Part shown: piece after piece, positions 1-64,000 of the stretch
How the letters are laid out: each line of letters opens with the position of its first letter
Position numbering within the stretch: the first letter of the stretch is position 1
Assembly (NCBI RefSeq): GCF_024298885.1
Contig: NZ_CP101166.1
Location: 868,001 to 932,000 of the forward strand
DNA from: Haloglomus halophilum
Lineage (GTDB): Archaea; Halobacteriota; Halobacteria; Halobacteriales; Haloarculaceae
DNA length: 64,000 nt
Reading direction: 5' to 3'
Made by a program: the position numbers and the translations under genes
Notes under the pieces: model-generated
Told to the model about the DNA's origin: nothing
The model's input: the letters and a program-made list of their open reading frames with translations, nothing else
Database searches by the model: none

Positions 1-1275
1 GACGCGCTCGCTGCAAAGCGGGAGTCCCTCTTCGAGGAGTTCGACCTCAACGACGAGTTCCCGAGCGAGGTCCTCAGCGAGGCCCGCGAGCGGACCACCG
101 ACACCGAGAGCGAGATACAGTCGGAGATCGGCGAGGACTACCGCACGGACTGCCGGGACCTCACCACCTGCACCATCGACCCGGCCGACGCGCAGGACTA
201 CGACGACGCCATCTCCATCCGCCGCGACGAGGACTACTACTACCTCCACGTCCACATCGCCGACGTCACCCACTACGTCCACCCGGGAACCGCGATGTGG
301 CAGGAGGCCGTCGAGCGGGCCAACACGGTCTACCTTCCGGGCTACACGATGCACATGCTCCCGCCGGTACTGGCAGAGACGGTCTGCTCGCTGGTCCCCA
401 ACGAGGACCGCCTCGCCCACACGGTCGAGATGAAGATCGACGCCGAGACGCTCTCGAACGAGTCCATCGACATCTACAAATCGGTGGTCCACTCCGACGA
501 GCGACTGACCTACAAGCAGGCCGAGAACCGCCTCGACGAGCCCGACGCCGACCTTCACGAGGAGCTGTCGCTGGCCTACGAGCTGGCCGAGGCGCTCCAC
601 GAGCAGCGCAAGGCGGACGGCTCCCTGGTGCTGAACCCGAAGCGCGACCGCGCCCACACCATCATCGAGGAGTGCATGCTGAAGGCCAACAAGGCCGTCA
701 CGCACGAACTCCAGTGGGTCCGCGGGCTGGAGGCGATGTTCCGCGTCCACCCGCAGCCCACCCCCGAGGAGTGGGACGAGGCCCTGCAGGAGATACAGGA
801 CCTCGACGGTGTCTCCATCCCCGGCGAGGCGTGGGACGACCCCCGCAAGGCCGTCAACGCGACCCTCGAACAGGCGCCGGGCCGCCAGCTGAACAAGATC
901 CAGTGGGCCGTGATGAAGGTGATGCCGCGCGCGAAGTACATGGCCGACCCGTTCGGCGGCCACCACGCGCTCAACTTCGAGATCTACGGCCACTTCACCT
1001 CCCCCATCCGCCGGCTCTCGGACCTGGTCAACCACTGGATCATCTACCAGAACGAGACGCCCGGCGACCACTCGCTCCCGTCGCTGTGTGACCACGCCTC
1101 CAGCAAGCAGAAGGACGGCGAGACGGTCGAGCGCATCTACAAGGACTTCCTCCAGGAGGTCGGCCTCGACCCCCACGCCATCAACAACCGCGGCGTCGAG
1201 GTCGTCGAGGACCCCGACCCCGACGAGGACCTCGACCGGCGCAAGAGCGAGGTCAGCCCGGAAGCGTTCAACTGA
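1..1275 (+). CDS. rnr: RNase R/RNase II family exoribonuclease (5' end cut off)
   Basis: The reading frame is open from the first base, so the start lies outside the window; 424 residues are visible. They carry the RNB catalytic domain. An Asp-rich active-site segment (TIDPADAQDYDDAIS, visible residues 58-72) matches the metal-binding aspartates of RNase II/R, and HFTSPIRRLSDLVNHW near visible residue 330 is the typical C-terminal RNB signature. The family degrades RNA processively 3' to 5' by hydrolysis. After the RNB domain only an acidic tail follows (ending EVSPEAFN), with no visible C-terminal S1 domain, as is common in haloarchaeal versions. The family assignment is firm; whether it acts mainly on mRNA or stable RNA cannot be read from the sequence. 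Confidence 0.85.
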   Translation, partial: DALAAKRESLFEEFDLNDEFPSEVLSEARERTTDTESEIQSEIGEDYRTDCRDLTTCTIDPADAQDYDDAISIRRDEDYYYLHVHIADVTHYVHPGTAMWQEAVERANTVYLPGYTMHMLPPVLAETVCSLVPNEDRLAHTVEMKIDAETLSNESIDIYKSVVHSDERLTYKQAENRLDEPDADLHEELSLAYELAEALHEQRKADGSLVLNPKRDRAHTIIEECMLKANKAVTHELQWVRGLEAMFRVHPQPTPEEWDEALQEIQDLDGVSIPGEAWDDPRKAVNATLEQAPGRQLNKIQWAVMKVMPRAKYMADPFGGHHALNFEIYGHFTSPIRRLSDLVNHWIIYQNETPGDHSLPSLCDHASSKQKDGETVERIYKDFLQEVGLDPHAINNRGVEVVEDPDPDEDLDRRKSEVSPEAFN

Positions 1276-1390
1276 GGGCCGTTCCGCGACGCCGAATCCG
1301 CGCTGAAACACTGTATCGGCCCTGTCGAGCGCCGAGCAGTCAGACACGGAACTCGGTGAGCCAGCCGTCAGGCGGGTGTACGGAGCTAAC

Positions 1391-1400
1391 ACTTTTCACC
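1391..1400 (+). promoter_or_regulatory. TATA-like promoter of the 1422 gene
   Basis: ACTTTTCACC is centred about 27 nt before the ATG at 1422. This is the usual distance for a leaderless archaeal transcript. Called from spacing and composition only. Confidence 0.45.
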
Positions 1401-1421
1401 ACGTGAGTCGCGTTTCCCAGT

Positions 1422-1760
1422 ATGCCCTTCATCGAGCGATTCGACCACCTGAGTCTCCTCACCGCGTTCGTCGCGCTGGTGCTCGTCGCGATGCTCGTGG
1501 TCGTGCGGCCGGCACTTCCGGTGGCGCTGGCGCTCGTACTCGGTGTCGTCCTCTTCTCGGCCGGTGTCCCCGTCGCCATCCGCGAGACCATCCCGTCGTA
1601 CAGACGGCTCCTCGGCGTCTACTGCGGCGTCTTCGGCGTCGCCAGGTTCGTGAGCGAGGGGTGGAGCGTCGAAACCGTGGGGTTGGTCTCGATCGGCGTC
1701 GCCTTCACACTCGAACTCGCCTACGAGCGCGTGGCCGGACGGTCCGCCGACATCGTCTGA
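1422..1760 (+). CDS. Small membrane protein, function unknown
   Basis: This 112-residue protein is dominated by hydrophobic segments at about residues 12-30, 33-52 and 66-98, which suggests three or four membrane helices joined by short charged loops. It matches no family I recognise. A T-rich TATA-like element at 1391-1400 lies 27 nt upstream of the ATG, the spacing expected for a leaderless haloarchaeal transcript, and this supports both the gene and its start. It lies 146 bp downstream of the RNase R gene on the same strand and is probably transcribed on its own. Confidence 0.6.
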   Translation: MPFIERFDHLSLLTAFVALVLVAMLVVVRPALPVALALVLGVVLFSAGVPVAIRETIPSYRRLLGVYCGVFGVARFVSEGWSVETVGLVSIGVAFTLELAYERVAGRSADIV

Positions 1761-1886
1761 CCATCGGTCCAGAGGAGCGAGTTACACCGGACAGCGACGG
1801 TGTACCGTTCGAAAGCACTCCCGAAACGTACTGTTCGGAGACCACCACAGAACGTCGAGGATTCCGCGCCGAGGATTCCGGCTAGC

Positions 1887-2282
1887 TCACGCCGCCACCG
1901 GACTCGGACGGCGACCCAGGTAGACAGCGAGGAGGCCCGCGACGACCGCGAGGACGACGCTCGTGCCCACGTGAACCGGGAACGTGAACACCGCGTCGGC
2001 GCCGGGGACGTTGGCGTAGCTCAGGCCCGCAATCGCGACGAACGCGGGGCCGAGGGTCGCGTAGGTGGCCAGTGCCGCCGTCGCTACCCCGGAGAGACGG
2101 TCGGCGGATGCGACGACGAGTGCGCCCGCCAGCAGGCCGGCGACGAGGCCACCGAGGACCCCGAGGATGCCGATTCCGGGCGCGTCACCGCCGCCGAGGG
2201 ATTCGATGACCACGACCGCGGCCAGCAGGAAGGTCGTGACGGCGGTTCCGATTCCGAGGGCGATTCGACGGGTGCTGTTCAT
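1887..2282 (-). CDS. Small membrane protein, function unknown
   Basis: A 131-residue protein with four hydrophobic stretches (about residues 8-27, 35-58, 65-90 and 105-123) and Gly/Ala-rich helices, consistent with a four-helix integral membrane protein. It ends with a short basic tail (GRRPSPVAA). No enzymatic motif is visible and I do not recognise the family. It is convergent with the 1422 gene and shares its strand with gar1 and srp19, but an 80-bp gap separates it from gar1, so membership in that operon is uncertain. Confidence 0.55.
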   Translation of the reverse strand: MNSTRRIALGIGTAVTTFLLAAVVVIESLGGGDAPGIGILGVLGGLVAGLLAGALVVASADRLSGVATAALATYATLGPAFVAIAGLSYANVPGADAVFTFPVHVGTSVVLAVVAGLLAVYLGRRPSPVAA

Positions 2283-2361
2283 GTGTGTACCGACGCGTCC
2301 CGAGGATATCTACCCGGAGGTGATTCCCAGCGGACGGGGACTGACGGGCGGCAGCGTGCGT

Positions 2362-2589
2362 CTACCGCGCATACACCGGCCCACCGACGAGCATGGGGAG
2401 CGCCACGTCGTCGTCGGGCGTCACGGCGAGGTACGGCCGCTCGACGGGACCGAACACGTCGACGACACGGCCGACCGTCTCCAGGTCCTCGTCAAGCACC
2501 ATCGTCCCGATATCGGGGTGGTCCGCGTCGGGACAGCGGACGATGGCCAGCCCCTGGGCCGTCCGGACCACCTCGCCGAGTCGTCTCAT
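2362..2589 (-). CDS. gar1: H/ACA ribonucleoprotein component Gar1
   Basis: A 75-residue archaeal Gar1, a beta-barrel subunit of the H/ACA guide RNP that directs pseudouridine formation in rRNA with Cbf5, Nop10 and L7Ae. The N-terminus MRRLGEVVRTAQGLAIVRC and the later segment VGRVVDVFGPVERPYLAV fit the small archaeal form, which lacks the Gly/Arg-rich tails of eukaryotic Gar1. The gene follows srp19 after 28 bp on the same strand. An srp19-gar1 pair is a conserved arrangement in haloarchaea, which strengthens both calls. Confidence 0.9.
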   Translation of the reverse strand: MRRLGEVVRTAQGLAIVRCPDADHPDIGTMVLDEDLETVGRVVDVFGPVERPYLAVTPDDDVALPMLVGGPVYAR

Positions 2590-2617
2590 CGCTCACCTCG
2601 CATCCTGAACACCGCGC

Positions 2618-2896
2618 TCACTCCCGCAACGCCGTCAGGTACGCGGCGACGGCGCCGAGCAGGTCGGACTTGCCGGCGTCGTCGGCGTTCTGTACGAGGA
2701 CGCGCCCCCGCGGTTCGAACTCGCGGGCGTACGTCTTGTCGCGCTCGATGACGGCGTCGTAGCCGACCTGCTGGACGGCCTGCGCGAGTTCGTCGACCGT
2801 CGGCTCCTCGACCGCGAGGTCCTGGGGGACCCGGCGACCCTCCCCGCGGGAGTAGGCGGCGTCGAAGTAGGCGGGGTAGAGGACGTTCTCGACCAT
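2618..2896 (-). CDS. srp19: Signal recognition particle 19 kDa protein
   Basis: A 92-residue SRP19, which binds the 7S RNA and helps SRP54 load so that ribosomes making membrane or secreted proteins can be targeted. The N-terminal segment ([20 protein letters not shown]) is the typical SRP19 RNA-binding start, and the rest has the expected alpha/beta fold length. It is the first gene of a pair with gar1. No 7S RNA gene is visible next to it; the intergenic space upstream is under 200 bp and holds the maeB promoter. Confidence 0.92.
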
Positions 2897-3052
2897 ACCG
2901 GGGGGAGTGGGGGCCGCGGTAAATGGGTTTCCGAAGGCGCGCGCCGGCCGTCGGCCGCAGACGCGGGTCCTGTGCGGACGGTTCCGGGTGAACCGCCTGC
3001 CGATACACCTGTCGGCGACGGCAGAACCCGCCGCCCCCCATCCGTTCGGATA

Positions 3053-3061
3053 GCTTTTTAC
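3053..3061 (+). promoter_or_regulatory. TATA box of maeB
   Basis: A GCTTTTTAC element is centred 27 nt before the maeB ATG at 3084, which fits a leaderless transcript and fixes the start. Confidence 0.6.
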
Positions 3062-3083
3062 CCGTTTCCGACGCCACGTCGGT

Positions 3084-5336
3084 ATGGGACTCGACGAGGA
3101 TTCGCTCGAATATCACGAACGCGACCCTCCCGGCAAACTGGAGATCTCGACGACGAAGCCGACCAACACGCAGCGTGACCTCTCGCTGGCCTACTCGCCC
3201 GGCGTGGCCGCGCCGTGCCGCGAGATCCGCGACAACCCGGACGACGCCTTCAGCTACACCGCGAAGGGGAACATGGTCGGGGTCGTCTCGAACGGGACCG
3301 CCGTCCTCGGACTGGGCGATATCGGCGCGCAGGCCTCCAAGCCCGTCATGGAGGGGAAGGGCGTCCTCTTCAAGCGGTTCGCCGACATCGACGTCTTCGA
3401 CATCGAACTCGACCAGGACGACCCGAAGGACATCATCCAGTCGGTGTCGGCGATGGAGCCGACGTTCGGCGGCATCAACCTGGAGGACATCAAGGCCCCC
3501 GAGTGCTTCGAGGTGGAGGAACGGCTCCGCGAGGAGATGGACATCCCCGTCTTCCACGACGACCAGCACGGGACCGCCATCATCTCCGGCGCGGCGCTCG
3601 TCAACGCCGCCGACATCGCCGGAAAGGACCTCTCCGAGCTGGAGATCGTCTTCTCCGGTGCCGGCGCCTCGGCCATCGCGACGGCGCGCTTCTACGTCTC
3701 GCTCGGCGCCAGCCGCGAGAACATCACGATGTGTGACTCCTCGGGCATCATCACCCAGGAGCGCGCCGACGCGGGCGACGTCAACGAGTTCAAGCAGGAG
3801 TTCGCCGCCGACCGCCCGGCGGGCGACCTCGCGGACGCCATGGAGGGCGCCGACGTGTTCGTCGGGCTCTCCATCGGCGGCCTCGTGAGTCAGGAGATGG
3901 TCCAGTCGATGGCCTCGGACCCCATCGTGTTCGCGATGGCGAACCCGGACCCGGAGATCGGCTACGAGGACGCGAAGGAGGCCCGCGACGACACCGTCAT
4001 CATGGCGACGGGGCGCTCGGACTACCCCAATCAGGTGAACAACGTGCTGGGCTTCCCGTTCATCTTCCGCGGCGCGCTGGACGTGCGCGCGACGGAGATC
4101 AACGAGGAGATGAAGGTCGCCGCCGCCGAGGCGCTGGCCGACCTCGCCCGGCAGGACGTGCCCGACGCCGTCGTGAAGGCGTACGGCGACGAACCGCTCC
4201 AGTTCGGCCCCGAGTACATCATCCCGAAGCCGCTGGACCCGAGGGTCCTGTTCGAGGTGGCGCCGGCCGTCGCGGACGCCGCCGTCGAGTCCGGCAGCGC
4301 CCGGAAGGAACTCGACCACGAGCGGTACGTCGAGCGCCTCGAAGCGCGACTGGGCAAGTCCCGCGAGATGATGCGGGTCGTCCTCAACAAGGCCAAGAGC
4401 GAGCCCAAGCGGGTCGTCCTCGCGGAGGGCGACGACGAGAAGATGGTCCGGGCGGCGTTCCAGCTCCAGGAGCAGGGTATCGCCGAGCCGGTCCTCGTCG
4501 GCGACCGCGAGGAGATCTGGGCGACCGCCGAGCGGCTGGGCCTGGACTTCTCGCCCGAGATCGTCGACCCCGAGGAGGGGAACCTCGACCCGTACGCCGA
4601 GCGCCTCCACCAGCTCCGCCGCCGGAAGGGCATCACCCGCCGCGAGGCGGACGAGCTCATCCAGGACGGCAACTACCTCGGCAGCGTGATGGTGGAGATG
4701 GGCGACGCCGACGCGATGCTGACGGGCCTGATGCACCACTACCCCAGCGCCCTGCGCCCGCCGCTCCAGGTCATCGGCACCGCCGACGACGCCGACTACG
4801 CGGCCGGCGTCTACATGCTCACGTTCAAGAACCGCGTCGTCTTCTGTGCCGACGCGACCGTCAACCAGGAGCCCGACGAGGAGGTGCTCGCGGAGGTCAC
4901 CAAGCAGACCGCGAAGCTCGCCCGCCGGTTCAACATCGAGCCGCGGGCCGCGCTCCTCTCGTACTCGGACTTCGGCTCCGTCGACAACGAGGGCACCCGC
5001 AAGCCCCGCGAGGCCGCCCGGATGCTCCACGGCGACGACGAGGTCGACTTCCCGGTCGACGGCGAGATGCAGGCCGACACCGCCGTGGTCGAGGAGATGC
5101 TCGAGGGCGACTACGACTTCGCCGACCTCGACGAGCCCGCGAACGTGCTCGTCTTCCCGAACCTCGAAGCGGGCAACATCGCCTACAAACTGCTCCAGCG
5201 CCTCGGCGGCGCCGAGGCCATCGGCCCGATGCTCGTCGGCATGGACAAGCCGGTCCACGTGCTCCAGCGCGGCGACGAGGTCAAGGACATCGTCAACCTC
5301 GCCGGCGTGGCCGTCGTCGACGCACAGGAGGACTGA
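3084..5336 (+). CDS. maeB: NADP-dependent malic enzyme with phosphotransacetylase-like domain
   Basis: This 750-residue protein matches the MaeB architecture: an N-terminal malic enzyme (about 1-410) and a C-terminal phosphate acetyl/butyryltransferase-like domain (about 420-745). It oxidatively decarboxylates malate to pyruvate, usually with NADP+. Visible motifs are the substrate-binding segment [16 protein letters not shown] (66-81), the Lys-containing GKGVLFKRF, the metal-binding FHDDQHGTA (157-165) and the Rossmann SGAGASAIA (191-199). In the MaeB family the C-terminal domain is thought to be allosteric (acetyl-CoA sensing) and not an active transferase. The length is normal for the family. 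It is monocistronic and convergent with the transporter gene that follows. Confidence 0.93.
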
Positions 5337-5428
5337 GAAGACAGCACAGGTCGGCTGTCACGTCTCCTATCCGCCGGGCACTCCCTTACCCGAACCGCAA
5401 CTGTCGAGATTGCGGTACATGACAGATG

Positions 5429-6346
5429 TCAGAGTCCTCGCCGGAACCACCGCGCCAGCCCCGCGCTCGTCACGAGTTCGATGACCCCGAACGCCACCGC
5501 CGGGAGTGCCGCGGCCGGCGGGAAGCCCGCCGAGACGACCAGCGCGGCCGCGACCGCGAAGTCGCGCATCCCGACCGAGAGCGTCGTCGCGATTCGGGCG
5601 GGGCGGTCGAACGGGGCGCTGGCGAGCCACCCTGCGGTGTAGCCGCCGAGGTTGAGCGCGAGCGCCCCCACCGCGACCGCGCCGATCTGCGAGCCACCCG
5701 CGCGGACGAGACCGGCGTTCTCCGCGGTGACGCCGCCGATGATGACGACCACGAGGACGGCGGCCACCGACGGGTAGAGCTGGTCGTACCGTCCCACCTG
5801 CTCCGGGAACCGGGTCCGCAGGCCCACGGCGACGACCATCGGCAGCACGACCGCCAGCGCCAGCCCGCGGACGATACGGAGCGTGTCGAACGCGACAGCG
5901 TCGCCGACGAGGAGCGTCACCGCCCCGGGGACGAGGGCGACGCTGCCGAGCCCCACGAGGACGAGGACTGCGGAGGCCAGCGCCGTATCGCCGTCGGCGA
6001 GTTCGGTCATCACGGGCGTCACGAGTTCGGGTGTCACCGCGCCCAGCACGACGAACCCGACGGTGAGCGCCGGCCCGAGCCCGAGCAGACGCGCGACGGC
6101 GAACGCCGCCAGCACCATCCCGGTCTGGACGACCAGCGCCACCGCAAGCGCCCGGCGGTCGACCGCGCGGAAGGCGCCGACCGACAGCGTGAGCGAGACC
6201 GCCCCGACCATCGCGGCGAGGATGGGCGTCGAGAACGCCGTGACGGCCCCGAGTTCCGGTATCGCGAACCCGACGCCGACGGCGAGCGCCACCCAGCCGA
6301 CGAGGTAGTCGTCGACCAGTCGGGCGGCGCGGGTCGCGAGGCTCAT
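5429..6346 (-). CDS. Bile acid:sodium symporter (BASS) family transporter
   Basis: A 305-residue polytopic membrane protein with about nine or ten hydrophobic helices. The pattern, including GFVVLGAVTPELVTPVMT near residue 120 and GMRDFAVAAALV near 260, fits the BASS/arsenite-ACR3 superfamily. Members use Na+ or H+ gradients to move organic anions or, in ACR3, arsenite. No cysteine is present, which argues against a classical ACR3 pump. The substrate is unknown. The ATG at 6346 was preferred over one 27 nt upstream because the protein then begins MSLATRAARLV. It lies 37 bp downstream of the Rdx gene on the same strand and is probably cotranscribed with it. Confidence 0.75.
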   Translation of the reverse strand: MSLATRAARLVDDYLVGWVALAVGVGFAIPELGAVTAFSTPILAAMVGAVSLTLSVGAFRAVDRRALAVALVVQTGMVLAAFAVARLLGLGPALTVGFVVLGAVTPELVTPVMTELADGDTALASAVLVLVGLGSVALVPGAVTLLVGDAVAFDTLRIVRGLALAVVLPMVVAVGLRTRFPEQVGRYDQLYPSVAAVLVVVIIGGVTAENAGLVRAGGSQIGAVAVGALALNLGGYTAGWLASAPFDRPARIATTLSVGMRDFAVAAALVVSAGFPPAAALPAVAFGVIELVTSAGLARWFRRGL

Positions 6347-6383
6347 CGGGCGCTCTCCGGCCCCGGCTGCCACGGCCCCCGGT

Positions 6384-6626
6384 TCACGTCTCCGCCTGCA
6401 GGCGCTCGCGGACGGTCTCGGTTATCGCCGCCTCGTCGTACTCGTCGGTCGACTTGTCGAAGACCTGTTCGCCGTCGACGCGGACGACGAAGACACCCCC
6501 GTCGCCGGGGCGGAGCGCGACGGTCTCCAGTTGCTGGCCGAACAGCGCCAGCAGGTCGCGCTGGAGGTCGGCAGCACGGTCCAGATGGCCACACGGCACA
6601 CAGTACTCGATCTCGACGCGGGTCAC
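6384..6626 (-). CDS. Rdx family (SelT/SelW/SelH-like) thioredoxin-fold protein
   Basis: An 80-residue protein beginning with a GTG codon. The N-terminus reads EIEYCVPCG, so a CxxC redox pair (C9, C12) stands where animal SelW has Cys-x-x-Sec; this is the cysteine form of the family. The rest (LALRPGDGGVFVVRVDGEQ) fits the small thioredoxin-like Rdx fold. The physiological partner of prokaryotic Rdx proteins is unclear; a thiol-redox role is inferred. The gene is divergent from an HxlR regulator that carries an unusual cysteine cluster and is followed by a BASS transporter, so the three may form one redox- or metal-responsive unit. Confidence 0.8.
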   Translation of the reverse strand: MTRVEIEYCVPCGHLDRAADLQRDLLALFGQQLETVALRPGDGGVFVVRVDGEQVFDKSTDEYDEAAITETVRERLQAET

Positions 6627-6731
6627 GGGCGGGTCTTGTGGACCTGTCGTCTTCAATCCGCGCTCAGGGTGCGCTGACCCGGTTACGGTCGCGTACCGAA
6701 CCATCACGGAGCTGCCGGCCTTCGTCCGGGC

Positions 6732-7088
6732 GTGTCCCCCGAAACCGACCGCCGCACCGACTGCCTCGCCGACTGGTGCGCCGACGCCGAGTGGTGTGGC
6801 CTGACCTGCGCGCTGGACGTACTCGACCGGAAGTGGAGCCCCGTCGTGGTCGCCGTCCTGCTGGACGGTCCCCGTGGGTTCGCGGCCATCTCCGACGCCG
6901 TCGACGGCGTCTCGGGGACGGTCCTCTCGGAGACGCTGGACGACCTCACCGACGCCGGCATCGTCGAACGCCGGACCGTCTCGGAGCGCCCCCATCGCGT
7001 CGAGTACCGGCTCACCGCGGCTGGACGCGACCTCGAGCCGGCCGTCGAGGCGCTCCGGGAGTGGGGCGAGCGTCACGGCACGGCCTGA
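6732..7088 (+). CDS. HxlR family winged-helix regulator with four-Cys N-terminus
   Basis: A 118-residue regulator (GTG start) of the HxlR/MarR-like class. The core LDVLDRKWSPVVVAVLLDGP is the family helix, and ETLDDLTDAGIVERRT plus the wing (HRVEYRLTAAG) follow as expected. HxlR proteins often sense electrophiles or redox state through one cysteine at the N-terminus. Here the N-terminus holds four, C11, C16, C22 and C26, which would suit metal or disulfide chemistry. It is divergent from the Rdx/BASS genes across about 105 bp, the usual position for a local regulator of that pair. The regulation itself is inferred. Confidence 0.82.
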   Translation: MSPETDRRTDCLADWCADAEWCGLTCALDVLDRKWSPVVVAVLLDGPRGFAAISDAVDGVSGTVLSETLDDLTDAGIVERRTVSERPHRVEYRLTAAGRDLEPAVEALREWGERHGTA

Positions 7089-7095
7089 CCCGGCC

Positions 7096-8271
7096 TCAGT
7101 CCTCGTCCCCGAACACCAGTGCGGCGTCCTCGCGGGTGCGCTCGATGCTCTCGTCGAGGTCGAAGGCGGCAGCTATCTCGCCGTCCTCGACGACCGGCTC
7201 CAGCAACGGCGCGCCGTCCGCCGGCCCGTCCTCGCGAGCGAGTCCGAGATGATGCGCGCCGTCCGGGGTGCGGTACACCTGCTTCGGGAGCGAGAGCTTC
7301 CCCCGCTTGGCGGCCGGCTCGCCCTCGACGGTGATGAGGTCAAGCCCGAAGTCGACCGAGTCGGCGTCACTGATGGCACCGCCGACGCCGAAGCCGTCGG
7401 CCACGTCGCGCAGTTCGCGGAGGTCGGCCGGGCCGAGGCCGCCGGAGACGAAGATGTCGATGTCCTCGTGACCGCGAGCGTCGAGTTCCCAGCGGACCTC
7501 CCGGCAGATATGCCGGAAGTCGCCGCGGCGCGAGCCCGTCGTGTCCAGGCGGACGCCGTTCAGGTCGTCGACGGCCTCGGCGGCGCGGATGGCCTCGTCG
7601 ACCTCGTCGCTGTAGGTGTCCACGAGCGCCGTCCGCGGGACATCGGGGCCGACGCCCTCGTCGAAGGCGCGCCACGCGGCCTCCTGCTCGCCGCGGCCGA
7701 AGCAGATGACCAGCGCGTGTGGCATCGTTCCCGTCGCCTCCCGGCCGAGCACCTCGCCAGCGGCGACGTGGGAGAAGCCGTCGAGGCCCGCGAGCAGCGC
7801 CGAGCGCTCCAGGACGGCCGCCAGCGACGGGTGGAGGTGGCGCGCGCCGAAGGAGACGACCGGGGTGCCGGGCGCGGCCCGCCGGAGTTCGTGCGCGGCG
7901 GTGGCGAACGCGGTCGCCTGCGAGAGGAATCCGAGGAGTGAGGTCTCGTGCCGGGCGAAATCCCGATACGGACCCTCGATGCGGACGACGGGTCCGCCGT
8001 CGAAGAACGTCCCCGGCGGGAGCGCGTGCACGTCGACGGGCAGCCCCTCGAACAGGTGGATGGCGTCCTCGATGCCGGCGAACAGGTGCGGGTCGCCCGA
8101 GGGGAACTGCCCGAGCGTCACCTCGGCGACGACGTGGGGGTTCCGGTCGGCCCCGTCCAGTGCCGTCTCCGTCCGGAGGAAGTACGCGTCGGTGGCGGTA
8201 CCGTCGCGGATGGCGGCGGGCGGGACGATATCGAACGGGTGGTCGGTCCCGTGGTCCGGTTCCTCGGTCAT
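7096..8271 (-). CDS. pncB: Nicotinate phosphoribosyltransferase
   Basis: A 391-residue enzyme of the archaeal/short nicotinate phosphoribosyltransferase type, which joins nicotinate to PRPP to give nicotinate mononucleotide in NAD salvage. Recognisable segments are DAYFLRTETAL near the N-terminus, VVSFGARHLHPS in the middle, and RLDTTGSRRGDF with IFVSGGLGPADL, which form the phosphate- and base-binding barrel. The ATG at 8271 starts MTEEPDHG and is preferred because the longer upstream extension is Arg/Ser-rich shadow sequence. The next gene upstream on this strand is an isochorismatase-type hydrolase, possibly a nicotinamidase, so the pair may cover nicotinamide to NaMN. Confidence 0.85.
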   Translation of the reverse strand: MTEEPDHGTDHPFDIVPPAAIRDGTATDAYFLRTETALDGADRNPHVVAEVTLGQFPSGDPHLFAGIEDAIHLFEGLPVDVHALPPGTFFDGGPVVRIEGPYRDFARHETSLLGFLSQATAFATAAHELRRAAPGTPVVSFGARHLHPSLAAVLERSALLAGLDGFSHVAAGEVLGREATGTMPHALVICFGRGEQEAAWRAFDEGVGPDVPRTALVDTYSDEVDEAIRAAEAVDDLNGVRLDTTGSRRGDFRHICREVRWELDARGHEDIDIFVSGGLGPADLRELRDVADGFGVGGAISDADSVDFGLDLITVEGEPAAKRGKLSLPKQVYRTPDGAHHLGLAREDGPADGAPLLEPVVEDGEIAAAFDLDESIERTREDAALVFGDED

Positions 8272-8323
8272 GCCCGTCGGGACTCGTGGCGCGTCGAAAA
8301 AGGTGGGGACTCCTGCGGCGACG

Positions 8324-8905
8324 CTACCGGAGCGCGTCGAGTACCGCCGCGGTGTCGGCAATCGTCGCGAACTCGCCCGAGAGATGCGCAAGTGCCGTCC
8401 GGTGGACCGTCTCGGCGTCGAACCGCTCGTCGTCGTAGGAGCGGTCGAACGTGGCGCAGGCATCGGCGACGAGGACGACATCGAACCCGCGGTTCTCGGC
8501 CATCCGGGCGGTGGTCGAGACGCAGTGGTCGGTCGTCAGGCCCGCGAGGACGAGCGTCCGGCGGCCGCGGTCGCGGAGCCACCACTCCAGGTCCGTGTCG
8601 ACGAAGGCGCCGTTGACGGACTTGACGAACTCCGGCTCCGCGTCGTCGGGCGAGAGCCCCGGCTTGAACGCGAACCCCGGAGTGTCGCGCTGCAGCGGCG
8701 AGTCCGCGTCCATCGAGTCGTGTCGGATGTGGGCCACGGGCTGCTCGCGTTCGCGCCACGCCGCGAGCAGGTCGCGAGCGTTCGCTTCCGCGTCGGGGTT
8801 GTTCCGCTCCCCCCAACGGGGCTCGTCGAATCCCACCTGGAAATCGACGAGGACGAGCACCGCATCGTCAGGTACCGCGAGCGCGCCACGGGACATGCCG
8901 GTCAT
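8324..8905 (-). CDS. Isochorismatase-family cysteine hydrolase (nicotinamidase-like)
   Basis: A 193-residue member of the isochorismatase/nicotinamidase superfamily. The catalytic triad is visible: D21 in VLVDFQ, K95 in [10 protein letters not shown] and C128 in [11 protein letters not shown]. Such enzymes hydrolyse amides (nicotinamide, ureidoacrylate) or isochorismate. The classical nicotinamidase metal motif (DxHxxxH) is not evident, so substrate is open. Its position immediately upstream of nicotinate phosphoribosyltransferase makes a nicotinamide-salvage role plausible but not shown. An alternative ATG lies 9 nt downstream at 8896. Confidence 0.8.
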
Positions 8906-8921
8906 CTCGGGACGAGGGAAC

Positions 8922-9746
8922 TTAATCGTCCGCCGCCCCGGCGGCAGGCATCACGGGGTCGAACCGCTGGTCGACCTTCGGGTGCTCGCGGGAGAACGTC
9001 ACCGGGCACGCGTCGGGCGCCTGGGACTCGTCCTCCGGGAGCATGTACTGGTGCCACTCGCGGTCGCCGGGGACCCCCCAGTCCCCGAGGTTGGCGTGCG
9101 GGCAGACGCCGTCGTACCGTTCGAGGTTGTTCTGGATGGTCTCGCGGGCGCGCTGGCCGGCCTCCGTGTCGCCCGTGATGCCATCGAACAGCGTCCGTGG
9201 CTGGAAGGTGATCTCCAGACCGACCGGACAGTAGCGCGAGCGATACGTGTCGTAGAAGGGCGCCCGGCAGGTCGGGAACATCGGTTCGCCGCCGAAACAG
9301 AACTCCCAGAACCGGCTGTCCGTCTCCGTCGGGATGTCGTCGGGCCACGGCTCCGGGTCGTGGACGTGCAACACCTCGAGGACGTGCCAGAGTGCCTCGT
9401 GGTAGTCGGCCTCCGCCTCGATGTCCGCCTCGGGGCGGAAGAACACGACGAACGAGGCACGCCCCTCGCGGTCCGCGTACACGTCGAGGTACTCCAGCAG
9501 CGAGTCGCGGAACGACAGCAGCGCGTCGCGCTCGCTCGTCGACGGGACCGCGGTGTACAGCGGTTCGCCGTTGGCGACCGATTCGGCGCCGAAGAAGCAG
9601 GGGAACGACTCGCCCTCGTGCTCACCGGTGAGGCTCTCGTGGAACGTTCGCCAGTGCCGCTCGACCCAGTCGGGCAGCTCGCCGGCCTCGACCCGCTCGG
9701 CGAGGGTGTCCTGGTCCATGACGGACTGGAACCCCGGCTCGTTCAT
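8922..9746 (-). CDS. YqcI/YcgG family protein
   Basis: A 274-residue soluble protein that fits the YqcI/YcgG family: [12 protein letters not shown] near the N-terminus, [15 protein letters not shown] in the middle, and the Pro-rich [19 protein letters not shown] segment. At least one member of this family, GntA of guanitoxin biosynthesis, is a haem-dependent N-hydroxylase, so a haem oxygenase-like role is possible here. I infer this from family knowledge; no substrate is indicated. It is 16 bp upstream of the isochorismatase-type gene on the same strand and is probably cotranscribed. Confidence 0.7.
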
Positions 9747-9771
9747 ACCGCTCGTTGTGGACCGGGCGGAT

Positions 9772-10272
9772 TCAATTCTCCGGTCCGTCGGGCCCGCCGT
9801 CGCCGGCCGTGAGCCCCGTCACGGCGTCCCCGACGGCGACCGTCCCGCCCGTGACGATGCGTGCCCGGAGCCCCCCACGGTGGACGAGGGCCTCGCGGAC
9901 CCCCTCGCGCTCGAGGTGGCGCTCCAGATACGAGCAGGGTTCGCAGAGTTCGACGCCCACACAGACCGCGTCCCCGACCCGGAACCGCTCGCCGACGAGG
10001 TGGTTGAGGGCGATTCCCTCGGTCGTGACGTTGCGCCGGTGGATGCCCGGTTCGAGGGCGATATCGTAGTCGGCCTCGACCGCATCGAGGGCCTCCCGTT
10101 CGATGAGGGTGAGGTCGCTTCCCTCGCGGCTGGCGAAGGTCCCCGTCTCGTCGAAGTAGCGGTCGCCACGGAGGCCCGCGTCGGCCGCGGCCATCACCGC
10201 GTCGCGCGACTCGACCGGCGCGCCGGACTCGGGCGCGACGTGGATGGCGCGGACGATTCCGTCACTGGTCAT
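9772..10272 (-). CDS. MOSC domain-containing protein
   Basis: A 166-residue stand-alone MOSC domain. MOSC proteins bind molybdenum cofactor through a conserved cysteine and take part in sulfuration or transfer (as in the MoCo sulfurase C-terminus, YiiM and YuaD). The family features seen are GLRGDRYF near residue 35, SDLTLIEREAL, RRNVTTEGIALN and the ligand-cysteine region GVELCEPCSYLERH. The length is normal for the single-domain type. It lies just upstream of the YqcI/YcgG gene on the same strand, with a 25-bp gap. Confidence 0.87.
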   Translation of the reverse strand: MTSDGIVRAIHVAPESGAPVESRDAVMAAADAGLRGDRYFDETGTFASREGSDLTLIEREALDAVEADYDIALEPGIHRRNVTTEGIALNHLVGERFRVGDAVCVGVELCEPCSYLERHLEREGVREALVHRGGLRARIVTGGTVAVGDAVTGLTAGDGGPDGPEN

Positions 10273-10348
10273 ACCTGGAACTGGAACGCGCCCGACCTGA
10301 CGGTTTCGCCACCGTGTGACACCGACTCACCCGCGGTTCGTCGCCATC

Positions 10349-10732
10349 TCAACCGTCGCCGTGGGTCACGTCGCGCCCGTCCTCGTCCAGCACCCGGACC
10401 GTATCACCCGGTTCGACCCCGTTGGCGGCCCCAGCCGGGAGTTCGAGGACGGTGTCCGCCTTCGCACGGCCCGTTCCGCGCCACGCCCGCATCCGCTCTA
10501 CGGCCTGCACCTCGCCGTCGACGAGCCACACCGCGTCGATGTCGAACGGGACGAACACCATGTGCAGGCCCCGCGTCGTGACGCGGCCGAAGCGGAACAC
10601 GAGCGCGAAGTCGTCCGGCACCGAGCGACGGAACATGAGGCCGATACCCTGCGAGAAGAGCCCATCCGCGAACTCGACGGTCGTCGCTAGCGTCCGCTCG
10701 GACCCGCTCGCCGGTTCGTGGACGACGCGCAC
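10349..10732 (-). CDS. DUF192 family protein
   Basis: A 127-residue protein of the DUF192/COG1430 family. The signature FADGLFSQGIGLMFRRSV and the later MVFVPFDIDAVWLVDGEV and ADTVLELPAGAA are typical of this small beta-rich fold, whose function is not established. The GTG at 10732 was chosen over an ATG at 10798 because a TATA-like ACAAATAG (10756-10763) lies 28 nt upstream, the leaderless spacing, and because family members start close to the VRVVHE segment. The upstream extension would be extra and unlike the family. Confidence 0.8.
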   Translation of the reverse strand: MRVVHEPASGSERTLATTVEFADGLFSQGIGLMFRRSVPDDFALVFRFGRVTTRGLHMVFVPFDIDAVWLVDGEVQAVERMRAWRGTGRAKADTVLELPAGAANGVEPGDTVRVLDEDGRDVTHGDG

Positions 10733-10929
10733 GGCGGAAACATCGCGAGGTCGGGACAAATAGGTTGCGGAGACCTCGAGTTTCGAGCGAGTCGGCATGT
10801 TTCGCCCCGAAACAGAGACATTATCCGTTTAAGCGACCGTTTATCGGATAATACCTCGGGCGCCCGCTGTCGGGAATCACGCCGCTAGCGGGCGAAGGGT
10901 TTAGCGGCCGGCGGCCGTCCGGCCCGACA

Positions 10930-12384
10930 GTGCGACCCGCCCTCCCCGCCGTCTGCTGTGCCCTCCTGCTGGTCCTGGCCGGATGTAGCGTCGGGTACGA
11001 CGGCCCCGGGACGACCGGGACCACGGTGCCGACATCCGGACCGACGGCCACGCCCGCGGACGGTAGTGGGTCCACATCGACCGCCACCGGGACGGCCACG
11101 CCGACCGCGTCGTCGTCGACCCCGACGTTCCCCGAGCCGACGGCCACCGCCATCGAGACGCCGACGCCGCCCACCACGCAGGAGCCGGGCGGGCTCGGCG
11201 GGCTCGGCGGCCTCTTCGGCGGGAGCGACGGGGACTCCATCGCGGTCCAGGGCGGCGAGCTGCCGCTGGACCCGACACGGGTGTACGACCGAACGAGCCG
11301 ACTCCTGGGGACGGACGCCCCGCGGCCGAACGCGGTCCAGTTGCTGGACACGACCGGTAACACGACGCGGCCGCCCGAGTTCCAGCGCCTGCTCGGCCTC
11401 GAACGGAACGTGACCGAGGTCGAGGCCGTCGCCTTCGTCGCGGGCCCCCGGACGGTGTACGTCAACCGCAACCTCACCGACCGGCCGGCGTTCCTCGAAC
11501 ACGTCCTCGCCCACGAGTTCGCCCACACCGTCCAGTTCCGACGGGGCGACATCGGCCGCGTGACGGCGGCCACGGCGTCGGGGCCGGACGGCCGCTTCGC
11601 CAGCACCGCCGTCATCGAGGGTGGCGCGAGCTACGTCGAGGACCGCTACTGGCTGGCCTACATGGTGAACCGGTCGGCTCCCGGCCCGCGGCCGGCTCGC
11701 GACCTGGAGCGACGCTACCGGAACAGCGACGGCGCCGCGCGCTACGCCTTCGCGCCGTACTGGTTCGGCTACCGGTATCTGACGGCGACCGTCGACTCCC
11801 CCGCCGACCTGTCCGCCGTGTACGCCGACCCGCCGACGACGAGCGAGCAGGTGCTCCACCCCGGCGTCCGCGACGAGCCGGTCCCCCTGAACGTCACGCT
11901 CCGCGGCGAGACCGAGGGCGTCTGGCAGGAGACGTTCGCACCCGCGCGGGGCCGCGTCGGCGAGGCGTTCGTCCGGGTGGCGCTCGGTACCGAACTCCGC
12001 GACGAGCGGGCCGCCCGCGCCGCGGCCGGCTGGGGCAACGACACCCGCATCGCGTTCAACAACGAGAGCGGCGCCCGGGGCTACGCGTGGGTGCTGCGGT
12101 TCGACGACGAGGGGAACGCCAGCGAGTTCGACGACGCCCTCGCCGACTACCTCGACGAACGGACCGGGACGGGTCCGCTGGCCGACGACCGGACCGGCCG
12201 CCAGTGGGCGACGACGCTCGACGGGCGGCCCATCGCCTACCGCCTCCGCCGGACGGACGGCCGGACGGCGGTGCTGCTGCTCGGGACACCGGGGTTCGTG
12301 GACGCCGACACGACGACCGTCCGCGAAGGGGACGGGCGGGTCGTCATCACGACGGACCGCGAGGCGGACCGTGAGGACGGGTAG
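10930..12384 (+). CDS. Zincin-like surface lipoprotein (Hvo_1808-type)
   Basis: A 484-residue lipoprotein starting with GTG. A signal peptide ends in the lipobox LVLAGC, with Cys at about residue 19. A Thr/Pro-rich linker follows to about residue 90, and then a folded domain with HEFAH at 195-199 and a downstream EGGASYVED, the HExxH plus Glu arrangement of gluzincin metallopeptidases. It resembles the two Hvo_1808-type proteins at 50-53 kb in order of motifs, including TSEQVLHP and the C-terminal domain. Peptidase activity is inferred only; many such surface proteins are uncharacterised. It is monocistronic. Confidence 0.75.
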   Translation: MRPALPAVCCALLLVLAGCSVGYDGPGTTGTTVPTSGPTATPADGSGSTSTATGTATPTASSSTPTFPEPTATAIETPTPPTTQEPGGLGGLGGLFGGSDGDSIAVQGGELPLDPTRVYDRTSRLLGTDAPRPNAVQLLDTTGNTTRPPEFQRLLGLERNVTEVEAVAFVAGPRTVYVNRNLTDRPAFLEHVLAHEFAHTVQFRRGDIGRVTAATASGPDGRFASTAVIEGGASYVEDRYWLAYMVNRSAPGPRPARDLERRYRNSDGAARYAFAPYWFGYRYLTATVDSPADLSAVYADPPTTSEQVLHPGVRDEPVPLNVTLRGETEGVWQETFAPARGRVGEAFVRVALGTELRDERAARAAAGWGNDTRIAFNNESGARGYAWVLRFDDEGNASEFDDALADYLDERTGTGPLADDRTGRQWATTLDGRPIAYRLRRTDGRTAVLLLGTPGFVDADTTTVREGDGRVVITTDREADREDG

Positions 12385-12390
12385 CGGGCG

Positions 12391-12549
12391 TTACAGCGTG
12401 AGCGCGAGCGGGACGCCGAAGACGAGCGCGAGGCCCACCAGCGCGACGACGAAGCCGATGGCGACCTGCCGGGCGGTGTACGCGCTCTGCGGGGCGGTCG
12501 TGCGGCCCTCGTCGTCGTCCTCGTGACCGTGGTCGTGGTCGTCTGCCAT
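12391..12549 (-). CDS. Small His/Asp-rich single-helix membrane protein (DUF7550-like)
   Basis: A 52-residue protein: an N-terminal His/Asp/Glu-rich stretch (MADDHDHGHEDDDEG) followed by TTAPQSAYTARQ and one C-terminal transmembrane helix. This pattern recurs as a short conserved protein in haloarchaea. The His/Asp head might bind metal, but that is inference. The ATG at 12549 starts directly at the conserved segment; one 24 nt upstream is also in frame. It is convergent with the lipoprotein gene and lies 84 bp downstream of the hemA stop. Confidence 0.65.
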   Translation of the reverse strand: MADDHDHGHEDDDEGRTTAPQSAYTARQVAIGFVVALVGLALVFGVPLALTL

Positions 12550-12632
12550 ATCCGAGCCTCCGTCGGGGCGCACTTGCCAGTATCGGTCCGTGGTCGGCGT
12601 CGGAGGACGAACGGGGGAGCGCCGGGCGTGGA

Positions 12633-14060
12633 TCAGTCCGAACCGGTCGCGATGCGGTCGAGGACGGCATCGGGCATCTGCTCGCGCATCTCGGCGGGGA
12701 TGTCCTCGGCGTCTAACGCGCCTGCGGCAACGTCCTCGGCGTCTAACGCGCCTGCGGCAACGTCCTCGGCGTCGACGGCACCCGAGGGGATGCCCTCCCC
12801 GACATCGTCGGGGTCGACCTTCATCCCGGGGCCGAACAGTTCGAGCGCGGAGTTGATGGTGGTCCAGTCGCCCTTCTCGGCGGCCTCACGGATACTCTTG
12901 GTCGGCGCCGAGAGGAGCTGGTTGACCAGCGCATCGGCCATCGCTTCGACGGCCGCCTCCTGGTCGTCGGTCAGCCCGTCCGTCTCCATCGTGGAGACGG
13001 CCTTGCCGACCTCGCGAGCTTTCACGCGCTCTGCGCCCTCGTACATTGCCGCGATGATCTGGTCGGCGCGCTTGCGCTTGTACTGGCTGAGGAGGTGGTC
13101 GAGTTCCTCGGAGACCATCGCCTCGACCCGGCCGGCGGCCTCGGCCCGGGCCTCGCGGGTCCGGTCGGTCACGTCCTCCAGTGCGTCGAGGTCGTGGACG
13201 GTCACGTTCTCGAGGCCGTCGGTGGCGGGCGCCACGTCACGCGGCGAGGCGAGGTCGACGACGAACGTCTCGCCCGCCCCCGAGAGGTGCTCGGCGTCGA
13301 GCACGTGCTCGTCGCTCCCGGTCGCCGTGAGGACGAGCCCGGCCGACATGGTGGCCTCGGGGAGCGTCCCCAGTCCGACCGCGCGGGCCGGCGTCTCCTC
13401 GACATCGCCGGTGAGGTGTTCGGCACGCTCGGGCGAGCGGTTCGCGACCGTCAGCGAGGCGACCTCACCGTCGAGCGCCCGAACCGCGAGCGTTCCCATC
13501 TCGCCGGCGCCGACGACGAGCGCGTCCTCGGCCGAGAGGTCGCCGAGTTCGCGCTCGGCCAGCTCCACGGCGGCACTCCCCAGCGAGACGACGCCCTCGT
13601 TGATTCCGGTCTCGTCACGGGCACGCTCGCCGACGTGGAGTGCCTTCGTGAGCGCGTCCTCCAGCACGGGGCCGACGCCGCCGGCCTCGCGGGCCGTCAC
13701 GAACGCGCGCCGGACCTGGCCGATGATCTGGTCCTCGCCGAGGACGAGCGACTCCAGCCCGCACGCGACCCGGATGAGGTGTTCCAGCGACGCCTCGTGG
13801 TCGAGGCTGACGCGGGCGTCCTCCAGCCCGGCCGTGTAGCGGTCCAGCGCCGCGCGCCCCGTCGCCGCGTCGTCCGTGACGACGTACGCCTCGACGCGGT
13901 TGCAGGTCTGGAGGCAGAACGCCTCGCGGACGCCCGGCTGGGAGAGGAGCGTCTCCACGCCACGGCACTGTGACTCGACGGCGGCCCGCTCGATGTGGTC
14001 GAGACTGGCGTGCCGGTGGGAGATACTGACGCCGGAGACCAACCCAGTTGGAACAGTCAT
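12633..14060 (-). CDS. hemA: Glutamyl-tRNA reductase
   Basis: A 475-residue glutamyl-tRNA reductase, which reduces glutamyl-tRNA with NADPH to glutamate-1-semialdehyde, the first committed step of tetrapyrrole synthesis by the C5 route. The catalytic cysteine is C53 in CLQTCNRVEAY. The NADP-binding domain (LVVGAGEMGTLAVRAL) and the C-terminal dimerisation domain follow. The extreme C-terminus is extended by three Ala/Asp-rich decapeptide repeats encoded by a 30-bp tandem repeat, which the enzyme core does not need. It overlaps the sirC stop by 4 bp and is the last gene of the ahbAB-sirC-hemA series as ordered along the strand's coordinates. Confidence 0.95.
   Translation of the reverse strand: MTVPTGLVSGVSISHRHASLDHIERAAVESQCRGVETLLSQPGVREAFCLQTCNRVEAYVVTDDAATGRAALDRYTAGLEDARVSLDHEASLEHLIRVACGLESLVLGEDQIIGQVRRAFVTAREAGGVGPVLEDALTKALHVGERARDETGINEGVVSLGSAAVELAERELGDLSAEDALVVGAGEMGTLAVRALDGEVASLTVANRSPERAEHLTGDVEETPARAVGLGTLPEATMSAGLVLTATGSDEHVLDAEHLSGAGETFVVDLASPRDVAPATDGLENVTVHDLDALEDVTDRTREARAEAAGRVEAMVSEELDHLLSQYKRKRADQIIAAMYEGAERVKAREVGKAVSTMETDGLTDDQEAAVEAMADALVNQLLSAPTKSIREAAEKGDWTTINSALELFGPGMKVDPDDVGEGIPSGAVDAEDVAAGALDAEDVAAGALDAEDIPAEMREQMPDAVLDRIATGSD
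12702..12773 (-). repeat. 30-bp tandem repeat inside the hemA 3' end
   Basis: Two perfect 30-bp units (12702-12731 and 12732-12761) and a partial third encode A-G-A-[L/V]-D-A-E-D-[V/I]-A. The period is a multiple of three, so the frame is kept and the protein tail is lengthened by whole decapeptides. Confidence 0.9.
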
Positions 14061-14740
14061 TCGTCACCTACCACCTCGGTAACGACCTCGGTGGCTCTTT
14101 CCCGGGGGTTGGCACTACCCTCACCTAAAGCCTTCCAAACGTTCGAGTCGCGAACCACCCGCCGGACGGCGGTTCGCCGGAGGTCGGGGTCGACCCCGCG
14201 TTCCTGCAGGTCCGCCCGGATGTCACCGGTCAACTCGGCCATCGCGCCGGCGCCCGCGAGTTCCGTCTCCAGCCGCTCGCGGAGGTGCTTCGAGAGTGCC
14301 GGACTGGCCCCGCCGGTCGCGAGGCTCGCGACGACGGGCTCGTCGCGCACCGTCGCCGGGACGACCACCTCATCGACGGGCCGACGGTCGGTCCCCGAGC
14401 GGTCGGCCCGGTTGTAGAGGACGCCTCGCTCGTCGGCCTCGGCAGCGACGGCCGCGTTCAGGTCGGCGTCGTCCGTAGCGGCCACGACCAGCGCCGGCTC
14501 GACGCGGTCGAACCAGTCGGGCACCGCGTCGGGCGTGGGCGCCGCGCGGACGAACTCGACGTGGCCCGTCCCGTCACCGTCGTCCGCCGCCCCGGGCTCG
14601 AACCGGCGGTCCGCGAACCCCGGACTGACGACCACGACCCGCGCCTCGCGGGCGAAGCGACGAGCCTTGCGCGCCCCGACGGGACCGCCCCCGAAGACGA
14701 GGACCGTCTCCCCGCGGAAATCGTGGTGGAGCGGAATCAT
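14057..14740 (-). CDS. sirC: Precorrin-2 dehydrogenase/sirohydrochlorin ferrochelatase
   Basis: A 227-residue protein equivalent to the N-terminal part of siroheme synthase CysG or to Met8/SirC. It oxidises precorrin-2 to sirohydrochlorin with NAD+ and may insert iron. The Rossmann loop GGGPVGARKA (17-26), the segment ALVVAATDDADLNAAV and the LATGGASPALSKHLRERLE helix are typical. It sits between ahbAB and hemA: the ahbAB stop codon is immediately adjacent to its start, and its stop overlaps hemA by 4 bp, so the genes are almost certainly one transcription unit serving the siroheme-dependent haem route. Confidence 0.92.
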   Translation of the reverse strand: MIPLHHDFRGETVLVFGGGPVGARKARRFAREARVVVVSPGFADRRFEPGAADDGDGTGHVEFVRAAPTPDAVPDWFDRVEPALVVAATDDADLNAAVAAEADERGVLYNRADRSGTDRRPVDEVVVPATVRDEPVVASLATGGASPALSKHLRERLETELAGAGAMAELTGDIRADLQERGVDPDLRRTAVRRVVRDSNVWKALGEGSANPRERATEVVTEVVGDE

Positions 14741-15847
14741 CTAGTCGTCGCCGACCTCCGTCTCCGCGGAGTCGGCAGGAGCGCCCTCGGTGTTCGCGTC
14801 GGCGCGCTCGTCGAGCCGGATACCGGTCTTCTTCAGGATGCGCGTCGAGAACAGCGTGTCCCAGTCGTCCTCGCCGACATCCCAGAACTCGGCCATCCGC
14901 TCCCGTACCTGCTGGACGCGCTCGTCGCTCTCAGCCTCGCTGCGGCCGTGGGTCATCGCGAAGAAGTTGTACGGCCAGACGCCCTCGTGGCGCGGGCGCT
15001 CGTAGCAGTGCGTGACGAAGTCGAGCGAGGCGATGGCGGGCCCAACTTCGTCGACGAGGTCGTCGGGAACGTTCCAGACGGTCATCCCGTTCTCCGTGTA
15101 GCCCAGGGCGTAGTGGTTCGGGACGACGCCGACGCGCCGGACCTTCCCCTCCGCGTCGAAGCGCTGGAGCGTCGCCAGCACCCACTCGACCGGCTGGTCG
15201 ATCTCGCTCGCGACATCCGCGTACGGTGTCGCCGTGAGAGGCAGGCCGTCCTGCACCGCGAGCACGAGGTCGCGCTCGCGGGGCGTGAGGAGGTCGCGGT
15301 CGGTCGGCGCCACGTCCGGGCCGAGGTGAGAGAGGTCCACGTTACCCTCCGGGATGGGGCCGTCGACCAGGAACTTCGCCTCGACGCGGAACTCCTGCTG
15401 TTTCGGGAGGTTGTAGGTCTCCTGGCCCGTCTCGGCCTCGATTGCGTCCAGCACCTCCCGCACGCGGTCAGCGTCGGCGACGCTGACGACGAACCACATG
15501 TTGAGATGGGGGTGCTCGCGCTCGTAGTTGTGCGCGACCTCGCGGTGCGCGTTGACCTGCTCGGCCACCGCCTCGTAGCGGTCCTCGGGCGCGTGCATCG
15601 CGACCAGCGTCGCGGCGCCACCGATGGCCTCGGCGTTGACGAGCGCGCCGAAGCGCGTCAGCGTGCCGGCCTCGTCCATCGCCCGGATGCGGGCCAGCAG
15701 CTCGTCGGCGTCGATGTCGATGTCGCGCTCGCGGAGCGCAGCCGCAGCGGGCTCGAAGGGGCGCTCGGCGACAGGGAACCCGCCCTGGAAGGCGTTGACG
15801 ATCGCGCGGTCGACCCGGTCGAGCGACGGGTCGGCGTCCTCGCTCAT
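14741..15847 (-). CDS. ahbAB: Siroheme decarboxylase, fused AhbA-AhbB type
   Basis: A 368-residue protein made of two similar halves, each an Lrp/AsnC-type winged helix plus ferredoxin-like domain as in siroheme decarboxylase subunits. Half one (about 8-165) contains YEREHPHLNMWFVVSV; half two (about 175-330) contains CYERPRHEGVWPYNFFAMT, the matching segment. AhbA and AhbB form a heterodimer in other archaea and convert siroheme to didecarbosiroheme; here both halves are on one chain. The ATG at 15847 is set by a TATA element (15871-15878) 27 nt upstream. The adjacent sirC and hemA supply the precursor pathway. Confidence 0.88.
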   Translation of the reverse strand: MSEDADPSLDRVDRAIVNAFQGGFPVAERPFEPAAAALRERDIDIDADELLARIRAMDEAGTLTRFGALVNAEAIGGAATLVAMHAPEDRYEAVAEQVNAHREVAHNYEREHPHLNMWFVVSVADADRVREVLDAIEAETGQETYNLPKQQEFRVEAKFLVDGPIPEGNVDLSHLGPDVAPTDRDLLTPRERDLVLAVQDGLPLTATPYADVASEIDQPVEWVLATLQRFDAEGKVRRVGVVPNHYALGYTENGMTVWNVPDDLVDEVGPAIASLDFVTHCYERPRHEGVWPYNFFAMTHGRSEAESDERVQQVRERMAEFWDVGEDDWDTLFSTRILKKTGIRLDERADANTEGAPADSAETEVGDD

Positions 15848-15870
15848 GCTCGGAACTCGGGGGCAGAGTC

Positions 15871-15878
15871 GGATAAGC
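15871..15878 (-). promoter_or_regulatory. TATA box of the ahbAB-sirC-hemA unit
   Basis: On the minus strand CGCTTATCC is centred 27 nt before the ahbAB ATG, giving a leaderless transcript. A 38-bp tandem array begins 26 bp further upstream. Confidence 0.55.
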
Positions 15879-15903
15879 GTCGCGTTCCCGTCGGTCGTCG
15901 TCA

Positions 15904-16074
15904 CCGCGGACGCCGACGACGCCCCTGTTCAGTCGCCGTCGCCGCGGACGCCGACGACGCCCCTGTTCAGTCGCCGTCGCCGCGGACGCCGACGACGCCC
16001 CTGTTCAGTCGCCGTCGCCGCGGACGCCGACAACGCCCCTGTTCAGTCGCCGTCGCCGCGGACGCCGACAACGC
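15904..16074. repeat. 38-bp tandem repeat array A (4.5 copies)
   Basis: Copies begin at 15904, 15942, 15980 and 16018, with a partial fifth at 16056, all starting CCGCGGACGCCGACRACG. The first three carry GACGACG and the last two GACAACG. There are no spacers. The innermost copy encodes the last residues and stop codon of the DUF5778 gene (stop at 16043-16045), so the array looks like a serial duplication of that gene's 3' end, extending to within about 57 bp of the ahbAB start. The period of 38 is not a multiple of three. Confidence 0.95.
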
Positions 16075-16459
16075 TGTCCACGTGGTCGAGGGTCTCGACC
16101 GCCGCGACGACGCCGTCCTGGTCGACGACGGCCTCGTAGTAGATGACGACGGCGTAGTGGCCCTCGCGGAGCAACTGCTGGCACTCCCAGACGAACTCCT
16201 CGCCGTCCAGCGTGAGCCCCTGATGCTGGTTGACGCCGAAATCGGGGTCGTCGTTGCCGGAGTAGACGTAGGTATCCTCGGGGGCGATGTCGGGATGGTG
16301 CTCGGCGATGCGATTGCCGGTGTCGAGGGTGAGCTGGTGGAGCGCGGGCTCGTCCTCGCCCGAGAGGTCCGTGTGGACGATGATGCCGTTGAGTTCGATA
16401 TCGCCCGGCTCCAGCAGGGCACGCGTCCGCTGGTAGAGGTCCTCGTCGATGGTCTCCAT
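16043..16459 (-). CDS. DUF5778 family haloarchaeal protein
   Basis: A 138-residue acidic soluble protein. DEDLYQRTRALLEPGDIELN, DTYVYSGNDDPDFGVNQHQG and EFVWECQQLLREGHY match the conserved haloarchaeal DUF5778 family; the function is unknown. The start is fixed by a TATA element (GGTTTATCC on the minus strand, 16481-16490) 26 nt upstream. The last residues (VVGVRGDGD) and the stop are encoded inside a 38-bp tandem array, and a second, unrelated 38-bp array begins just upstream of the TATA box, so the gene is bracketed by repeats. Confidence 0.8.
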   Translation of the reverse strand: METIDEDLYQRTRALLEPGDIELNGIIVHTDLSGEDEPALHQLTLDTGNRIAEHHPDIAPEDTYVYSGNDDPDFGVNQHQGLTLDGEEFVWECQQLLREGHYAVVIYYEAVVDQDGVVAAVETLDHVDSVVGVRGDGD

Positions 16460-16480
16460 GCCGCTGGGTTCGCGACGGCC

Positions 16481-16490
16481 GGATAAACCG
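16481..16490 (-). promoter_or_regulatory. TATA box of the DUF5778 gene
   Basis: The minus-strand CGGTTTATCC is centred 26 nt upstream of the ATG at 16459. The 38-bp array B starts 3 bp further upstream, where BRE and activator sites would lie. Confidence 0.55.
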
Positions 16491-16492
16491 CT

Positions 16493-16619
16493 AGCGGTCG
16501 ATGTCGGCTGCCGGCCGGGGCGAGGCCGGAAGCGGTCGATGCCGGCTGCCGGCCGGGGCGAGGCCGGAAGCGGTCGATGTCGGCTGCCGGCCGGGGCGAG
16601 GCCGGAAGCGGTCGATGTC
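16493..16619. repeat. 38-bp tandem repeat array B (3.3 copies)
   Basis: Units begin at 16493, 16531, 16569 and a partial at 16607, each AGCGGTCGATGYCGGCTGCC followed by a GGCCGG-rich half. There are no spacers. It shares its 38-bp period with array A but not its sequence. It lies directly upstream of the DUF5778 promoter. Confidence 0.95.
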
Positions 16620-16756
16620 AGTATCGGCCGGGCTGGAAGACAGCACGAGCTGAAGTGGCGAGCGCTGCGGCTCACCGGCTATGACTGCGCGCCCGCGACA
16701 AGTCGCGCGACCGCGCCGCAGTTCCGTGCCGCTACGTCTCCGTGGTCGTCTGTCCT

Positions 16757-16951
16757 TCAGACGCGGGTCGGATTCTGGGCCCGGGGGCCCTTCTCGGACT
16801 CGACGATGTCGAACTCGAGCTCCTCGCCCTCCTCTAGGTCGGGGCCCTCGATGTCGTCCATGTGGACGAACACGTCCTCGTCCGCCTCGTCAGTCTCGAT
16901 GAAACCGTAGCCGCCAGTGTCGTTGAAGAACACGACCTTACCAGTCGCCAT
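16757..16951 (-). CDS. cspA: Cold-shock domain protein
   Basis: A 64-residue cold-shock protein, a single OB-fold that binds single-stranded RNA or DNA and melts structure. It begins MATGKVVFFNDTGGYGFIE, with RNP1-type GYGFIE and RNP2-type VFVHMDDI, and ends with the acidic strand typical of haloarchaeal Csp. The ATG at 16951 is supported by a strong TATA element (GTATAAAAA, 16977-16984) at leaderless distance. Haloarchaeal Csp genes are usually abundant, constitutive single-gene units; nothing here suggests otherwise. Confidence 0.95.
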   Translation of the reverse strand: MATGKVVFFNDTGGYGFIETDEADEDVFVHMDDIEGPDLEEGEELEFDIVESEKGPRAQNPTRV

Positions 16952-16976
16952 TGCAACTCTCTCGTGGATACGCCTG

Positions 16977-16984
16977 TATAAAAA
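16977..16984 (-). promoter_or_regulatory. TATA box of cspA
   Basis: The minus-strand CTTTTTATAC lies 26-33 nt before the ATG at 16951. It is one of the strongest TATA matches in the window. Confidence 0.65.
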
Positions 16985-17081
16985 GCCTGCGACCGTCAGC
17001 ACCGCCACGACGGCCCGTCCGGCATGAACACCCGGTATGACCAGTCAAAAGACCCATACTTGCCGGGCGTCCGGTTCGCAT

Positions 17082-18008
17082 ATGACCGGGTGGCTCCGCC
17101 GGCGCGCGCTCGCGCTGTACGAGCGCCTGCTGGAACGCGAACTCGACGGCGCGCCGGAACACGTCGCCGTCATCCAGGACGGGAACCGCCGCTACGCCCG
17201 CCAGGCGGGCGACGAGGCCACGGACGGCCACCGCGCCGGCGCGCAGACGACCGAGCAGATGCTCCACTGGTGCAACGAGCTGGGTGTCCGCGAGCTCACC
17301 CTCTACACGTTCTCGACGGAGAACTTCGACCGACCACCCGAGCAGCGCGAGGACCTGTTCGACCTCATCGAGGACAAGCTCCGGGAGTTCGCCGACCGCG
17401 AGGAGGTCCACGAGAACGAGGTCCGCATCCGCGCCATCGGCGAACTCGACCGGCTCCCGCCTCGCGTCCGCGATGCCGTCGACTACGCCGACCGCCGGAC
17501 CGCGGGCTACGACGAGTTCCACCTCAACATCGCGCTCGCCTACGGTGGCCGCGCGGAACTCCTCTCGGCGACGCGCGCGCTCGCCAGCGACGTGGCCGAC
17601 GGTGACCTCGACCCCGCCGACATCGACGTCGGAACCATCGAAACGCAGCTGTACGAGGGGCCCGCGCGCGCCGTCGACCTCATCATCCGCACGGGCGGCG
17701 ACGAGCGCACCTCGAACTTCCTCCCGTGGCACGCCAACGGCAACGAGGCCGCCGTCTTCTTCTGCTCGCCGTACTGGCCGGAGTTCCGCCGCGTCGACTT
17801 CCTCCGCGCGGTCCGGACCTACCAGGCCCGCGAGGCATCGTGGCGCCGCACCCGGGCCGAGCGCGCGGTCGCGCTGCTCCGCGCCGTGGGCGATGCCGAA
17901 CTCGGCGAGGCTCGACGGGTACTGGGTCGGGTCCGGGACCGGGCGGACGACGAGGACCACGAGCTGGACCTGCCCGAGGCCGACGCGGCCATCGAGACGG
18001 CCGACTGA
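17082..18008 (+). CDS. uppS: cis-Prenyltransferase (undecaprenyl diphosphate synthase family)
   Basis: A 308-residue cis-prenyltransferase, which adds isopentenyl units in Z configuration to an allylic diphosphate to build the polyprenyl or dolichol-type carrier used in glycosylation. The catalytic segment AVIQDGNRRYARQ, FSTENFDRPPEQ and the C-terminal IIRTGGDERTSNFLPW are the family signatures. The protein carries an Asp/Glu-rich tail beyond the usual 250 residues. The ATG at 17082 was chosen over 17037 because a TATA-like CATACT lies 25 nt upstream. It is divergent from cspA. Confidence 0.9.
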   Translation: MTGWLRRRALALYERLLERELDGAPEHVAVIQDGNRRYARQAGDEATDGHRAGAQTTEQMLHWCNELGVRELTLYTFSTENFDRPPEQREDLFDLIEDKLREFADREEVHENEVRIRAIGELDRLPPRVRDAVDYADRRTAGYDEFHLNIALAYGGRAELLSATRALASDVADGDLDPADIDVGTIETQLYEGPARAVDLIIRTGGDERTSNFLPWHANGNEAAVFFCSPYWPEFRRVDFLRAVRTYQAREASWRRTRAERAVALLRAVGDAELGEARRVLGRVRDRADDEDHELDLPEADAAIETAD

Positions 18009-18025
18009 GCGCCGGCGACAGGTGT

Positions 18026-18850
18026 CTACTTCGGGGGTCGCAGGCGGTAGTAGCGCCGGTTCAGCTCGAACATGTACCCCTCCCGCATCGACTTCAGCAC
18101 CGCGTAGGTGAGGAAGCCGCCCACGAAGGGCAGCAGGAACGTCAGGTCGAACAGCAGGTGCGGTGCCACCGGCACGAGGTTCTTCGCGGAGTACGCAGCG
18201 ATGGTGAACGCGAACGTGACGCCGGCGACACCGACGGCAGCCCAGAACGGCTGCTCGACGGGGCGCCGGGCCGCACCCTTATTCAGGAACGGCACGATGG
18301 CGATGAAACCCACGACGACCAGATTGGCGACGACACCGTAGGTCCGGTCGGCCATCAGCTTCTCCCCGCCCAGCAACGCCAGGTCCGGGTTCAGCGGCCC
18401 GAGCTTGAGCAGCCCGAACGACCAGTAGAGATACCAGTCCGGCAGGATGACCGCCGGCGTCTGGTTCGGATTGGCTGGCGCCCCGATATGGGGTGGGAGG
18501 GCGGCTGCGAGGAAGACGACCATCCCGACGAAGAAGCTCGTCAGCGCGAGGTTCCGGATCATCTCGTGGGGCCACACCGGGAACGCCAGCACGTCCCGCT
18601 CGACGTAGTCGCTCTCCGTCCGCAGGTCCTGATCCTCGCGGCGCGCCCGCTCGAAGTACTCGTAGGTGATCTGTGAGAGCCCCTGCGTGCGCTCCTTGCG
18701 CTCGCCCCAGGTCGGCGTCTCGTCGTCCGGCGCGACGACGCCGCTTCCGTCAGAGCGGACCTCTGACGAGGCTCGGCTCGCGTCGCTCGCCTCGTCGTCG
18801 CCGGTCCGTGGCTGGTCTCGGTCCGTCTGCTCGTCGGAATCGTCGGTCAT
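18026..18850 (-). CDS. Cytochrome b C-terminal-type subunit of a bc complex
   Basis: A 274-residue protein with an acidic, disordered N-terminal region (about 1-70) and a membrane domain of four or so helices. ILPDWYLYWSFGLLKLGP contains PDWY, the counterpart of the PEWY quinol-site motif of cytochrome b/subunit IV. The protein therefore resembles the C-terminal half (PetD type) of a split cytochrome b. The haem-binding N-terminal half, and a Rieske partner, are not adjacent; a Rieske protein 3.2 kb away differs in context. The ATG at 18850 was chosen because the longer in-frame extension is low-complexity. Divergent from the HTH-10 gene. Confidence 0.75.
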   Translation of the reverse strand: MTDDSDEQTDRDQPRTGDDEASDASRASSEVRSDGSGVVAPDDETPTWGERKERTQGLSQITYEYFERARREDQDLRTESDYVERDVLAFPVWPHEMIRNLALTSFFVGMVVFLAAALPPHIGAPANPNQTPAVILPDWYLYWSFGLLKLGPLNPDLALLGGEKLMADRTYGVVANLVVVGFIAIVPFLNKGAARRPVEQPFWAAVGVAGVTFAFTIAAYSAKNLVPVAPHLLFDLTFLLPFVGGFLTYAVLKSMREGYMFELNRRYYRLRPPK

Positions 18851-19021
18851 TCGTTGGAGGGTGGGTGATAGCTGTGGTTCACGGACCGATGCGGGCGGCG
18901 TGGAAGGCCGGTCCGTGGGCAGGGCGGTACCGCCGTCGTCCATCGAAACGGGGGGCTGGGACGATTCCCTGTCGGAGGTCATCCGGACGGCTTTAAGTCG
19001 GGCACTCGGCTAGCCGACGGT

Positions 19022-19678
19022 ATGCGGTACCTGACGGTCCGACTGGTCCCCCGAGATCAGCCGGGGTTCCACCCACTCGGTGAGCGACTGCTGGCGGAGC
19101 CCTCCCTCCAGCGCGAGGCGGTCCATCACTTCGAACTCCTCGACGACGGGACGCTCCTGTTGCTCGCGGAGGGGAGTGGCGACCGCGACCGCTACGAGGA
19201 GATCATGGCGTCCGAACCCACCGTCCGCGACTACATGGTCTCGGGCGAGGAGCGCTGGATGGCGGTCAGCCAGTTCGAAGCGAACGAGGCCATCCGGGAG
19301 GTACTGGCGTGGCAGCAGCGCGAGGACATCGTCGTCGAGACGCCGGTGCAGTTCCAGCAGGACGGGAGCCAGCAGATGACACTCATCGGCGAGGACGAAT
19401 CGTTCCGGGCGCTGTACGAGGAGGCGACATCGCTGGACTCGTTCGACATCGAGGTCGTCGAGACCGGCGAGTACACACCGGATACCGACCGGCTGGCCCG
19501 GACGCTCACCACCCGGCAGCAGGAGATCATGGCCGCGGCCGTCGACCTCGGCTACTACCGGGAACCACGGGAGGCCACACACGAGGACATCGCCGGGGCG
19601 CTCGACCTGTCACCGTCCGCCGTCGGCAAGCACCTGCGCCGGGTCGAGGAACGGGTGTTCGCCGCGCTGGCCAGGTGA
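19022..19678 (+). CDS. Bacterio-opsin activator-like HTH-10 regulator
   Basis: A 218-residue protein of the haloarchaeal Bat-type group. The N-terminal two thirds is a sensor-like domain with no clear ligand motif. The C-terminus carries the HTH-10 domain: LTTRQQEIMAAAVDLGYY (about 160-177) followed by ATHEDIAGALDLSPSAVGKH. In this family it acts as a DNA-binding module. The gene is divergent from the cytochrome b-type gene across about 170 bp, so control of that gene is possible but unproven. Confidence 0.82.
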   Translation: MRYLTVRLVPRDQPGFHPLGERLLAEPSLQREAVHHFELLDDGTLLLLAEGSGDRDRYEEIMASEPTVRDYMVSGEERWMAVSQFEANEAIREVLAWQQREDIVVETPVQFQQDGSQQMTLIGEDESFRALYEEATSLDSFDIEVVETGEYTPDTDRLARTLTTRQQEIMAAAVDLGYYREPREATHEDIAGALDLSPSAVGKHLRRVEERVFAALAR

Positions 19679-19733
19679 CCACGTCCACCGGCGCATCGAC
19701 CGATATATGCCCGCCGCCGAACACGACGCCTGC

Positions 19734-20174
19734 ATGAGCCTGCGCGTCGCCATCGGGGCCCCGTTCCAGCGCGAGGGGACCTCGGAACTCCCGGAGGGGA
19801 CGTTCTTCAAGAAGCTCTCGCTCGATTGGGAGTGGTTCACCCCCGACCAGGCCCGCCGTCTGGCGGACATCGGCGTCGGCGAGGGCCTGCTGAAGCGCGA
19901 GGAGAACCGGCTCGTGGCGCAGTTCGACCCCGCCACGGTGGAGGTGCCCGAGGAGTTCCAGCCCGACGAGTCGCTGCTCCAGGAGCGCTCGACGTTCGAC
20001 CGCATCCTCTCGGCACTCGCGGGGGAGGGCGTCGAGAAGCAGGAGGCCGTCGCCGCGATGAACCGCCTGAAGGCCGACCGTGGGCTGACGATGGACGGCG
20101 CCGCCGTCCTCTACGCCCACCGACAGGGTGCCGACGTGGCCGGCCTCGCCGAGCGCGCCCGGGAGGAGCTGTAG
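19734..20174 (+). CDS. DUF2240 family protein
   Basis: A 146-residue protein matching DUF2240, an uncharacterised archaeal family. Conserved parts are SLRVAIGAPFQREGTSEL, LSLDWEWFTPDQARRL and the C-terminal helical segment EAVAAMNRLKADRGL. The start at 19734 gives MSLRVAIGAPF, the family N-terminus; an ATG 27 nt upstream is less likely. Its stop shares a base with the GTG start of the next gene (TAGTG), so the two are translationally coupled. Confidence 0.75.
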   Translation: MSLRVAIGAPFQREGTSELPEGTFFKKLSLDWEWFTPDQARRLADIGVGEGLLKREENRLVAQFDPATVEVPEEFQPDESLLQERSTFDRILSALAGEGVEKQEAVAAMNRLKADRGLTMDGAAVLYAHRQGADVAGLAERAREEL

Positions 20175-20629
20175 TGGTCGACGAGCGCGTCACGGACGGC
20201 CGGCGCATCGCGCAGCTGCTCGCCGCGGAACTGCGCGGCCACGAGCACGGTGCGCTCGGTCGCCTCGCGGTGACGGACGTCCGCGACGTGGAGGGGAGCG
20301 AGCACGGCGAGTTCGCCTACGGTGTGGCGCTCCTGCCGCCCGGCGAGACGGCCGACCGACGCAATCCGGATGTGGAGACGCGCGAGGCGGTCGACCGCCT
20401 CGCGGACGTGTACGTCCACACCGACCGGGCGCGCGTGGAGTTCCGGCTGGCGCCTGATGCGGCCGCCAACGCGGGACAGGAGGCCGCTGCCGAGGAGGCG
20501 TCGGGGCTGCGCGTGCGGCCGAAGGCCACGACGCCGCCGCGGACGCTGCTGTTCCTGGAGTCGGGCGTCGCGGCGAAGCGGGCGCTCCCGGTGTTCCGGG
20601 CCGTGGTCGAGGCCAGCGATAAATCGTGA
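20174..20629 (+). CDS. Conserved haloarchaeal protein, function unknown
   Basis: A 151-residue acidic, soluble protein with a GTG start that overlaps the preceding stop by one base. It begins VVDERVTDGRRIAQLLAAEL and ends LLFLESGVAAKRALPVFRAV. It has no motif I recognise, but the overlap with the DUF2240 gene shows it is translated as part of a two-gene unit. The gene ends at a short AT-rich stretch (20630-20714) between it and the convergent agmatinase gene. Confidence 0.65.
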   Translation: MVDERVTDGRRIAQLLAAELRGHEHGALGRLAVTDVRDVEGSEHGEFAYGVALLPPGETADRRNPDVETREAVDRLADVYVHTDRARVEFRLAPDAAANAGQEAAAEEASGLRVRPKATTPPRTLLFLESGVAAKRALPVFRAVVEASDKS

Positions 20630-20714
20630 GTCCCCCATATCATCAGAATATCAGAAATTATCGCGCTTTTGAGCCCATATAGCGGAGAAACGCCGCCAGT
20701 TCCGAAGCGTTGAT

Positions 20715-21527
20715 TCAGTCCTCCGATATGGCGTGCGCGAACACGAACTCTCTGAGGAGTTTCGCCCCCAGCACCGCGGCCTGCCCGTCGTCGCGGTCGT
20801 TGACCTCCACGAGGTCGAACCCCTCGGCGTGCGGAGCGACCGCCCGCACCACATCGCGCATCTCGCGGCTCGACAGCCCGAACGGCTCCGGGGTGCCCGT
20901 CCCGGGCGCGACGCCCGGGTCCGCGGCGTCGATGTCGACGCTCAGGTAGACCGACTCGTCCCCGAAGTCGGGCGACCAGTCGGATACGTCCTCGGGCACC
21001 ACGACCGTCACGTCCGCCTCGCTTGCCCGGTCCCACTCGGCCTCGCTGCCCGCCCGCGCGCCCAGCACGACCGCGCGGTCCGCGGTGTCGAGCGCGTGCC
21101 GGGTGACGGTGCTGTGCGAGAGGGGGTCGCCACCAAGGTCCTCGCGCAGGTCGAGATGCGCATCCAGGCAGACGAACACGTCCGGCTCGACGGCCCGGAC
21201 GCCCGCCACCGAGACGGTGTGCTCGCCGCCGACGAGCAGCGGGACAGCCCCGTCCGCCCGGCCATCACCCAACTGGTCGGCGAGGAAGCCGAGATAGTCG
21301 TCGGTGTCGGCCCACGGCTCGATGTCGCCGGCGTCGTGGACCGCACGGTCGGTGAAGTGTGCGTCCGTGTGGTGGTCGTAGTCCTCGAAGCCCCGGGCGT
21401 AGCGCCGGACCTCGTCGGGGCCGAATCTGGTTCCGGGCTGGAAGGAGGTCGAGCGGTCCAGCGGCGCGCCGACGAGGACGTAGTCGGCGGCCGAACGGGC
21501 AGCGTTCGCGCCGGGGAACTGGGTCAC
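20715..21527 (-). CDS. speB: Agmatinase/ureohydrolase
   Basis: A 270-residue ureohydrolase. The binuclear manganese ligands are in GGEHTVS (about 99-105), CLDAHLDLRED and SVDIDAADPGVAPGTG. Agmatinase makes putrescine and urea from agmatine. In Haloferax volcanii the homologous gene lies beside the aIF5A gene and is needed for deoxyhypusine formation on aIF5A, probably acting on an agmatine-modified lysine. The same gene pair is present here: aIF5A ends 34 bp upstream of this start on the same strand. The hypusination role is taken from that work and from context. Confidence 0.88.
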   Translation of the reverse strand: MTQFPGANAARSAADYVLVGAPLDRSTSFQPGTRFGPDEVRRYARGFEDYDHHTDAHFTDRAVHDAGDIEPWADTDDYLGFLADQLGDGRADGAVPLLVGGEHTVSVAGVRAVEPDVFVCLDAHLDLREDLGGDPLSHSTVTRHALDTADRAVVLGARAGSEAEWDRASEADVTVVVPEDVSDWSPDFGDESVYLSVDIDAADPGVAPGTGTPEPFGLSSREMRDVVRAVAPHAEGFDLVEVNDRDDGQAAVLGAKLLREFVFAHAISED

Positions 21528-21561
21528 GGTGTGAGGAGAGGAACTGCTCGGCGGGGCGGCC

Positions 21562-21936
21562 TCAGACCAGCTTGCGGTTGCCCTCGTACTCGAGGTACTC
21601 GATCTCGTCGTCGGCCGTGATATCCTCGCTACCGGGGATACGCATCGTGATGGTCTCGTACGTCTCGAGGTCCATCACCTGCATCTCACCGTCGGACGCG
21701 GAGACGACCTGCCCCTGCTTGCGCTCGATGATGGGGACCCACACCTTCGCGTCGACGGGCTGGGTGAAGTTGCGCTTCTGCCCGTCGAAGACGCCCGTCC
21801 CCTCGACACGGGCCTTCGCGCTGCCGTGTTTGCCGGGCTTGGACGTGCTGTACGCCGTGATCTTCGAGGGGGTGTCCTCGATCATCACGTAGTTCCCCTC
21901 CTGTAGTTCGCGAACCTCCGTCTGCTCTCGCGCCAT
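21562..21936 (-). CDS. eif5A: Translation initiation factor aIF5A
   Basis: A 124-residue aIF5A, the archaeal counterpart of eIF5A/EF-P, which relieves ribosome stalling at difficult peptide bonds. Lys36 in [10 protein letters not shown] is the lysine expected to be converted to deoxyhypusine or hypusine. The C-terminal OB-fold ([20 protein letters not shown]) follows. The ATG at 21936 is supported by a TATA box (TTTATA on the minus strand, 21961-21967) 28 nt upstream. The downstream agmatinase is functionally linked. Confidence 0.96.
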
Positions 21937-21960
21937 GCTCTGGCGTTCCGGTTGCGCCGG

Positions 21961-21967
21961 TATAAAC
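21961..21967 (-). promoter_or_regulatory. TATA box of the aIF5A-speB operon
   Basis: GTTTATA on the minus strand is centred 28 nt before the aIF5A ATG. It is a clean leaderless promoter. Confidence 0.65.
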
Positions 21968-22051
21968 GGTACGGAACGGGTGAGCGGGGCTGGCGCCACT
22001 CACCCAGGGAGTGCGGCCAGCACGAGCAACACCGGCCCCGAGTTCCGGCGG

Positions 22052-22489
22052 TCAGAACGTCATATGCGAAGTGGAGCCGGGCATATCGTCGTCATCGTCG
22101 TCCTCGGACCCGGCATCGGCGGGTCCGGCGTGGCTGAACGCCACGTCCTCGTCGGTCAGATACACCTGGCCGAGTTCCTCGGTCACGTCGACCTCGGCGA
22201 GCGTCGAACCTGCGGCCTTGCCGTTGTCGCAGTAGCCCGTCGCGGCGTCGAAGACGGAGCCGTGCTTCGGACAGACGATGCCGCCGTCGCGCATCACGGC
22301 GCCGATGTCCTCGCGGTAGAGTTCCTGGTCCGTCTCGTGCTGGCAGTAGTTCTTCCATGCCGCGATACCGTCGTCGAGTTCGACGAGGAAGACCTCTCGA
22401 AGGGAGCCATCCGGCTCCTCGACGGTGAACAGCCAGCCGCCCTGCTCGGGCACGTCGTCGGCGCTCGTCAGGTGCGTGCGGGGGGACAC
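22052..22489 (-). CDS. Rieske-type [2Fe-2S] protein
   Basis: A 145-residue soluble Rieske protein with GTG start. Both cluster-binding motifs are present: C49-x-H51 in NYCQHE and C73-x-x-H76 in CPKHGSVFD, spaced like Rieske ferredoxins of dioxygenase or nitrite-reductase small-subunit type. There is no N-terminal membrane helix, so it is unlikely to be the bc-complex Rieske subunit; the C-terminus is Asp-rich. The electron-transfer partner is unknown. A TATA-like AAAACT (22513-22520) is 27 nt upstream of the GTG and fixes the start. Confidence 0.85.
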   Translation of the reverse strand: MSPRTHLTSADDVPEQGGWLFTVEEPDGSLREVFLVELDDGIAAWKNYCQHETDQELYREDIGAVMRDGGIVCPKHGSVFDAATGYCDNGKAAGSTLAEVDVTEELGQVYLTDEDVAFSHAGPADAGSEDDDDDDMPGSTSHMTF

Positions 22490-22578
22490 GGGGCCGCGTT
22501 GCGGGGGGATCGACAAAACTCCGCCGACGGATATCGACGGGTTCGCGGCTGCGGCCCCGGGGGATGCCCCGCGGGGGG

Positions 22579-23427
22579 TCAGTCGGCCGCCTGGCCGCCG
22601 TCGACCGGAATCGTGTGTCCGGTGATGTACGAGGCGTCGGTCGAGCAGAGGAACGCCACCACGCCGGCGATCTCCTCCGGGTCGGCGACCCGGTCCATCG
22701 GAACGTCCCGCATCGCCGAGGTGTCGAAGTCGGCCCGGAGCGTGCGAATCGTCAGCCGGAGCAACTGGACCGCCCGGCAGAGCCGGTCCAGGAGCGACGG
22801 GGAATCGCCGCCGCCGACCGCGCCGGACTCCCCCAGCAGGCCGGACTGGATGTTCGTCCGCGTCGGGCCAGGGGCGACCGCGTTGATCCGGATGTCCCGG
22901 TCGGCGTACTCGAGCGCGACCGACTTCGTCAGCCCGACGACGCCGTGCTTGCTGGCGGAGTAGCTGGAGAGCCCACCCATCCCGACCAGCCCGGCCTCGG
23001 AGGCGGTGTTGACGATGGCACCGCCGCCCTGGCGCCGCATCGCCGGTATTTCGGCCTTCAGGCACGCCCAGACGCCCTTCAGGTTGACATCGATCAGCCG
23101 GTCCCACTGTTCCTCGGCGATCCCCGTCACCTCCACGAAGTCGGTGAGGATGCCCGCGTTGTTGTGCGCGAAGTCGAGCCCGCCGTACGTCTCGACCACG
23201 GTGTCGACCATCCGGCGGGTGGACTCGAGCGAGGAGACATCGACCTCGACGAAGGTCGCGCTCCCGCCGCCATCCTCGATCAGGTCGACCGTTTCGCGAC
23301 CGGGGCCCTCGACGATGTCCGCGACGACGACGTTCGCGCCCTCCTCGGCGAACCGGAGCGCCGACGCCCGGCCGATTCCCGACCCGGCCCCGGTCACGAG
23401 TGCCGTCCTGTCGGTCAGTCCCTTCAT
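22579..23427 (-). CDS. Short-chain dehydrogenase/reductase
   Basis: A 282-residue classical [11 protein letters not shown] (12-19) is the NAD(P)-binding loop, NNAG is at 89-92, and the catalytic Ser/Tyr/Lys are S143, Y156 and K160 in YSASK. The C-terminal PVDGGQAAD is typical. Compared with family members it has an inserted, partly Gly/Ser-rich and then Leu/Arg-rich segment of about 40 residues after [10 protein letters not shown], before [17 protein letters not shown]. The substrate is unknown; these enzymes oxidise or reduce alcohols, ketones, sugars or steroids. It is divergent from crtD. Confidence 0.88.
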
Positions 23428-23513
23428 CCTCGATGGCCCGTCGACCAGTCAGTTAACCGTATCCCCAGTACCGTCCAGCGGGAGTCGGTCGCGGACCGCC
23501 GCCACCGGGCCCC

Positions 23514-23519
23514 TTTTGT
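23514..23519 (+). promoter_or_regulatory. TATA-like promoter of crtD
   Basis: TTTTGT lies about 26 nt before the crtD ATG at 23543, which supports that start and a leaderless transcript for crtD-lyeJ. Confidence 0.45.
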
Positions 23520-23542
23520 CCGCTCCAGCCGAATACGGAGCT

Positions 23543-25162
23543 ATGCAAGGGCTCGGCGGCGAACGGATCGCCGTGATCGGTGGCGGCTTCGGCGGCCTCT
23601 CGACGGCCTGTTATCTCGCGGACGCGGGGGCGGACGTGACCGTCTTCGAGAAGAACGAGCAGCTCGGAGGGCGTGCCTCCCGGCTGGAGGCCGAGGGATT
23701 CAAATTCGACATGGGGCCCTCGTGGTACCTGATGCCGGACGTCTTCGAGCGGTTCTTCGGCCACTTCGGGCGAGCGCCCGAGGACTACTACTCGCTGACG
23801 CGGCTCGACCCGCACTACCGCATCTTCTTCAAGGACGGCGACCGGGTCGACATGGTCCCGGACCGCGACGCCAACGCCGAGACGTTCGAGTCCTACGCCG
23901 AGGGCGCGGGCGAGACGTTCCAGGAGTACCTCGATACCTCGGAGTACCACTACGAGACCGCGATGGACAACTTCGTCTACGAGGACCGCTCCTCGCTCCG
24001 GGATTTCGTTGACCTCGACGTGATGAAGGCCGCGCCGGTCGGCCTCAAGTTGCTCGGGACGATGGACGGCTACGTCTCGAACCACTTCGACCACCCGAAG
24101 CTCCAGCAGATCATGCAGTACACGCTGGTGTTCCTCGGGGGGGCGCCGAAGAACACGCCCGCGCTCTACAACATCATGAGCCACGTCGACTTCAATCTCG
24201 GCGTCTACTACCCCGACGGCGGCATCGGGGCCGTCGTCGACGCGCTGGTGGAGCTGGGCGGCGAACTCGGCGTGACCTACGAGACCGGCGCACCCATCGA
24301 GGAGATTATCACGCGCCGCGAGGGGTTCGAACTCGTCGTCGGCGAGACGGCCGACACGGGCCTCCCCACGCGGACCGAGACGGGGAGCGACGCGGCGACG
24401 GCCGTCGACGACGGCGACGGTGACGCGGTCGAGGCGACGCCCGACGGCGGTGCGACGACCGAGCGCCGCGAGCGCTTCGACTACGTCGTGAGCGACGCCG
24501 ACTACGCCCACACCGAGCAGGAGCTGCTTCCCGAACACGAGCGGGGTTACGACGCGGACTACTGGGACTCTCGCACCTACGCCCCGTCGGCGTTCCTGCT
24601 GTACATGGGCGTCGAGGGCGACGTGGACCCACTCGAGCACCACACGCTCGTCCTGCCGACCGACTGGGACGAGCACTTCGAGACCATCTTCGACGACCCG
24701 GCGTGGCCCGACGACCCCGCGTACTACGTCTGTGTCCCCTCCGAGACGGACCCGACGGTCGCGCCGGAGGGCCACAGCAACCTGTTCGTCCTCGTTCCTA
24801 TCGCGCCCGACCTGGAGGACGGCCCGGAGACCCGCGAAAAGTACCGCGAACTCGTGCTGGACGACCTCGCCGAGAACACGGGCGTCGAGTTGCGCGACCG
24901 CATCGTCTTCGAGGAGTCGTTCTCCGTCTCGGAGTTCGCCGACCGCTACAACTCGATGCAGGGCACGGCGCTCGGGATGGCCCACACGCTCCGCCAGACC
25001 GCGTTCCTCCGGCCGCCCCACCGCTCGAAGGAGGTCGACGGCCTCTACTTCACGGGGTCGTACACCACGCCCGGCATCGGCGTCCCGATGTGTCTGGTGA
25101 GTGGCCAGCACACCGCCGACTGCGTCATCGAGGACCTCGCGGGGAGCGTTCCCGACCGATAG
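23543..25162 (+). CDS. crtD: Carotenoid 3,4-desaturase (CrtD-type)
   Basis: A 539-residue FAD-dependent amine oxidase-like carotenoid desaturase. The dinucleotide motif IAVIGGGFGGLSTACYL (9-25) and the C-terminal YFTGSYTTPGIGVPMCL are family hallmarks. In Haloarcula/Haloferax-type bacterioruberin synthesis, CrtD desaturates the dihydro intermediates made by LyeJ. The gene ends one base before lyeJ. There is an acidic, Thr/Gly-rich insertion (about residues 270-305) compared with shorter homologues, which may be a halophile surface loop. The alternative, phytoene desaturase CrtI, is less likely given the lyeJ neighbour. Confidence 0.88.
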   Translation: MQGLGGERIAVIGGGFGGLSTACYLADAGADVTVFEKNEQLGGRASRLEAEGFKFDMGPSWYLMPDVFERFFGHFGRAPEDYYSLTRLDPHYRIFFKDGDRVDMVPDRDANAETFESYAEGAGETFQEYLDTSEYHYETAMDNFVYEDRSSLRDFVDLDVMKAAPVGLKLLGTMDGYVSNHFDHPKLQQIMQYTLVFLGGAPKNTPALYNIMSHVDFNLGVYYPDGGIGAVVDALVELGGELGVTYETGAPIEEIITRREGFELVVGETADTGLPTRTETGSDAATAVDDGDGDAVEATPDGGATTERRERFDYVVSDADYAHTEQELLPEHERGYDADYWDSRTYAPSAFLLYMGVEGDVDPLEHHTLVLPTDWDEHFETIFDDPAWPDDPAYYVCVPSETDPTVAPEGHSNLFVLVPIAPDLEDGPETREKYRELVLDDLAENTGVELRDRIVFEESFSVSEFADRYNSMQGTALGMAHTLRQTAFLRPPHRSKEVDGLYFTGSYTTPGIGVPMCLVSGQHTADCVIEDLAGSVPDR

Positions 25163-25163
25163 C

Positions 25164-26060
25164 ATGAGCGAGCAGGAATCGCTGGCGCTGGAGCGGGTGC
25201 TGCCGCCCGAGGACACGGCCGTCGGCTACCTGCTGCGGCTCTCGCGCCCCCGGTTCTGGCTGTACCTGGCGGGCCCTGTCGTCGTCGGGGTGGCGTACGC
25301 CGCCACGAGCGTCGGTGAGCTGTTCGCCCCGCTCGCGCTGGCGCTGTTCGCGTACTTCCTGCTCCCGGCGAACGTCTTCCTCTACGGCGTCAACGACATC
25401 TTCGACGCGGACATCGACGCCGAGAACCCGAAGAAGGAGGGCCGCGAGGTCCGCTATCGGGGCTCTCGACTCGTCGTGGCGGCGGTGGTGGTGTCGGGGC
25501 TGCTGGGGCTGGCGTTCGTCCCGTTCCTGCCGCTCGCCGCGGTCGGCGTGCTCGCCCTGTTCGGCTTCCTCGCCACGGAGTACTCGGCGCCGCCGCTCCG
25601 CTTCAAGACGACGCCGTTCCTCGATTCGCTCTCGAACGGCCTCTACATCCTCCCCGGCGTCGTGGCGTACACGGCGCTTGCCGGGCAACTGCCCCCACTG
25701 GGCGCCATCGTCGGCGGCTGGCTCTGGACGATGGGGATGCACACGTTCTCCGCGATTCCGGACATCGAACCCGACCGCGCCGCCGGCATCGAGACGACCG
25801 CGACCTACCTCGGGCGGTTCAACACCTTCCTCTACTGCGCGCTGATGTGGCTCCTGGCGGCGGTGGCGTTCGTCTACGTACATCCGTTCTTTACCGTGAT
25901 TCTGATGCTGTACCCGCTGCTCGTGTTCGGCATCACCTTCGCCCGCGTGGACGTGGACGAGGCCTACTGGTGGTATCCCATCATCAACTCGCTCGCCGGG
26001 ATGGTCATCACGATGGGCGGGCTGTACGTGCTGGTCTACGGGAACCCGTTCGTGGGGTGA
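25164..26060 (+). CDS. lyeJ: Lycopene elongase/hydratase, UbiA-type prenyltransferase
   Basis: A 298-residue polytopic UbiA-family protein. The first aspartate motif NDIFDADIDAEN (about 72-83) and second motif DIEPDRAAGIETTATYL (about 199-215) bind Mg2+ and the prenyl diphosphate. LyeJ adds C5 units to lycopene to start bacterioruberin. The gene follows crtD by one base, so they form one operon. The usual third gene, cruF, which hydrates bisanhydrobacterioruberin, is not present downstream; instead there is a convergent small membrane-protein gene. Confidence 0.9.
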   Translation: MSEQESLALERVLPPEDTAVGYLLRLSRPRFWLYLAGPVVVGVAYAATSVGELFAPLALALFAYFLLPANVFLYGVNDIFDADIDAENPKKEGREVRYRGSRLVVAAVVVSGLLGLAFVPFLPLAAVGVLALFGFLATEYSAPPLRFKTTPFLDSLSNGLYILPGVVAYTALAGQLPPLGAIVGGWLWTMGMHTFSAIPDIEPDRAAGIETTATYLGRFNTFLYCALMWLLAAVAFVYVHPFFTVILMLYPLLVFGITFARVDVDEAYWWYPIINSLAGMVITMGGLYVLVYGNPFVG

Positions 26061-26069
26061 CGACGGAAC

Positions 26070-26540
26070 TCAGGCATCCCCGGTGGATGTCCCGGATGCG
26101 CGCCGGACCCGGCCGAGGAGGTAGCCGAGCAGGACAACTACCAGACCGACGCCGAGAGTGAGATGGCCCGGATAGCCGAAACTCGTCATCATGGGTTGCA
26201 GGTCTCCAGCACCAGGTCTCGCGGGCGCGGGGCCACCGTAGACGGTGACGAACGGGGTGCCGAACAGCGCGTAGTACGTCTCCAGGCTCACGAAGCCGAG
26301 GAAGGGTGCCAGTCCGAGGAGTGTCGCCCGGAGTGGGCTACGAGACCGGTAGCCGAAGGACGCTGCGATGCCAGCGCCGATGATGGGGACGATCGCGATA
26401 CTCAGGTACAGGGTGGAGACAGCCCAGAGCCGATGAACGGCGAGCCCTGTCAAGAACAGGAGCGAGGCGGCGACGGCGAGTTGCGTTCCAGACAACTCGC
26501 TCCGGCCAGAGAGCAGTCGCCTCGTCCTCGCCACGTCCAT
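26070..26540 (-). CDS. Membrane protein, function unknown
   Basis: A 156-residue protein with about four hydrophobic helices (residues 20-37, 42-64, 70-92 and 125-143). It contains GYRSRSPLRATLLGLAPF and a Gly/Pro-rich loop before the last helix. No family is recognised. It is convergent with lyeJ, stopping 9 bp from it, in the place where cruF stands in other haloarchaea, but the sequence does not resemble CruF, which is about twice as long. Confidence 0.55.
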   Translation of the reverse strand: MDVARTRRLLSGRSELSGTQLAVAASLLFLTGLAVHRLWAVSTLYLSIAIVPIIGAGIAASFGYRSRSPLRATLLGLAPFLGFVSLETYYALFGTPFVTVYGGPAPARPGAGDLQPMMTSFGYPGHLTLGVGLVVVLLGYLLGRVRRASGTSTGDA

Positions 26541-26641
26541 GCGAGCGCCCAGCGGGCCGCTGCGGATAAGCTTTGTTCGGGGGGAGACGCGATTCGTCGT
26601 TGCAGGGAAGCTGAGTCTCCCGTCGGTTCCGACAACAGGAA

Positions 26642-26902
26642 GCGCGCGAGCGCCACACGGCGGAGGCCGCGAGCGCTAGCGAGCGTGCCGGAGCCACCAC
26701 GGCGCTCGCGCGGGGAGGTGTGGGGGCACCAGCACTCCGCTGGAACCACCACGAGCGTCGCTCGATCCGAAACCAACCCCCTGGCGGACTCGAAGGGCGA
26801 GCGCTCTCGGGGAAGACGGCCGACGCAAGCACCGCAGGCGCCTCCGGCGCCCGAGGAGCGCAGCGAGGCCCTCGACCCGAGAGCGCGAGGGCTTCGTAGT
26901 TG
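26642..26902 (+). repeat. Composite hairpin element E1 (GACGCAAGCACCGCA core)
   Basis: The left part holds a perfect 11-bp inverted repeat (26644-26654 with 26701-26711) and a segment similar to 34985-35085. The right part is a long hairpin: arm CGAAGGGCGAGCGCTCTCGGG (26791-26812) pairs over its inner 11 bp and outer 5 bp with 26876-26896. The loop carries GACGCAAGCACCGCA (26822-26836) and a small perfect hairpin, GGCGCC-TCC-GGCGCC (26837-26851). No protein-like reading frame spans it. Related hairpins occur near 39.6, 40.0 and 47.3 kb. Confidence 0.8.
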
Positions 26903-27033
26903 TTGTCGCTGAAATTGTTGGCAGAGAACACAAAGACTTCGCATGTCCCGAATTAGCGATATATTGGAGATTTTAGAGTAAAATATTCGGCCCAATCGTT
27001 GAATGTCGCTAATTAGCACTTTAATTCCAGTCT
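26903..27033. other. AT-rich tract downstream of rfcL with inverted repeats
   Basis: This 131-bp stretch is strikingly AT-rich for the window. AATTAGCGA (26951-26959) and TCGCTAATT (27006-27014) form a perfect 9-bp inverted repeat 46 bp apart, and GCTAATTAGC (27008-27017) is itself a palindrome. No open reading frame is convincing. It lies directly 3' of rfcL, so transcription termination or a DNA-binding role is possible. Confidence 0.5.
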
Positions 27034-28503
27034 CTACATGAAATCGCCTAGCCCGGACTGCTGGTCGTCGTCCTCGGCGGCCTCCGCGTCGGCCTCGCGG
27101 CCCTCCTCCTCCCCGTCGCCCGAGCCATCGTCACCGCCACCGAGCGTCGCCTGCGCGACTTCCTCGTCTTCGCCGTCGGCATCGTCACCCTCCTCCCCGT
27201 CCATCTCCGACTCCGCCACGCCACCCGCAAAGGCCCCGCCCGAATGCTCCACGGCCTCCTGCTCGCGCAGTTCCTCGGCGTCGGCGACGATGTCCTGCAC
27301 CTTGTTCGTCGACTCGCCGCTGCCCGTGATGAAGGAGACGTGTTCGGCGTCGAGTTCGTAGCGCGCGGCCATCAACACCGTCAATTCGCGATTCTTGCAG
27401 TGGTGGGTCATCACCGCGAGGAACGGCATGATCTCACGCCGAGCGGTCGCCGTCGACACCCCGGCGGACTCGGCGATGCGCTCGGCGATGTAGTCCCGCG
27501 TCGAGTCCCGGTACGACCGGTAGGGCGCGCCGCCGTAGCGCGTCCAGCCGCCGCGGTCGCGGGTCCGGGCGGCCGCGACACCCGCCGCGATGTTGTCGGT
27601 CGCGTAGCGCCAGTACGTGTAGTTCTGCGTCGCACGCACGCGTCCGAGCCAGCGGTCCGCCTTCGCGAGGTAGCCGTACGCGTCGGCCACCTCGTCGCCC
27701 TCGTACACCGTCGGGACCTTGTCCTCGACCCACTGGAGCAGGTCGTCCGGCGTCTCGTCCGTGTCGTAGGCCGTCTGCAGCGCCTCTTCGGGCGACTGCT
27801 CCTTGAGGACGGCGTCCAGCAGCGAGAAGATGTCCTGCGTGCGGTCGCGGTCGCCCGTCGACACGTCGTCGACGGTGATGCGGTCCCGGCCCTCGGCGGC
27901 GGCCTGGAGGTCCTTGATGGCGCCGCGCAGGTCGCCGTCGTTGGTGCTCGCGATGCGGTCCAGCGCGGCGTCCTCGTACTGGATGTCCTCCTTCCGGCAG
28001 ATGTCGCGCAGCACCGGCAGGATGGAGCGTTTGCCCACGTCCCTGAACTCGATGTCCTTGCAGGCGTTCCGGAGGCCACGCGACATCTCGTAGAAGTCGT
28101 TGGCGATGAGGACGACCGGCTGGTTGGCCTCCTTCACGAGGTCGGTCATCGCGCCGGCGCCGCCGCGGTCCTTGTGCTGGTGGAGGTTGTCCGCCTCGTC
28201 GAGGATGACGAGCTGGCGCCCCGTCGAGGTGAGCGACTGGTTCATCGCGGCGCCCCCGGCCACCTTCTTGATCTTGTCGGCGGTCCGCGAGTCGCTGGCG
28301 TTGAGCTCCATCACCGACCAGCCCATGTCGTTCGCGAGCGCGTGCGCGGCGCTGGTCTTGCCGATCCCCGGCGCGCCGTAGATGATGACCGCCTCGCCGT
28401 GGTCGTCCCACGACCGGGCCCACTCGTGGAGCTTGTCCCGGGCCTTGTCGTTGCCCCGGACCTCCGACAGCGTCGTGGGCCGGTACTTCTCCGTCCAATC
28501 CAT
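27034..28503 (-). CDS. rfcL: Replication factor C large subunit
   Basis: A 489-residue AAA+ clamp-loader large subunit, which with RfcS loads PCNA at primer ends. It has MDWTEKYRPTTLSEVRGN at the N-terminus, Walker A GAPGIGKT (43-50), Walker B ILDEAD (100-105), and the SNDGDLRGAI-type sensor region near 190. The tail (about 405-489) is a long acidic, low-complexity stretch ending QSGLGDFM, which fits a PCNA-interacting QxxLxxF peptide. The length is normal for haloarchaeal RfcL. It appears monocistronic, with repeats and an AT-rich tract downstream. Confidence 0.95.
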   Translation of the reverse strand: MDWTEKYRPTTLSEVRGNDKARDKLHEWARSWDDHGEAVIIYGAPGIGKTSAAHALANDMGWSVMELNASDSRTADKIKKVAGGAAMNQSLTSTGRQLVILDEADNLHQHKDRGGAGAMTDLVKEANQPVVLIANDFYEMSRGLRNACKDIEFRDVGKRSILPVLRDICRKEDIQYEDAALDRIASTNDGDLRGAIKDLQAAAEGRDRITVDDVSTGDRDRTQDIFSLLDAVLKEQSPEEALQTAYDTDETPDDLLQWVEDKVPTVYEGDEVADAYGYLAKADRWLGRVRATQNYTYWRYATDNIAAGVAAARTRDRGGWTRYGGAPYRSYRDSTRDYIAERIAESAGVSTATARREIMPFLAVMTHHCKNRELTVLMAARYELDAEHVSFITGSGESTNKVQDIVADAEELREQEAVEHSGGAFAGGVAESEMDGEEGDDADGEDEEVAQATLGGGDDGSGDGEEEGREADAEAAEDDDQQSGLGDFM

Positions 28504-28782
28504 TTAGCGGAGGCAGGTGGGGGGCGGGGTTAGTGGTTGCGGAGGGACGGTCCGACGAACCGAATGACCGGCGCACGAGGGACTCCCGCCCCCGCGGCAT
28601 AAGATACCACGACACTTGCGTCCACTTCAGCGAACTATTGCGCCAACCTCCGGCACCAACTAACCCAATCAATTGACGAGCGTCGAGTGATTTCGACACT
28701 ACTAGAGCAATACCCAACTGAACGGTTCTCACGGAGGGAGCGAATGAAAGGTACTATGGTCGCGTTATATGTATACGAACGT
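28504..28782. other. Intergenic promoter region between rfcL and the ABC operon
   Basis: This 279-bp divergent spacer holds both promoters. It contains an AT-rich block (28690-28780) with TTATATGTAT at 28765-28774 and a GGAGGG Shine-Dalgarno-like sequence at 28733-28738, 6 nt before an in-frame ATG at 28744. No further gene is visible. Confidence 0.5.
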
Positions 28783-29646
28783 ATGCCAACTGACCGCGGA
28801 ACCGACCGTCGTTCGTACCTCAAAGCCCTCGCTGCCGGGAGCGTCGTCACGCTCGCTGGGTGTACCAACACCGGCGATGGCGGCGGGGACGGCGGCGACG
28901 GCGGTGATGGTGGGGACGGTGGGGACGGTGGGGACGACAGCACGCCGACGGACGAGCCGGCACCGCAGATCGTCGCCGGCACCGCGCCCGGCTTCCCGCC
29001 GTTCGAGATCAAGCAGGACGGCGAGCTGACCGGCTTCGACGTGGAGCTGTTCGAGGCCATCGTCGAGGAGAGCGAGTACGAGTTCGGCGGCTGGAAGGAG
29101 TTCGAGTTCGACGCGCTCATCCCGTCGCTCCGGGACGACAAGATCGACGCCATCGCCGCGGCGATGACCATCACGGACAAGCGCGACAACGCCATCGACT
29201 TCTCGGACCCGTACTACAGCGCCGACCAGTCCGTCATCGTGCGCGAGGGCGGCGATTTCAGCCCGTCCTCGCTGGACGACCTCTCGGGCCACCCCATCGG
29301 CGCCCAGAAGGGGACCACCGGCGAGAGCGTCATCCAGGAGCAGCTCATCCAGGAGAACAAGCTGGAGGAGTCCAACTACAACGCCTACGACAACTACACG
29401 CTCGCGGTGCAGGACCTCGAGAACGGCAACATCGACGCCATCGTGCTGGACCAGCCGGTCGGCGCGACGTTCGCCGACCAGCGGGCCGTCGTCGTCTCGT
29501 TCGTCTACGAGACGGGCGAGCGCTACGGCTTCGGCGTCCGCGAGGGCGACAGCGACCGCCAGCAGGCCATCAACCAGGGACTCCAGGCCGTCCGCGACAA
29601 CGGCACCTACGAGGAGCTCCGCAACGAGTGGTTCGGCTCGAACTGA
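28783..29646 (+). CDS. ABC transporter substrate-binding lipoprotein (amino-acid type)
   Basis: A 287-residue family 3 solute-binding protein. It has a Tat lipoprotein signal: DRRSYLKALAAGSVVTLAGC, with twin arginines and lipobox, then a Gly/Asp-rich linker. The mature domain contains GFPPFEIKQDGELTGFDVEL and IAAAMTITDKRDNAIDFSDPYY, the hallmarks of polar amino-acid binders. It delivers substrate to the permeases encoded by the next genes. An upstream ATG at 28744 with a good Shine-Dalgarno sequence is a serious alternative start and would give a longer n-region. Confidence 0.9.
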   Translation: MPTDRGTDRRSYLKALAAGSVVTLAGCTNTGDGGGDGGDGGDGGDGGDGGDDSTPTDEPAPQIVAGTAPGFPPFEIKQDGELTGFDVELFEAIVEESEYEFGGWKEFEFDALIPSLRDDKIDAIAAAMTITDKRDNAIDFSDPYYSADQSVIVREGGDFSPSSLDDLSGHPIGAQKGTTGESVIQEQLIQENKLEESNYNAYDNYTLAVQDLENGNIDAIVLDQPVGATFADQRAVVVSFVYETGERYGFGVREGDSDRQQAINQGLQAVRDNGTYEELRNEWFGSN

Positions 29647-29650
29647 ACCG

Positions 29651-30394
29651 ATGAGCCCCGCGCTCGCGCCGGACGTGGTGCTCGCGGCGGCCGCCGGCAA
29701 TGTCGACCCCGGGGTGGTGCTCCAGGCCGGTGACTGGGAGTTCGTCTACCGGAACCGCCGGTTCCTGCTGTACGGCGCCGGCGTCACCGTCCTGCTGACA
29801 CTGACGAGCGTCGTCCTCGGCCTGCTGGCGGGGCTCCCCGCCGGCATCGTCGAGGTGTACGGCTCCGGCCCCGTCGCGGCAGCGGTGAACCGCGCGGGCG
29901 TCCTGCTCCGGGGGACACCCCTCCTGGTCATCCTGGCGTTCACGTTCTTCGTCAACCCCATCAACGTCGGCGCGTTCGAGGCCGCGACGCTCGGACTGGG
30001 GCTCCGGAGCGCGGCCTACCAGTCACAGATCTTCCGTGGCGCCATCCAGAGCGTCGGCGAGGGACAGATGGAGGCCGCCCGCTCGGTCGGGATGAGCCAG
30101 TTCGAGGCCATCCGGCACGTCGTCGTGCCGCAGGCGCTCCGGCGCTCGATTCCGGGGTTCCAGAACGAGTTCACCATCGTCCTGAAGGACACCAGCGTCG
30201 CCTTCTTCATCGGCCTCGCGGAGCTGCTGACCCGGGGGTTCAACCTGTTCACCCAGCCCGGCCAGTCCACCTCCGTGCTGGAGGTCATCCTCGCGGTCTC
30301 GGCGGTCTACTTCGTCCTGACCGTCCTCACCAACCAGGGGCTGGAACTGCTGGGGCGGCGCTTCGCCATCCCCGGCACGGGGGGTGAACGATGA
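29651..30394 (+). CDS. Amino-acid-type ABC transporter permease 1
   Basis: A 247-residue inner permease of the HisM/GlnP class with about five helices. The EAA-type cytoplasmic loop, GQMEAARSVGMSQFEAIRHV followed by VVPQALRRSIPG (about 137-168), couples to the ATPase. It follows the binding-protein gene by 4 bp, and its stop overlaps the ATPase start (ATGA), so the operon is tightly coupled. Substrate is inferred to be an amino acid from the family of the binding protein. Confidence 0.88.
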   Translation: MSPALAPDVVLAAAAGNVDPGVVLQAGDWEFVYRNRRFLLYGAGVTVLLTLTSVVLGLLAGLPAGIVEVYGSGPVAAAVNRAGVLLRGTPLLVILAFTFFVNPINVGAFEAATLGLGLRSAAYQSQIFRGAIQSVGEGQMEAARSVGMSQFEAIRHVVVPQALRRSIPGFQNEFTIVLKDTSVAFFIGLAELLTRGFNLFTQPGQSTSVLEVILAVSAVYFVLTVLTNQGLELLGRRFAIPGTGGER

Positions 30395-31155
30395 GCGACG
30401 CGAACGCGCTCCTCGAGTTCGAGGACGTCCACCAGTCCTACGGCGAGGAGAAGGTGCTCCGCGGCATCGACTTCGAGATGGAGCGTGGCGACGTGGAGGT
30501 CGTCATCGGGCCCTCCGGCTCGGGGAAGTCGACGATGCTGCGCTGCGTGAACCGTCTCACCGAGATCGACTCGGGCACCATCTACCTCGATGGCGACCCC
30601 GTCACGACCCCCGAGACCGACGTGAACGCGCTCCGGCGGCGGGTCGGGATGGTGTTCCAGGACTTCAACCTGTTCGCCCACCGGACCGCGCTCGGCAACG
30701 TCACCCTCGGGCTCCGGGAGGTGCTGGGCCACTCGAAGGAGGAGGCCCGTGCCGAGGCGATGTCGCAACTGGAACGCGTCGGCCTCGCGAACCAGGCCGA
30801 CTCCTACCCGGCCGAGCTCTCGGGCGGGCAGAAACAGCGCGTCGGCATCGCCCGTGCGCTGGCGATGGACCCCGAGCTGATGCTGTTCGACGAGCCCACG
30901 AGCGCACTCGACCCCGAACTCATCGGCGAGGTGCTGCGCGTGATGCGCGACCTCGCCGACGACGGGATGACGATGCTGTGTGTCACCCACGAGATGGGGT
31001 TCGCACAGGAGGCGGCCTCGACCATCTCCTTCCTCGACGAGGGGAGCGTCGTCGAGCGTGGGCCGCCCGAGCAGCTGTTCGAGGCGCCCGAACACGAGCG
31101 GACGGGTGAGTTCCTCGAGCGACTGACCAGCCTCCACGGAGGCCAGCACGGATGA
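30391..31155 (+). CDS. Amino-acid-type ABC transporter ATP-binding protein
   Basis: A 254-residue ATPase of the GlnQ/HisP class. Walker A GPSGSGKST is at 40-48, the Q-loop FQDFNLFAH near 89-97, the signature LSGGQKQRVGIARAL at 143-157 and Walker B LMLFDEPTSALD at 163-174. It powers import by the two permeases around it. Start and stop both overlap neighbours by 4 bp (ATGA), so the subunits are translationally coupled. Confidence 0.94.
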   Translation: MSDANALLEFEDVHQSYGEEKVLRGIDFEMERGDVEVVIGPSGSGKSTMLRCVNRLTEIDSGTIYLDGDPVTTPETDVNALRRRVGMVFQDFNLFAHRTALGNVTLGLREVLGHSKEEARAEAMSQLERVGLANQADSYPAELSGGQKQRVGIARALAMDPELMLFDEPTSALDPELIGEVLRVMRDLADDGMTMLCVTHEMGFAQEAASTISFLDEGSVVERGPPEQLFEAPEHERTGEFLERLTSLHGGQHG

Positions 31156-32144
31156 GCGCCGAGACCGCCGACGAGCCGGGGGGTTCCGCGACCACTCGCG
31201 GCACCGTCGGCGTCGAACTCGGCCGGCGGCCGCTGTTCTACGCGGTGCTGGGTCCGTTCTGGGCGTGGCTCGTCGTCCGGTGGGTGTACGACTGGGTGGT
31301 CGTCCCGGGGACGAACGTGACCTCTCGGGAGACGTTCTTCCCGACGCAGCCGTTCGTGTCGGCGGGCGAGGTGCTCCGGGAGACGGCCGCGCCGGCCCCC
31401 CTCGCGGGCCTGCTCGACTGGTTCGCCGGCGGACTGGACTTCATCGCCTTCGGTATCGAGGCGCTCCCGCAGCTGGCGGCGGGCGCCTGGGTCACCATCG
31501 TCCTCACCGTCGTCTCCATCCTGGCGGGGCTGGTGCTGGCGGTGCCGCTGAGCGTCGCCCGGGTCTACGGCAACCGGGTGACCCGGTACCCCGCGCTCGC
31601 AGCGACGGAACTCATCCGCGGGACGCCGCTGCTCGCGCAGCTGTTCGTCCTCTACTTCGGGCTGGGACTCACCCAGTACGTCCGCGTGATTCCCGGCGTC
31701 GGCGTGGGCGTCCTCCCCGACACGGCGGTGATGGTGGCGCTCATCGGCTTCACCATCAACTCGGCGGCCTACCAGTCCGAGTACATCCGGTCGGCGCTGC
31801 TCTCGGTCGACTCGGGCCAGCTGACGGCCGGGCGCGCCATCGGCCTCTCGAAGGTCGAGGCCATCCGCCACGTCGTCCTGCCCCAGGGGCTTCGATTCGC
31901 CATCCCTGGCTGGTCGAACGAACTGGTCTACCTCATCAAGTACTCCTCGCTGGCCTCGTTCATCACGGTCCGGGAGCTGTTCTTCCGGGCCGAAGCCATC
32001 GGCAACGACACCTACCTGTACGTCCAGATCTACACCGTCGCCGCGCTGTTCTACATCGCGCTGGTCGTCTCGGCGTCGGCGTTCATGAGCTACGTCGAGG
32101 ACCGCGTCGCCATCCCCGGACTGGGTACCAAGGGCCGCCGGTAG
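31152..32144 (+). CDS. Amino-acid-type ABC transporter permease 2
   Basis: A 330-residue permease, longer than permease 1. An N-terminal hydrophobic segment and an extended outer loop (about 45-85) precede the five-helix core. The EAA loop reads GQLTAGRAIGLSKVEAIRHV followed by VLPQGLRFAIPGW (about 218-250). With permease 1 it probably forms the heterodimeric channel. It is the last gene of the four-gene importer, overlapping the ATPase by 4 bp. Confidence 0.87.
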   Translation: MSAETADEPGGSATTRGTVGVELGRRPLFYAVLGPFWAWLVVRWVYDWVVVPGTNVTSRETFFPTQPFVSAGEVLRETAAPAPLAGLLDWFAGGLDFIAFGIEALPQLAAGAWVTIVLTVVSILAGLVLAVPLSVARVYGNRVTRYPALAATELIRGTPLLAQLFVLYFGLGLTQYVRVIPGVGVGVLPDTAVMVALIGFTINSAAYQSEYIRSALLSVDSGQLTAGRAIGLSKVEAIRHVVLPQGLRFAIPGWSNELVYLIKYSSLASFITVRELFFRAEAIGNDTYLYVQIYTVAALFYIALVVSASAFMSYVEDRVAIPGLGTKGRR

Positions 32145-32201
32145 GTCGCGGCCACCACACCCGCCGAAACCGCTTTGCCCACCGCGGCCCGCCCTCCGGG
32201 C

Positions 32202-33017
32202 GTGCCATCGACGGTCGTCCACGTCGCCTTCGGACTCCTCGTCGCGGCAGCCGTGCTCGGGCCCTACTTCGACCGCCGGGCCCTGCTCGCGGTCGCCGCC
32301 GCCGTCGTCTTCGTCGACCTGGACACCGTCACGAGTCTCGTCCTCGAATCGACCCACCGCGCACTCTTCCACACGGTCCTCCTCCCGCTGTTCGCCGCGA
32401 CCTACCTGTACGCGGAGACGCGCCTGGGCGAGCGCTCGCTGGTCCGCGAGCGGTACGGGGACCGTGGGGTCCGGGTGGCGTGGGCGGCCATCGCCGCCGT
32501 CGTCGTCTCGGGCATCGGCCTCGACCTCACCAACCCCGCCGGGGTGAACATCCTCTACCCGCTCCACGACCAGTTCTACGCGTTCGACGGCGCCGCCAAC
32601 TACTCCACCCGGGCCGGCTTCCAGCAGTCGTTCGTCGAGGTCGGGACCGCGACACCGGAGCCGAGCGGCGGTGGCGGCGGCGGCGGTGCTCGCGTCGACG
32701 TGGGCGGGCAGGGGTCGACCCGCGACTACCACGTCGGGAGCGGCATCGACCCCGACAAGGGCCGCGAGCCGAAGGACGTCCGTCGGGTCTTCCCGGTCGT
32801 CTTCCGGGGCTGGCAGCTCCTGCTCGTCGTCGCGAGCGTCGTCGGCCTGACAATCCGCGCCCGGCTCTCGCCCGAGGTGGCGATGGCCGAGACGACGCCC
32901 GTCCCCGCCGAGACGGACGGCGACGCCGAGCCCGCGGTCCGCCGGGTCGACGACGCGAGCGACGACACGGACCCGGATTCCACCGATTCGCCCGGCGACG
33001 AGGGGGATGTAGCGTGA
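32202..33017 (+). CDS. Membrane-bound metal-dependent hydrolase-like protein
   Basis: A 271-residue membrane protein beginning VPSTVVHVAFGLLVAAAVLG (GTG start). VDLDTV near 45, ESTHRALFHTVLLPL and LYPLHDQFYAFDG fit the YdjM-type membrane metal-dependent hydrolase-like family: conserved Asp and His residues lie at helix ends. The enzyme's reaction is unknown. A Gly-rich extracellular stretch and an acidic tail follow. A paralogue in opposite orientation lies at 34190-34933. The GTG is favoured because the paralogue begins MPPTVVH and a CTTTG element lies 27 nt upstream. The GNAT gene overlaps its stop by 4 bp. Confidence 0.72.
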   Translation: MPSTVVHVAFGLLVAAAVLGPYFDRRALLAVAAAVVFVDLDTVTSLVLESTHRALFHTVLLPLFAATYLYAETRLGERSLVRERYGDRGVRVAWAAIAAVVVSGIGLDLTNPAGVNILYPLHDQFYAFDGAANYSTRAGFQQSFVEVGTATPEPSGGGGGGGARVDVGGQGSTRDYHVGSGIDPDKGREPKDVRRVFPVVFRGWQLLLVVASVVGLTIRARLSPEVAMAETTPVPAETDGDAEPAVRRVDDASDDTDPDSTDSPGDEGDVA

Positions 33018-33544
33018 CCAGTCCCACCGCGGACCCGAACCCGACGGTCCGACCGTACCACCCGGACCGCGATACCGAGGCGCTGTGGGCCGGCAAGCGC
33101 GTGTTCGAACTGGGGCTCGGCGAGGCCGGCGACACGGAGAAGGAGGCCGCGTACGCCGAGAAACTGACCGAGGGATACAGGGAACGGTGGCTCGCCTGGG
33201 TCCGGCGCTGTGCGACTGACGACCCGGGTTGTGTGCTGGTCGCGGTCCCGGAGCGCGAGGTCGCAGACGGGCCGCCGCTCGCGGGCTACGCGTTCCTGCT
33301 CCCCGAACGGCTCGCGTTCGTCTGGGACGCCGCCGTCCTGAACGAGCTGTGGGTCGCCCCGCGCAACCGGGGAACGGGGCTCGCGGACGAGCTGTTCGAG
33401 GGGGTGCTGTCGCACGCCCGCGAGCAGACCCTGCCGCTGGACCGGCTCCTGCTGGATGTCGACACGGAAAACGAGCGGGCCCGCGCCTTCTACGAGCGCC
33501 ACGGCTTCACCGGATGGGGCGAACTCGTGGCGCGTGACCTCTGA
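33014..33544 (+). CDS. GNAT family N-acetyltransferase
   Basis: A 176-residue GNAT enzyme (GTG start, overlapping the previous stop as GTGA). The acetyl-CoA site is LNELWVAPRNRGTGLADELF (about 109-128), and the C-terminal DTENERARAFYERHGF (about 149-164) is the typical final strand-helix. It transfers an acetyl group from acetyl-CoA to an amine; the acceptor is unknown. The tight coupling to the membrane hydrolase-like gene suggests shared expression and not necessarily shared pathway. Confidence 0.85.
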   Translation: MTSPTADPNPTVRPYHPDRDTEALWAGKRVFELGLGEAGDTEKEAAYAEKLTEGYRERWLAWVRRCATDDPGCVLVAVPEREVADGPPLAGYAFLLPERLAFVWDAAVLNELWVAPRNRGTGLADELFEGVLSHAREQTLPLDRLLLDVDTENERARAFYERHGFTGWGELVARDL

Positions 33545-33581
33545 GCCGGGCGGGAGCGAGCGCACGCGTGGCCGTCGGCCG

Positions 33582-34115
33582 TCAGTCGGTGACCGTCGCG
33601 ATGAGGCCACCGACGGTGCCGAACACGAGGGGGTAGACCAGCCCCGCGAGGAGGATGCCCGTCGCGAACACCGGCCCGGTTCCCTGTGCCGGGAACAGGA
33701 ACAGTCCGACGAGGACGAGCGCGAGGTAGCCGAGCACGACGCCAGCGGCGCCCGTCAGCGCCTCGACCGGTTCGTCGATATCGCCGTACTGTCCAACGGC
33801 GAGGCCAGCCGCGATGAGGACCAGCGGCGGGATGGCGTAGAGGAGGGTGGTGAACCCGTCGTCGCCGCCGATGAAGCTCCCGGTGCCGCTCCCGAAGAAG
33901 CCCAGGTCGATCATCGTCTCGACGAAGTGGGCGTTGAAGAACACCCAGCCGACGGCCTTCCACGTCGGGATGTCGGTCGCCTGACGGAGGATGTTGTCGC
34001 GGATGCTGCCGGAGGTGATGATGAAGACGAGGGCGTAGCCGACCAGTTCCGCGGCGGCACCGGCGGCGGCGCCGACCGCAAGCGGGATCTCCCTGTTGCC
34101 GACTGAGACTGACAT
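33582..34115 (-). CDS. Membrane protein, function unknown
   Basis: A 177-residue protein with about five hydrophobic helices (residues 12-33, 42-60 weakly amphipathic, 80-100, 118-140 and 146-172). It starts MSVSVGNREIPLAVGAAAG. I do not recognise an enzymatic motif. It lies between the paired hydrolase-like genes, on the strand of the second copy, 74 bp from its stop, so the two might share a transcript. Confidence 0.55.
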   Translation of the reverse strand: MSVSVGNREIPLAVGAAAGAAAELVGYALVFIITSGSIRDNILRQATDIPTWKAVGWVFFNAHFVETMIDLGFFGSGTGSFIGGDDGFTTLLYAIPPLVLIAAGLAVGQYGDIDEPVEALTGAAGVVLGYLALVLVGLFLFPAQGTGPVFATGILLAGLVYPLVFGTVGGLIATVTD

Positions 34116-34189
34116 TCCGTTCGGCCGAACACGGGGCCGCCGAAAGTAGTTTCCGGCCGGGGGGTCCCGGGAACCAGCCACACGCGACC

Positions 34190-34933
34190 TCAGTCATCCG
34201 TCGAGACGGGGTCGGACGCCGAGCCGCCCGCAGCCTCGCTCCCCGCGCCGTCAGCCGACGACGCGGTGGTCCGGCTGGCCGCGTCGGAATGGGCGGCGAG
34301 CCAGCCGACGAGCGGCGCCGCGGCGAGCACGAGCAGTTGCCAGCCCGACTCGACGATATCGACGATACGCTCGGAGTTCCCGTTCGGCCCGCGAACCGGG
34401 TTGAGTGGCGAGGGGATGAAGAACTCGGCCGTCCCGCCCTGCTGCCCGACGTAGACGGCGTACCCCTCCGTCCCGAACTGGACGTACGACTGGGCGAACA
34501 GCTCCTGATTGGAGAACACGATGCTCCCGACGAACGCGTAGAACTGGTCGTGGAGCGGCCAGAACGGGTTGGCGGTTGCGACGTTCAGCAGGTCGAGACC
34601 GATGCCGGCGACGGCGTAGACGGCGACCGCGACCCACGCCAGCCGCACGCCGGCGGCGCCGAGGTGGTCGACCACGCGCCGGTCCCGCCGCGCGTCGGCG
34701 TAGAGGACGGCCGCCGCGAGGCCCGGGATGAAGAGCGTGTGCAGGACGGCCCCGTGGGTGCTCTCGGGAACGGGGAGGCCGCCGGGCACCGCGAGCAACC
34801 CGAAGAGGGCGTCGAGGTCCGGCGCAGCACCGGCCGCTCCCGCGACGACGGCGGCCCGTCGGTCGAACGCGGCGCCGAGGGCTGCCGCGGCCAGGATGAC
34901 CCCGAGCGCCGCGTGGACGACCGTCGGTGGCAT
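34190..34933 (-). CDS. Membrane-bound metal-dependent hydrolase-like protein (paralogue)
   Basis: A 247-residue membrane protein starting MPPTVVHAALGVILAAAALG. It shares with the 32202 gene the order TVVH, APDLDALFG, ESTHGAVLHTLFIPGL and FWPLHDQFYAFVGSI, followed by a variable extracellular part and a C-terminal helix. The conserved Asp/His set suggests the same YdjM-like fold. Inverted orientation and shared neighbours point to a local duplication. The function is unknown. Confidence 0.72.
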   Translation of the reverse strand: MPPTVVHAALGVILAAAALGAAFDRRAAVVAGAAGAAPDLDALFGLLAVPGGLPVPESTHGAVLHTLFIPGLAAAVLYADARRDRRVVDHLGAAGVRLAWVAVAVYAVAGIGLDLLNVATANPFWPLHDQFYAFVGSIVFSNQELFAQSYVQFGTEGYAVYVGQQGGTAEFFIPSPLNPVRGPNGNSERIVDIVESGWQLLVLAAAPLVGWLAAHSDAASRTTASSADGAGSEAAGGSASDPVSTDD

Positions 34934-34984
34934 GGGTCGGCCTGGGGCGTGTGCGAGTATGAACGTTCTGCCGGTGGATCTGCG

Positions 34985-35085
34985 GGACGATTGTTCGGTT
35001 CCGGGAACAGGGAGCGCACGGAGGGGTGGGGGCGCGAGCGCTCCGCGGGAACCACCACGCACGTCGCTCGGCCGAACGACAGGCA
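34985..35085. repeat. Partial copy of the left part of element E1
   Basis: Between two divergent genes, this segment matches E1 without its internal 60-bp inverted-repeat block: GTTCCG-n-AACAGG-n-AGCGC and then GGTGGGGGC-n-CTCCGC-n-GGAACCACCACG and CGTCGCTCG. It lacks the GACGYAAGCACCGCA hairpin. It lies upstream of serB and may overlap promoter sequence. Confidence 0.6.
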
Positions 35086-35133
35086 ACTCCAACGCGGGGG
35101 ATTCAAGCCCGAACCCGGCGAACGACCGCGCAG

Positions 35134-35766
35134 ATGCTCATCGCGTTCGACTTCGACGGGACGCTCAGCGACTCCGAGATGACCGTGCTACTGGGGGGCG
35201 AGCAGGGCGTGGCCGAGGAGATGGCCGACATCACCGAGCGGGCGATGAACGACGAGATGTCCTACGCCGAGAGCCTGCGCTCGCGGGCGGAACTGCTGCG
35301 GGGGCTGAAGGAGAAGAAGGCCGACCGCGCGTTCGGCCGGGTGGAACTGCGCCCGGGGGCCGCCGAGGTCATCGACGCGCTCCGTGACGCCGGCCACACG
35401 GTCGCCATCCTCACCGGCGGGTTCGAGCGCGGCGTCGCCCGCGCACTGGACGACGCCGGCACGGACGTGGACACGGTGGTCGCCAACCGGCTCCCCATCC
35501 GGAACGGCAAGCTGACCGGCGACGTCGAGGGACCACTCATCGAGGGGACCAAGGACGAGGCGCTGGAGGACCTCGCCGCCGAGGTCGACGTGGCGATGGC
35601 CGACACGGTCGCCGTCGGTGACGGCGCGAACGACCTGCCGATGCTGGAGGTGGCGGGCCTCGCCGTGGGCTACGAGCCCAAGCCGGCCGTCGAACCCCAC
35701 TGCGACGTGGTCGTCGAGTCGATGGCCGAGCTACAGGAGCTGCTGACCGAGCGCGACATCCTCTGA
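35134..35766 (+). CDS. serB: Phosphoserine phosphatase-type HAD hydrolase
   Basis: A 210-residue HAD-superfamily phosphatase of the SerB class, the last step of serine synthesis. The nucleophile and acid-base aspartates are D6 and D8 in FDFDGTLSDSE; the second motif is ILTGG, and the metal-binding third motif is VGDGANDLPML near 169-179. The ATG at 35134 places the motif at the expected position near the N-terminus; upstream in-frame ATGs would run through the repeat element. A small membrane gene follows after 80 bp. Confidence 0.88.
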   Translation: MLIAFDFDGTLSDSEMTVLLGGEQGVAEEMADITERAMNDEMSYAESLRSRAELLRGLKEKKADRAFGRVELRPGAAEVIDALRDAGHTVAILTGGFERGVARALDDAGTDVDTVVANRLPIRNGKLTGDVEGPLIEGTKDEALEDLAAEVDVAMADTVAVGDGANDLPMLEVAGLAVGYEPKPAVEPHCDVVVESMAELQELLTERDIL

Positions 35767-35846
35767 GGCGGTCCGGTCGGTGGCCGACCGGCGCGTCAGA
35801 CGCACGTCGTACGAGGGTTGACGGCCGCTGCCACCCAGTATCGGGT

Positions 35847-36119
35847 ATGGCATTCGGCATCGGACTGTTGCTTCGCGGCCTCCGGTGGGGCCCCCGGCGA
35901 CTGGCGCTGTGGGCCGGGGCCAACCCGCTCCGGACGGCTGGGGGGGTCGGCGCGCTGGTCGCGGCCTGGGTCATCGTCGCCTCGCTCTCGCCCGGGACCG
36001 GCGTGATGCCGGACCTGGCCGGCGTCACGCTCGAACGGTTCCTGCAGTTCTCGCGAGCCCACCCGGCGTATCCGGTCGCGGTCGTCGTGGGGAGCGCGAC
36101 GCTGCTGCTGTTGCGGTGA
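35847..36119 (+). CDS. Small membrane protein, function unknown
   Basis: A 90-residue protein with two hydrophobic segments (about 32-47 and 75-90) and a basic N-terminal stretch (LRGLRWGPRRLALW). The C-terminus ends in a Val/Leu helix. It has no recognised motif. It lies between serB and the coiled-coil gene, all on the plus strand with short gaps, so it may share transcription with either. Confidence 0.5.
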   Translation: MAFGIGLLLRGLRWGPRRLALWAGANPLRTAGGVGALVAAWVIVASLSPGTGVMPDLAGVTLERFLQFSRAHPAYPVAVVVGSATLLLLR

Positions 36120-36160
36120 GTCCCCGGAACTGACTTTCCGCTGCCCACCCGAAGGGGCGC

Positions 36161-36667
36161 ATGGACCAATCCGACCCGCCGGACGTGGCGGCGTTCGTCG
36201 AGTACTGTCGGACCCAGGCCGCACTCTGCTCCGGGCGCGTCCAGCAGCTGGGGGAGGAGGCCGACGAACTACTGGACGAGGTCGACGACGAGCTGGCGGC
36301 GCTTCGCGGTGACCTCGACGACGCGACCGAGGGTATCGTGACCCCGCCCTCGACGACCGAGCCCGAGCGACCCGAGGCGGGCGGCGACGAGGCCGGAGCA
36401 GCCGCGGACGCCGCCGAGTCGGCCGTATCGACCGTCGAGCACAAGCAGACGCTGGTCGAGGCGAAACAGGCCCGGATGAACGCGTTCAACGACCTCGCCG
36501 GTGGCTACGCCGACCTCGCAGCGGAACTGGACGATGTCGAGGACGGCGGCGAGGCCCTGGAGCGCGTGGTCGCGTTCGAGGTCGAACGGGACGCCCCCGC
36601 GTACTTCCCGGACCGCGAGACGCTGGCCGAGACGGTCGCCGAGGGCGAGCGCGACGGCGGGAGCTGA
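36161..36667 (+). CDS. Acidic coiled-coil protein, function unknown
   Basis: A 168-residue, very acidic protein rich in Asp, Glu and Ala. Heptad-like segments at about residues 22-52 and 82-130 suggest coiled coils around an Ala/Pro/Gly-rich hinge (about 60-80). It contains no membrane helix, cysteine cluster or catalytic motif. It is convergent with metX, ending 6 bp from its stop. The coding call rests on codon pattern and length; the role is unknown. Confidence 0.55.
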   Translation: MDQSDPPDVAAFVEYCRTQAALCSGRVQQLGEEADELLDEVDDELAALRGDLDDATEGIVTPPSTTEPERPEAGGDEAGAAADAAESAVSTVEHKQTLVEAKQARMNAFNDLAGGYADLAAELDDVEDGGEALERVVAFEVERDAPAYFPDRETLAETVAEGERDGGS

Positions 36668-36673
36668 GCCGCC

Positions 36674-37900
36674 TCAGTCCGAGAACAGGCTCGTATGGAC
36701 GGGCGCGAACTCGCTCTCACGCTCCTCGTCGTCGCGGGTGTCCGTGACGGACTTGCCGCGAACGCCGTCGGCGAGGAAGTCCGCGAGCGGCGGCCCCACA
36801 CGGTCCGGTTCGACGAGGAAGGCGTCGTGGCCGTGGTCGCTCTCGATGACGTGGTGGGCAGTGCGTGCGCCCGCAGTCCGGAACGCGTCGGCCAGCTCCT
36901 CGCCCTGCTCGACGGTGAAGTGCCAGTCGCCGGTGAAGGAGACGACCATCGCCTCCCCGTCGAACGCGGCGAGCGCGTCGGCGTCGGACTCGTAGCCCGA
37001 CGCCAGGTCGTAGTTGTCCATCGCCCGCGAGAGGTAGAGATACGAGTTCGGGTCGAACCGCTCGGCGAACTTCTCGCCCTGGTAGTCGAGGTACGACTCC
37101 ACGTCCCGGTAGGGGAAGAAGTCGGCCGCGGGGTCGACCGGGAAGGTGTCGCGGGCGGCGTCCCTGGAGGCCGAGCGCCGGCCGAACTTGTCGCTCATCG
37201 ACGATTTGGAGAGGTAGGTGACGTGGCCGATCTGCCGGGCGATAGCGAGGCCGTTCTCCGGGCGCGGCCCCTCGCCGTAGTAGTCGCCGCCCTGCCACGC
37301 CGGGTCCGAGGTGATGGCACGGCGGGCGATGCCGTCGAGCGCGACGATCTGCGGGTCGAGACGAGCAGCCGTCGCCACGGGGATGACGCGGTCGACGTGG
37401 TCGGGGTGGCGCTTCGCCCAGTCCAGCGCGTTCATGCCGCCGACCGAACCGCCGACGACGGCGTGCAGGTTGGGGACGCCGATGTGGTCGAGCAGGCGGC
37501 GCTGCGCGCGGGTCCAGTCCCCGACCGTGACCGGTGGGAACCGTGTGCCCCAGTGCTCGCCGTCCTCGTCCAGCGATTCGGGGCCCGACGAGCCGTAGCA
37601 GGAGCCCGGGACGTTGACGCAGACGACGTAGTAGGAGGTGGTGTCGATGGCCTTCCCGGCGCCGACGATGTCGTCCCACCAGGCCCGTGCCTGGCCGGCC
37701 GTGTCTGGGCCACCGCTCCGGCGGCGCCGTCCCGCGACATGGGCGCTCCCGGTGAGCGCGTGACAGACGAGGACGGCGTTGTCACCGGTGAACTCCCCGT
37801 ACGCCTCGTACGAGAGTTCGAGGTCCGGGATGGACTCGCCGCACTCGAAGGTGAACTCGCCGACGGAGACGGTGTCGGCCTCGTGCGGGACGCCCTCCAT
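36674..37900 (-). CDS. metX: Homoserine O-acetyltransferase
   Basis: A 408-residue alpha/beta-hydrolase transferase that acetylates homoserine with acetyl-CoA for methionine synthesis. The nucleophile S152 lies in [14 protein letters not shown]; the other triad members are in the C-terminal region, with the histidine in [11 protein letters not shown]. The ATG at 37900 was chosen over a GTG at 37909 because GGAGGTGA (minus strand 37906-37913) stands 5 nt before it, a strong Shine-Dalgarno sequence. It directly follows metY (1-nt gap), so the pair makes homocysteine from homoserine. Confidence 0.92.
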
Positions 37901-37901
37901 C

Positions 37902-39254
37902 TCAGTCACCTCCCGCGCCCGTCCGGGCGCCCCCGTCGGTCGCTCGCGAGGCGCTCTCGATGGCCTGTCCGAGGTCGGCCACGATGTCGGCGGGGTCCTC
38001 GATGCCGACCGAGAGGCGGACGAGGTCCGGCGTGACGCCGGAGGCGCGTTGCTCCTCCTCGCTCAACTGCGCGTGCGTCGTGCTGGCGGGGTGGATGACG
38101 AGGGTGCGGGCGTCGCCGATGTTGGCGAGGAAGCGTGCGAGGTCGACGTTCTCGCAGACGCGCTTGCCGGCCTCGAAGCCACCCTCCAGCCCGAACGCGA
38201 TCATCCCGCCGAAGCCGCCGTCCAGATAGCGCCGGGCGTGGTCGTGGGTCTCGTGCGATTCGAGGCCCGGGTACGTCACCCAGGCCACGTCCTCGTGGTC
38301 CGCGAGGAACTCCGCGACGAGCGCGGCGTTCTCGCAGTGGCGCTCCATCCGGAGCGAGAGCGTCTCGGACCCCTGCAGCGTGGCCCACGCGTCGAACGGG
38401 GACTGCTGGCTCCCGACCGAGCGCACGGCGCGCTGGCGCGCGGCCATCGTGAACGCGCCGTCGCCGAACGTCTCGGCGAAGTTCAGCCCGTGGAACGAGG
38501 GGTTCGGCCCACCGACCTCGGGGTACTTCTCGGGGTAGTCGGCCCACGGGAAACTGCCGTCCTCGACGAGGACGCCGCCCACGGTGGTGCCGGAGCCGTG
38601 AATCCACTTCGTCGTCGACTCCCAGACGAGGTCCGCGCCGTGCTCGAACGGGCGACAGAGCGCCGGCGTCGCGAACGTGTTGTCGACCAGCAGCGGGACG
38701 CCGTGGTCGTGGGCGACCTCGGCGATGGCCTCGAACGGCGGCACGACGAGCGACGGGTTCCCGATGCTCTCGACGTGGACGTACGCGGTGTCCTCGTCGA
38801 TGGCCGCGGCGTACGCGTCGGGGTCGAGGGTGTCGACGAACCGCGCCTCGATACCCCGACGGCCGGCGGTCCCGGAGAGGTACGAGTGCGTGCCGCCGTA
38901 GATTGAGGAGGAGGAGACGATGTTGTCGCCGGCCTCGGCGAGGACGAAGGTGGCGGCGTCGAGCGCGGCCATGCCGCTGGCCGTGGCGAGCGCGTCCGAC
39001 CCGCCGTGGAGCGATGCGAGACGGCGCTCCAGCTTGCGCGTGGTGGGGTTGCTGATGCGCGAGTAGATGTGGTCGACCTCGTCCAGCGCGTACAGGTCGG
39101 CCGCACGGTCGGCGTCCGGGAACTCGTAGGAGGAGGTCTGGTGGATAGCCGTCGCGGAGGCGCCCGTCTCGGGGTCGGGCTCGTGGCCCGCGTGGACACA
39201 GCGGGTGCCGAAGCCGAGGTCGGCGAGATTCGCATCCGACTGCTCGTCGTTCAT
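37902..39254 (-). CDS. metY: O-acetylhomoserine sulfhydrylase
   Basis: A 450-residue PLP enzyme of the Cys/Met metabolism family. Lys216 in [14 protein letters not shown] is the PLP lysine, and [26 protein letters not shown] and [13 protein letters not shown] are family segments. It uses the O-acetylhomoserine made by MetX and sulfide to give homocysteine. The two genes form a compact operon. The ATG at 39254 follows an AT-rich region with TTATAGA at about -30 and a TCTAGA-centred inverted repeat, where a sulfur- or methionine-responsive operator could lie (inference). Confidence 0.93.
37906..37913 (-). promoter_or_regulatory. Strong Shine-Dalgarno sequence of metX
   Basis: On the minus strand GGAGGTGA lies inside the end of metY, 5 nt before the metX ATG. 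Perfect matches to the 16S tail are rare in this window and this one fixes the metX start. Confidence 0.8.
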
Positions 39255-39390
39255 GTGTGTCGTGCATATATCTCTAGAAATCTATAACCCACAGTTACGG
39301 CAATATTTGCTAGGCGGAGAGGGCTCGGGGATTTGGAGGGTGGTTATCGATGGCGGTAGCAGGACGGCAACGAAGATAGCTACGGAGACG

Positions 39391-39556
39391 CCTCCGAAGC
39401 CCTCGCGCTCTCACACGGCGACACCGACGACACAACCGCCTCCGAAGCCCTCGCGCTCTCACACGGCGACACCGACGACACAACCGCCTCCGAAGCCCTC
39501 GCGCTCTCACACGGCGACACCGACGACACAACCGCCTCCGAAGCCCTCGCGCTCTC
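39391..39556. repeat. 48-bp tandem repeat fused to hairpin element E2
   Basis: Three full units (starting 39391, 39439 and 39487) and a 22-bp fourth (39535) begin CCTCCGAAGCCCTCGCGCTC. That segment is the outer arm of E2's hairpin, so the array appears to have grown by repeated copying of the element's edge plus ACACGGCGACACCGACGACA. There are no spacers, hence it is not CRISPR. Confidence 0.92.
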
Positions 39557-39662
39557 GACCACTCCGGGCCTCGCTGCGCTCCTCGCTCCGGTCGCTGCGC
39601 TCCCTTCGCTCCGGTGCTTACGTCGGCCGGGAGGGTTCGAGAGCGCTCGCCCTTCGAGTCCG
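39541..39662 (-). repeat. Hairpin element E2 (GACGTAAGCACCG core, reverse orientation)
   Basis: Read on the minus strand, arm GACTCGAAGGGCGAGCGCTC and its continuation (39635-39662) pairs with 39541-39561; the loop carries CCGACGTAAGCACCG (about 39614-39628). It matches element E1 in both arms and core while the stem bases differ, with pairing kept. Upstream (minus strand) it also shares ACACATTCT-n-GTCCTGG with the flank of E4. Confidence 0.8.
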
Positions 39663-39949
39663 CCAGGACGTAGAATGTGTCACTGAGCGGCGCCCCTGCC
39701 CTTCCCCGGGTCGCGCGGGTTCGGCCCATCCGGGCCTCACCACGCGCTCCCGGCCCGTGGACTGGAGCGGTCGCACACCGCCGTCAGTCGAGGTGGCGCG
39801 CGCTGGCGGCTGTGCCGCAGGCCAGCCGCCTCTATCGCGTGCGAGGGCTGAGCATCGCAGGCCGAGCGGAGCGAGGCCGAGAAGCGCAAGCGGTTGGGGA
39901 GGCCCGAGGCTCACGGTGGTCGATTGACTGACCTGCGGCCCTCGGTGGA

Positions 39950-40067
39950 ATCGAAGGGCGAACGCGCTCCGGGTCAACTGACGACGCAAGCACCGCAGGG
40001 AGGGAGCGAAGCGACCGACCGAGCGCGCAGCGAGTCAGGGGCCCGGAGCGCGTGAGGGCTTCGTAGT
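39950..40067 (+). repeat. Hairpin element E3 (GACGCAAGCACCGCA core)
   Basis: Arm ATCGAAGGGCGAACGCGCTC with CGGG (39951-39974) pairs with CCCGGAGCGCGTGAGGGCTT (40043-40062) over an inner 12 bp and outer 5 bp. The loop has GACGCAAGCACCGCAGGGAG (about 39981-40000). The inner stem ACGCGCTCCGGG replaces the GCGCTCTCGGG of E1 with matching changes on the other arm. Confidence 0.8.
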
Positions 40068-40173
40068 CGCCTCTGCCAGCAGACTCTCTGAGAATATAGC
40101 CACTACAACAGAACTCCCCGCCATTCAAAGTACCAAACCCGCCAGAAGCAGACGAAAACTCCGGTTCTACACC

Positions 40174-43100
40174 CTACTCCTCACGCACGCCCCACTTGCG
40201 ACGCTCGCGGGGGCGGTCCGACAGCGACTCCACGTCCAGCGGCTCGTCCTTCGTCTCGATGGCTTCCAGCGCCGCCTTCGCCGAGGGCAACGTCGAGAAG
40301 TAGGTGATCGTCTCCTCGACGGCGACCTCGAGCGGTTCGCGCTCGCGCGAGACCACGAGGTCGACCTCGCCGTCCTTGATGGCCTGTTCGAGGTCGTCGA
40401 ACTGCTTGACCTCGAAGTGGCGCTCGAAGCCCGCCTGCACCTCGCTCACGTCCTCGTCCAGCTGCGAGAGTTCGCGCACCGACTCCAGGTCGACGTGGGC
40501 AACACCCTCCGTCGGAATGGCCTTGCCCGTCGCGGACTGGGCCTTGAGGTAGGCCTTCCCGAACGAGCGGGCGGTGCCCATGACCTCGCCGGTGGACTTC
40601 ATCTCCGGGCCGAGACGCGGGTCGCTGCCGGGCAGGCGGTCGAACGGCAGGACGACCTCCTTCACGGAGACGTGCTCGGGCACCATCTCGTGGGCGCGCA
40701 GCTCCTCCAGCGAGGAGCCGGCCATCACCTTCGCCGCCAGCTTCGCGATGGGCACCCCCGTCGCCTTCGAGACGAACGGGACCGTGCGCGAGGAGCGCGG
40801 GTTCGCCTCCAGGACGAACACCTCGCCGTCGCGCACCGCGAGCTGGACGTTCAGCAGGCCCACCGTGTCCAGCGCCACCGCGATGTCCTTCGTGACCTCG
40901 CGGACCCGCTCCAGCGTGTCCTCCGACAGCGAGCGCGGCGGAATCATGCAGGCCGAGTCGCCGGAGTGGACGCCGGCGGTCTCGACGTGCTCCATGATGC
41001 CGCCGATGAGCACGTCCTCGCCGTCGGCCACCGCGTCCACGTCCAGCTCGACGGCGTCCGCGAGGAACTCGTCGACGAGGATGGGCTTGTCCGGGGAGAC
41101 ACGCACCGCCTCCTCGATGTACGTCTTCAGTTCCTCGTCGGAGTGGACCACGTCCATCGCACGCCCGCCCAGCACGTACGACGGGCGGACGAGGACGGGG
41201 TAGCCGATATCGCTGGCCAGGTCGAGCGCCTCGGATTCGCTCGTAGCGGTCCCGCCCGAGGGCTGGGAGATGCCCAGGTCGTCCATCAGGCGGTTGAAGC
41301 GGTCGCGGTCCTCGGCGAGGTCCATCGCCTCGACGGACGTACCCATGATGTCGCAGTCCAGCCCGCGGCGCTCTATCTCGTCGGCCAGCGGTTCACCGAT
41401 GTTGACGGAGGTCTGCCCGCCGAACTGGACCATCACGCCGTCGGCGTCCGTCTCCTCGACCACGTCGGCCACCTCCTCGGCCGTGATGGGCTCGAAGAAC
41501 AGGCCGTCGGAGGTGTCGTAGTCCGTCGACACCGTCTCCGGGTTGTTGTTGACGACGTGCGCGTCGATGCCCGACTCGCGGAGCGCGCGGACCGCGTGGA
41601 CCGCACAGTAGTCGAACTCGACACCCTGCCCGATGCGGATGGGGCCGCCGCCCACCACGACCACGGACTCGTTGTCGCGCTCGACCTGCACCTCGTCGCG
41701 CGAGATACCCGACACCGGGTCGCGGGCGGAGTAGTAGTACGGCGTGCTGGCAGCGAACTCGCCGGCGCAGGTGTCGACCTGCTTGAACCGGCGGTCGATG
41801 GACTCGTCCTCGACCGCATCGATGGGCCCCTGCTGCGGGTTGGCCTCGGAGGCGAACTCCGGGGCGGTCCCGGCGCCGTCGGCGATGGCCGCCGTCTGGT
41901 GGTCCGTGAAGCCGATGTTGGCCGCGCCGGAGAAGTCGCCGTTCTGTGCGTCCGCGGCGGCGTCCGCGATGGTCCCGAACCGCTCGACGTACCACTCCTT
42001 GATGCGAGTCAGCTCGACGACCTCCTCGACGGAGTAGCCACGGTCGAACGCCTCGAACATCGCGTACGGGCGGTCCGGCGTCGGCGTCTCGAGGTAGTCG
42101 CGCTCGAGTTTCTCGTCACTCACGTCCACCCAGTCGACGGCTGGCTGGTACTCCGAGGAGCGCAACGCCTTCAGCAGCGACTCCTCGAACGTCCGACCGA
42201 TGGACATCGCCTCGCCGGTCGATTTCATCGCCGTGCCGAGCGTGAAGTCGACGTCGGTGAACTTGTCCTTCGGCCAGCGCGGGACCTTCGTCACGACGTA
42301 GTCGATAGCCGGCTCGAACGCCGCGGTGGTCTCGCCGGTGATCTCGTTCTCGATCTCGTGGAGGCGCTTGCCCAGCGCGACCTTCGCGGTGACGCGGGCG
42401 ATGGGATAGCCCGTCGCCTTCGACGCCAGCGCGGAGGAGCGCGAGACGCGGGGGTTCACCTCGACGACGCGGTACTCCCCACCCGGGGTCCCGTCGTCGC
42501 GCCACGCGAACTGGATGTTACAGCCACCCTGGATGCCGAGTTCGCGAATCACTTCGAGCGCCGCGTCGCGCATCTCCTGGTGACCCTCGTCCGGGATGAC
42601 CTGGCTGGGCGTGACGACCGTCGACTCCCCCGTGTGGATGCCCATCGGGTCGAGGTTCTCCATGTTGCAGATGATGATACACGAGTCGTCCGCGTCGCGC
42701 ATCACCTCGTACTCGAGTTCGACCCAGCCGTCGATGGACTCGGTGATCATCACCTCGCTGTTGCGCGAGAGGCGCAGGCCCTTGCGGACGCGCTCGCGCA
42801 TCTCGTCCATCTCGTGGATGACGCCCGACCCCGCGCCACCCAGCGTGTACGTCGTCCGCATGATGGCGGGCAGCCCGCCGACCGTGTCGACGGCGTCGTC
42901 GATCTCCTCGATGCTGTTGATGGTGACGGACTCGGGCACGGGCTGGCCGATGGACTCCATCCGCTCGCGGAAGAGGTCCCGGTCCTCCGTCGCGTAGATG
43001 GTGTCCAGCGGCGTCCCCATGATGTCCACGTCGAACTCCTCGAGGACGCCCTCCTCGGCGAGTTCGGCGGTGACGTTCAGTCCCGTCTGCCCCCCGAGGC

Positions 43101-43365
43101 CCGCGATGACGCCGTCCGGGCGCTCCTCCTCGATGACCTCGGCGATGGCCTCGGTGGTGATGGGCTCGACGTACACCTCGTCGGCCATCTCCGGGTCGGT
43201 CATGATGGTCGCGGGGTTCGAGTTGACGAGGACGACTCGGGCGCCCTCCTCCTGCAGGGCGCGACACGCCTGCGCGCCGGAGTAGTCGAACTCGGCGGCC
43301 TGTCCGATCTGAATCGGTCCGCTCCCGATGAGTAGGATGGTCCGGTCCTCGCCGGTTACGCTCAT
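40174..43365 (-). CDS. carB: Carbamoyl-phosphate synthase large subunit
   Basis: A 1063-residue CarB, full length for the family. It uses ammonia from CarA, bicarbonate and two ATP to make carbamoyl phosphate for pyrimidines and arginine. Two homologous ATP-grasp halves are visible: IGSGPIQIGQAAEFDYSG near the N-terminus and GGGPIRIGQGVEFDYC near residue 560, each followed by GGQT and EANPRSSRT/EVNPRVSRSS segments. The C-terminal MGS-like allosteric domain (about 930-1063) contains STLPSAKAALEAIE. carA is not adjacent, unlike many carAB operons. The ATG at 43365 gives MSVTGEDRTILLIGSG. Confidence 0.96.
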   Translation of the reverse strand: MSVTGEDRTILLIGSGPIQIGQAAEFDYSGAQACRALQEEGARVVLVNSNPATIMTDPEMADEVYVEPITTEAIAEVIEEERPDGVIAGLGGQTGLNVTAELAEEGVLEEFDVDIMGTPLDTIYATEDRDLFRERMESIGQPVPESVTINSIEEIDDAVDTVGGLPAIMRTTYTLGGAGSGVIHEMDEMRERVRKGLRLSRNSEVMITESIDGWVELEYEVMRDADDSCIIICNMENLDPMGIHTGESTVVTPSQVIPDEGHQEMRDAALEVIRELGIQGGCNIQFAWRDDGTPGGEYRVVEVNPRVSRSSALASKATGYPIARVTAKVALGKRLHEIENEITGETTAAFEPAIDYVVTKVPRWPKDKFTDVDFTLGTAMKSTGEAMSIGRTFEESLLKALRSSEYQPAVDWVDVSDEKLERDYLETPTPDRPYAMFEAFDRGYSVEEVVELTRIKEWYVERFGTIADAAADAQNGDFSGAANIGFTDHQTAAIADGAGTAPEFASEANPQQGPIDAVEDESIDRRFKQVDTCAGEFAASTPYYYSARDPVSGISRDEVQVERDNESVVVVGGGPIRIGQGVEFDYCAVHAVRALRESGIDAHVVNNNPETVSTDYDTSDGLFFEPITAEEVADVVEETDADGVMVQFGGQTSVNIGEPLADEIERRGLDCDIMGTSVEAMDLAEDRDRFNRLMDDLGISQPSGGTATSESEALDLASDIGYPVLVRPSYVLGGRAMDVVHSDEELKTYIEEAVRVSPDKPILVDEFLADAVELDVDAVADGEDVLIGGIMEHVETAGVHSGDSACMIPPRSLSEDTLERVREVTKDIAVALDTVGLLNVQLAVRDGEVFVLEANPRSSRTVPFVSKATGVPIAKLAAKVMAGSSLEELRAHEMVPEHVSVKEVVLPFDRLPGSDPRLGPEMKSTGEVMGTARSFGKAYLKAQSATGKAIPTEGVAHVDLESVRELSQLDEDVSEVQAGFERHFEVKQFDDLEQAIKDGEVDLVVSREREPLEVAVEETITYFSTLPSAKAALEAIETKDEPLDVESLSDRPRERRKWGVREE

Positions 43366-43446
43366 TACCGCGACCTGGTCCGCACATCGTAATAAGGGCG
43401 ACGAAACGTTACGAATCTCGGAACCTCGTTTCGAAATTCGCAAACC

Positions 43447-45501
43447 TTACGGCGACCCACCGCGCCCCCGGCGGGCCGCGAGCAGCCCCACCAGCCCGAG
43501 CACCCCGAGGAGAGCCGCGAGCGGCCCGAACCCGGGTGCCCCGGCGTCCGTCACCGAGAGCGTCGTTCCGGGCGGTGGCGCGGTGACGGTCGGGGTCGGC
43601 GACGGCGGCGGGAGCTGCACCGTCCGGGCGAGGAGCTGCCCGTCCTCCGACGGGAACGGCCTGTCGGTGGACCCGTCCCCGCCGGGACCGTCGAACTGCC
43701 CGTTCCGGTTGCTGTCGTAGACGGCGATGAGCCGAACCGGGCGCGGCGCCTCCTCGTCGCGTGGCTGTATCGGGATCGTCCCGTTCACCCGGACCGGCTC
43801 ACCGGCGGTGACGGGGAACGCGGCGTACCCGCCGCTCCGGTTCTGCACGACCACGAATCCCGGCGCCGGGAAGCGGGCAGTGACCCCGAATCGGATCGTC
43901 GAGCCCTCCGGCCCGCGACGAACCCGGCGGACGGTCGCGTCACGTAGCGTCGGCCGCTGGCCCACCAGCACCTCCGCGCGGTGGAAGGTCGTCCCGTTCC
44001 GGGCGAGCGTCAGTGTCAGCATTCGACCGGCCGGCTGGGATCCGAGGTCGAACGTGGCGTCGGGAGTGCCCTCCGGCCGGTCCAGGGTTCCTCGCTCGGC
44101 CGGGAACGTCCGCTGGGCCAGCGTCTCGTTCCCCGACTGGACCCGGAGCGTCAGTTCCGAGTTCACCGCGAGGTTCGACCCCACCCGCGCGACGAACGCA
44201 CCGTCCGTCCCGACGACGGCCAGCTCCCGGGCCCCATCGACCGACGCGTTCCGCGCGACCGCGACGACGCCATCGGGCGTCCCGACGACGAGCCGACCCT
44301 GGTATCGCTCCGGGTCGCCGCCGGGGACGGTCAGCGACGGACGCAGGAACGTCCTCGACTGGGTCGCCAGCCGGACGGTCTCGTCCCCCTGGCGAAGCCG
44401 TACCCGGCCGGTGTCGAGCACGACGTAGAACGTGTCGTTCCCCCGGTCCGCGACGGTCGACACGCCGGGGCCCAGGAGTGCCACACCGGGCGGGGCGCCG
44501 GAGTCGGCCTCCGTCTCGGTGCTGCTATCGACCGGCTCCGGACCGCCGGGCCGCTCGGCGATCACGGCGAAGCGCCCCCCAGTGGCGTTCGCCGCACGGA
44601 GGAGTCGCTGGGTCGCGTTCGACCCGGTGGCGTTCGCGTACGCCCGGCCGAGCCGTGCCGAACGGAACTCCAGCACCGCCACCTCGTCGGGGACGACGAC
44701 CGATGACTGTTCCAGTTCCCTCGCCCCGATTCCTCGCCGGATCTCCCCGCCAGTGCGAAGCTCGCCGGCGAGCGCGGGCGCCGCGCGGTAGGTGGCGATC
44801 TCCCGATCCGGCCCGGGGTCGACCGGCCGGTCGAGGAGGTCGAACCACTCGGTCCGGCGGCTGGTACCGTTCCGCGTCGACCGTTCGAGCGCCACCTGGT
44901 ACCGGCCCGGCACGTCGAGTTCCCCGTCGCAGCCACCGTCTACCTCCAGCCCAGCCGTATCCAGCAGGAGTCGGAACGAACCGCTCTCGGCGTCGGCGAG
45001 CACCCGGTGCCGGCTCTCGCGGAGGTCGATACGGAGCCGCTCACAGGAGGTTCCGGACGGGCTGGTGACGTTCAGGCTCGCGTCCGTCGCGTCCAGTGCC
45101 TGGAAGAACCGGACCGTCGCGTTCGGTCCCGTCGTGTCGGCGTACTCGGCACCGAGCCGCTCGGCCGTGAACGCCACCACCAGCGTCTCGCCGACCCGCA
45201 CGCGGTCGTCGGTCTCCAGTTCCCCGGCCCGGTGGGCCGTGGTCACGTCGTCGACCCCCTCGAGTGCGTCGTACGAGCGACCCGGCCCGACGAGCAGCGT
45301 CAGGTTCCCGCCGGTAGCGTTCTCGTGAGGTTCGACGGCACCTGTCGTCGCGCTCGGGCCGCCGCTACCGGCGCCGCCGGCCACGGCGACGAACGGCGTT
45401 ATCGTCGTCAGAACGGCCATGAGCGCCACGAACAGGACGGTGAGCCGCCGTCGACGGGGCGGCCGCTGGTCGGCCGAGTCGGTACCGGTCGTGGAGGGCA
45501 T
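43447..45501 (-). CDS. PGF-CTERM-anchored surface glycoprotein
   Basis: A 684-residue secreted protein: an Arg-rich N-terminus and signal helix (about 18-45), a large extracellular region with many N-x-[S/T] sites, several beta-rich repeats (for example VGETLVVAFTAERLGAEYA and VVPDEVAVLEFRSARLGRAY), and a C-terminal PGFGPLAALLGVLGLVGLLA plus Arg tail. The last is a PGF-CTERM signal, processed by archaeosortase so that the protein is lipid-anchored. It resembles S-layer-associated haloarchaeal surface proteins; the function is not known. It is the first gene upstream of carB on this strand, with an 81-bp gap. Confidence 0.85.
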   Translation of the reverse strand: MPSTTGTDSADQRPPRRRRLTVLFVALMAVLTTITPFVAVAGGAGSGGPSATTGAVEPHENATGGNLTLLVGPGRSYDALEGVDDVTTAHRAGELETDDRVRVGETLVVAFTAERLGAEYADTTGPNATVRFFQALDATDASLNVTSPSGTSCERLRIDLRESRHRVLADAESGSFRLLLDTAGLEVDGGCDGELDVPGRYQVALERSTRNGTSRRTEWFDLLDRPVDPGPDREIATYRAAPALAGELRTGGEIRRGIGARELEQSSVVVPDEVAVLEFRSARLGRAYANATGSNATQRLLRAANATGGRFAVIAERPGGPEPVDSSTETEADSGAPPGVALLGPGVSTVADRGNDTFYVVLDTGRVRLRQGDETVRLATQSRTFLRPSLTVPGGDPERYQGRLVVGTPDGVVAVARNASVDGARELAVVGTDGAFVARVGSNLAVNSELTLRVQSGNETLAQRTFPAERGTLDRPEGTPDATFDLGSQPAGRMLTLTLARNGTTFHRAEVLVGQRPTLRDATVRRVRRGPEGSTIRFGVTARFPAPGFVVVQNRSGGYAAFPVTAGEPVRVNGTIPIQPRDEEAPRPVRLIAVYDSNRNGQFDGPGGDGSTDRPFPSEDGQLLARTVQLPPPSPTPTVTAPPPGTTLSVTDAGAPGFGPLAALLGVLGLVGLLAARRGRGGSP

Positions 45502-45591
45502 CGGTCGAGAGGAACGGCCCGTCCGGTAAGTGTCTTTACGCCCGCAGCTGGGGGCAGTGGTGGGACGGACGGGAACGACCGGAGGACACGT

Positions 45592-45825
45592 TCACTGCGG
45601 TTCGTCGAGTCGGTACCGGTAGGGGTGGTCCCTGATGACCTCCACCTCGCCGGCCTCGGCCTGCCGGCCGAGCACCGTCGCGATGCGGTGGGCACTCTCG
45701 AACTCCTCGCCGTGCTCCTCCAGCAGGTCGAGAATCTCGCGCGCGGTCAGGGGCTGCTCCGCATCGGCGTCGGTGATGACCGACCGGATCCGCTCGAACT
45801 CACCCCGGCGTAAGCGCATGTGCAT
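45592..45825 (-). CDS. Small winged-helix-like protein
   Basis: A 77-residue protein starting MHMRLRRGEFERIRSVITDA. TAREILDLLEEHGEEFESAH and RIATVLGRQAEAGEVEVIRD look like a winged helix-turn-helix, and the rest (PYRYRL) like the wing. This fits small haloarchaeal DNA-binding proteins of uncertain role. Several ATGs are in frame (45846, 45825, 45819); 45825 is chosen as the start just upstream of the conserved segment. No partner gene is closely linked. Confidence 0.6.
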   Translation of the reverse strand: MHMRLRRGEFERIRSVITDADAEQPLTAREILDLLEEHGEEFESAHRIATVLGRQAEAGEVEVIRDHPYRYRLDEPQ

Positions 45826-46225
45826 ACATAACACTCCAACTATCATAGAACCCCGTCAGACAATCGTCAGACGCGCGGCTGTCGAGAACCGCAGGAGGGC
45901 TCAGCGATGGCGGCCAGGGTGGACCGTCCGACGAATCGTCCGTCGGCCGCTCACCGAGGTCGCTCGTACCACCCAGCGGTGCATCGGGGGATGTACTAAT
46001 GGTTGCGGTCGGGAGCAATATATGGCGAGTACCGACCGACCGAACGGTCTCACGAGATACGGAGATGCCCGGAACGATACCGACACCGACCAGGCACAAC
46101 TGCGGAACATGGGAACCTCTTCATCAGTAACGTAGCCGGTTGTCGTCGACATCGCTCGGTTCCGGCTCTATCGCTGCACCAACCGGGGAAAATTTTATTT
46201 AGATAATGAATACACAATGATATGC
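45826..46225. other. Intergenic region with the promoter of the DUF4234 gene
   Basis: This 400-bp gap lacks a convincing gene. A 37-codon frame from the ATG at 46022 to 46135 has a TACTAATG element about 27 nt upstream, but its sequence is low-complexity, so it is only a weak candidate. The right end is AT-rich with TTTTATTTA at 46193-46201. Confidence 0.4.
46193..46201 (+). promoter_or_regulatory. TATA box of the DUF4234 gene
   Basis: TTTTATTTA is centred 29 nt before the ATG at 46226 and 20 nt before the in-frame ATG at 46217, so it favours the later start. Confidence 0.6.
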
Positions 46226-46555
46226 ATGTCGGATACAGTCGAGATCACCGACCGCTCGGCGTTCAGCAGCCAGTCGCTCGGACTCCAGGTCGTATTCACC
46301 ATCATAACGCTCGGGCTCTACCCGATATGGTGGTCGTACAAGACCGCGAAGATGCTCGACCGGGGGACGAATCAGGACCTCAGCCCGATCCTGGCGTTCA
46401 TCCCCCTCGTGAACATCATCGTCTTCTGGCAGATATCGAAGGCCTCGGAGCCGCTCACCGACCAGGACGCGATGCCGGTGTTCCTGCTGTTCCTCTTCTT
46501 CGGCATCATCAGCTGGTACTGGGTCCAGAGCGGTATCAACTCCGCCGCGGCGTAG
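46226..46555 (+). CDS. DUF4234-like membrane protein
   Basis: A 109-residue membrane protein with three helices (about 20-38, 57-75 and 86-103). VVFTIITLGLYPIWWSYKTA is the feature of the DUF4234 family, found across archaea and bacteria with unknown function. The start MSDTVEITDRS at 46226 is fixed by the TATA spacing; an ATG at 46217 adds three residues. It is convergent with the DUF5815 gene. Confidence 0.75.
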   Translation: MSDTVEITDRSAFSSQSLGLQVVFTIITLGLYPIWWSYKTAKMLDRGTNQDLSPILAFIPLVNIIVFWQISKASEPLTDQDAMPVFLLFLFFGIISWYWVQSGINSAAA

Positions 46556-46621
46556 CTGCAGCCGCCTCGGAACCACCTTCTCCGCCCGGAAACATCGACG
46601 AGGGACCGGAGGACCGAACGC

Positions 46622-47155
46622 TCACGCCGGCTGATCGAACTCGTCCTCGAAGTCGCGCTCGGCCCGATACGCTTCGACGAACTCCGCGACATCGAACTGG
46701 AGCATCTCCTGTTCGAACTGCCTGGCCGCCGTCTCGTCCTCGGCGTGGCTCAGCGCGTGTTCCATCAGCTCGACCAGCAGCTCGACGACGATCTCGTGGA
46801 GCCGGCGAGCGTCGAAGTCCGCCACCCACACCATCGCGTAGCCCACGGAGCCGTCGTCGCTCACGTCGGCACTCACGACGGCCTCGGGGAACTCCTCCAG
46901 CACCATCCCCATCACGTGGGGCGTGCCGAACTGGCCGAACTCGTCGGCCGTCTCGATGGCCGCCTCCAGGGTGCGGACGAGTTCCTCGGGCACCCACCGC
47001 GAGAGCGGGTGGACGTCCATCACGACCGCGTGGCGCTCGCCACAGTCACAGGCGTACTCCCGCAGCCCCAGGTCGAGCTCGTGGGGGGTGACCGTCTCGC
47101 CACACGGGAGGTCGAGTTCCGTCCCGCGCCCGCCGGGTACGCGCGGCTCTGTCAT
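46622..47155 (-). CDS. DUF5815 family protein
   Basis: A 177-residue acidic soluble protein. VPGGRGTELDLPCGETVTPH, GLREYACDCGERHAVVMDVH (with a zinc-like C-x-C pair), GTPHVMGMVLEEFPEAVVSA and FDARRLHEIVVELLVELMEH match the conserved haloarchaeal DUF5815 family, whose function is unknown. The segment with four Cys (one in PCGE, CDCG pair) may bind metal. It lies 66 bp from the end of the convergent DUF4234 gene. A repeat element lies upstream. Confidence 0.82.
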   Translation of the reverse strand: MTEPRVPGGRGTELDLPCGETVTPHELDLGLREYACDCGERHAVVMDVHPLSRWVPEELVRTLEAAIETADEFGQFGTPHVMGMVLEEFPEAVVSADVSDDGSVGYAMVWVADFDARRLHEIVVELLVELMEHALSHAEDETAARQFEQEMLQFDVAEFVEAYRAERDFEDEFDQPA

Positions 47156-47467
47156 CGGCCGCGCTTGGACGTGTGGCCGGGTAAAGGGGTCGGTCTGGAG
47201 TCGTACACGCCGTGGTTTCGGGTCGGGGTCGGCTCGCTACGCGCTCTGCTCGGGTGGGACTGAAAGGGCCCGGCAGTTCGACCCGTCCCGGACGACGTAA
47301 GCACCGCAACGAGGCCCGGACGGTCGAACTGCCGGGGGCTTTCTACCCGCTCCCGTCGGTCGCTGCCGGCGCCGTCCAGTTGTCGAAAGTCCCACCCGGA
47401 CAGAATGTGTGGCGAGCCGATGCGGACTCGAAACCACAGTGAGTCCCTTCGAAACCGACAGACCTGC
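47156..47467. other. Intergenic region between the DUF5815 and LeuA/CimA genes
   Basis: The 312-bp gap is almost entirely filled by repeat element E4 (47212-47437). The remaining 56 bp on the left carry the DUF5815 promoter region (a GTAAAGGGG stretch). I see no other gene. Confidence 0.55.
47212..47437 (+). repeat. Hairpin element E4 with terminal inverted repeats
   Basis: Outer arms 47212-47260 and 47387-47437 are inverted repeats: GTGGTTTCG-n-GTC-n-TCGGCTCGC at one end and its complement at the other, meeting in CGGGTGGGACT. Inside them lies a second hairpin: GAAAGGGCCCGGCAGTTCGA (with CCCGTCC, 47262-47288) pairs with 47318-47343, and the loop has GACGTAAGCACCGCAACGAG (from 47294). The nested inverted repeats resemble a miniature mobile element. 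It has no target-site duplication that I can see. Confidence 0.8.
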
Positions 47468-49054
47468 CTAGTCGTCCGCGATGACGGGATCCTCGTCGTA
47501 GGCGAGCAGGCGGTCGAGCGCGTCGACCATCGCGCGCACCGAGGCGGTGGTGATATCGGAATCGCTGGCGGCGACGTTGACCGTGCGGTCACCCCGGGAC
47601 ATCGTCACCTCGACCGTGACGACGGCGTCGGTGCCGCCCGTGATGGCGTCGACGTGGTACTCGTCGAGCTGGGCGTCGGCGGCGGTGCCGAGCGCGTTGC
47701 GGACCGCGGAGAGCGCGGCGTCGACCGGGCCGGAGCCGGTGCCCGCGGCGGTGCGCTCCTCGCCCTGTACGCGGAGCCGGACGCTCGCGGTGGGCGTGCC
47801 GGAGCCGGAGGCGGCCGTGAGGTCGAGCAGTTCGACCCGGCGCTCGCGCTCCTGCCCGCTGACCTCCTCGGCGATGGCCAGCAGGTCGGCATCCGTGACG
47901 CGCTTGCCGCGGTCGCCGAGCTGCTTGACACGGCTGACGACATCCGTGAGCTCCTCGTCGGTCATGTCGACGCCGTGTTCGTTGAGCGCGGCCTCGACGC
48001 CGGCACGGCCGGCGTGTTTGCCCAGCACGAGACGGCGCTCGCGGCCCACCTTCTCCGGCGGGTACGGCTCGTACATGGAGTCGTCCTTCAGCGTGCCGTC
48101 CGTGTGGATGCCGGACTCGTGGGTGAAGGCGTTCTCCCCGACGACGGCCTTGTTCGGCGCGATGGGGACGCCCATACTGTTGGCGACGAGTTCGGCGAGC
48201 CCGTACAGCTCGTCGGTCTTGAGCGTCTGGACGCCGTAGCCGTGGTCGAGCGCGATGGCGACCTCCTCGATGGCGACGTTGCCCGCACGCTCGCCGATAC
48301 CGTTGATGGTGCCGTGGACGAGGTCCGCGCCGGCGGCGACGCCGACCAGGGCGTTCGTCACGGCGAGCCCGAGGTCGTCGTGCGTGTGGGTGCTGGTGGG
48401 GCCGATGTCGTCCAGCGCGGCGTAGATCTCCAGCATCCGGTCGGGTGTGGCGTGGCCCACCGTGTCGGGCACGCAGATACGGTCGGCGCCGGCGTCCATC
48501 GCCGCGGACATCAGCTCGACCAGGAACTCCAGATCGGCGCGGGAGCCGTCCTCGCCGAGCACCTCGACCCACAGGCCGTGGTCGGCGGCGTACTCGACGA
48601 GTTCGACGGTGTCGGCGATGACCTCCTCGTGGGTCGTCCCGACCTTCGTCTCGACGTGGCGGTCGCTGGCGGGGACGACGATGTCCACGCCGTCGACGCC
48701 GCAGTCGAGTGCGAGGTCGATGTCGTTCTTCACGCCACGACAGAACGACGTGACCGTCGCGTCGAGGTCCAGCGACGTGACCTTCTGGATGGTCTCGCGC
48801 TCGCCCGGACCCGTACACGCGGAGCCGGCCTCGATGACCGACACGTCCGCGTCGTCGAGGCGCTGGGCGATGTCGGCCTTCTCCTCGGGCGTCAGCGAGA
48901 CGCCCGGCGCCTGCTCCCCGTCGCGCAGCGTCGTGTCGAGGAACTCCACGCCGGTCGCCTCGGTCAGCGAGCGTGTCGCTGGGTGGTCGCCGAACAGGAA
49001 CGAGTTCGATGCGTCGGTGTTGGGTGTGGGGTCAGAAGAGCCCACGAATTTCAC
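47468..49054 (-). CDS. 2-Isopropylmalate synthase/(R)-citramalate synthase family enzyme
   Basis: A 528-residue enzyme of the LeuA/CimA family. It condenses acetyl-CoA with a 2-oxoacid (2-oxoisovalerate for leucine, or pyruvate for isoleucine). The catalytic barrel begins EFLDTTLRDGEQAPGVSLT (about 36-54), with metal ligands in STHTHDDLGLAVTNAL (about 218-233) and the LVHGTINGIGERAGNVAIEE segment. The C-terminal regulatory domain (about 400-515) contains QLDEYHVDAITGGTDAVVTV. Which 2-oxoacid it uses cannot be told from motifs alone. The GTG at 49054 is the only start giving the upstream residues; see the overlapping small frame upstream. Confidence 0.85.
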   Translation of the reverse strand: MKFVGSSDPTPNTDASNSFLFGDHPATRSLTEATGVEFLDTTLRDGEQAPGVSLTPEEKADIAQRLDDADVSVIEAGSACTGPGERETIQKVTSLDLDATVTSFCRGVKNDIDLALDCGVDGVDIVVPASDRHVETKVGTTHEEVIADTVELVEYAADHGLWVEVLGEDGSRADLEFLVELMSAAMDAGADRICVPDTVGHATPDRMLEIYAALDDIGPTSTHTHDDLGLAVTNALVGVAAGADLVHGTINGIGERAGNVAIEEVAIALDHGYGVQTLKTDELYGLAELVANSMGVPIAPNKAVVGENAFTHESGIHTDGTLKDDSMYEPYPPEKVGRERRLVLGKHAGRAGVEAALNEHGVDMTDEELTDVVSRVKQLGDRGKRVTDADLLAIAEEVSGQERERRVELLDLTAASGSGTPTASVRLRVQGEERTAAGTGSGPVDAALSAVRNALGTAADAQLDEYHVDAITGGTDAVVTVEVTMSRGDRTVNVAASDSDITTASVRAMVDALDRLLAYDEDPVIADD

Positions 49055-49232
49055 ACCCAGCCGCCTCGCGGCGACTTCCTCTATCCTCCGGGTTGTCGGA
49101 ATCCGACATGGTTACGCGTGACACCTTGCGGTCGAAGGGTAAGAGGGTGCCGGTCCGGGACAGATGTGACGAGGCGCGCAGCCGAACGGGCACAGCTCCG
49201 CCCGAGACGGCCGTTCGAGCCGGTGAGACGCG

Positions 49233-49775
49233 TCAGTCCAGCGCCCGCTCGTAGACGACCTCCCGCTCGCCCGCGTCGACCAGCCCCGATTCGCTCACCG
49301 GCTCGAAGCCGTGCGACTCGTAGAAGCCGACCCCGACCTCGTTGCCCGCGAGCAGGACGACCTGCAGGCGGTCGGTCTCATCGCGGGCCCGCGCGACGAC
49401 GTGGTCGAGCAGTTCGGTCCCGATACCCTCGCCCCACCGCTCCGGATGGACGTACAGCCGCGGGACGACGTACGCACCCGACGGGCTGGGACCGGCGTGG
49501 ACGACGCCGACCGGGTCCGCACCCGCGCCCGTCTCGGCCGCACCCTCGCCCGACCCGCCGCCCACGGCGCCCGTATCGACCGCGACGAGGAAGACGTGGT
49601 CCGGGTTCGTGATGACATCGCGCAGCTCCTCGGCGCGCCACCAGTTGTCGAGCCGCTCGTCGACCTCGTCGGGGCCCATGATGTCGTCGTACGCCTCGTG
49701 CCACGCCGCCCGCGCGAGTTCGCGGACGGCCTCGGCCTCACCGGGCGTCGCCGCCCGGATGGCTACGTCGGTCAT
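49233..49775 (-). CDS. GNAT family N-acetyltransferase
   Basis: A 180-residue GNAT enzyme starting MTDVAIRAATPGEAEAVREL. The CoA-binding segment is RLYVHPERWGEGIGTELLDH (about 105-124), with a Gly-rich insertion (about 73-95) before it, and VGFYESHGFEPVSES is the typical C-terminal part. The acceptor is unknown. It stands 178 bp upstream of the LeuA/CimA gene and on the same strand. Confidence 0.85.
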   Translation of the reverse strand: MTDVAIRAATPGEAEAVRELARAAWHEAYDDIMGPDEVDERLDNWWRAEELRDVITNPDHVFLVAVDTGAVGGGSGEGAAETGAGADPVGVVHAGPSPSGAYVVPRLYVHPERWGEGIGTELLDHVVARARDETDRLQVVLLAGNEVGVGFYESHGFEPVSESGLVDAGEREVVYERALD

Positions 49776-49945
49776 GAGGCGGAGGTCCGCCGGATGGCAC
49801 TAAGCGGTTGCGTTCGCGTTCTCCCTGCTTTTCGAGGAGAAACAACGCGGAAATTGCAATATTATAGAGCATAAATCACATATGGAACATCTTATGAGAC
49901 AGATGACCGAGATTCGACGCCACCCCGGCGAACACGGAGCCGAGC
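49776..49945. other. AT-rich intergenic region
   Basis: A 170-bp gap whose central 90 bp (49815-49905) is AT-rich, holding ATATTATAGAGCATAAATCA. This side carries the GNAT promoter (minus strand) and the 3' end of the lipoprotein operon. No gene is visible. Confidence 0.35.
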
Positions 49946-51280
49946 CTACCGCGAGTGCACGTCGTCCAGTTGCCCGGTGGTCGGCGCGTTCACGATGGTG
50001 ACGGTCGCCCCCGACCGCTGGACGCGGAAAGCGTCGGCGTACGGGTCCGACTCGGGGACGACGAACACGCCGTCGCCGCGTGCCTCGGCGTCGTGCGAGC
50101 GGAGCAGGTCACGGTAGGCCGTCACGAACTCGCGGGCCTCGTCGGCCGAGTCCCACTCGCTCCGCCAGACGTAGCCGTACTCGCCGTCGTTCTCGTACGG
50201 GACGACGCGGTCCCCGTCCCAGCCCGTCGAGTACGGGTGGGCGTAGTCGTACTGCGGATGGTCGCCGAGCTGGTCGTTGGCCCAGAACATCGCGTAGATG
50301 GACGCCTCGCCCACCGTGTCGTACTCGGGGTCGACGTCGAAGCGCTCCCAGTCGGCCGAGGACCGGTCGTTCAGCGTGATCCGGGCGGGTTTGTCGCCCG
50401 GATAGCGCTCGGGGTGGATGACCTGCTCCGTCGAGGTCGGGTACTGGTCGTAGGCGTCGTCGACGGCGTCCCAGCCACCACGCTGCTTCAGTTCCTCGAC
50501 GAACCCCGGACCGGCCGCGTACGGCGCGAAGACGGTGGTGAACAGGCCCCGGTTGAACGGGCCGCCGCCACCACCGCCACCGCCGCTCTCGGGGCGCTCC
50601 AGACAGGACCACTGGCCCCCACAGCGGCGCTCGTAGGTGTTCTCGACGAAGTTCGCGTCGCCCTCGATGAGGCCGTCCTCGGCGAGCTGGGCGTCCTGGG
50701 TCTCGGGGTTGGTACCGAGCCCGAAGTGCTGGTCCTGGAGCGCGTGGACCAGTTCGTGCGAGAGGGTCGTCCGGTCGACCGTCGGGGTCTCGCTGTTGCT
50801 CACGAGCACGATCTCGTCCTTCGAGGGGGAGTAGTAGCCCTGCACGGAGGAGCCGAACACCGAATCCAGCGTCTGTGCGACGCTTTCGTCCTCGTCGACG
50901 ATGAAGATGGCCTCCCAGACCTGATCGTTCCAGCGGTTGAACTCGCTGTCGGGGTCGCTCGCGCGGTCGCCGCGCTGCTGGCGGTACTCCTCCCGGCTGA
51001 TGACCTCTACCGGCACGCGGCTCTCGAACTCCAGCCCCCGGATCTTCTCGACGCGGGCCATCGTCCGGGCGACGACACGCCGGCGCTCGGTCTCGTTGAG
51101 GCCGTCGTCGAACGTCACGTCCACCGGGTCGTCGTGCCAGTAGCCGTCCTCCCAGCCGAGCTGGTCGTTCGCCGGGTCCTCGCGCTCACCACCCTGGAGC
51201 GGCCCGCCGACGCTACAGCCCGCGAGCACGAGCAGGGCCGCCAGCGAGACCGCGAGGAGACGGTGGCGCGCCGTCGTCAC
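49946..51280 (-). CDS. Hvo_1808-type zincin-like lipoprotein 1
   Basis: A 444-residue lipoprotein: signal peptide with lipobox LLVLAGC (Cys at 22). LGWEDGYWHDDPVDV and ARTMARVEKIRGLEFESRVP precede the HExxH site HELVH at 175-179, with EGDANFVE (207-214) as the third zinc ligand region, so it resembles a gluzincin metallopeptidase. A Cys pair (RRCGGQWSC near 219-227) may be a disulfide. The C-terminal DAFRVQRSGATVTIVNAPTT strand is shared with the next gene. Peptidase activity is inferred. Its start overlaps the stop of the upstream paralogue by 4 bp, so the two form an operon. Confidence 0.82.
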   Translation of the reverse strand: MTTARHRLLAVSLAALLVLAGCSVGGPLQGGEREDPANDQLGWEDGYWHDDPVDVTFDDGLNETERRRVVARTMARVEKIRGLEFESRVPVEVISREEYRQQRGDRASDPDSEFNRWNDQVWEAIFIVDEDESVAQTLDSVFGSSVQGYYSPSKDEIVLVSNSETPTVDRTTLSHELVHALQDQHFGLGTNPETQDAQLAEDGLIEGDANFVENTYERRCGGQWSCLERPESGGGGGGGGPFNRGLFTTVFAPYAAGPGFVEELKQRGGWDAVDDAYDQYPTSTEQVIHPERYPGDKPARITLNDRSSADWERFDVDPEYDTVGEASIYAMFWANDQLGDHPQYDYAHPYSTGWDGDRVVPYENDGEYGYVWRSEWDSADEAREFVTAYRDLLRSHDAEARGDGVFVVPESDPYADAFRVQRSGATVTIVNAPTTGQLDDVHSR

Positions 51281-52941
51281 GCTGCCCCCATCTCCGCCGC
51301 GGTCTCGCCCGAGTCGGAGCTGCCGTCGCCCGAACCGCTCCCCGAGTCGTCGGCGGTCACGCCGCTCGTAACGAGGTCGGGCCGCACTTCCTCGAGGTCG
51401 TCGACCGTCGGCGCGTTCGTGATGACGACCGTGTCGCCGTCGACCCGCACCCGGAAGGCGTCCTCGAACGGGAGCCGGTCGACCGCGTAGACGTACTCGA
51501 CGCGGTCACCGGAGACCCGCTCGCCCTTCCAGTGTTCGAGCAGGAGCCGGTAACCCCGCGCGAACTGCCGGGCGTCCTCGGGGGAGTCCCAGACGGACTT
51601 CCAGACGTACGCCGTGGCGTTGGTGCTGCCGTTCGTCTCCGCAGCAGCGGTCCCGTTCCGGTAGATATGCATCCGGTCACCGTCCCAGCCGCTGGTCCAG
51701 CGGAGGTCGTAGTTGAACGGGTCCTGTCGGTCGACCTGCCCGCCGTCGCGGTTGATGAACTCGCGCGCGCCGTCGACGGCCGAGCGGTTGTACGGGTCCG
51801 CGATGGTGTACGCGAACATCGCGCTCATCCCGGACTGGCCGAGGCTGGCGTACGCCGGGCGGGTCTGTCCCTCGCGGGGTGGCTCCGGGCGGACCCGCTC
51901 CCAGACACCCTCGTTCCGGTCGGTCAGCGAGACGTTCGTCGGCTGGTCCTCGCCGTACTTCTCGGGATAGATGACCTGCTCGGAGGAGGCGGGCGGGTCG
52001 TCGTACATCGCGTCGACGCGGTCCCAGCCGCCGGCGTCGCGGTGGTGTCGGACGAACGGTGGCCCGTCGCTGTACGGGAAGAAGTTGAGGAAGTAGACGC
52101 CGAAGTGGATGTCGCTCCCGCCGCCGGCACCGCCCTCGCTGGGGAGCGACAGGCAGTTCCACTCGCCGCCACATCGCTGTCGGTAGAGCTGCTCGGTGTA
52201 GTGCGAGTCGCCCTCGAACAGCCCGTTGTAGGCGTTGTACGTCTCGCGCGTGGGACGCGTGTAGTTCGAGAGGTTGTACACCTGGTCCTGGAGTGCGTGG
52301 GTGAGTTCGTGGCCCAGCGTCAGCTCGTCGCGCAGTTTCGGCGGCGTCGACTCCGAGACGACGACGATGGAGTCGTTCTTCGGCGAGTAGAAGCCCAGCA
52401 CGTTCGACCCGCGGTTGGAGTTCTGGACGTTCAGCGAGTCCCGGTCCTCGCCGATGAGGAACAGCGACTCGAACTTCGCGTTGTCGAAGGTGCGGAAGGC
52501 GTCGGTGTAGTTGGCGTCACCGCTCGCGTACTCGGCCTGGTAGGTCGAGCGGTTGATGACCCGGATGGGGACGCGCTCGCGGAACTCCAGCTCGCGGAGG
52601 TGCTCGACGCGGGCCATCGAGCGCGCCACGAGCGCCCGGCGCTCGGTCTCGTTCAGGCCGTCGCTGGCGTTGTACGCGAGCGACTCGTTGTACCAGTAGC
52701 CGCCCTCCCAGCCGAGGCGGTCCTCGGCGGGGTCGGCGAAGTCGAAGCCGTCGGCGGTGGGCGTCGGTGTCGACCCGTCCGTCGGCTCCTCCCCGTCACC
52801 GGGTCCGGCGTCGGTCGGGGTCGGCGTCGCGGTCGGCGTGGGCGCGGCGTCGTCGCCGAGCGGGCCGCCGCCGGTGAACCCGGTCGAACAGCCGGCGAGG
52901 ACGACGAGTGCAACGACCAGCAGGGCGGGCAGCGTTCGCAT
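51277..52941 (-). CDS. Hvo_1808-type zincin-like lipoprotein 2
   Basis: A 554-residue paralogue of the next gene. The lipobox VVLAGC has Cys at 18, followed by a Thr/Pro-rich linker to about 68. HELTH at 211-215 and EGDSHYTE at 243-250 form the probable zinc site; TEQLYRQRCGGEWNCL resembles the same Cys pair. The C-terminal DAFRVRVDGDTVVITNAPTV matches paralogue 1. A Ser/Gly-rich tail follows. The ATG at 52941 is fixed by a TATA element (GCAAAAG, 52966-52972) 28 nt upstream; a longer start at 52965 is less likely. Confidence 0.82.
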   Translation of the reverse strand: MRTLPALLVVALVVLAGCSTGFTGGGPLGDDAAPTPTATPTPTDAGPGDGEEPTDGSTPTPTADGFDFADPAEDRLGWEGGYWYNESLAYNASDGLNETERRALVARSMARVEHLRELEFRERVPIRVINRSTYQAEYASGDANYTDAFRTFDNAKFESLFLIGEDRDSLNVQNSNRGSNVLGFYSPKNDSIVVVSESTPPKLRDELTLGHELTHALQDQVYNLSNYTRPTRETYNAYNGLFEGDSHYTEQLYRQRCGGEWNCLSLPSEGGAGGGSDIHFGVYFLNFFPYSDGPPFVRHHRDAGGWDRVDAMYDDPPASSEQVIYPEKYGEDQPTNVSLTDRNEGVWERVRPEPPREGQTRPAYASLGQSGMSAMFAYTIADPYNRSAVDGAREFINRDGGQVDRQDPFNYDLRWTSGWDGDRMHIYRNGTAAAETNGSTNATAYVWKSVWDSPEDARQFARGYRLLLEHWKGERVSGDRVEYVYAVDRLPFEDAFRVRVDGDTVVITNAPTVDDLEEVRPDLVTSGVTADDSGSGSGDGSSDSGETAAEMGAA

Positions 52942-52965
52942 TGCTCGGCCGGACGGGCGGCGCAT

Positions 52966-52972
52966 GCAAAAG
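52966..52972 (-). promoter_or_regulatory. TATA-like promoter of the Hvo_1808-type operon
   Basis: The minus-strand CTTTTGC is centred 28 nt before the ATG at 52941, which selects that start over 52965. Confidence 0.45.
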
Positions 52973-53077
52973 CCCCGCGGGGTCGTCACGCACGGACACG
53001 ACCTCCCCGTAACCACCGTTCGGGCGCCGACCCCGAGCCCGAGCACCGGCAACGGCTCGCGCCGACAGCCCCGACGA

Positions 53078-53084
53078 CTTATAC
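53078..53084 (+). promoter_or_regulatory. TATA box of the 28-aa membrane microprotein
   Basis: CTTATAC is centred 26 nt before the ATG at 53107, a strong leaderless promoter in an otherwise GC-rich region. Confidence 0.6.
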
Positions 53085-53106
53085 CGCAGGATGCGTAGAG
53101 TGAGGT

Positions 53107-53193
53107 ATGGACCGACAACAGATCTTCGCGCTCCTCATGGTCATCGCCATGATCGGGTCGTCCGTCGTGTACGGCCTGGCGTTCTTCCTCTAG
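53107..53193 (+). CDS. 28-residue single-helix membrane microprotein
   Basis: The frame encodes MDRQQIFALLMVIAMIGSSV followed by VYGLAFFL and a TAG stop. It is one transmembrane helix with a short charged N-terminus, in a region where random frames are Arg/Pro/Ala-rich. A well-placed TATA box (53078-53084) and isolated position between divergent genes support a real, leaderless gene. Similar tiny membrane proteins with MDRQQ-type starts occur in haloarchaea to my memory, but I cannot verify that. Function unknown. Confidence 0.65.
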   Translation: MDRQQIFALLMVIAMIGSSVVYGLAFFL

Positions 53194-53278
53194 CCCTGCG
53201 CGTCCCGTCCGCCGCGGAATCAGCACGCCCCGAGCGCTGCCAGCGTCCCGTCCGCCCGGGGTGGCCTGGTCGTCCTCG

Positions 53279-55078
53279 TTACTCGCCCCACACGTCCGAG
53301 AGCGGGTGGTCGGCGGGGTCCTGCGACCCGGAACTGCCGGAGCGCCCCGACCGACCCCCGGACCGGCTCCCCGACCCACCGTCCCCGGTCCGGCGGCGCG
53401 ACCCCCCACGGGTGCCACCGGAACCGCCGCCGTCCCCGACGGCCGCCTGCGGGTCGAACGCGGGCAGGTCCGGCGTCGACATCAGGTCCACCTGCTCGGC
53501 GAACCAGCCGGGCATGTCGTGGCGCGCGCGCTCGAACAGGTCCAGCAGGCTCGAATCGGCGAGGTAGGTCGCCCCGTAGTCGTCCGGTGCGCGCACGACG
53601 CGCCCGCACGCCTGGATGACCGTGCGCAGGGCGGTGCGGTAGTACCAGCCCCACTGCCCGTCCTCGAGTCGGCGGGCGACCCGCGAGTCACGCGTGTTCG
53701 GGTACGGCGCCTTGCAGAGGACCTGCCACCGGCAGAGGTCGCCGTTCAGGTCGAGCGCCTCCTCCATCTTCACCGAGACGAACACGTCGGCGCCCGAGGA
53801 GCGCTTCCAGCCCGAGAGCGCGGCGTCCCGGGTGTCGGAGTCGTGGCCGCGAACGCGGGCGCCGACGCCGAAGTCCTCGAGGTGCTCGCGCAGGCGCTCG
53901 GCGATGGCGTACGAGTGCGCGTGGACGAGGCCCTTCTCCTCGGGGTGCTGTTGCATCAGCCGGACGACGAGCCGGGCGATCTTCGGGATGGTCTCGTCGC
54001 GGTGCTCGTAGGTCATCTTCCCCTGCGCGGTGTCGTACAGCGGGCGGTTCTCGACGGGGAACGTGTGGGGCACGTCCACCAGCGCGACGTTCGCCGGGTC
54101 GAGGCCGGAGCCGCGGCAGAAGGCGTCCTTGTCGAGGATGGTCGCCGAGAGGAGGGCGAACTTCGTCCCGCGGTCCCAGACGGTGTGATGGAGGTAGCGC
54201 GCGGGGTCCATCGGCTTGATGGTCACCGCCGTCCCCGCGCCGTCGGGCTGGTCGACGACCCAGGTCGTCGTCGACTCGGTGTCGCGGAGGTCCTCGACGA
54301 ACCAGCCCAGTTCCCGGATGAGGTCGGTGAGCCGGTCGCGCTCGGCGACCTGCTCGCGGTCGAGTTCGGCCTCCGACCGGAGCTCCGTAAGCCGGCGGTC
54401 GCAGGCGGCCTCGAGCCGCTCGGCGTAGTCGGCGGCGTCGCCGAGGTTCTCGATGTTCGGTGGGGTGGTCGCCTCCCACACCGCCGACGGCACCCACCCC
54501 GGCGTCAGTTCGATGGTGGCGTACATCTCGGCCCACTCCGCGAGGCCGTGTGCCTCGTCGACGACGACCACGTCGCGCTGGCCGAACACGTCGCTCCCGG
54601 CGGTCTGCATGAAGTACGCCAGCGTCATCGCCGCGATGGAGCGGTTCGAGGCGATGGCCCGGTCGGAGAAGTACGGACACCGGTGCTCGACGGGACAGTT
54701 GTAGCCGCGCTCGCGGGCACACGGCGCCTCGTCGACCGGAGTGTCCGACTCCCCGGGGAGGATGCACTTGTAGTTCGACTTCCCGCGGATGATACTCAAA
54801 TCCTCCAGCAGTTCGTCGCCCGCCACGTCGTCGAGTTGCGAGACCTGCGGCGTCGTGTAGTAGGCGCCGACGGGCTGGTGGGGCTCGGCCTCGCCCGGCC
54901 GGCGGGCACAGCCGGCGATGGCCCGCGCGAGGAGGGACTTGCCGCTCCCCGTCGGCGCACGCACCAGCACCACGTCGTTCCCGTCCTCGAAGGCCGCTCG
55001 AATCCGCTGGAGGGCGGTCTCCTGTGCCCCCCGGTAGGAAGGGGCCGGGAACTCGGACTGGATACGGGCGGGGTCCAC
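53279..55078 (-). CDS. Rad3/XPD-type ATP-dependent DNA helicase with Fe-S cysteines
   Basis: A 599-residue superfamily 2 helicase. Walker A APTGSGKS is at 41-48 and the DEAH box VVVDEAHGLAE at 171-181. Four cysteines, C105, C120, C128 and C134 (CPVEHRCPYF), fit the 4Fe-4S domain of XPD/DinG-like helicases. Motif V/VI region GRVVRAPDDYGATYLADSSL near 510. The C-terminal 60 residues are Gly/Ser/Arg-rich. It probably unwinds DNA 5' to 3' in repair, by analogy. The start is GTG; an alternative upstream frame is a shadow. Confidence 0.88.
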   Translation of the reverse strand: MDPARIQSEFPAPSYRGAQETALQRIRAAFEDGNDVVLVRAPTGSGKSLLARAIAGCARRPGEAEPHQPVGAYYTTPQVSQLDDVAGDELLEDLSIIRGKSNYKCILPGESDTPVDEAPCARERGYNCPVEHRCPYFSDRAIASNRSIAAMTLAYFMQTAGSDVFGQRDVVVVDEAHGLAEWAEMYATIELTPGWVPSAVWEATTPPNIENLGDAADYAERLEAACDRRLTELRSEAELDREQVAERDRLTDLIRELGWFVEDLRDTESTTTWVVDQPDGAGTAVTIKPMDPARYLHHTVWDRGTKFALLSATILDKDAFCRGSGLDPANVALVDVPHTFPVENRPLYDTAQGKMTYEHRDETIPKIARLVVRLMQQHPEEKGLVHAHSYAIAERLREHLEDFGVGARVRGHDSDTRDAALSGWKRSSGADVFVSVKMEEALDLNGDLCRWQVLCKAPYPNTRDSRVARRLEDGQWGWYYRTALRTVIQACGRVVRAPDDYGATYLADSSLLDLFERARHDMPGWFAEQVDLMSTPDLPAFDPQAAVGDGGGSGGTRGGSRRRTGDGGSGSRSGGRSGRSGSSGSQDPADHPLSDVWGE

Positions 55079-55381
55079 GTGCCCATGTCCGCGTCGGCGA
55101 CAATAACCGCACCGGACTCGGACACCCCACCGGGCCCGACGGCCCCGGCGCGCGCGAGCTGCGCCGACCGGGCTGAATGACCGGTCAGTGTGCTGATACC
55201 AGAGCAGTCACCCGTCTACTGACGGTTACCGAACGATATCCGGTATGTGACGGTTACTTCCAGGACCACTTATGAGCGAAAATATTCTTGATTACCCGCC
55301 TATACACGGATATTCGCCATACTTTATATGCCACCCACAGGGGCCGGAACATATAACCCCCTGTATAACTTGCCCTCACTT
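55079..55381. other. AT-rich promoter region of the Thr/Asp repeat protein
   Basis: The 303-bp gap is GC-rich on the left and AT-rich on the right. TGACGGTTAC occurs twice, 28 bp apart (55220-55229 and 55248-55257), around the inverted ACCGAACGATATCCGGT. Several TATA-like elements follow (CTTTATATG about 55322-55328, CATATAAC about 55349-55356, TGTATAAC about 55363-55370). No further gene is convincing. Confidence 0.5.
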
Positions 55382-56563
55382 ATGGTGGGACAACACACAG
55401 CCAGCCGGACAAACGAGGGGAGATCGCCGACGACCCAGCCGTTCACGAAGAAGGTACTCCCGTCGCTCGGACTGATAGCGTTCCTGACAGTTGGGATCAT
55501 CTTCAACCCGTTCTTCGGGGTCGGAGCGGGGGCGGTGCCGGGTGTCGATAGCGGTGCCAGCCCCGGCGACAGCGCTGGTCCCGGGAACGGGGCGGACACT
55601 CCCGCTGACAGTGCGGCGGCAGCAGCCGATGCCGGCAACGGCGGCGACACCTCACAGGGCGCCCAGTCGAGCGTCGGGACGCCCGAGCCGCAGGGCATCT
55701 TCGCATCGAACGACCGGTCGGACACCGATGCCGCGGACGTGACCGACGGACCAGCGACCACCGCCAGCGGGAGCACGGCGGCTGACGCCGGCGGCAGCGA
55801 CGCGGCCGAGGACGGCGACTGGATGGACTTCCTGAACGACCAGACCAGCCCGCTCGTCCAGACGCTCCGTGGCCCGTTCGGACAGCTCCAGCCGGACAGC
55901 CAGCTGGCCGAGACGATGCGCGGTCCGATGTACGAACTGGACGACCCGGACAGCAACGTGGCCCGGACGCTCGCCCGCCCCGACAGCGAGGACGTGGTGG
56001 GTGGCCCGGTCGGTGACGTGACCGCCGACCTCGACCAAGCGGATTACGCACAGAACGCCGCCGAGGACTCGACGGGTGACCTCTCCGACGTGGCCGGCGA
56101 GACCACGGAGGGCGTCACCGAGGACGTGACCGACACGGTGGACACCACGACCGGCGACAGCACCGACGGGACGACCGAGGGAGTGACCGACACCGTCGAG
56201 GACACCACGGACACCGTGGAGGAGACGACCGACTCGACCACCGACACCATCGACAACACGACCGACTCCACGACGGACACCATCGACAACACGACCGACT
56301 CCACGACGGACACCATCGACAACACGACCGACTCCACGACGGACACCATCGACGACACCACCGGCGGGACGACCGATTCGACCACCGACACCGTGGACGA
56401 CACGGTCGACGACACGACGGACACGGTCGACGACACGACGGACACGGTCGACGATACGGTCGACTCGACGAGCGACACGCTGAGCGGTGACAGTACCAGC
56501 GACGACAGCACCAGCGACGACAGTACGTCGACGCCGTCCGACGACGACGACGGCCTCCTGTAG
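55382..56563 (+). CDS. Thr/Asp-rich repeat surface protein
   Basis: A 393-residue protein: a polar N-terminus, one hydrophobic helix (about 23-45, LPSLGLIAFLTVGIIFNPFF), then an acidic, Ala/Ser/Gly-rich extracellular part. From about residue 225 it becomes almost pure Thr/Asp/Val/Ser, including four perfect or near-perfect 11-residue units (TTDSTTDTIDN). There is no catalytic motif and no C-terminal anchor. The Thr-rich part would suit O-glycosylation, and a stalk or spacer on the cell surface is inferred. The ATG at 55382 is preferred over 55328 because a CATATAAC TATA element lies about 30 nt upstream. Confidence 0.6.
   Translation: MVGQHTASRTNEGRSPTTQPFTKKVLPSLGLIAFLTVGIIFNPFFGVGAGAVPGVDSGASPGDSAGPGNGADTPADSAAAAADAGNGGDTSQGAQSSVGTPEPQGIFASNDRSDTDAADVTDGPATTASGSTAADAGGSDAAEDGDWMDFLNDQTSPLVQTLRGPFGQLQPDSQLAETMRGPMYELDDPDSNVARTLARPDSEDVVGGPVGDVTADLDQADYAQNAAEDSTGDLSDVAGETTEGVTEDVTDTVDTTTGDSTDGTTEGVTDTVEDTTDTVEETTDSTTDTIDNTTDSTTDTIDNTTDSTTDTIDNTTDSTTDTIDDTTGGTTDSTTDTVDDTVDDTTDTVDDTTDTVDDTVDSTSDTLSGDSTSDDSTSDDSTSTPSDDDDGLL
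56225..56356 (+). repeat. 33-bp tandem repeat in the Thr/Asp repeat gene
   Basis: Four 33-bp units (56225, 56258, 56291, 56324) encode T-T-D-S-T-T-D-T-I-D-N; the last ends D. The first uses GACTCGACC and the others GACTCCACG, so they were copied recently. Confidence 0.9.
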
Positions 56564-56620
56564 GCGGGCGACTGCAGCCGTCCGTTCTGCTCCCGCGTCT
56601 CCCCCGAGCGGCCGCGCCGA

Positions 56621-56875
56621 CTACGCCTCGTCGCCCCCGTCATCCCCGGAGGACGTCCGGTCCTCGTGGGAGGGGAGCGCCGCCACGTCCTCGGCGGTGA
56701 CGTCGTGGTCGTCGGGAAGGCGCTCGATACAGTCGTAACAGAGCAGGAACTCCGAGCCGTCGGCCAGTTCGAGCGTCAGCCCCTCCGTCCGGTCGCCGCC
56801 GAACGACCAGAGGTTGGCGATGCCGCCGGCGATCTGGACGGAGCGGCCACAGCCGTCACACGGCTCTCGTGTCAT
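56621..56875 (-). CDS. Small zinc-ribbon-like haloarchaeal protein
   Basis: An 84-residue protein starting MTREPCDGCGRSVQIAGGIA. Two CxxC pairs, C-D-G-C near the N-terminus and LLCYDCIERLP near 44-54, form a likely zinc ribbon, followed by an acidic tail. This matches a conserved short family in haloarchaea. It may bind nucleic acid or protein; no function is assigned. The ATG at 56875 was chosen over one 57 nt upstream because the conserved segment begins there. Convergent with the Thr/Asp repeat gene. Confidence 0.72.
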   Translation of the reverse strand: MTREPCDGCGRSVQIAGGIANLWSFGGDRTEGLTLELADGSEFLLCYDCIERLPDDHDVTAEDVAALPSHEDRTSSGDDGGDEA

Positions 56876-56990
56876 GCCCCGCGGTTCGGCCGGCGTCGGC
56901 AAACCGCTGTCGGGAGCTGGTATCCCGGTCACTCAAAGACGCCTTTGATATTACGTAACGATGGGTGTGGATGCCCCCGTAGGGGAGTCC

Positions 56991-59387
56991 ATGATTCCAC
57001 GAACCGTCGCGGTCGTGGTGCTGGTCCTCGCCGCGTCCGTGACCGGCGCCGTCGTGCTGGAGGACTCCGCGGACCGGAGCCCGACGCCGGAAGCGGAGCC
57101 GGACGACCGGCCGGTGACCGACAACCGGAGCACCGTCCGCGAGGCGATGCAGTTGACCACGGCCGACTCCGACGCGGCGTTCCGGTCGTATCTCGAACGG
57201 GCCCAGCGCGAGGCAGGCGGTGGCTACCACGGCGTCGAGTTCGACCGCGGGCGACCGACCCGGGTGACGGAGGCCCCGATGGCGACGGCCGTCGCGGCCG
57301 ACAGCTCCGTGTCCCTGACCGGGCAGGCCGCCGCAGCCGGCGGTGACGGCGGCGGTGGCGACGCCGGCGGGGGCGCACCCTCGCGCCGCGTCGGCGGGAC
57401 GAACGTGCAGGTCGTCGGCGTCGACGAGCCGGACGTGGTGAAGACGGTGGGCGACCGGTTCTACGTCCAGCGGGCGGGTCCCTCGCTGGCCGCGGCCGGG
57501 ACGAGCGTCGTGGCCGCGACGCCGCCGGCCGACGCCCGCGTGACCGCGACCATCGACCGGAGCGGCCGGATGCTCGTCGGTGAGAACCGCGTCGTCGTGC
57601 TGCCGGACCGACGGGCGGTGCGGCGCCCCGTCGAGCCGGAACCGCGGCGAGGCGGCCCGGCCGGCGCGGTCACCGGCGCTGTCGACTCGATGGTCGCCGA
57701 CGAGGACGACCGCGCGGCCCGCAAGCGGGTGTTGACTGGATACGACGTGAGCGACCCCGACGCGCCGTCGGAAGCGTGGGAGCAGAAGGTCCGAGGGCGG
57801 GTGGTCTCGGCCCGCCTGTCCGACGGCCGGGTGCTCCTGGTCGTCGCGAACGACATCCCCCGGCCCGGCGAACCCTGCCGGGTGCGACCGCTGGCCGACG
57901 AGACGGTGGCGTGTACCGACATCCGCCACCCGGACCGACCGGTCCCGGCGGACGTGACCTACTCCGTGCTGGCCGTGAACGCCGAGGACGGTAGCGTCGA
58001 GGAGCGGACGACGTTCGTCGGGAGCCGCGAGTCGACGGTGTACGTCTCGCCGGACGCCGTCTACGCCACCTACACGACGAGCGAGCGGCGCTCGGCGCTC
58101 CGGACGGAGTTCCTGCTGGACAGCGACGTCGTCCCCGAGCGCGTGAAGGAGCGACTCCGCACCGTCCGGGACTACGACCTCTCGCCGCGCGCCGAGGAGG
58201 AGGAGGTCGAGGCGACCGTACAGCGCTGGCTCGGCACGCTCGCGCCCGCAGAGCGCGAGGACGCTCGGCGGGACCTCCGCAAGGACTGGGAGGAGTACCT
58301 CCGTGAGCACCGGCGCGACGCGACGACCACCCACGTCGCGCGCTTCCCCGTCGACGACCTGGAGGACGCGACGACCGGGAGCGTCCCGGGCATCGTCCTC
58401 AACCAGTTCTCCTTCGACGTCCACGACGGCCACCTCCGCGTGGCGACGACCGTCGGCGAGCGGCTCCCGGGCGTCGAGAGCGCCAACGACGTCTACACGC
58501 TCGACGCGACCAGCCTCGAACAGGTCGGGAGCGTCACCGGGATGAGCGAGGGCCAGCGCGTCTACGGCGTCCGGTTCGACGGCGACCGCGGTTACGTCGT
58601 CACCTTCCGGCAGGTGGACCCGCTCCACGTGCTGGACCTCTCGGACCCCGCGAACCCGACCGAGGAGGGCGAGGTGAAGCTCCCGGGCTACTCCTCGTAC
58701 CTCCACCCGCTCGGTGACGGCCGCGTGATGGGCATCGGCGAGGAGGACGGCCGCGTCAAGGCCGTCATCTTCGACGTGAGCGACGCCAGCGACCCGCGGG
58801 TCGAGGAGTCGCGGATCCTCGACGCCTACTGGTCCGGCGTCTCGCAGACCCACCACGCGTTCACCTACGACCCGCGCCACGGCGTCGCCTTCCTCCCGAC
58901 GCCCGAGGGCGGCTACATCCTCTCCACGGACGACCTCTCGACGGAGACGCGAGTGGAGATGCGGGCCCCCCGCCGGGCCCGCTACGTCGGCGACCACCTG
59001 TTCGTCTTCGGGAGCGACGAGGCGGTCGTCCTCGACGAGACGGACTGGTCGCGCGTGGCGACGGTCGACCTGAACGCGGTCCCGGAGCCACCGCGGACGG
59101 AGACGCCGACGCCAGTCGAGACGGCCACCGCCACACCGACGCCGATGCCGCCGACCACGACCCCGACGCCACCGCCGGAGGCGACGCCGACACGGACGCC
59201 GACGGCCAGTCCGACGCCCGAGGCAACCCCGCCACGGACCACGACACCGACCGCAACCCCAACACCGACACCGACCGCGACACCGACCGATACCACCGAG
59301 ACTGCAACCGCGACACGGTCACCGACGCCCACGCGGACCGCGACGCCGCAACCGACCGGGACGCCGACAGCGCCGACCGCGTCCTGA
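56991..59387 (+). CDS. Secreted beta-propeller protein (COG4880)
   Basis: A 798-residue secreted protein of the COG4880/PF09826 group. A signal helix (MIPRTVAVVVLVLAASVTGA) leads to GGTNVQVVGVDEPDVVKTVG, then a large beta-propeller with blades such as VARFPVDDLEDATTGSVPGI, DGHLRVATTVGERLPGVESA and VDPLHVLDLSDPANPTEEGE. The last 110 residues are a Pro/Thr-rich stalk with TPTPT periods. No C-terminal sorting signal or helix is present. The ATG at 56991 is chosen over 56961 because GGGGAG stands just before it and the protein then starts at the signal peptide. Confidence 0.8.
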   Translation: MIPRTVAVVVLVLAASVTGAVVLEDSADRSPTPEAEPDDRPVTDNRSTVREAMQLTTADSDAAFRSYLERAQREAGGGYHGVEFDRGRPTRVTEAPMATAVAADSSVSLTGQAAAAGGDGGGGDAGGGAPSRRVGGTNVQVVGVDEPDVVKTVGDRFYVQRAGPSLAAAGTSVVAATPPADARVTATIDRSGRMLVGENRVVVLPDRRAVRRPVEPEPRRGGPAGAVTGAVDSMVADEDDRAARKRVLTGYDVSDPDAPSEAWEQKVRGRVVSARLSDGRVLLVVANDIPRPGEPCRVRPLADETVACTDIRHPDRPVPADVTYSVLAVNAEDGSVEERTTFVGSRESTVYVSPDAVYATYTTSERRSALRTEFLLDSDVVPERVKERLRTVRDYDLSPRAEEEEVEATVQRWLGTLAPAEREDARRDLRKDWEEYLREHRRDATTTHVARFPVDDLEDATTGSVPGIVLNQFSFDVHDGHLRVATTVGERLPGVESANDVYTLDATSLEQVGSVTGMSEGQRVYGVRFDGDRGYVVTFRQVDPLHVLDLSDPANPTEEGEVKLPGYSSYLHPLGDGRVMGIGEEDGRVKAVIFDVSDASDPRVEESRILDAYWSGVSQTHHAFTYDPRHGVAFLPTPEGGYILSTDDLSTETRVEMRAPRRARYVGDHLFVFGSDEAVVLDETDWSRVATVDLNAVPEPPRTETPTPVETATATPTPMPPTTTPTPPPEATPTRTPTASPTPEATPPRTTTPTATPTPTPTATPTDTTETATATRSPTPTRTATPQPTGTPTAPTAS

Positions 59388-59554
59388 CGGCTGCGGCGTC
59401 ACGGCTTCGTGGCGACTGCCCGCTGGTGCCGATAGCGCCAGGAGCCGTCTCTGTCACGAGAGTTTCGGCACGTATATCGAGAACAGCAGCTCAGAAACAG
59501 ATTCCCTCTGCCTGTAGTGGTTTTTCGACAGTTATATTCGATACTATCGGAGAA
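59388..59554. other. Intergenic region
   Basis: A 167-bp spacer between the beta-propeller gene and the convergent small membrane gene. AT-rich over its last 90 bp (GTTATATTCGATACTATCGG). No gene or clear terminator. Confidence 0.3.
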
Positions 59555-59761
59555 TCAGGTGCCGAGCGGCGGGTTGCGGAACAGCGCGTCCCCGAGCACG
59601 AACGCGCTGACCAGTCCGCCAGCCGCCGTCGTAGCGTGCGAGGGGACATCCAGAAGCACGCCGGCGAGGGCGGCCACGACGAACGCGACTGGGATACAGA
59701 GCAGGACGATATCGTAGCGGGTCAGCCCCGACCCGCGACCACTGTTGGCACTCACAGACAT
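59555..59761 (-). CDS. Small two-helix membrane protein
   Basis: A 68-residue protein starting MSVSANSGRGSGLTRYDIVL. Two hydrophobic helices (about 16-37 and 46-60) are joined by a short turn with an Asp. It ends FRNPPLGT. GGAGGTGA lies 9 nt before the ATG on the minus strand, a Shine-Dalgarno sequence at a slightly long distance. It resembles short conserved haloarchaeal membrane proteins of unknown role. Convergent with the beta-propeller gene. Confidence 0.6.
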   Translation of the reverse strand: MSVSANSGRGSGLTRYDIVLLCIPVAFVVAALAGVLLDVPSHATTAAGGLVSAFVLGDALFRNPPLGT

Positions 59762-60047
59762 GACTGACTCTCACCTCCACCAGAAGTGTACTCGGGCGTC
59801 CAACAAAAATTTTGCCCCGAACCCATCCACCGAACCGCCAGTGAACCCTGAACGAACGATATCTAGAGTTATATCAAATATTCCGATAACTTATCCATAT
59901 CTCGCCTACCTCGAGTCACCGGGTTCGGGTACGCAGCGTCGGAGACGCGGCACGGAATCGGCACCGGCCACGCCACCAGCGACCGACGCAGGGCGTCGGT
60001 GACCCCGGGACGCACACTTATCCGCCGTCCGCACCTCGTGTAGCCAT
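59762..60047. other. Divergent spacer with AT-rich block
   Basis: This 286-bp spacer carries AAAAATTTT (59804-59812), a possible TATA for the small membrane gene, an AT-rich block (59855-59900) with ATATCTAGAGTTATATCAAA, and the CTTATCC TATA box of the next gene. No other gene seen. Confidence 0.4.
60017..60023 (+). promoter_or_regulatory. TATA box of the NAD(P)-binding gene
   Basis: CTTATCC is centred 28 nt before the ATG at 60048, giving a leaderless mRNA. Confidence 0.6.
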
Positions 60048-61022
60048 ATGCGCGTACTGGTCACGGGGGCGACCGGGTTCGTCGGCGGGCGGCTGGTGCC
60101 GGCACTGCTCCGGGCCGGCCACGAGGTGGTCGCGATGGTGCGGGACCCCGCGGGGTACGACGGGCCGTCGGGCGTCGAGGTGGTGCAGGGCGACCTCCTC
60201 GAATCCGGCTGGGAGGACACCCTCGACGGTATCGACGCCGCGTACTACCTCGTCCACTCGATGGGCGCCGGCGAGGAGTTCGCCGAGCGCGACCGCCGGG
60301 CGGCACGGAACTTCGCCGACGCAGCGAGCGCGGCCGGCGTCGACCGTGTCGTCTACCTCGGCGGCCTCGGCGCCGAGGGCGACGACCTCTCCGAGCACCT
60401 CGAATCGCGCCGCGAGGTCGAGCGCGTGCTCGGGGAGGGAGAGTACGACCTGACGGTCCTCCGGGCCGCCGTCATCATCGGCGACGGGTCGCTCTCGTTC
60501 GACCTCATCCGCCAGCTCGTCACCCGGCTCCCCGTGATGATCACGCCCCGGTGGGTCCGGACGCCGTGCCAGCCCATCGCCATCGACGACGTGGTGGCGT
60601 ACCTGGTCGGCATCCTCGATGTCCCCGAGACCCGGGCGGACACGTTCGAGATCGGTGGGCCGGAGGTCCTCACGTACGAGGCGATGCTCCGGGAGACCGC
60701 CCGCCTCTCCGGGCGGCGCGAGCCGGTCATCCTCCCGGCGCCCATCCTCTCGCCGGGGCTCTCCTCGCGCTGGCTCGGCCTCGTGACGGACGTGTCGACC
60801 GAGGTGGCCGTGCCGCTGGTGAAGGGCCTCCGGAACCCGGTCGTCGTCACGGACCGGCGCATCGAGTCGCTGGTCCCCATCGACCGGACACCGTTCGAGG
60901 CTGCCGTGTTGCGCGCGCTCTCGCCGGTCGAGACGGCACCGGCGTCCGAAGCGGGCGCGCCGCATGCCGAGCCCGACGGCGGTACCGCGGGGGCGGGCGA
61001 CTCCGACGGAGGTGCCCCCTGA
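60048..61022 (+). CDS. NAD(P)-binding atypical SDR (NDUFA9/NmrA-like)
   Basis: A 324-residue extended/atypical [23 protein letters not shown] with TGATGFVG is the dinucleotide loop; the [17 protein letters not shown] and [19 protein letters not shown] segments fit the NDUFA9-like atypical SDR group. No Tyr-x-x-x-Lys catalytic pair is in the expected place, as in NmrA-like sensors and complex I subunit homologues. It could act as a sugar-nucleotide or isoflavone-like reductase; role unknown. Its stop overlaps the next start by one base. Confidence 0.78.
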
Positions 61023-61747
61023 TGGCCTCCCCGACCGGTGCCCGGAAACCCGAGTTCGGGGAGACGTGGGTGTACGAGAGCATCATCTCGGCGCTGCCGG
61101 GGATCGAGCTCTCACAGCCCGTCGCCATCGCCATCCAGCTCGCCATCTTCGAGGTCGGCGTGCTCGCGCTGGCGCTGTACTACGGGCTGTGGAACGCCGC
61201 CATCGCCGGGACCGCCGCGGTCTTCGTCGCCGCGGTGGGGAGCGCGGAGATGCTCCGCATCAGTACCCTCACCCGCGCGGTGCCGGTGCCCGAGTCCTAC
61301 CGGCGGCTCCTGTTCGGGTCCAGCGTCGAGGTGGTGCTGGCGGTGCTGGCGTACATCGCGCTCATCACGCACCTGTTCGTGTTCGACCCGGCGTCGGGCG
61401 GGACGCCACTCGTGGAGCGACTGTTCGGCCCGGACCCGCCCGTGCTGGTGGTCTACATGACGTTGCTGGTGCTGTGGGACGTCTGCTACCGCATCGGAAC
61501 GAACTGGTGGGCGTCGGTGACGGCGCTGTGGCGCTCGGCCCGGTTCCGGTTCGAACCCGAGACCGCGCGGGCGTTCCAGCGAGCCGACCTCGAGACGGTC
61601 GCGTTCGGACTCCTCCAGTTGCTCCTCGTGCCGTTCATCACTGACTTCCCGGTCCTGCTCGCGACCATCGTCGCCCACGTCGCCGCCGTCACGACGGTCT
61701 GTGGCCTCTCGGTGGTGCTGTTGCAGGTCCGGACGGAGACGGCGTAG
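61022..61747 (+). CDS. Membrane protein coupled to the SDR
   Basis: A 241-residue protein starting [20 protein letters not shown], with about six hydrophobic helices. It contains WDVCYRIGTNWWASVTALWR in its second half. The start shares a base with the SDR stop (TGATG), so the pair is translationally coupled. I do not recognise the family firmly; it may be a conserved haloarchaeal membrane DUF. Function unknown. Confidence 0.65.
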   Translation: MASPTGARKPEFGETWVYESIISALPGIELSQPVAIAIQLAIFEVGVLALALYYGLWNAAIAGTAAVFVAAVGSAEMLRISTLTRAVPVPESYRRLLFGSSVEVVLAVLAYIALITHLFVFDPASGGTPLVERLFGPDPPVLVVYMTLLVLWDVCYRIGTNWWASVTALWRSARFRFEPETARAFQRADLETVAFGLLQLLLVPFITDFPVLLATIVAHVAAVTTVCGLSVVLLQVRTETA

Positions 61748-61781
61748 CTCGGGCCGGAGACGCCCCGAGGCAGAGGGACGG

Positions 61782-61958
61782 TCAGTTGTTCTCCTTGATC
61801 TCCTTGAACTGGTCGAGGAGTGCCTCCGTCGAGTCACCGGAGTCGAACTCCACCTTCCCCCGGTACTCGTTCCGCTCGTCGTCGAAATCGGTGTCTACGG
61901 TGGTCGACTTCTCTTCGCGGCGCTCGTGCTCGTCCTCGTCATAGGCACCCATTGACAT
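61782..61958 (-). CDS. DUF5786 family small protein
   Basis: A 58-residue acidic protein starting MSMGAYDEDEHERREEKSTT and ending SGDSTEALLDQFKEIKENN. This pattern is the conserved haloarchaeal DUF5786 family, which is short and highly acidic with no predicted membrane segment; function unknown. Being under 60 residues it is easily missed. It is convergent with the membrane-protein gene (34 bp apart). Confidence 0.82.
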   Translation of the reverse strand: MSMGAYDEDEHERREEKSTTVDTDFDDERNEYRGKVEFDSGDSTEALLDQFKEIKENN

Positions 61959-62131
61959 GGTAACTACACTCGAGCGTTATCAGTTGTCAATAATCAATCT
62001 ATCGTGTGGGATAGCCGGGCGTTCATATACCAGCCGCCGAGAGCTGGGGGGCGAACGACCTCCAGCACCGGGCTCGGGGTCCCCAGCGGGTGAACGGGAA
62101 CGATTACACGTTCGGGTGTCGAAGCGGGGGT

Positions 62132-63139
62132 GTGGCAGGGCCACTGCGCTTCCGTCGGTCGCGAGAGCACTGGGGGACCGACCGGGTCCGTCGCGAGCTG
62201 CTGGAGCCGCTGGACCAGCGGTTCGGCGCCACGCTCACGGACCCGTGGTTCGCCCCGGAGAGCTACCAGGCCCGGCGGCTGGAGATGGACAACGGCGACT
62301 TCGCCCTGTTCTGCTGGACGCACAGCGGCGACGACGGCAACCCCGACGCCTACTGGCTGGGTAACACGGAGACGCCCGAGGTGCTGTGGCGGACGGACAA
62401 GTACACCTTCGGCGAGGCACCCGCCGAGGTGGGCGCGTGGGCCGAGAGCGAGCTGTTCGCCCGCCTGGAGGTCGAGGAGCCGTGGCTCGCGCGCCACGAG
62501 CACCTCTCGCGGTTCTTCCTCCCCGTCCTGTTCTCGAAGGACGGCCGCGAGACGACCCGTGAGTTCTTCGCCGACCACGCCGCGGGGTTCCCGGACGCCG
62601 ACCGCGACGAGGCGCTGGCCTACTACGATACCTTCCTCGCGACGGGCGCGCTCGACGAGCACCGCTACACGATGGCGGCCAAGCTCGGCACCTCGGAGGG
62701 CGGCGACTGGTTCCGCATGGCCGCCACCATGTCCGAGTTCACGACCGCGAAGCTGCTGACGGACGCCGGTCTCGGCTTCGAACCGGAGGTCCAGCTGGAC
62801 AGCGGCCACGCGCTCGACTTCCGGGTGAACGGCCAGCTGGTCGAGGTGACCCGTCCCCGGCCGCCGACGCGCCGACGCGCCGACACCGCCGTCGCCGCCG
62901 TCCGGCAGACCGGGAAGTCGAAGAACGACAGCCAGTTGCGCGAGCATCCGAACGCGCTGTTGCTGGTGGACTGCTCCTCCTTCCGCGACGACGAGTGGCG
63001 GCAGGTCGCCGGCGAGCGCCCCGACGTGGCCCACCGACCGACCATCGTCTTCCGGGCCCGCCCGGACGGGAGCTTCGAGGGCTACCGTGTGGGCGGCTGT
63101 CCGCTCGACTTCGGCGGCGTCATCGACTGGCAGGACTGA
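62132..63139 (+). CDS. DUF5784 family protein
   Basis: A 335-residue soluble protein (GTG start, VAGPLRFRRSREHWGTDRV). DPWFAPESYQARRLEMDNGD, WLARHEHLSRFFLPVLFSKD and a C-terminal part (ALDFRVNGQLVEVTRPRPPT, NALLLVDCSSFRDDEWRQ) match haloarchaeal DUF5784. The last part, with DFRV...EVTRP and a following Lys/Gln-rich segment, looks like a restriction endonuclease-like (PD-(D/E)xK) core, which is an inference. The GTG is preferred to the ATG at 62090 because a GATTACAC element is about 30 nt upstream and the family begins at that segment. Confidence 0.75.
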   Translation: MAGPLRFRRSREHWGTDRVRRELLEPLDQRFGATLTDPWFAPESYQARRLEMDNGDFALFCWTHSGDDGNPDAYWLGNTETPEVLWRTDKYTFGEAPAEVGAWAESELFARLEVEEPWLARHEHLSRFFLPVLFSKDGRETTREFFADHAAGFPDADRDEALAYYDTFLATGALDEHRYTMAAKLGTSEGGDWFRMAATMSEFTTAKLLTDAGLGFEPEVQLDSGHALDFRVNGQLVEVTRPRPPTRRRADTAVAAVRQTGKSKNDSQLREHPNALLLVDCSSFRDDEWRQVAGERPDVAHRPTIVFRARPDGSFEGYRVGGCPLDFGGVIDWQD

Positions 63140-63256
63140 GCGGCGGGGGGTTTCCACAGGGACGCACGCACCGTCGTTTCGGGAGTACGGCGCCCGCCGG
63201 GAGTTGAGTCGACGCGAAGCGATGGTGTGGACGAGGATATCCCGCAGCCAGTCAGC

Positions 63257-63703
63257 CTACTCCCCCTGAATCCGGTTCCGCGTCTCCTCGGCGTCCCACG
63301 CGGAGTCGCTGGAGTCGCCGCCCGTCTTGTACGTCCCCCGTGCGGTGGCCAGCCGCTCCCCCTCGCCGTCGGTGATGACCACGTCGACGGTCGCCACGGA
63401 CTCGCCGACGCGGGTGCAGTCGGCCTCGCCCAGCATCACCTCGCCCGTCCCCGGCGCGAGGTAGTCGATGCGCATGTCGATGGTGGGGGTGATGTCCTCG
63501 ACCGCCGAGATGACGGCGGCGCCGCCGACCGTGTCCGCGAGCGCGTACGTGACGCCCCCGTGGGCGACGCGCGTGAGCGGGCTGGAGGAGTGCCGGTCCT
63601 CGAGGTCGATACGGCCCTCGGCGTGGCCGTCCGCGGCGTGCGTGATCTCGATGCCGACCTCCTGGTTGAACGGCATGTACTCGAACATCGACTCGACGTC
63701 CAT
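63257..63703 (-). CDS. PaaI-type hotdog thioesterase
   Basis: A 148-residue hotdog-fold acyl-CoA thioesterase. VAHGGVTYALADTVGGAAVI contains the HGG motif (48-50) and the catalytic Asp (D57), as in PaaI/ComA2-type enzymes. It hydrolyses acyl- or aryl-CoA esters; the true substrate is unknown. The protein starts MDVESMFEYMPFNQEVGIEI and ends in a charged tail. It is convergent with the DUF5784 gene. Confidence 0.87.
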   Translation of the reverse strand: MDVESMFEYMPFNQEVGIEITHAADGHAEGRIDLEDRHSSSPLTRVAHGGVTYALADTVGGAAVISAVEDITPTIDMRIDYLAPGTGEVMLGEADCTRVGESVATVDVVITDGEGERLATARGTYKTGGDSSDSAWDAEETRNRIQGE

Positions 63704-63780
63704 ACCCGTCGCTGGCGGGGCGCGGGCTTAGGCGGACCGCCTCGGATGTGCGGGCGGCGTGGCGCGTTCGTCGCGGACGG

Positions 63781-64000
63781 TCACTCCCGTCCCGGCGGCC
63801 ACCGCCGCGGGTCGACCGCGTACGCGGGCACCAGCAGGCCCAGGAAGCCGGCGGTCCACGCGAGCCACGCGATGTCCGGAAGCGACAGGAGCGCGATGGG
63901 CGCCCCGAGCGCGGTGTAGGCGGCCGCGAGGTAGCCGACGGCGCCGGCCCGACGTGTGAGCACCCGCTCCTCGGCGGGCGGGAGGTCGCCGGGAGTGTAG
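63781..64000 (-). CDS. Membrane protein, start outside window
   Basis: The frame is open from the right edge (TPGDLPPAEERVLTRRAGAV) to the stop at 63781, so the N-terminus lies beyond the window. At least 72 residues are visible, with two hydrophobic helices (AGAVGYLAAAYTALGAPIAL and IAWLAWTAGFLGLLVPAYAV) and a basic tail, VDPRRWPPGRE. The start could be a GTG at 63963, but the frame continues upstream. Family not recognised. Confidence 0.55.
   Translation of the reverse strand, partial: YTPGDLPPAEERVLTRRAGAVGYLAAAYTALGAPIALLSLPDIAWLAWTAGFLGLLVPAYAVDPRRWPPGRE

Follow-up and report, generated by a model that had tools for sequence, protein, structure and literature searches.

The hairpins and their setting in the window

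Within the window, the whole stretch of 64,000 nucleotides analysed here, four hairpins are present where the original prediction had placed them, and the exact core GACGYAAGCACCG occurs four times, every time inside one of them; with two mismatches allowed, 11 occurrences stand against a mean of 6.5, which is near chance. Comparison of positions 25501-45400 with three genomes of the same genus gave 154, 128 and 76 matches, with numerous dispersed ones among them; in the matches listed, ends lie at 26624-26899, 39535-39765 and 39777-40066. The hairpins, which had been taken for units in their own right, are real, but each forms the 3' part of a larger repeat with these limits (39535-39765 being reversed), and the second and third - previously counted as separate - make up one head-to-head element (Table 1). 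The shortened hairpin of element 3 lacks most of its GAGGAGCGCAGC strand; an orthologous copy is found in genome G001, and none at the aligned site in G002.

Table 1. Parts of the elements in the window. R1 is a covariance model trained on 44 sequences, the four window hairpins among them.
Feature	Position	Strand	Basis
Element 1, 5' structured domain type A (stem GCGCGAGCGCC/GGCGCTCGCGC, then GGGGAGGTGTGGGG)	26624..26790	+	boundary from dispersed matches; alignment A3 and consensus fold
Element 1, terminal hairpin	26786..26895	+	R1, 98.2 bits; training copy of alignment A1
Tandem repeat of hairpin 3' arm and tail, 3.5 units of 48 bp	39389..39556	-	TRF score 336; arm identity
Element 2 left half, terminal hairpin	39540..39661	-	R1, 93.3 bits
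Element 2 left half, 5' domain type B (GGCCGGGAGCGCGTGG...GACCCGGGGAAGGGCAGGG)	39657..39765	-	alignment A4; repeat boundary
Element 2 right half, 5' domain type C (GGCGCGCGCTGGCGGC...GGTTGGGGAGGCCCGAGG)	39777..39946	+	dispersed matches to query 14277-14566; similar domain at same locus in G003
Element 2 right half, terminal hairpin	39947..40062	+	R1, 98.3 bits
Element 3, terminal hairpin only, shortened	47257..47342	+	R1, 69.5 bits

As to neighbours, a LeuA-like gene (47468-49054, minus strand) ends 125 bp from the third element, and a leuA-Halobacteria RNA (RF03001, 67.1 bits; 49043-49095, minus strand) adjoins its start. An ORF of 156 aa (26070-26540, minus strand), membrane-protein-like by eye and without a Pfam match, sits in a stretch that has no counterpart at the aligned G002 site. 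At two neighbouring sites (window 28922-29257 and G002 942061-942429), one genome has a domain-sized stretch of a putative solute-binding-protein gene (judged by eye) that the other lacks where the two align, and the difference runs in opposite senses at the two sites. Minisatellites with 38-bp units and 97% matches lie at 15894-16074 (4.8 copies) and 16493-16619 (3.3 copies).

A conserved internal loop on a covarying helix

The four window hairpins are one family, in which a conserved asymmetric internal loop caps a long helix whose arms vary in sequence but remain complementary. Folding and alignment of copies place 5'-GACGYAAGCACCGCA-3' opposite 5'-GAGGAGCGCAGCGAG-3', with short core stacks (CGY/GCG, GC/GC, CC/GG) separated by unpaired purines, and the GAGGAGCGCAGCGAG strand is about as conserved as the GACGYAAGCACCGCA strand. 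What had been described as a conserved loop is therefore conserved indeed, but as one strand of the internal loop and not as an apical loop; the apical stem-loop itself varies among copies. The hairpin foot reads GAAG/CTTC or GAAAG/CTTTC and is followed by a purine-rich internal loop, above which come an 11-pair helix (variable in sequence save for one invariant U-A pair), a mismatched stretch and, before the core, a short second helix. In the copy alignment the internal loops carry invariant bases. Hairpin length is 86-122 nt in the window and 102-122 nt in 48 extracted copies, with complementary arms, and GTAG follows 3' of many type B hairpins and not of type A hairpins, where the flank varies (by eye).

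Among 44 copies, 15 of 26 pairs have changed on both sides, 96.7% of paired cells are complementary versus 81.5 after shuffling, and 165 cells are two-sided versus 47. The covariation score reaches 0.407 versus 0.127 for shuffled alignments (sd 0.009), none of 500 shuffles scoring as high, and it falls to 0.035-0.060 when partners are slid by 1-3 columns; since related copies are not independent, these figures are not to be read as probabilities. Covariation far above both controls agrees with the selected structure that had been proposed from the four copies alone. Its explanation by compensatory change needs amending, however, as part of the difference between copies lies not in point-by-point change but in replacement of a whole inner hairpin (locus 998317, which carries a different inner hairpin within the same outer stem than its orthologue). 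The refuting conditions set for the proposal do not hold, as covariation is present, matches are many and recent identical duplication does not account for the majority of copies.

Other structured modules were also seen within the hairpins of L041, L042, L061, L058 and L066 (for example GTGAGCG..GCGAAC and AGTCGCAGCCC..GAGCAGGAACGTCT), and a module GCCCGGAACGGC..GCCGCAGGCCCGGAC lies in L046, with a close form in L068. Repeats are thus nested within each other.

The larger element and its head-to-head pairs

A half-element measures ~275 bp in the window's genus and ~340 bp in Halorubrum; in the former, each half has a structured domain on its 5' side, which may be of type A, B or C, and the terminal hairpin at its 3' end. 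Covariation is seen in the type A stem, where both partners differ in 11 of 37 predicted pairs, and is weaker in the type B domain (3 of 19). The window's genome (G000) holds 44 exact occurrences of GACGYAAGCACCGCA and none of the reversed pattern, and these 44 motifs include seven head-to-head pairs with the hairpins pointing outward, no other order being seen within 700 bp. Likewise, multi-hairpin loci were '-+' in 18 cases and '+-' in one (109 loci). Loci outside the window's genus are mostly single, with seven '-+' loci whose linker measures 33-60 nt in five and 130 nt in one, the matches overlapping in the seventh.

Tandem repeats of the hairpin 3' arm and tail, as next to element 2, are found at other loci too (such as L193, L126 and L287). 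Arm spacing is a multiple of three in 57 of 59 Halorubrum-type cases, in 16 of 18 cases of type B and in 8 of 14 of type A from the window's genus, and hairpin lengths are distributed 79, 65 and 55 over the remainders modulo 3. No frame is open in all 46 Halorubrum-type tail units (37 at best) and phase entropy is equal in the three positions (0.67, 0.65, 0.63; n=31). Two antisense frames are open in 12 of 12 units of the window genus's type, which says little in GC-rich DNA. Despite the spacing in multiples of three, a protein-coding tail is not supported by these figures.

One strand folds better than the other

In 101 model-aligned copies, mostly from other genera, G.T outnumbers A.C on the motif strand by 88 to 23 cells, although 31 of the 88 come from a single column and the alignment was fitted to the model; an earlier test with 54 copies had given 37 versus 19. 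Of the two strands, the one with the motif gives the more stable fold in 89 of 101 and in 33 of 44 hairpin copies as well as in 29 of 32 type B domains, yet in only 11 of 22 type A domains. Since single-stranded DNA tolerates G.T pairs as RNA does, the excess argues for one folded strand and not for RNA as such. Of the two forms put forward originally, RNA hairpin or DNA cruciform, it is the cruciform that is weakened by these asymmetries.

Genomic context

Within the window the hairpins do lie 3' of one gene and 5' of the next, as first noted, but no fixed gene orientation emerges over 109 loci, which were built from 33 of 35 and 95 of 101 R1 matches (short, cut-off and weak rows dropped). 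Just one of the 109 overlaps a predicted ORF. Where the flanking genes run in the same direction, 19 single hairpins are in sense and 18 in antisense orientation, and convergent gaps hold 25 hairpins versus 13 in divergent ones; 15 of the loci are without a gene on one or both sides, those of the window's genus include orthologues, and the genes were called with a home-made caller that missed at least the ORF at 26070-26540 (minus strand). Owing to this miss, locus 26786 was wrongly typed as convergent, its setting looking like two minus-strand genes.

Clustering of 179 flanking proteins (92 loci) yielded 17 clusters with more than one member. Clusters common to both flanks are orthologous loci of one genus, one-flank matches link L157 with L173 and L170 with L194, and across genera none of the neighbour families is shared by more than two of these 92 loci. 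With neither orientation bias nor recurrent neighbours, roles as leader, terminator or operon-bound element are unlikely, and a gene-linked cis-element was rejected as a candidate.

Distribution among haloarchaea

The expectation that relatives would turn up in other haloarchaea is borne out across the class: R1 matches (E 1e-4 or better) occur in 167 of 194 haloarchaeal genomes and 58 of 66 genera. In a phylum-wide draw of 196 Halobacteriota, they were found in 30 of 33 haloarchaea and in none of 163 other genomes, 146 of these 163 being placed by inferred kinship. Genome-wide R1 counts are lower bounds under strict filters, with at most 19 matches scored per genome, so that a zero may hide weak copies, and range within genera from 0 to at least 19 (g39 and g2) or from 0 to 14 (g4). 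A GACGYAAGCACCGCA pattern search detected at least one copy in 18 of 39 genomes, and among the 80 genome loci listed, the strict pattern hit haloarchaeal records only. It had 0 matches in IMG/VR viral contigs, which speaks against a viral origin, albeit weakly given the strictness of the pattern. Among 72,556 plasmid records, a 461-bp element query matched a single one, and weakly; at least one copy does lie on a plasmid (Halobaculum, L203).

Rfam (release 15) returned nothing at gathering score in the window apart from the leuA-Halobacteria RNA, and in five element loci just two matches far below gathering score (mir-1247 and PhotoRC-I, E up to 5). In those parts of the literature on haloarchaeal repeats, REP, MITE, PATE and structured RNA that were accessible, we found no description of the hairpin sequence; the motif string came up in one unrelated cancer paper only, and the sole relevant paper found on such haloarchaeal repeats was PMC3119063.

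Probable gain, replacement and decay of copies

Two 340-bp units of G191 are 96% identical and lie at unrelated sites. At one of these, the element is present in G191 and its relative G043, while nine other Halorubrum genomes (examined out of 38 with a match) have neither the core motif nor an R1 match above 13 bits, and shorter sequence joins the flanking genes. On the simplest reading of these alignments, the ends of which are not base-exact, the element was probably gained here by insertion. G385 is rearranged at the same site and may hold part of the element. By eye, there is no target duplication at the two G191 sites, again with ends that are not base-exact, and the 340-bp unit has no evident inverted ends; a MITE would be expected to have a target duplication and the terminal inverted repeats of a resident transposon. 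No base-exact empty site was recovered, element ends being blurred by intergenic divergence.

Copies in the window's genus are old, since many are common to several species at the same locus, and we found no clean empty site there; sites hold remnants or other sequence. Orthologous elements are up to 99.1% alike (1209586-1210133), and one half has diverged or is missing at the orthologous loci 1114119 and 894822. At 1165418 of G000 and in the G003 counterpart of the window locus at 39541, the core is missing and the two sides of the stem foot close directly on each other.

Discussion

To our minds there is an even chance that these hairpins terminate a haloarchaeal mobile repeat, non-coding and non-autonomous, that is recognised through its structure, much like REP/BIME or PATE/SMR. 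Each half would join a structured 5' domain to a long 3' hairpin with conserved purine-rich internal loops, and the GACGYAAGCACCGCA-bearing strand would fold singly, be it as DNA or RNA. A trans-acting factor would then recognise this fold by its shape and internal loops rather than by stem sequence and insert copies between genes, in which case the fold would be the substrate of mobilisation. Old copies would decay by deletion and swap modules with each other. In favour of this reading are the covariation, the strand asymmetry, the spread through the class, the intergenic placement, the near-identical units at unrelated sites, presence versus absence at one locus, the uneven R1 counts within genera, and the module replacement and core losses described above. 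Several points count against such a repeat: the mobilising enzyme was not found and no insertion is base-exact, copies in the window's genus are old and shared, and those of Halorubrum carry a TATA-like box (see below). Moreover, a host function would likewise be compatible with class-wide persistence and a strong fold, and gene conversion among older copies could have produced the near-identical units.

By its mode of working, the element may be compared with the REP/BIME and PATE/SMR systems. REP/BIME with their RAYT (TnpA-REP) are intergenic, multicopy imperfect palindromes of bacteria, which are recognised on one strand, occur in inverted pairs with genus-specific variants, have a conserved tetranucleotide at the hairpin foot and leave no target duplication. 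The haloarchaeal element is likewise intergenic, multicopy, imperfectly palindromic with genus-specific variants, and found in inverted pairs. It differs in that the window hairpin alone is 86-122 nt long, has large conserved asymmetric internal loops and is accompanied by extra 5' domains, in its class-wide spread and in lacking the hallmark of a cognate Y1 enzyme, as four of 12 element-rich genomes (G043, G025, G061, G158) have no Y1 transposase (PF01797); for G025, not even a first-look candidate was seen.

The main rival, which we regard as rather doubtful, sees a family of small structured RNA genes, in which every copy has its own promoter, the fold works as RNA (a protein scaffold or regulator) and dispersal is secondary. 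The strand asymmetry, the conserved internal loops with their invariant bases, the class-wide presence and a placement independent of gene orientation all favour RNA genes. So does a TATA-like box that precedes the 5' domain by 14-30 nt (mostly 17-25) in 29 of the 41 Halorubrum-type copies, out of 45, that offered a 5'-domain anchor for the scan, a raw count without background rate. As the box is found even next to genes whose end faces it, it seems to be part of the element, and its nearly fixed place in these sequences suggests transcription. Archaeal transcripts usually start ~25 nt downstream of a TATA box, though, and with this spacing transcription would begin inside the first stem; hence the box does not prove that the copies are RNA genes. 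Beyond the hairpin, 24 of the 41 copies have a second TATAA at 25-75 nt on the 3' side, 17 of them at 34 (again a raw count without background rate), and between the cores of 13 head-to-head pairs in the window's genus there is no TATA-like box. Both findings tell against RNA genes, as do the uneven R1 counts within genera and the loss or gutting of copies between sister species. HEARO and other high-copy structured RNAs are likewise structured and present in many copies per genome, but no Rfam family, HEARO included, reaches threshold on the elements, which rejects a known RNA family, and we saw no linked ORF.

It is improbable, in our view, that the elements are remnants of IS605/IS1341 transposons (PATE) or SMR-A elements moved by a Y1 (HUH) transposase. 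As far as the accessible part of PMC3119063 describes them, PATE of Haloquadratum are non-coding, have palindromes near their ends and no detected target duplication, and match IS605-type transposons at their ends; SMR-A of the same organism are ~110 bp long with complementary ends, target and lie inside the palindromes of IS605/PATE, are homogeneous (commonly >95% identity) and have no known mode of mobilisation. The haloarchaeal origin, the non-coding nature, near-terminal palindromes and hairpins nested in palindromes fit that account of PATE and SMR-A, as do the length and complementary arms of the window hairpins; a target duplication was not seen by eye here, with ends that are not base-exact. 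Two hairpins have a TnpB gene no more than 300 bp away (L339 of G061, and G058 C1 2608493 beside TnpB 2607997). Unlike PATE as portrayed there, however, the element is not tied to IS605 ends: R1 matched in just one of 66 TnpB/Y1 loci (the best-scoring ones, 213 kb; a raw count without chance expectation). Unlike SMR-A (HqIRS42/43/55) as described there, its copies diverge and are class-wide. R1 has no match in 46 kb of the Haloquadratum plasmid PL47 either, a small sample.

The lack of Y1 in the four element-rich genomes named above weighs against this origin as well; TnpB is absent from one of the 12 (G158), and a reverse transcriptase (PF00078) from all 12, with the control search being positive in 3 of 14. 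These gaps and the one in 66 loci disfavour present-day mobilisation by RAYT, IS605 or a retro-mechanism, and IS605 or RAYT origin and a SINE-like retroelement were both rejected, but past mobilisation by such means may have occurred.

Equally small is the chance we give to a cis-acting host DNA or RNA element, which would serve as insulator, bidirectional terminator or nucleoid/topoisomerase site. Functions of this kind have been proposed for some bacterial BIMEs. The intergenic, paired arrangement of the haloarchaeal copies, their near absence from plasmid records (with one query) and the location of all 44 exact G000 motifs on the main contig (94% of the genome) would suit such a role. It is at odds with the inconstant relation to gene orientation and the favouring of one strand, and further with the want of any model match in some close relatives of rich genomes and with the Halobaculum plasmid copy.

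Returning to the mobile repeat, we put forward, tentatively and as less than probable, a class-wide haloarchaeal mobile element that is defined by single-strand structure instead of sequence and spread by neither Y1 (HUH) transposase nor reverse transcriptase, and whose hairpin modules are swapped or popped out with pairing kept. Rich genomes carry dozens of copies (as judged by the 44 exact core motifs in the window's genome), and these are absent from Rfam. If mobile, they imply that archaea have a hitherto unknown machinery for mobilisation that recognises structure; if RNA, they are a new class-wide structured RNA, whose relation of structure to function could be studied on dozens of variants occurring naturally in each genome.
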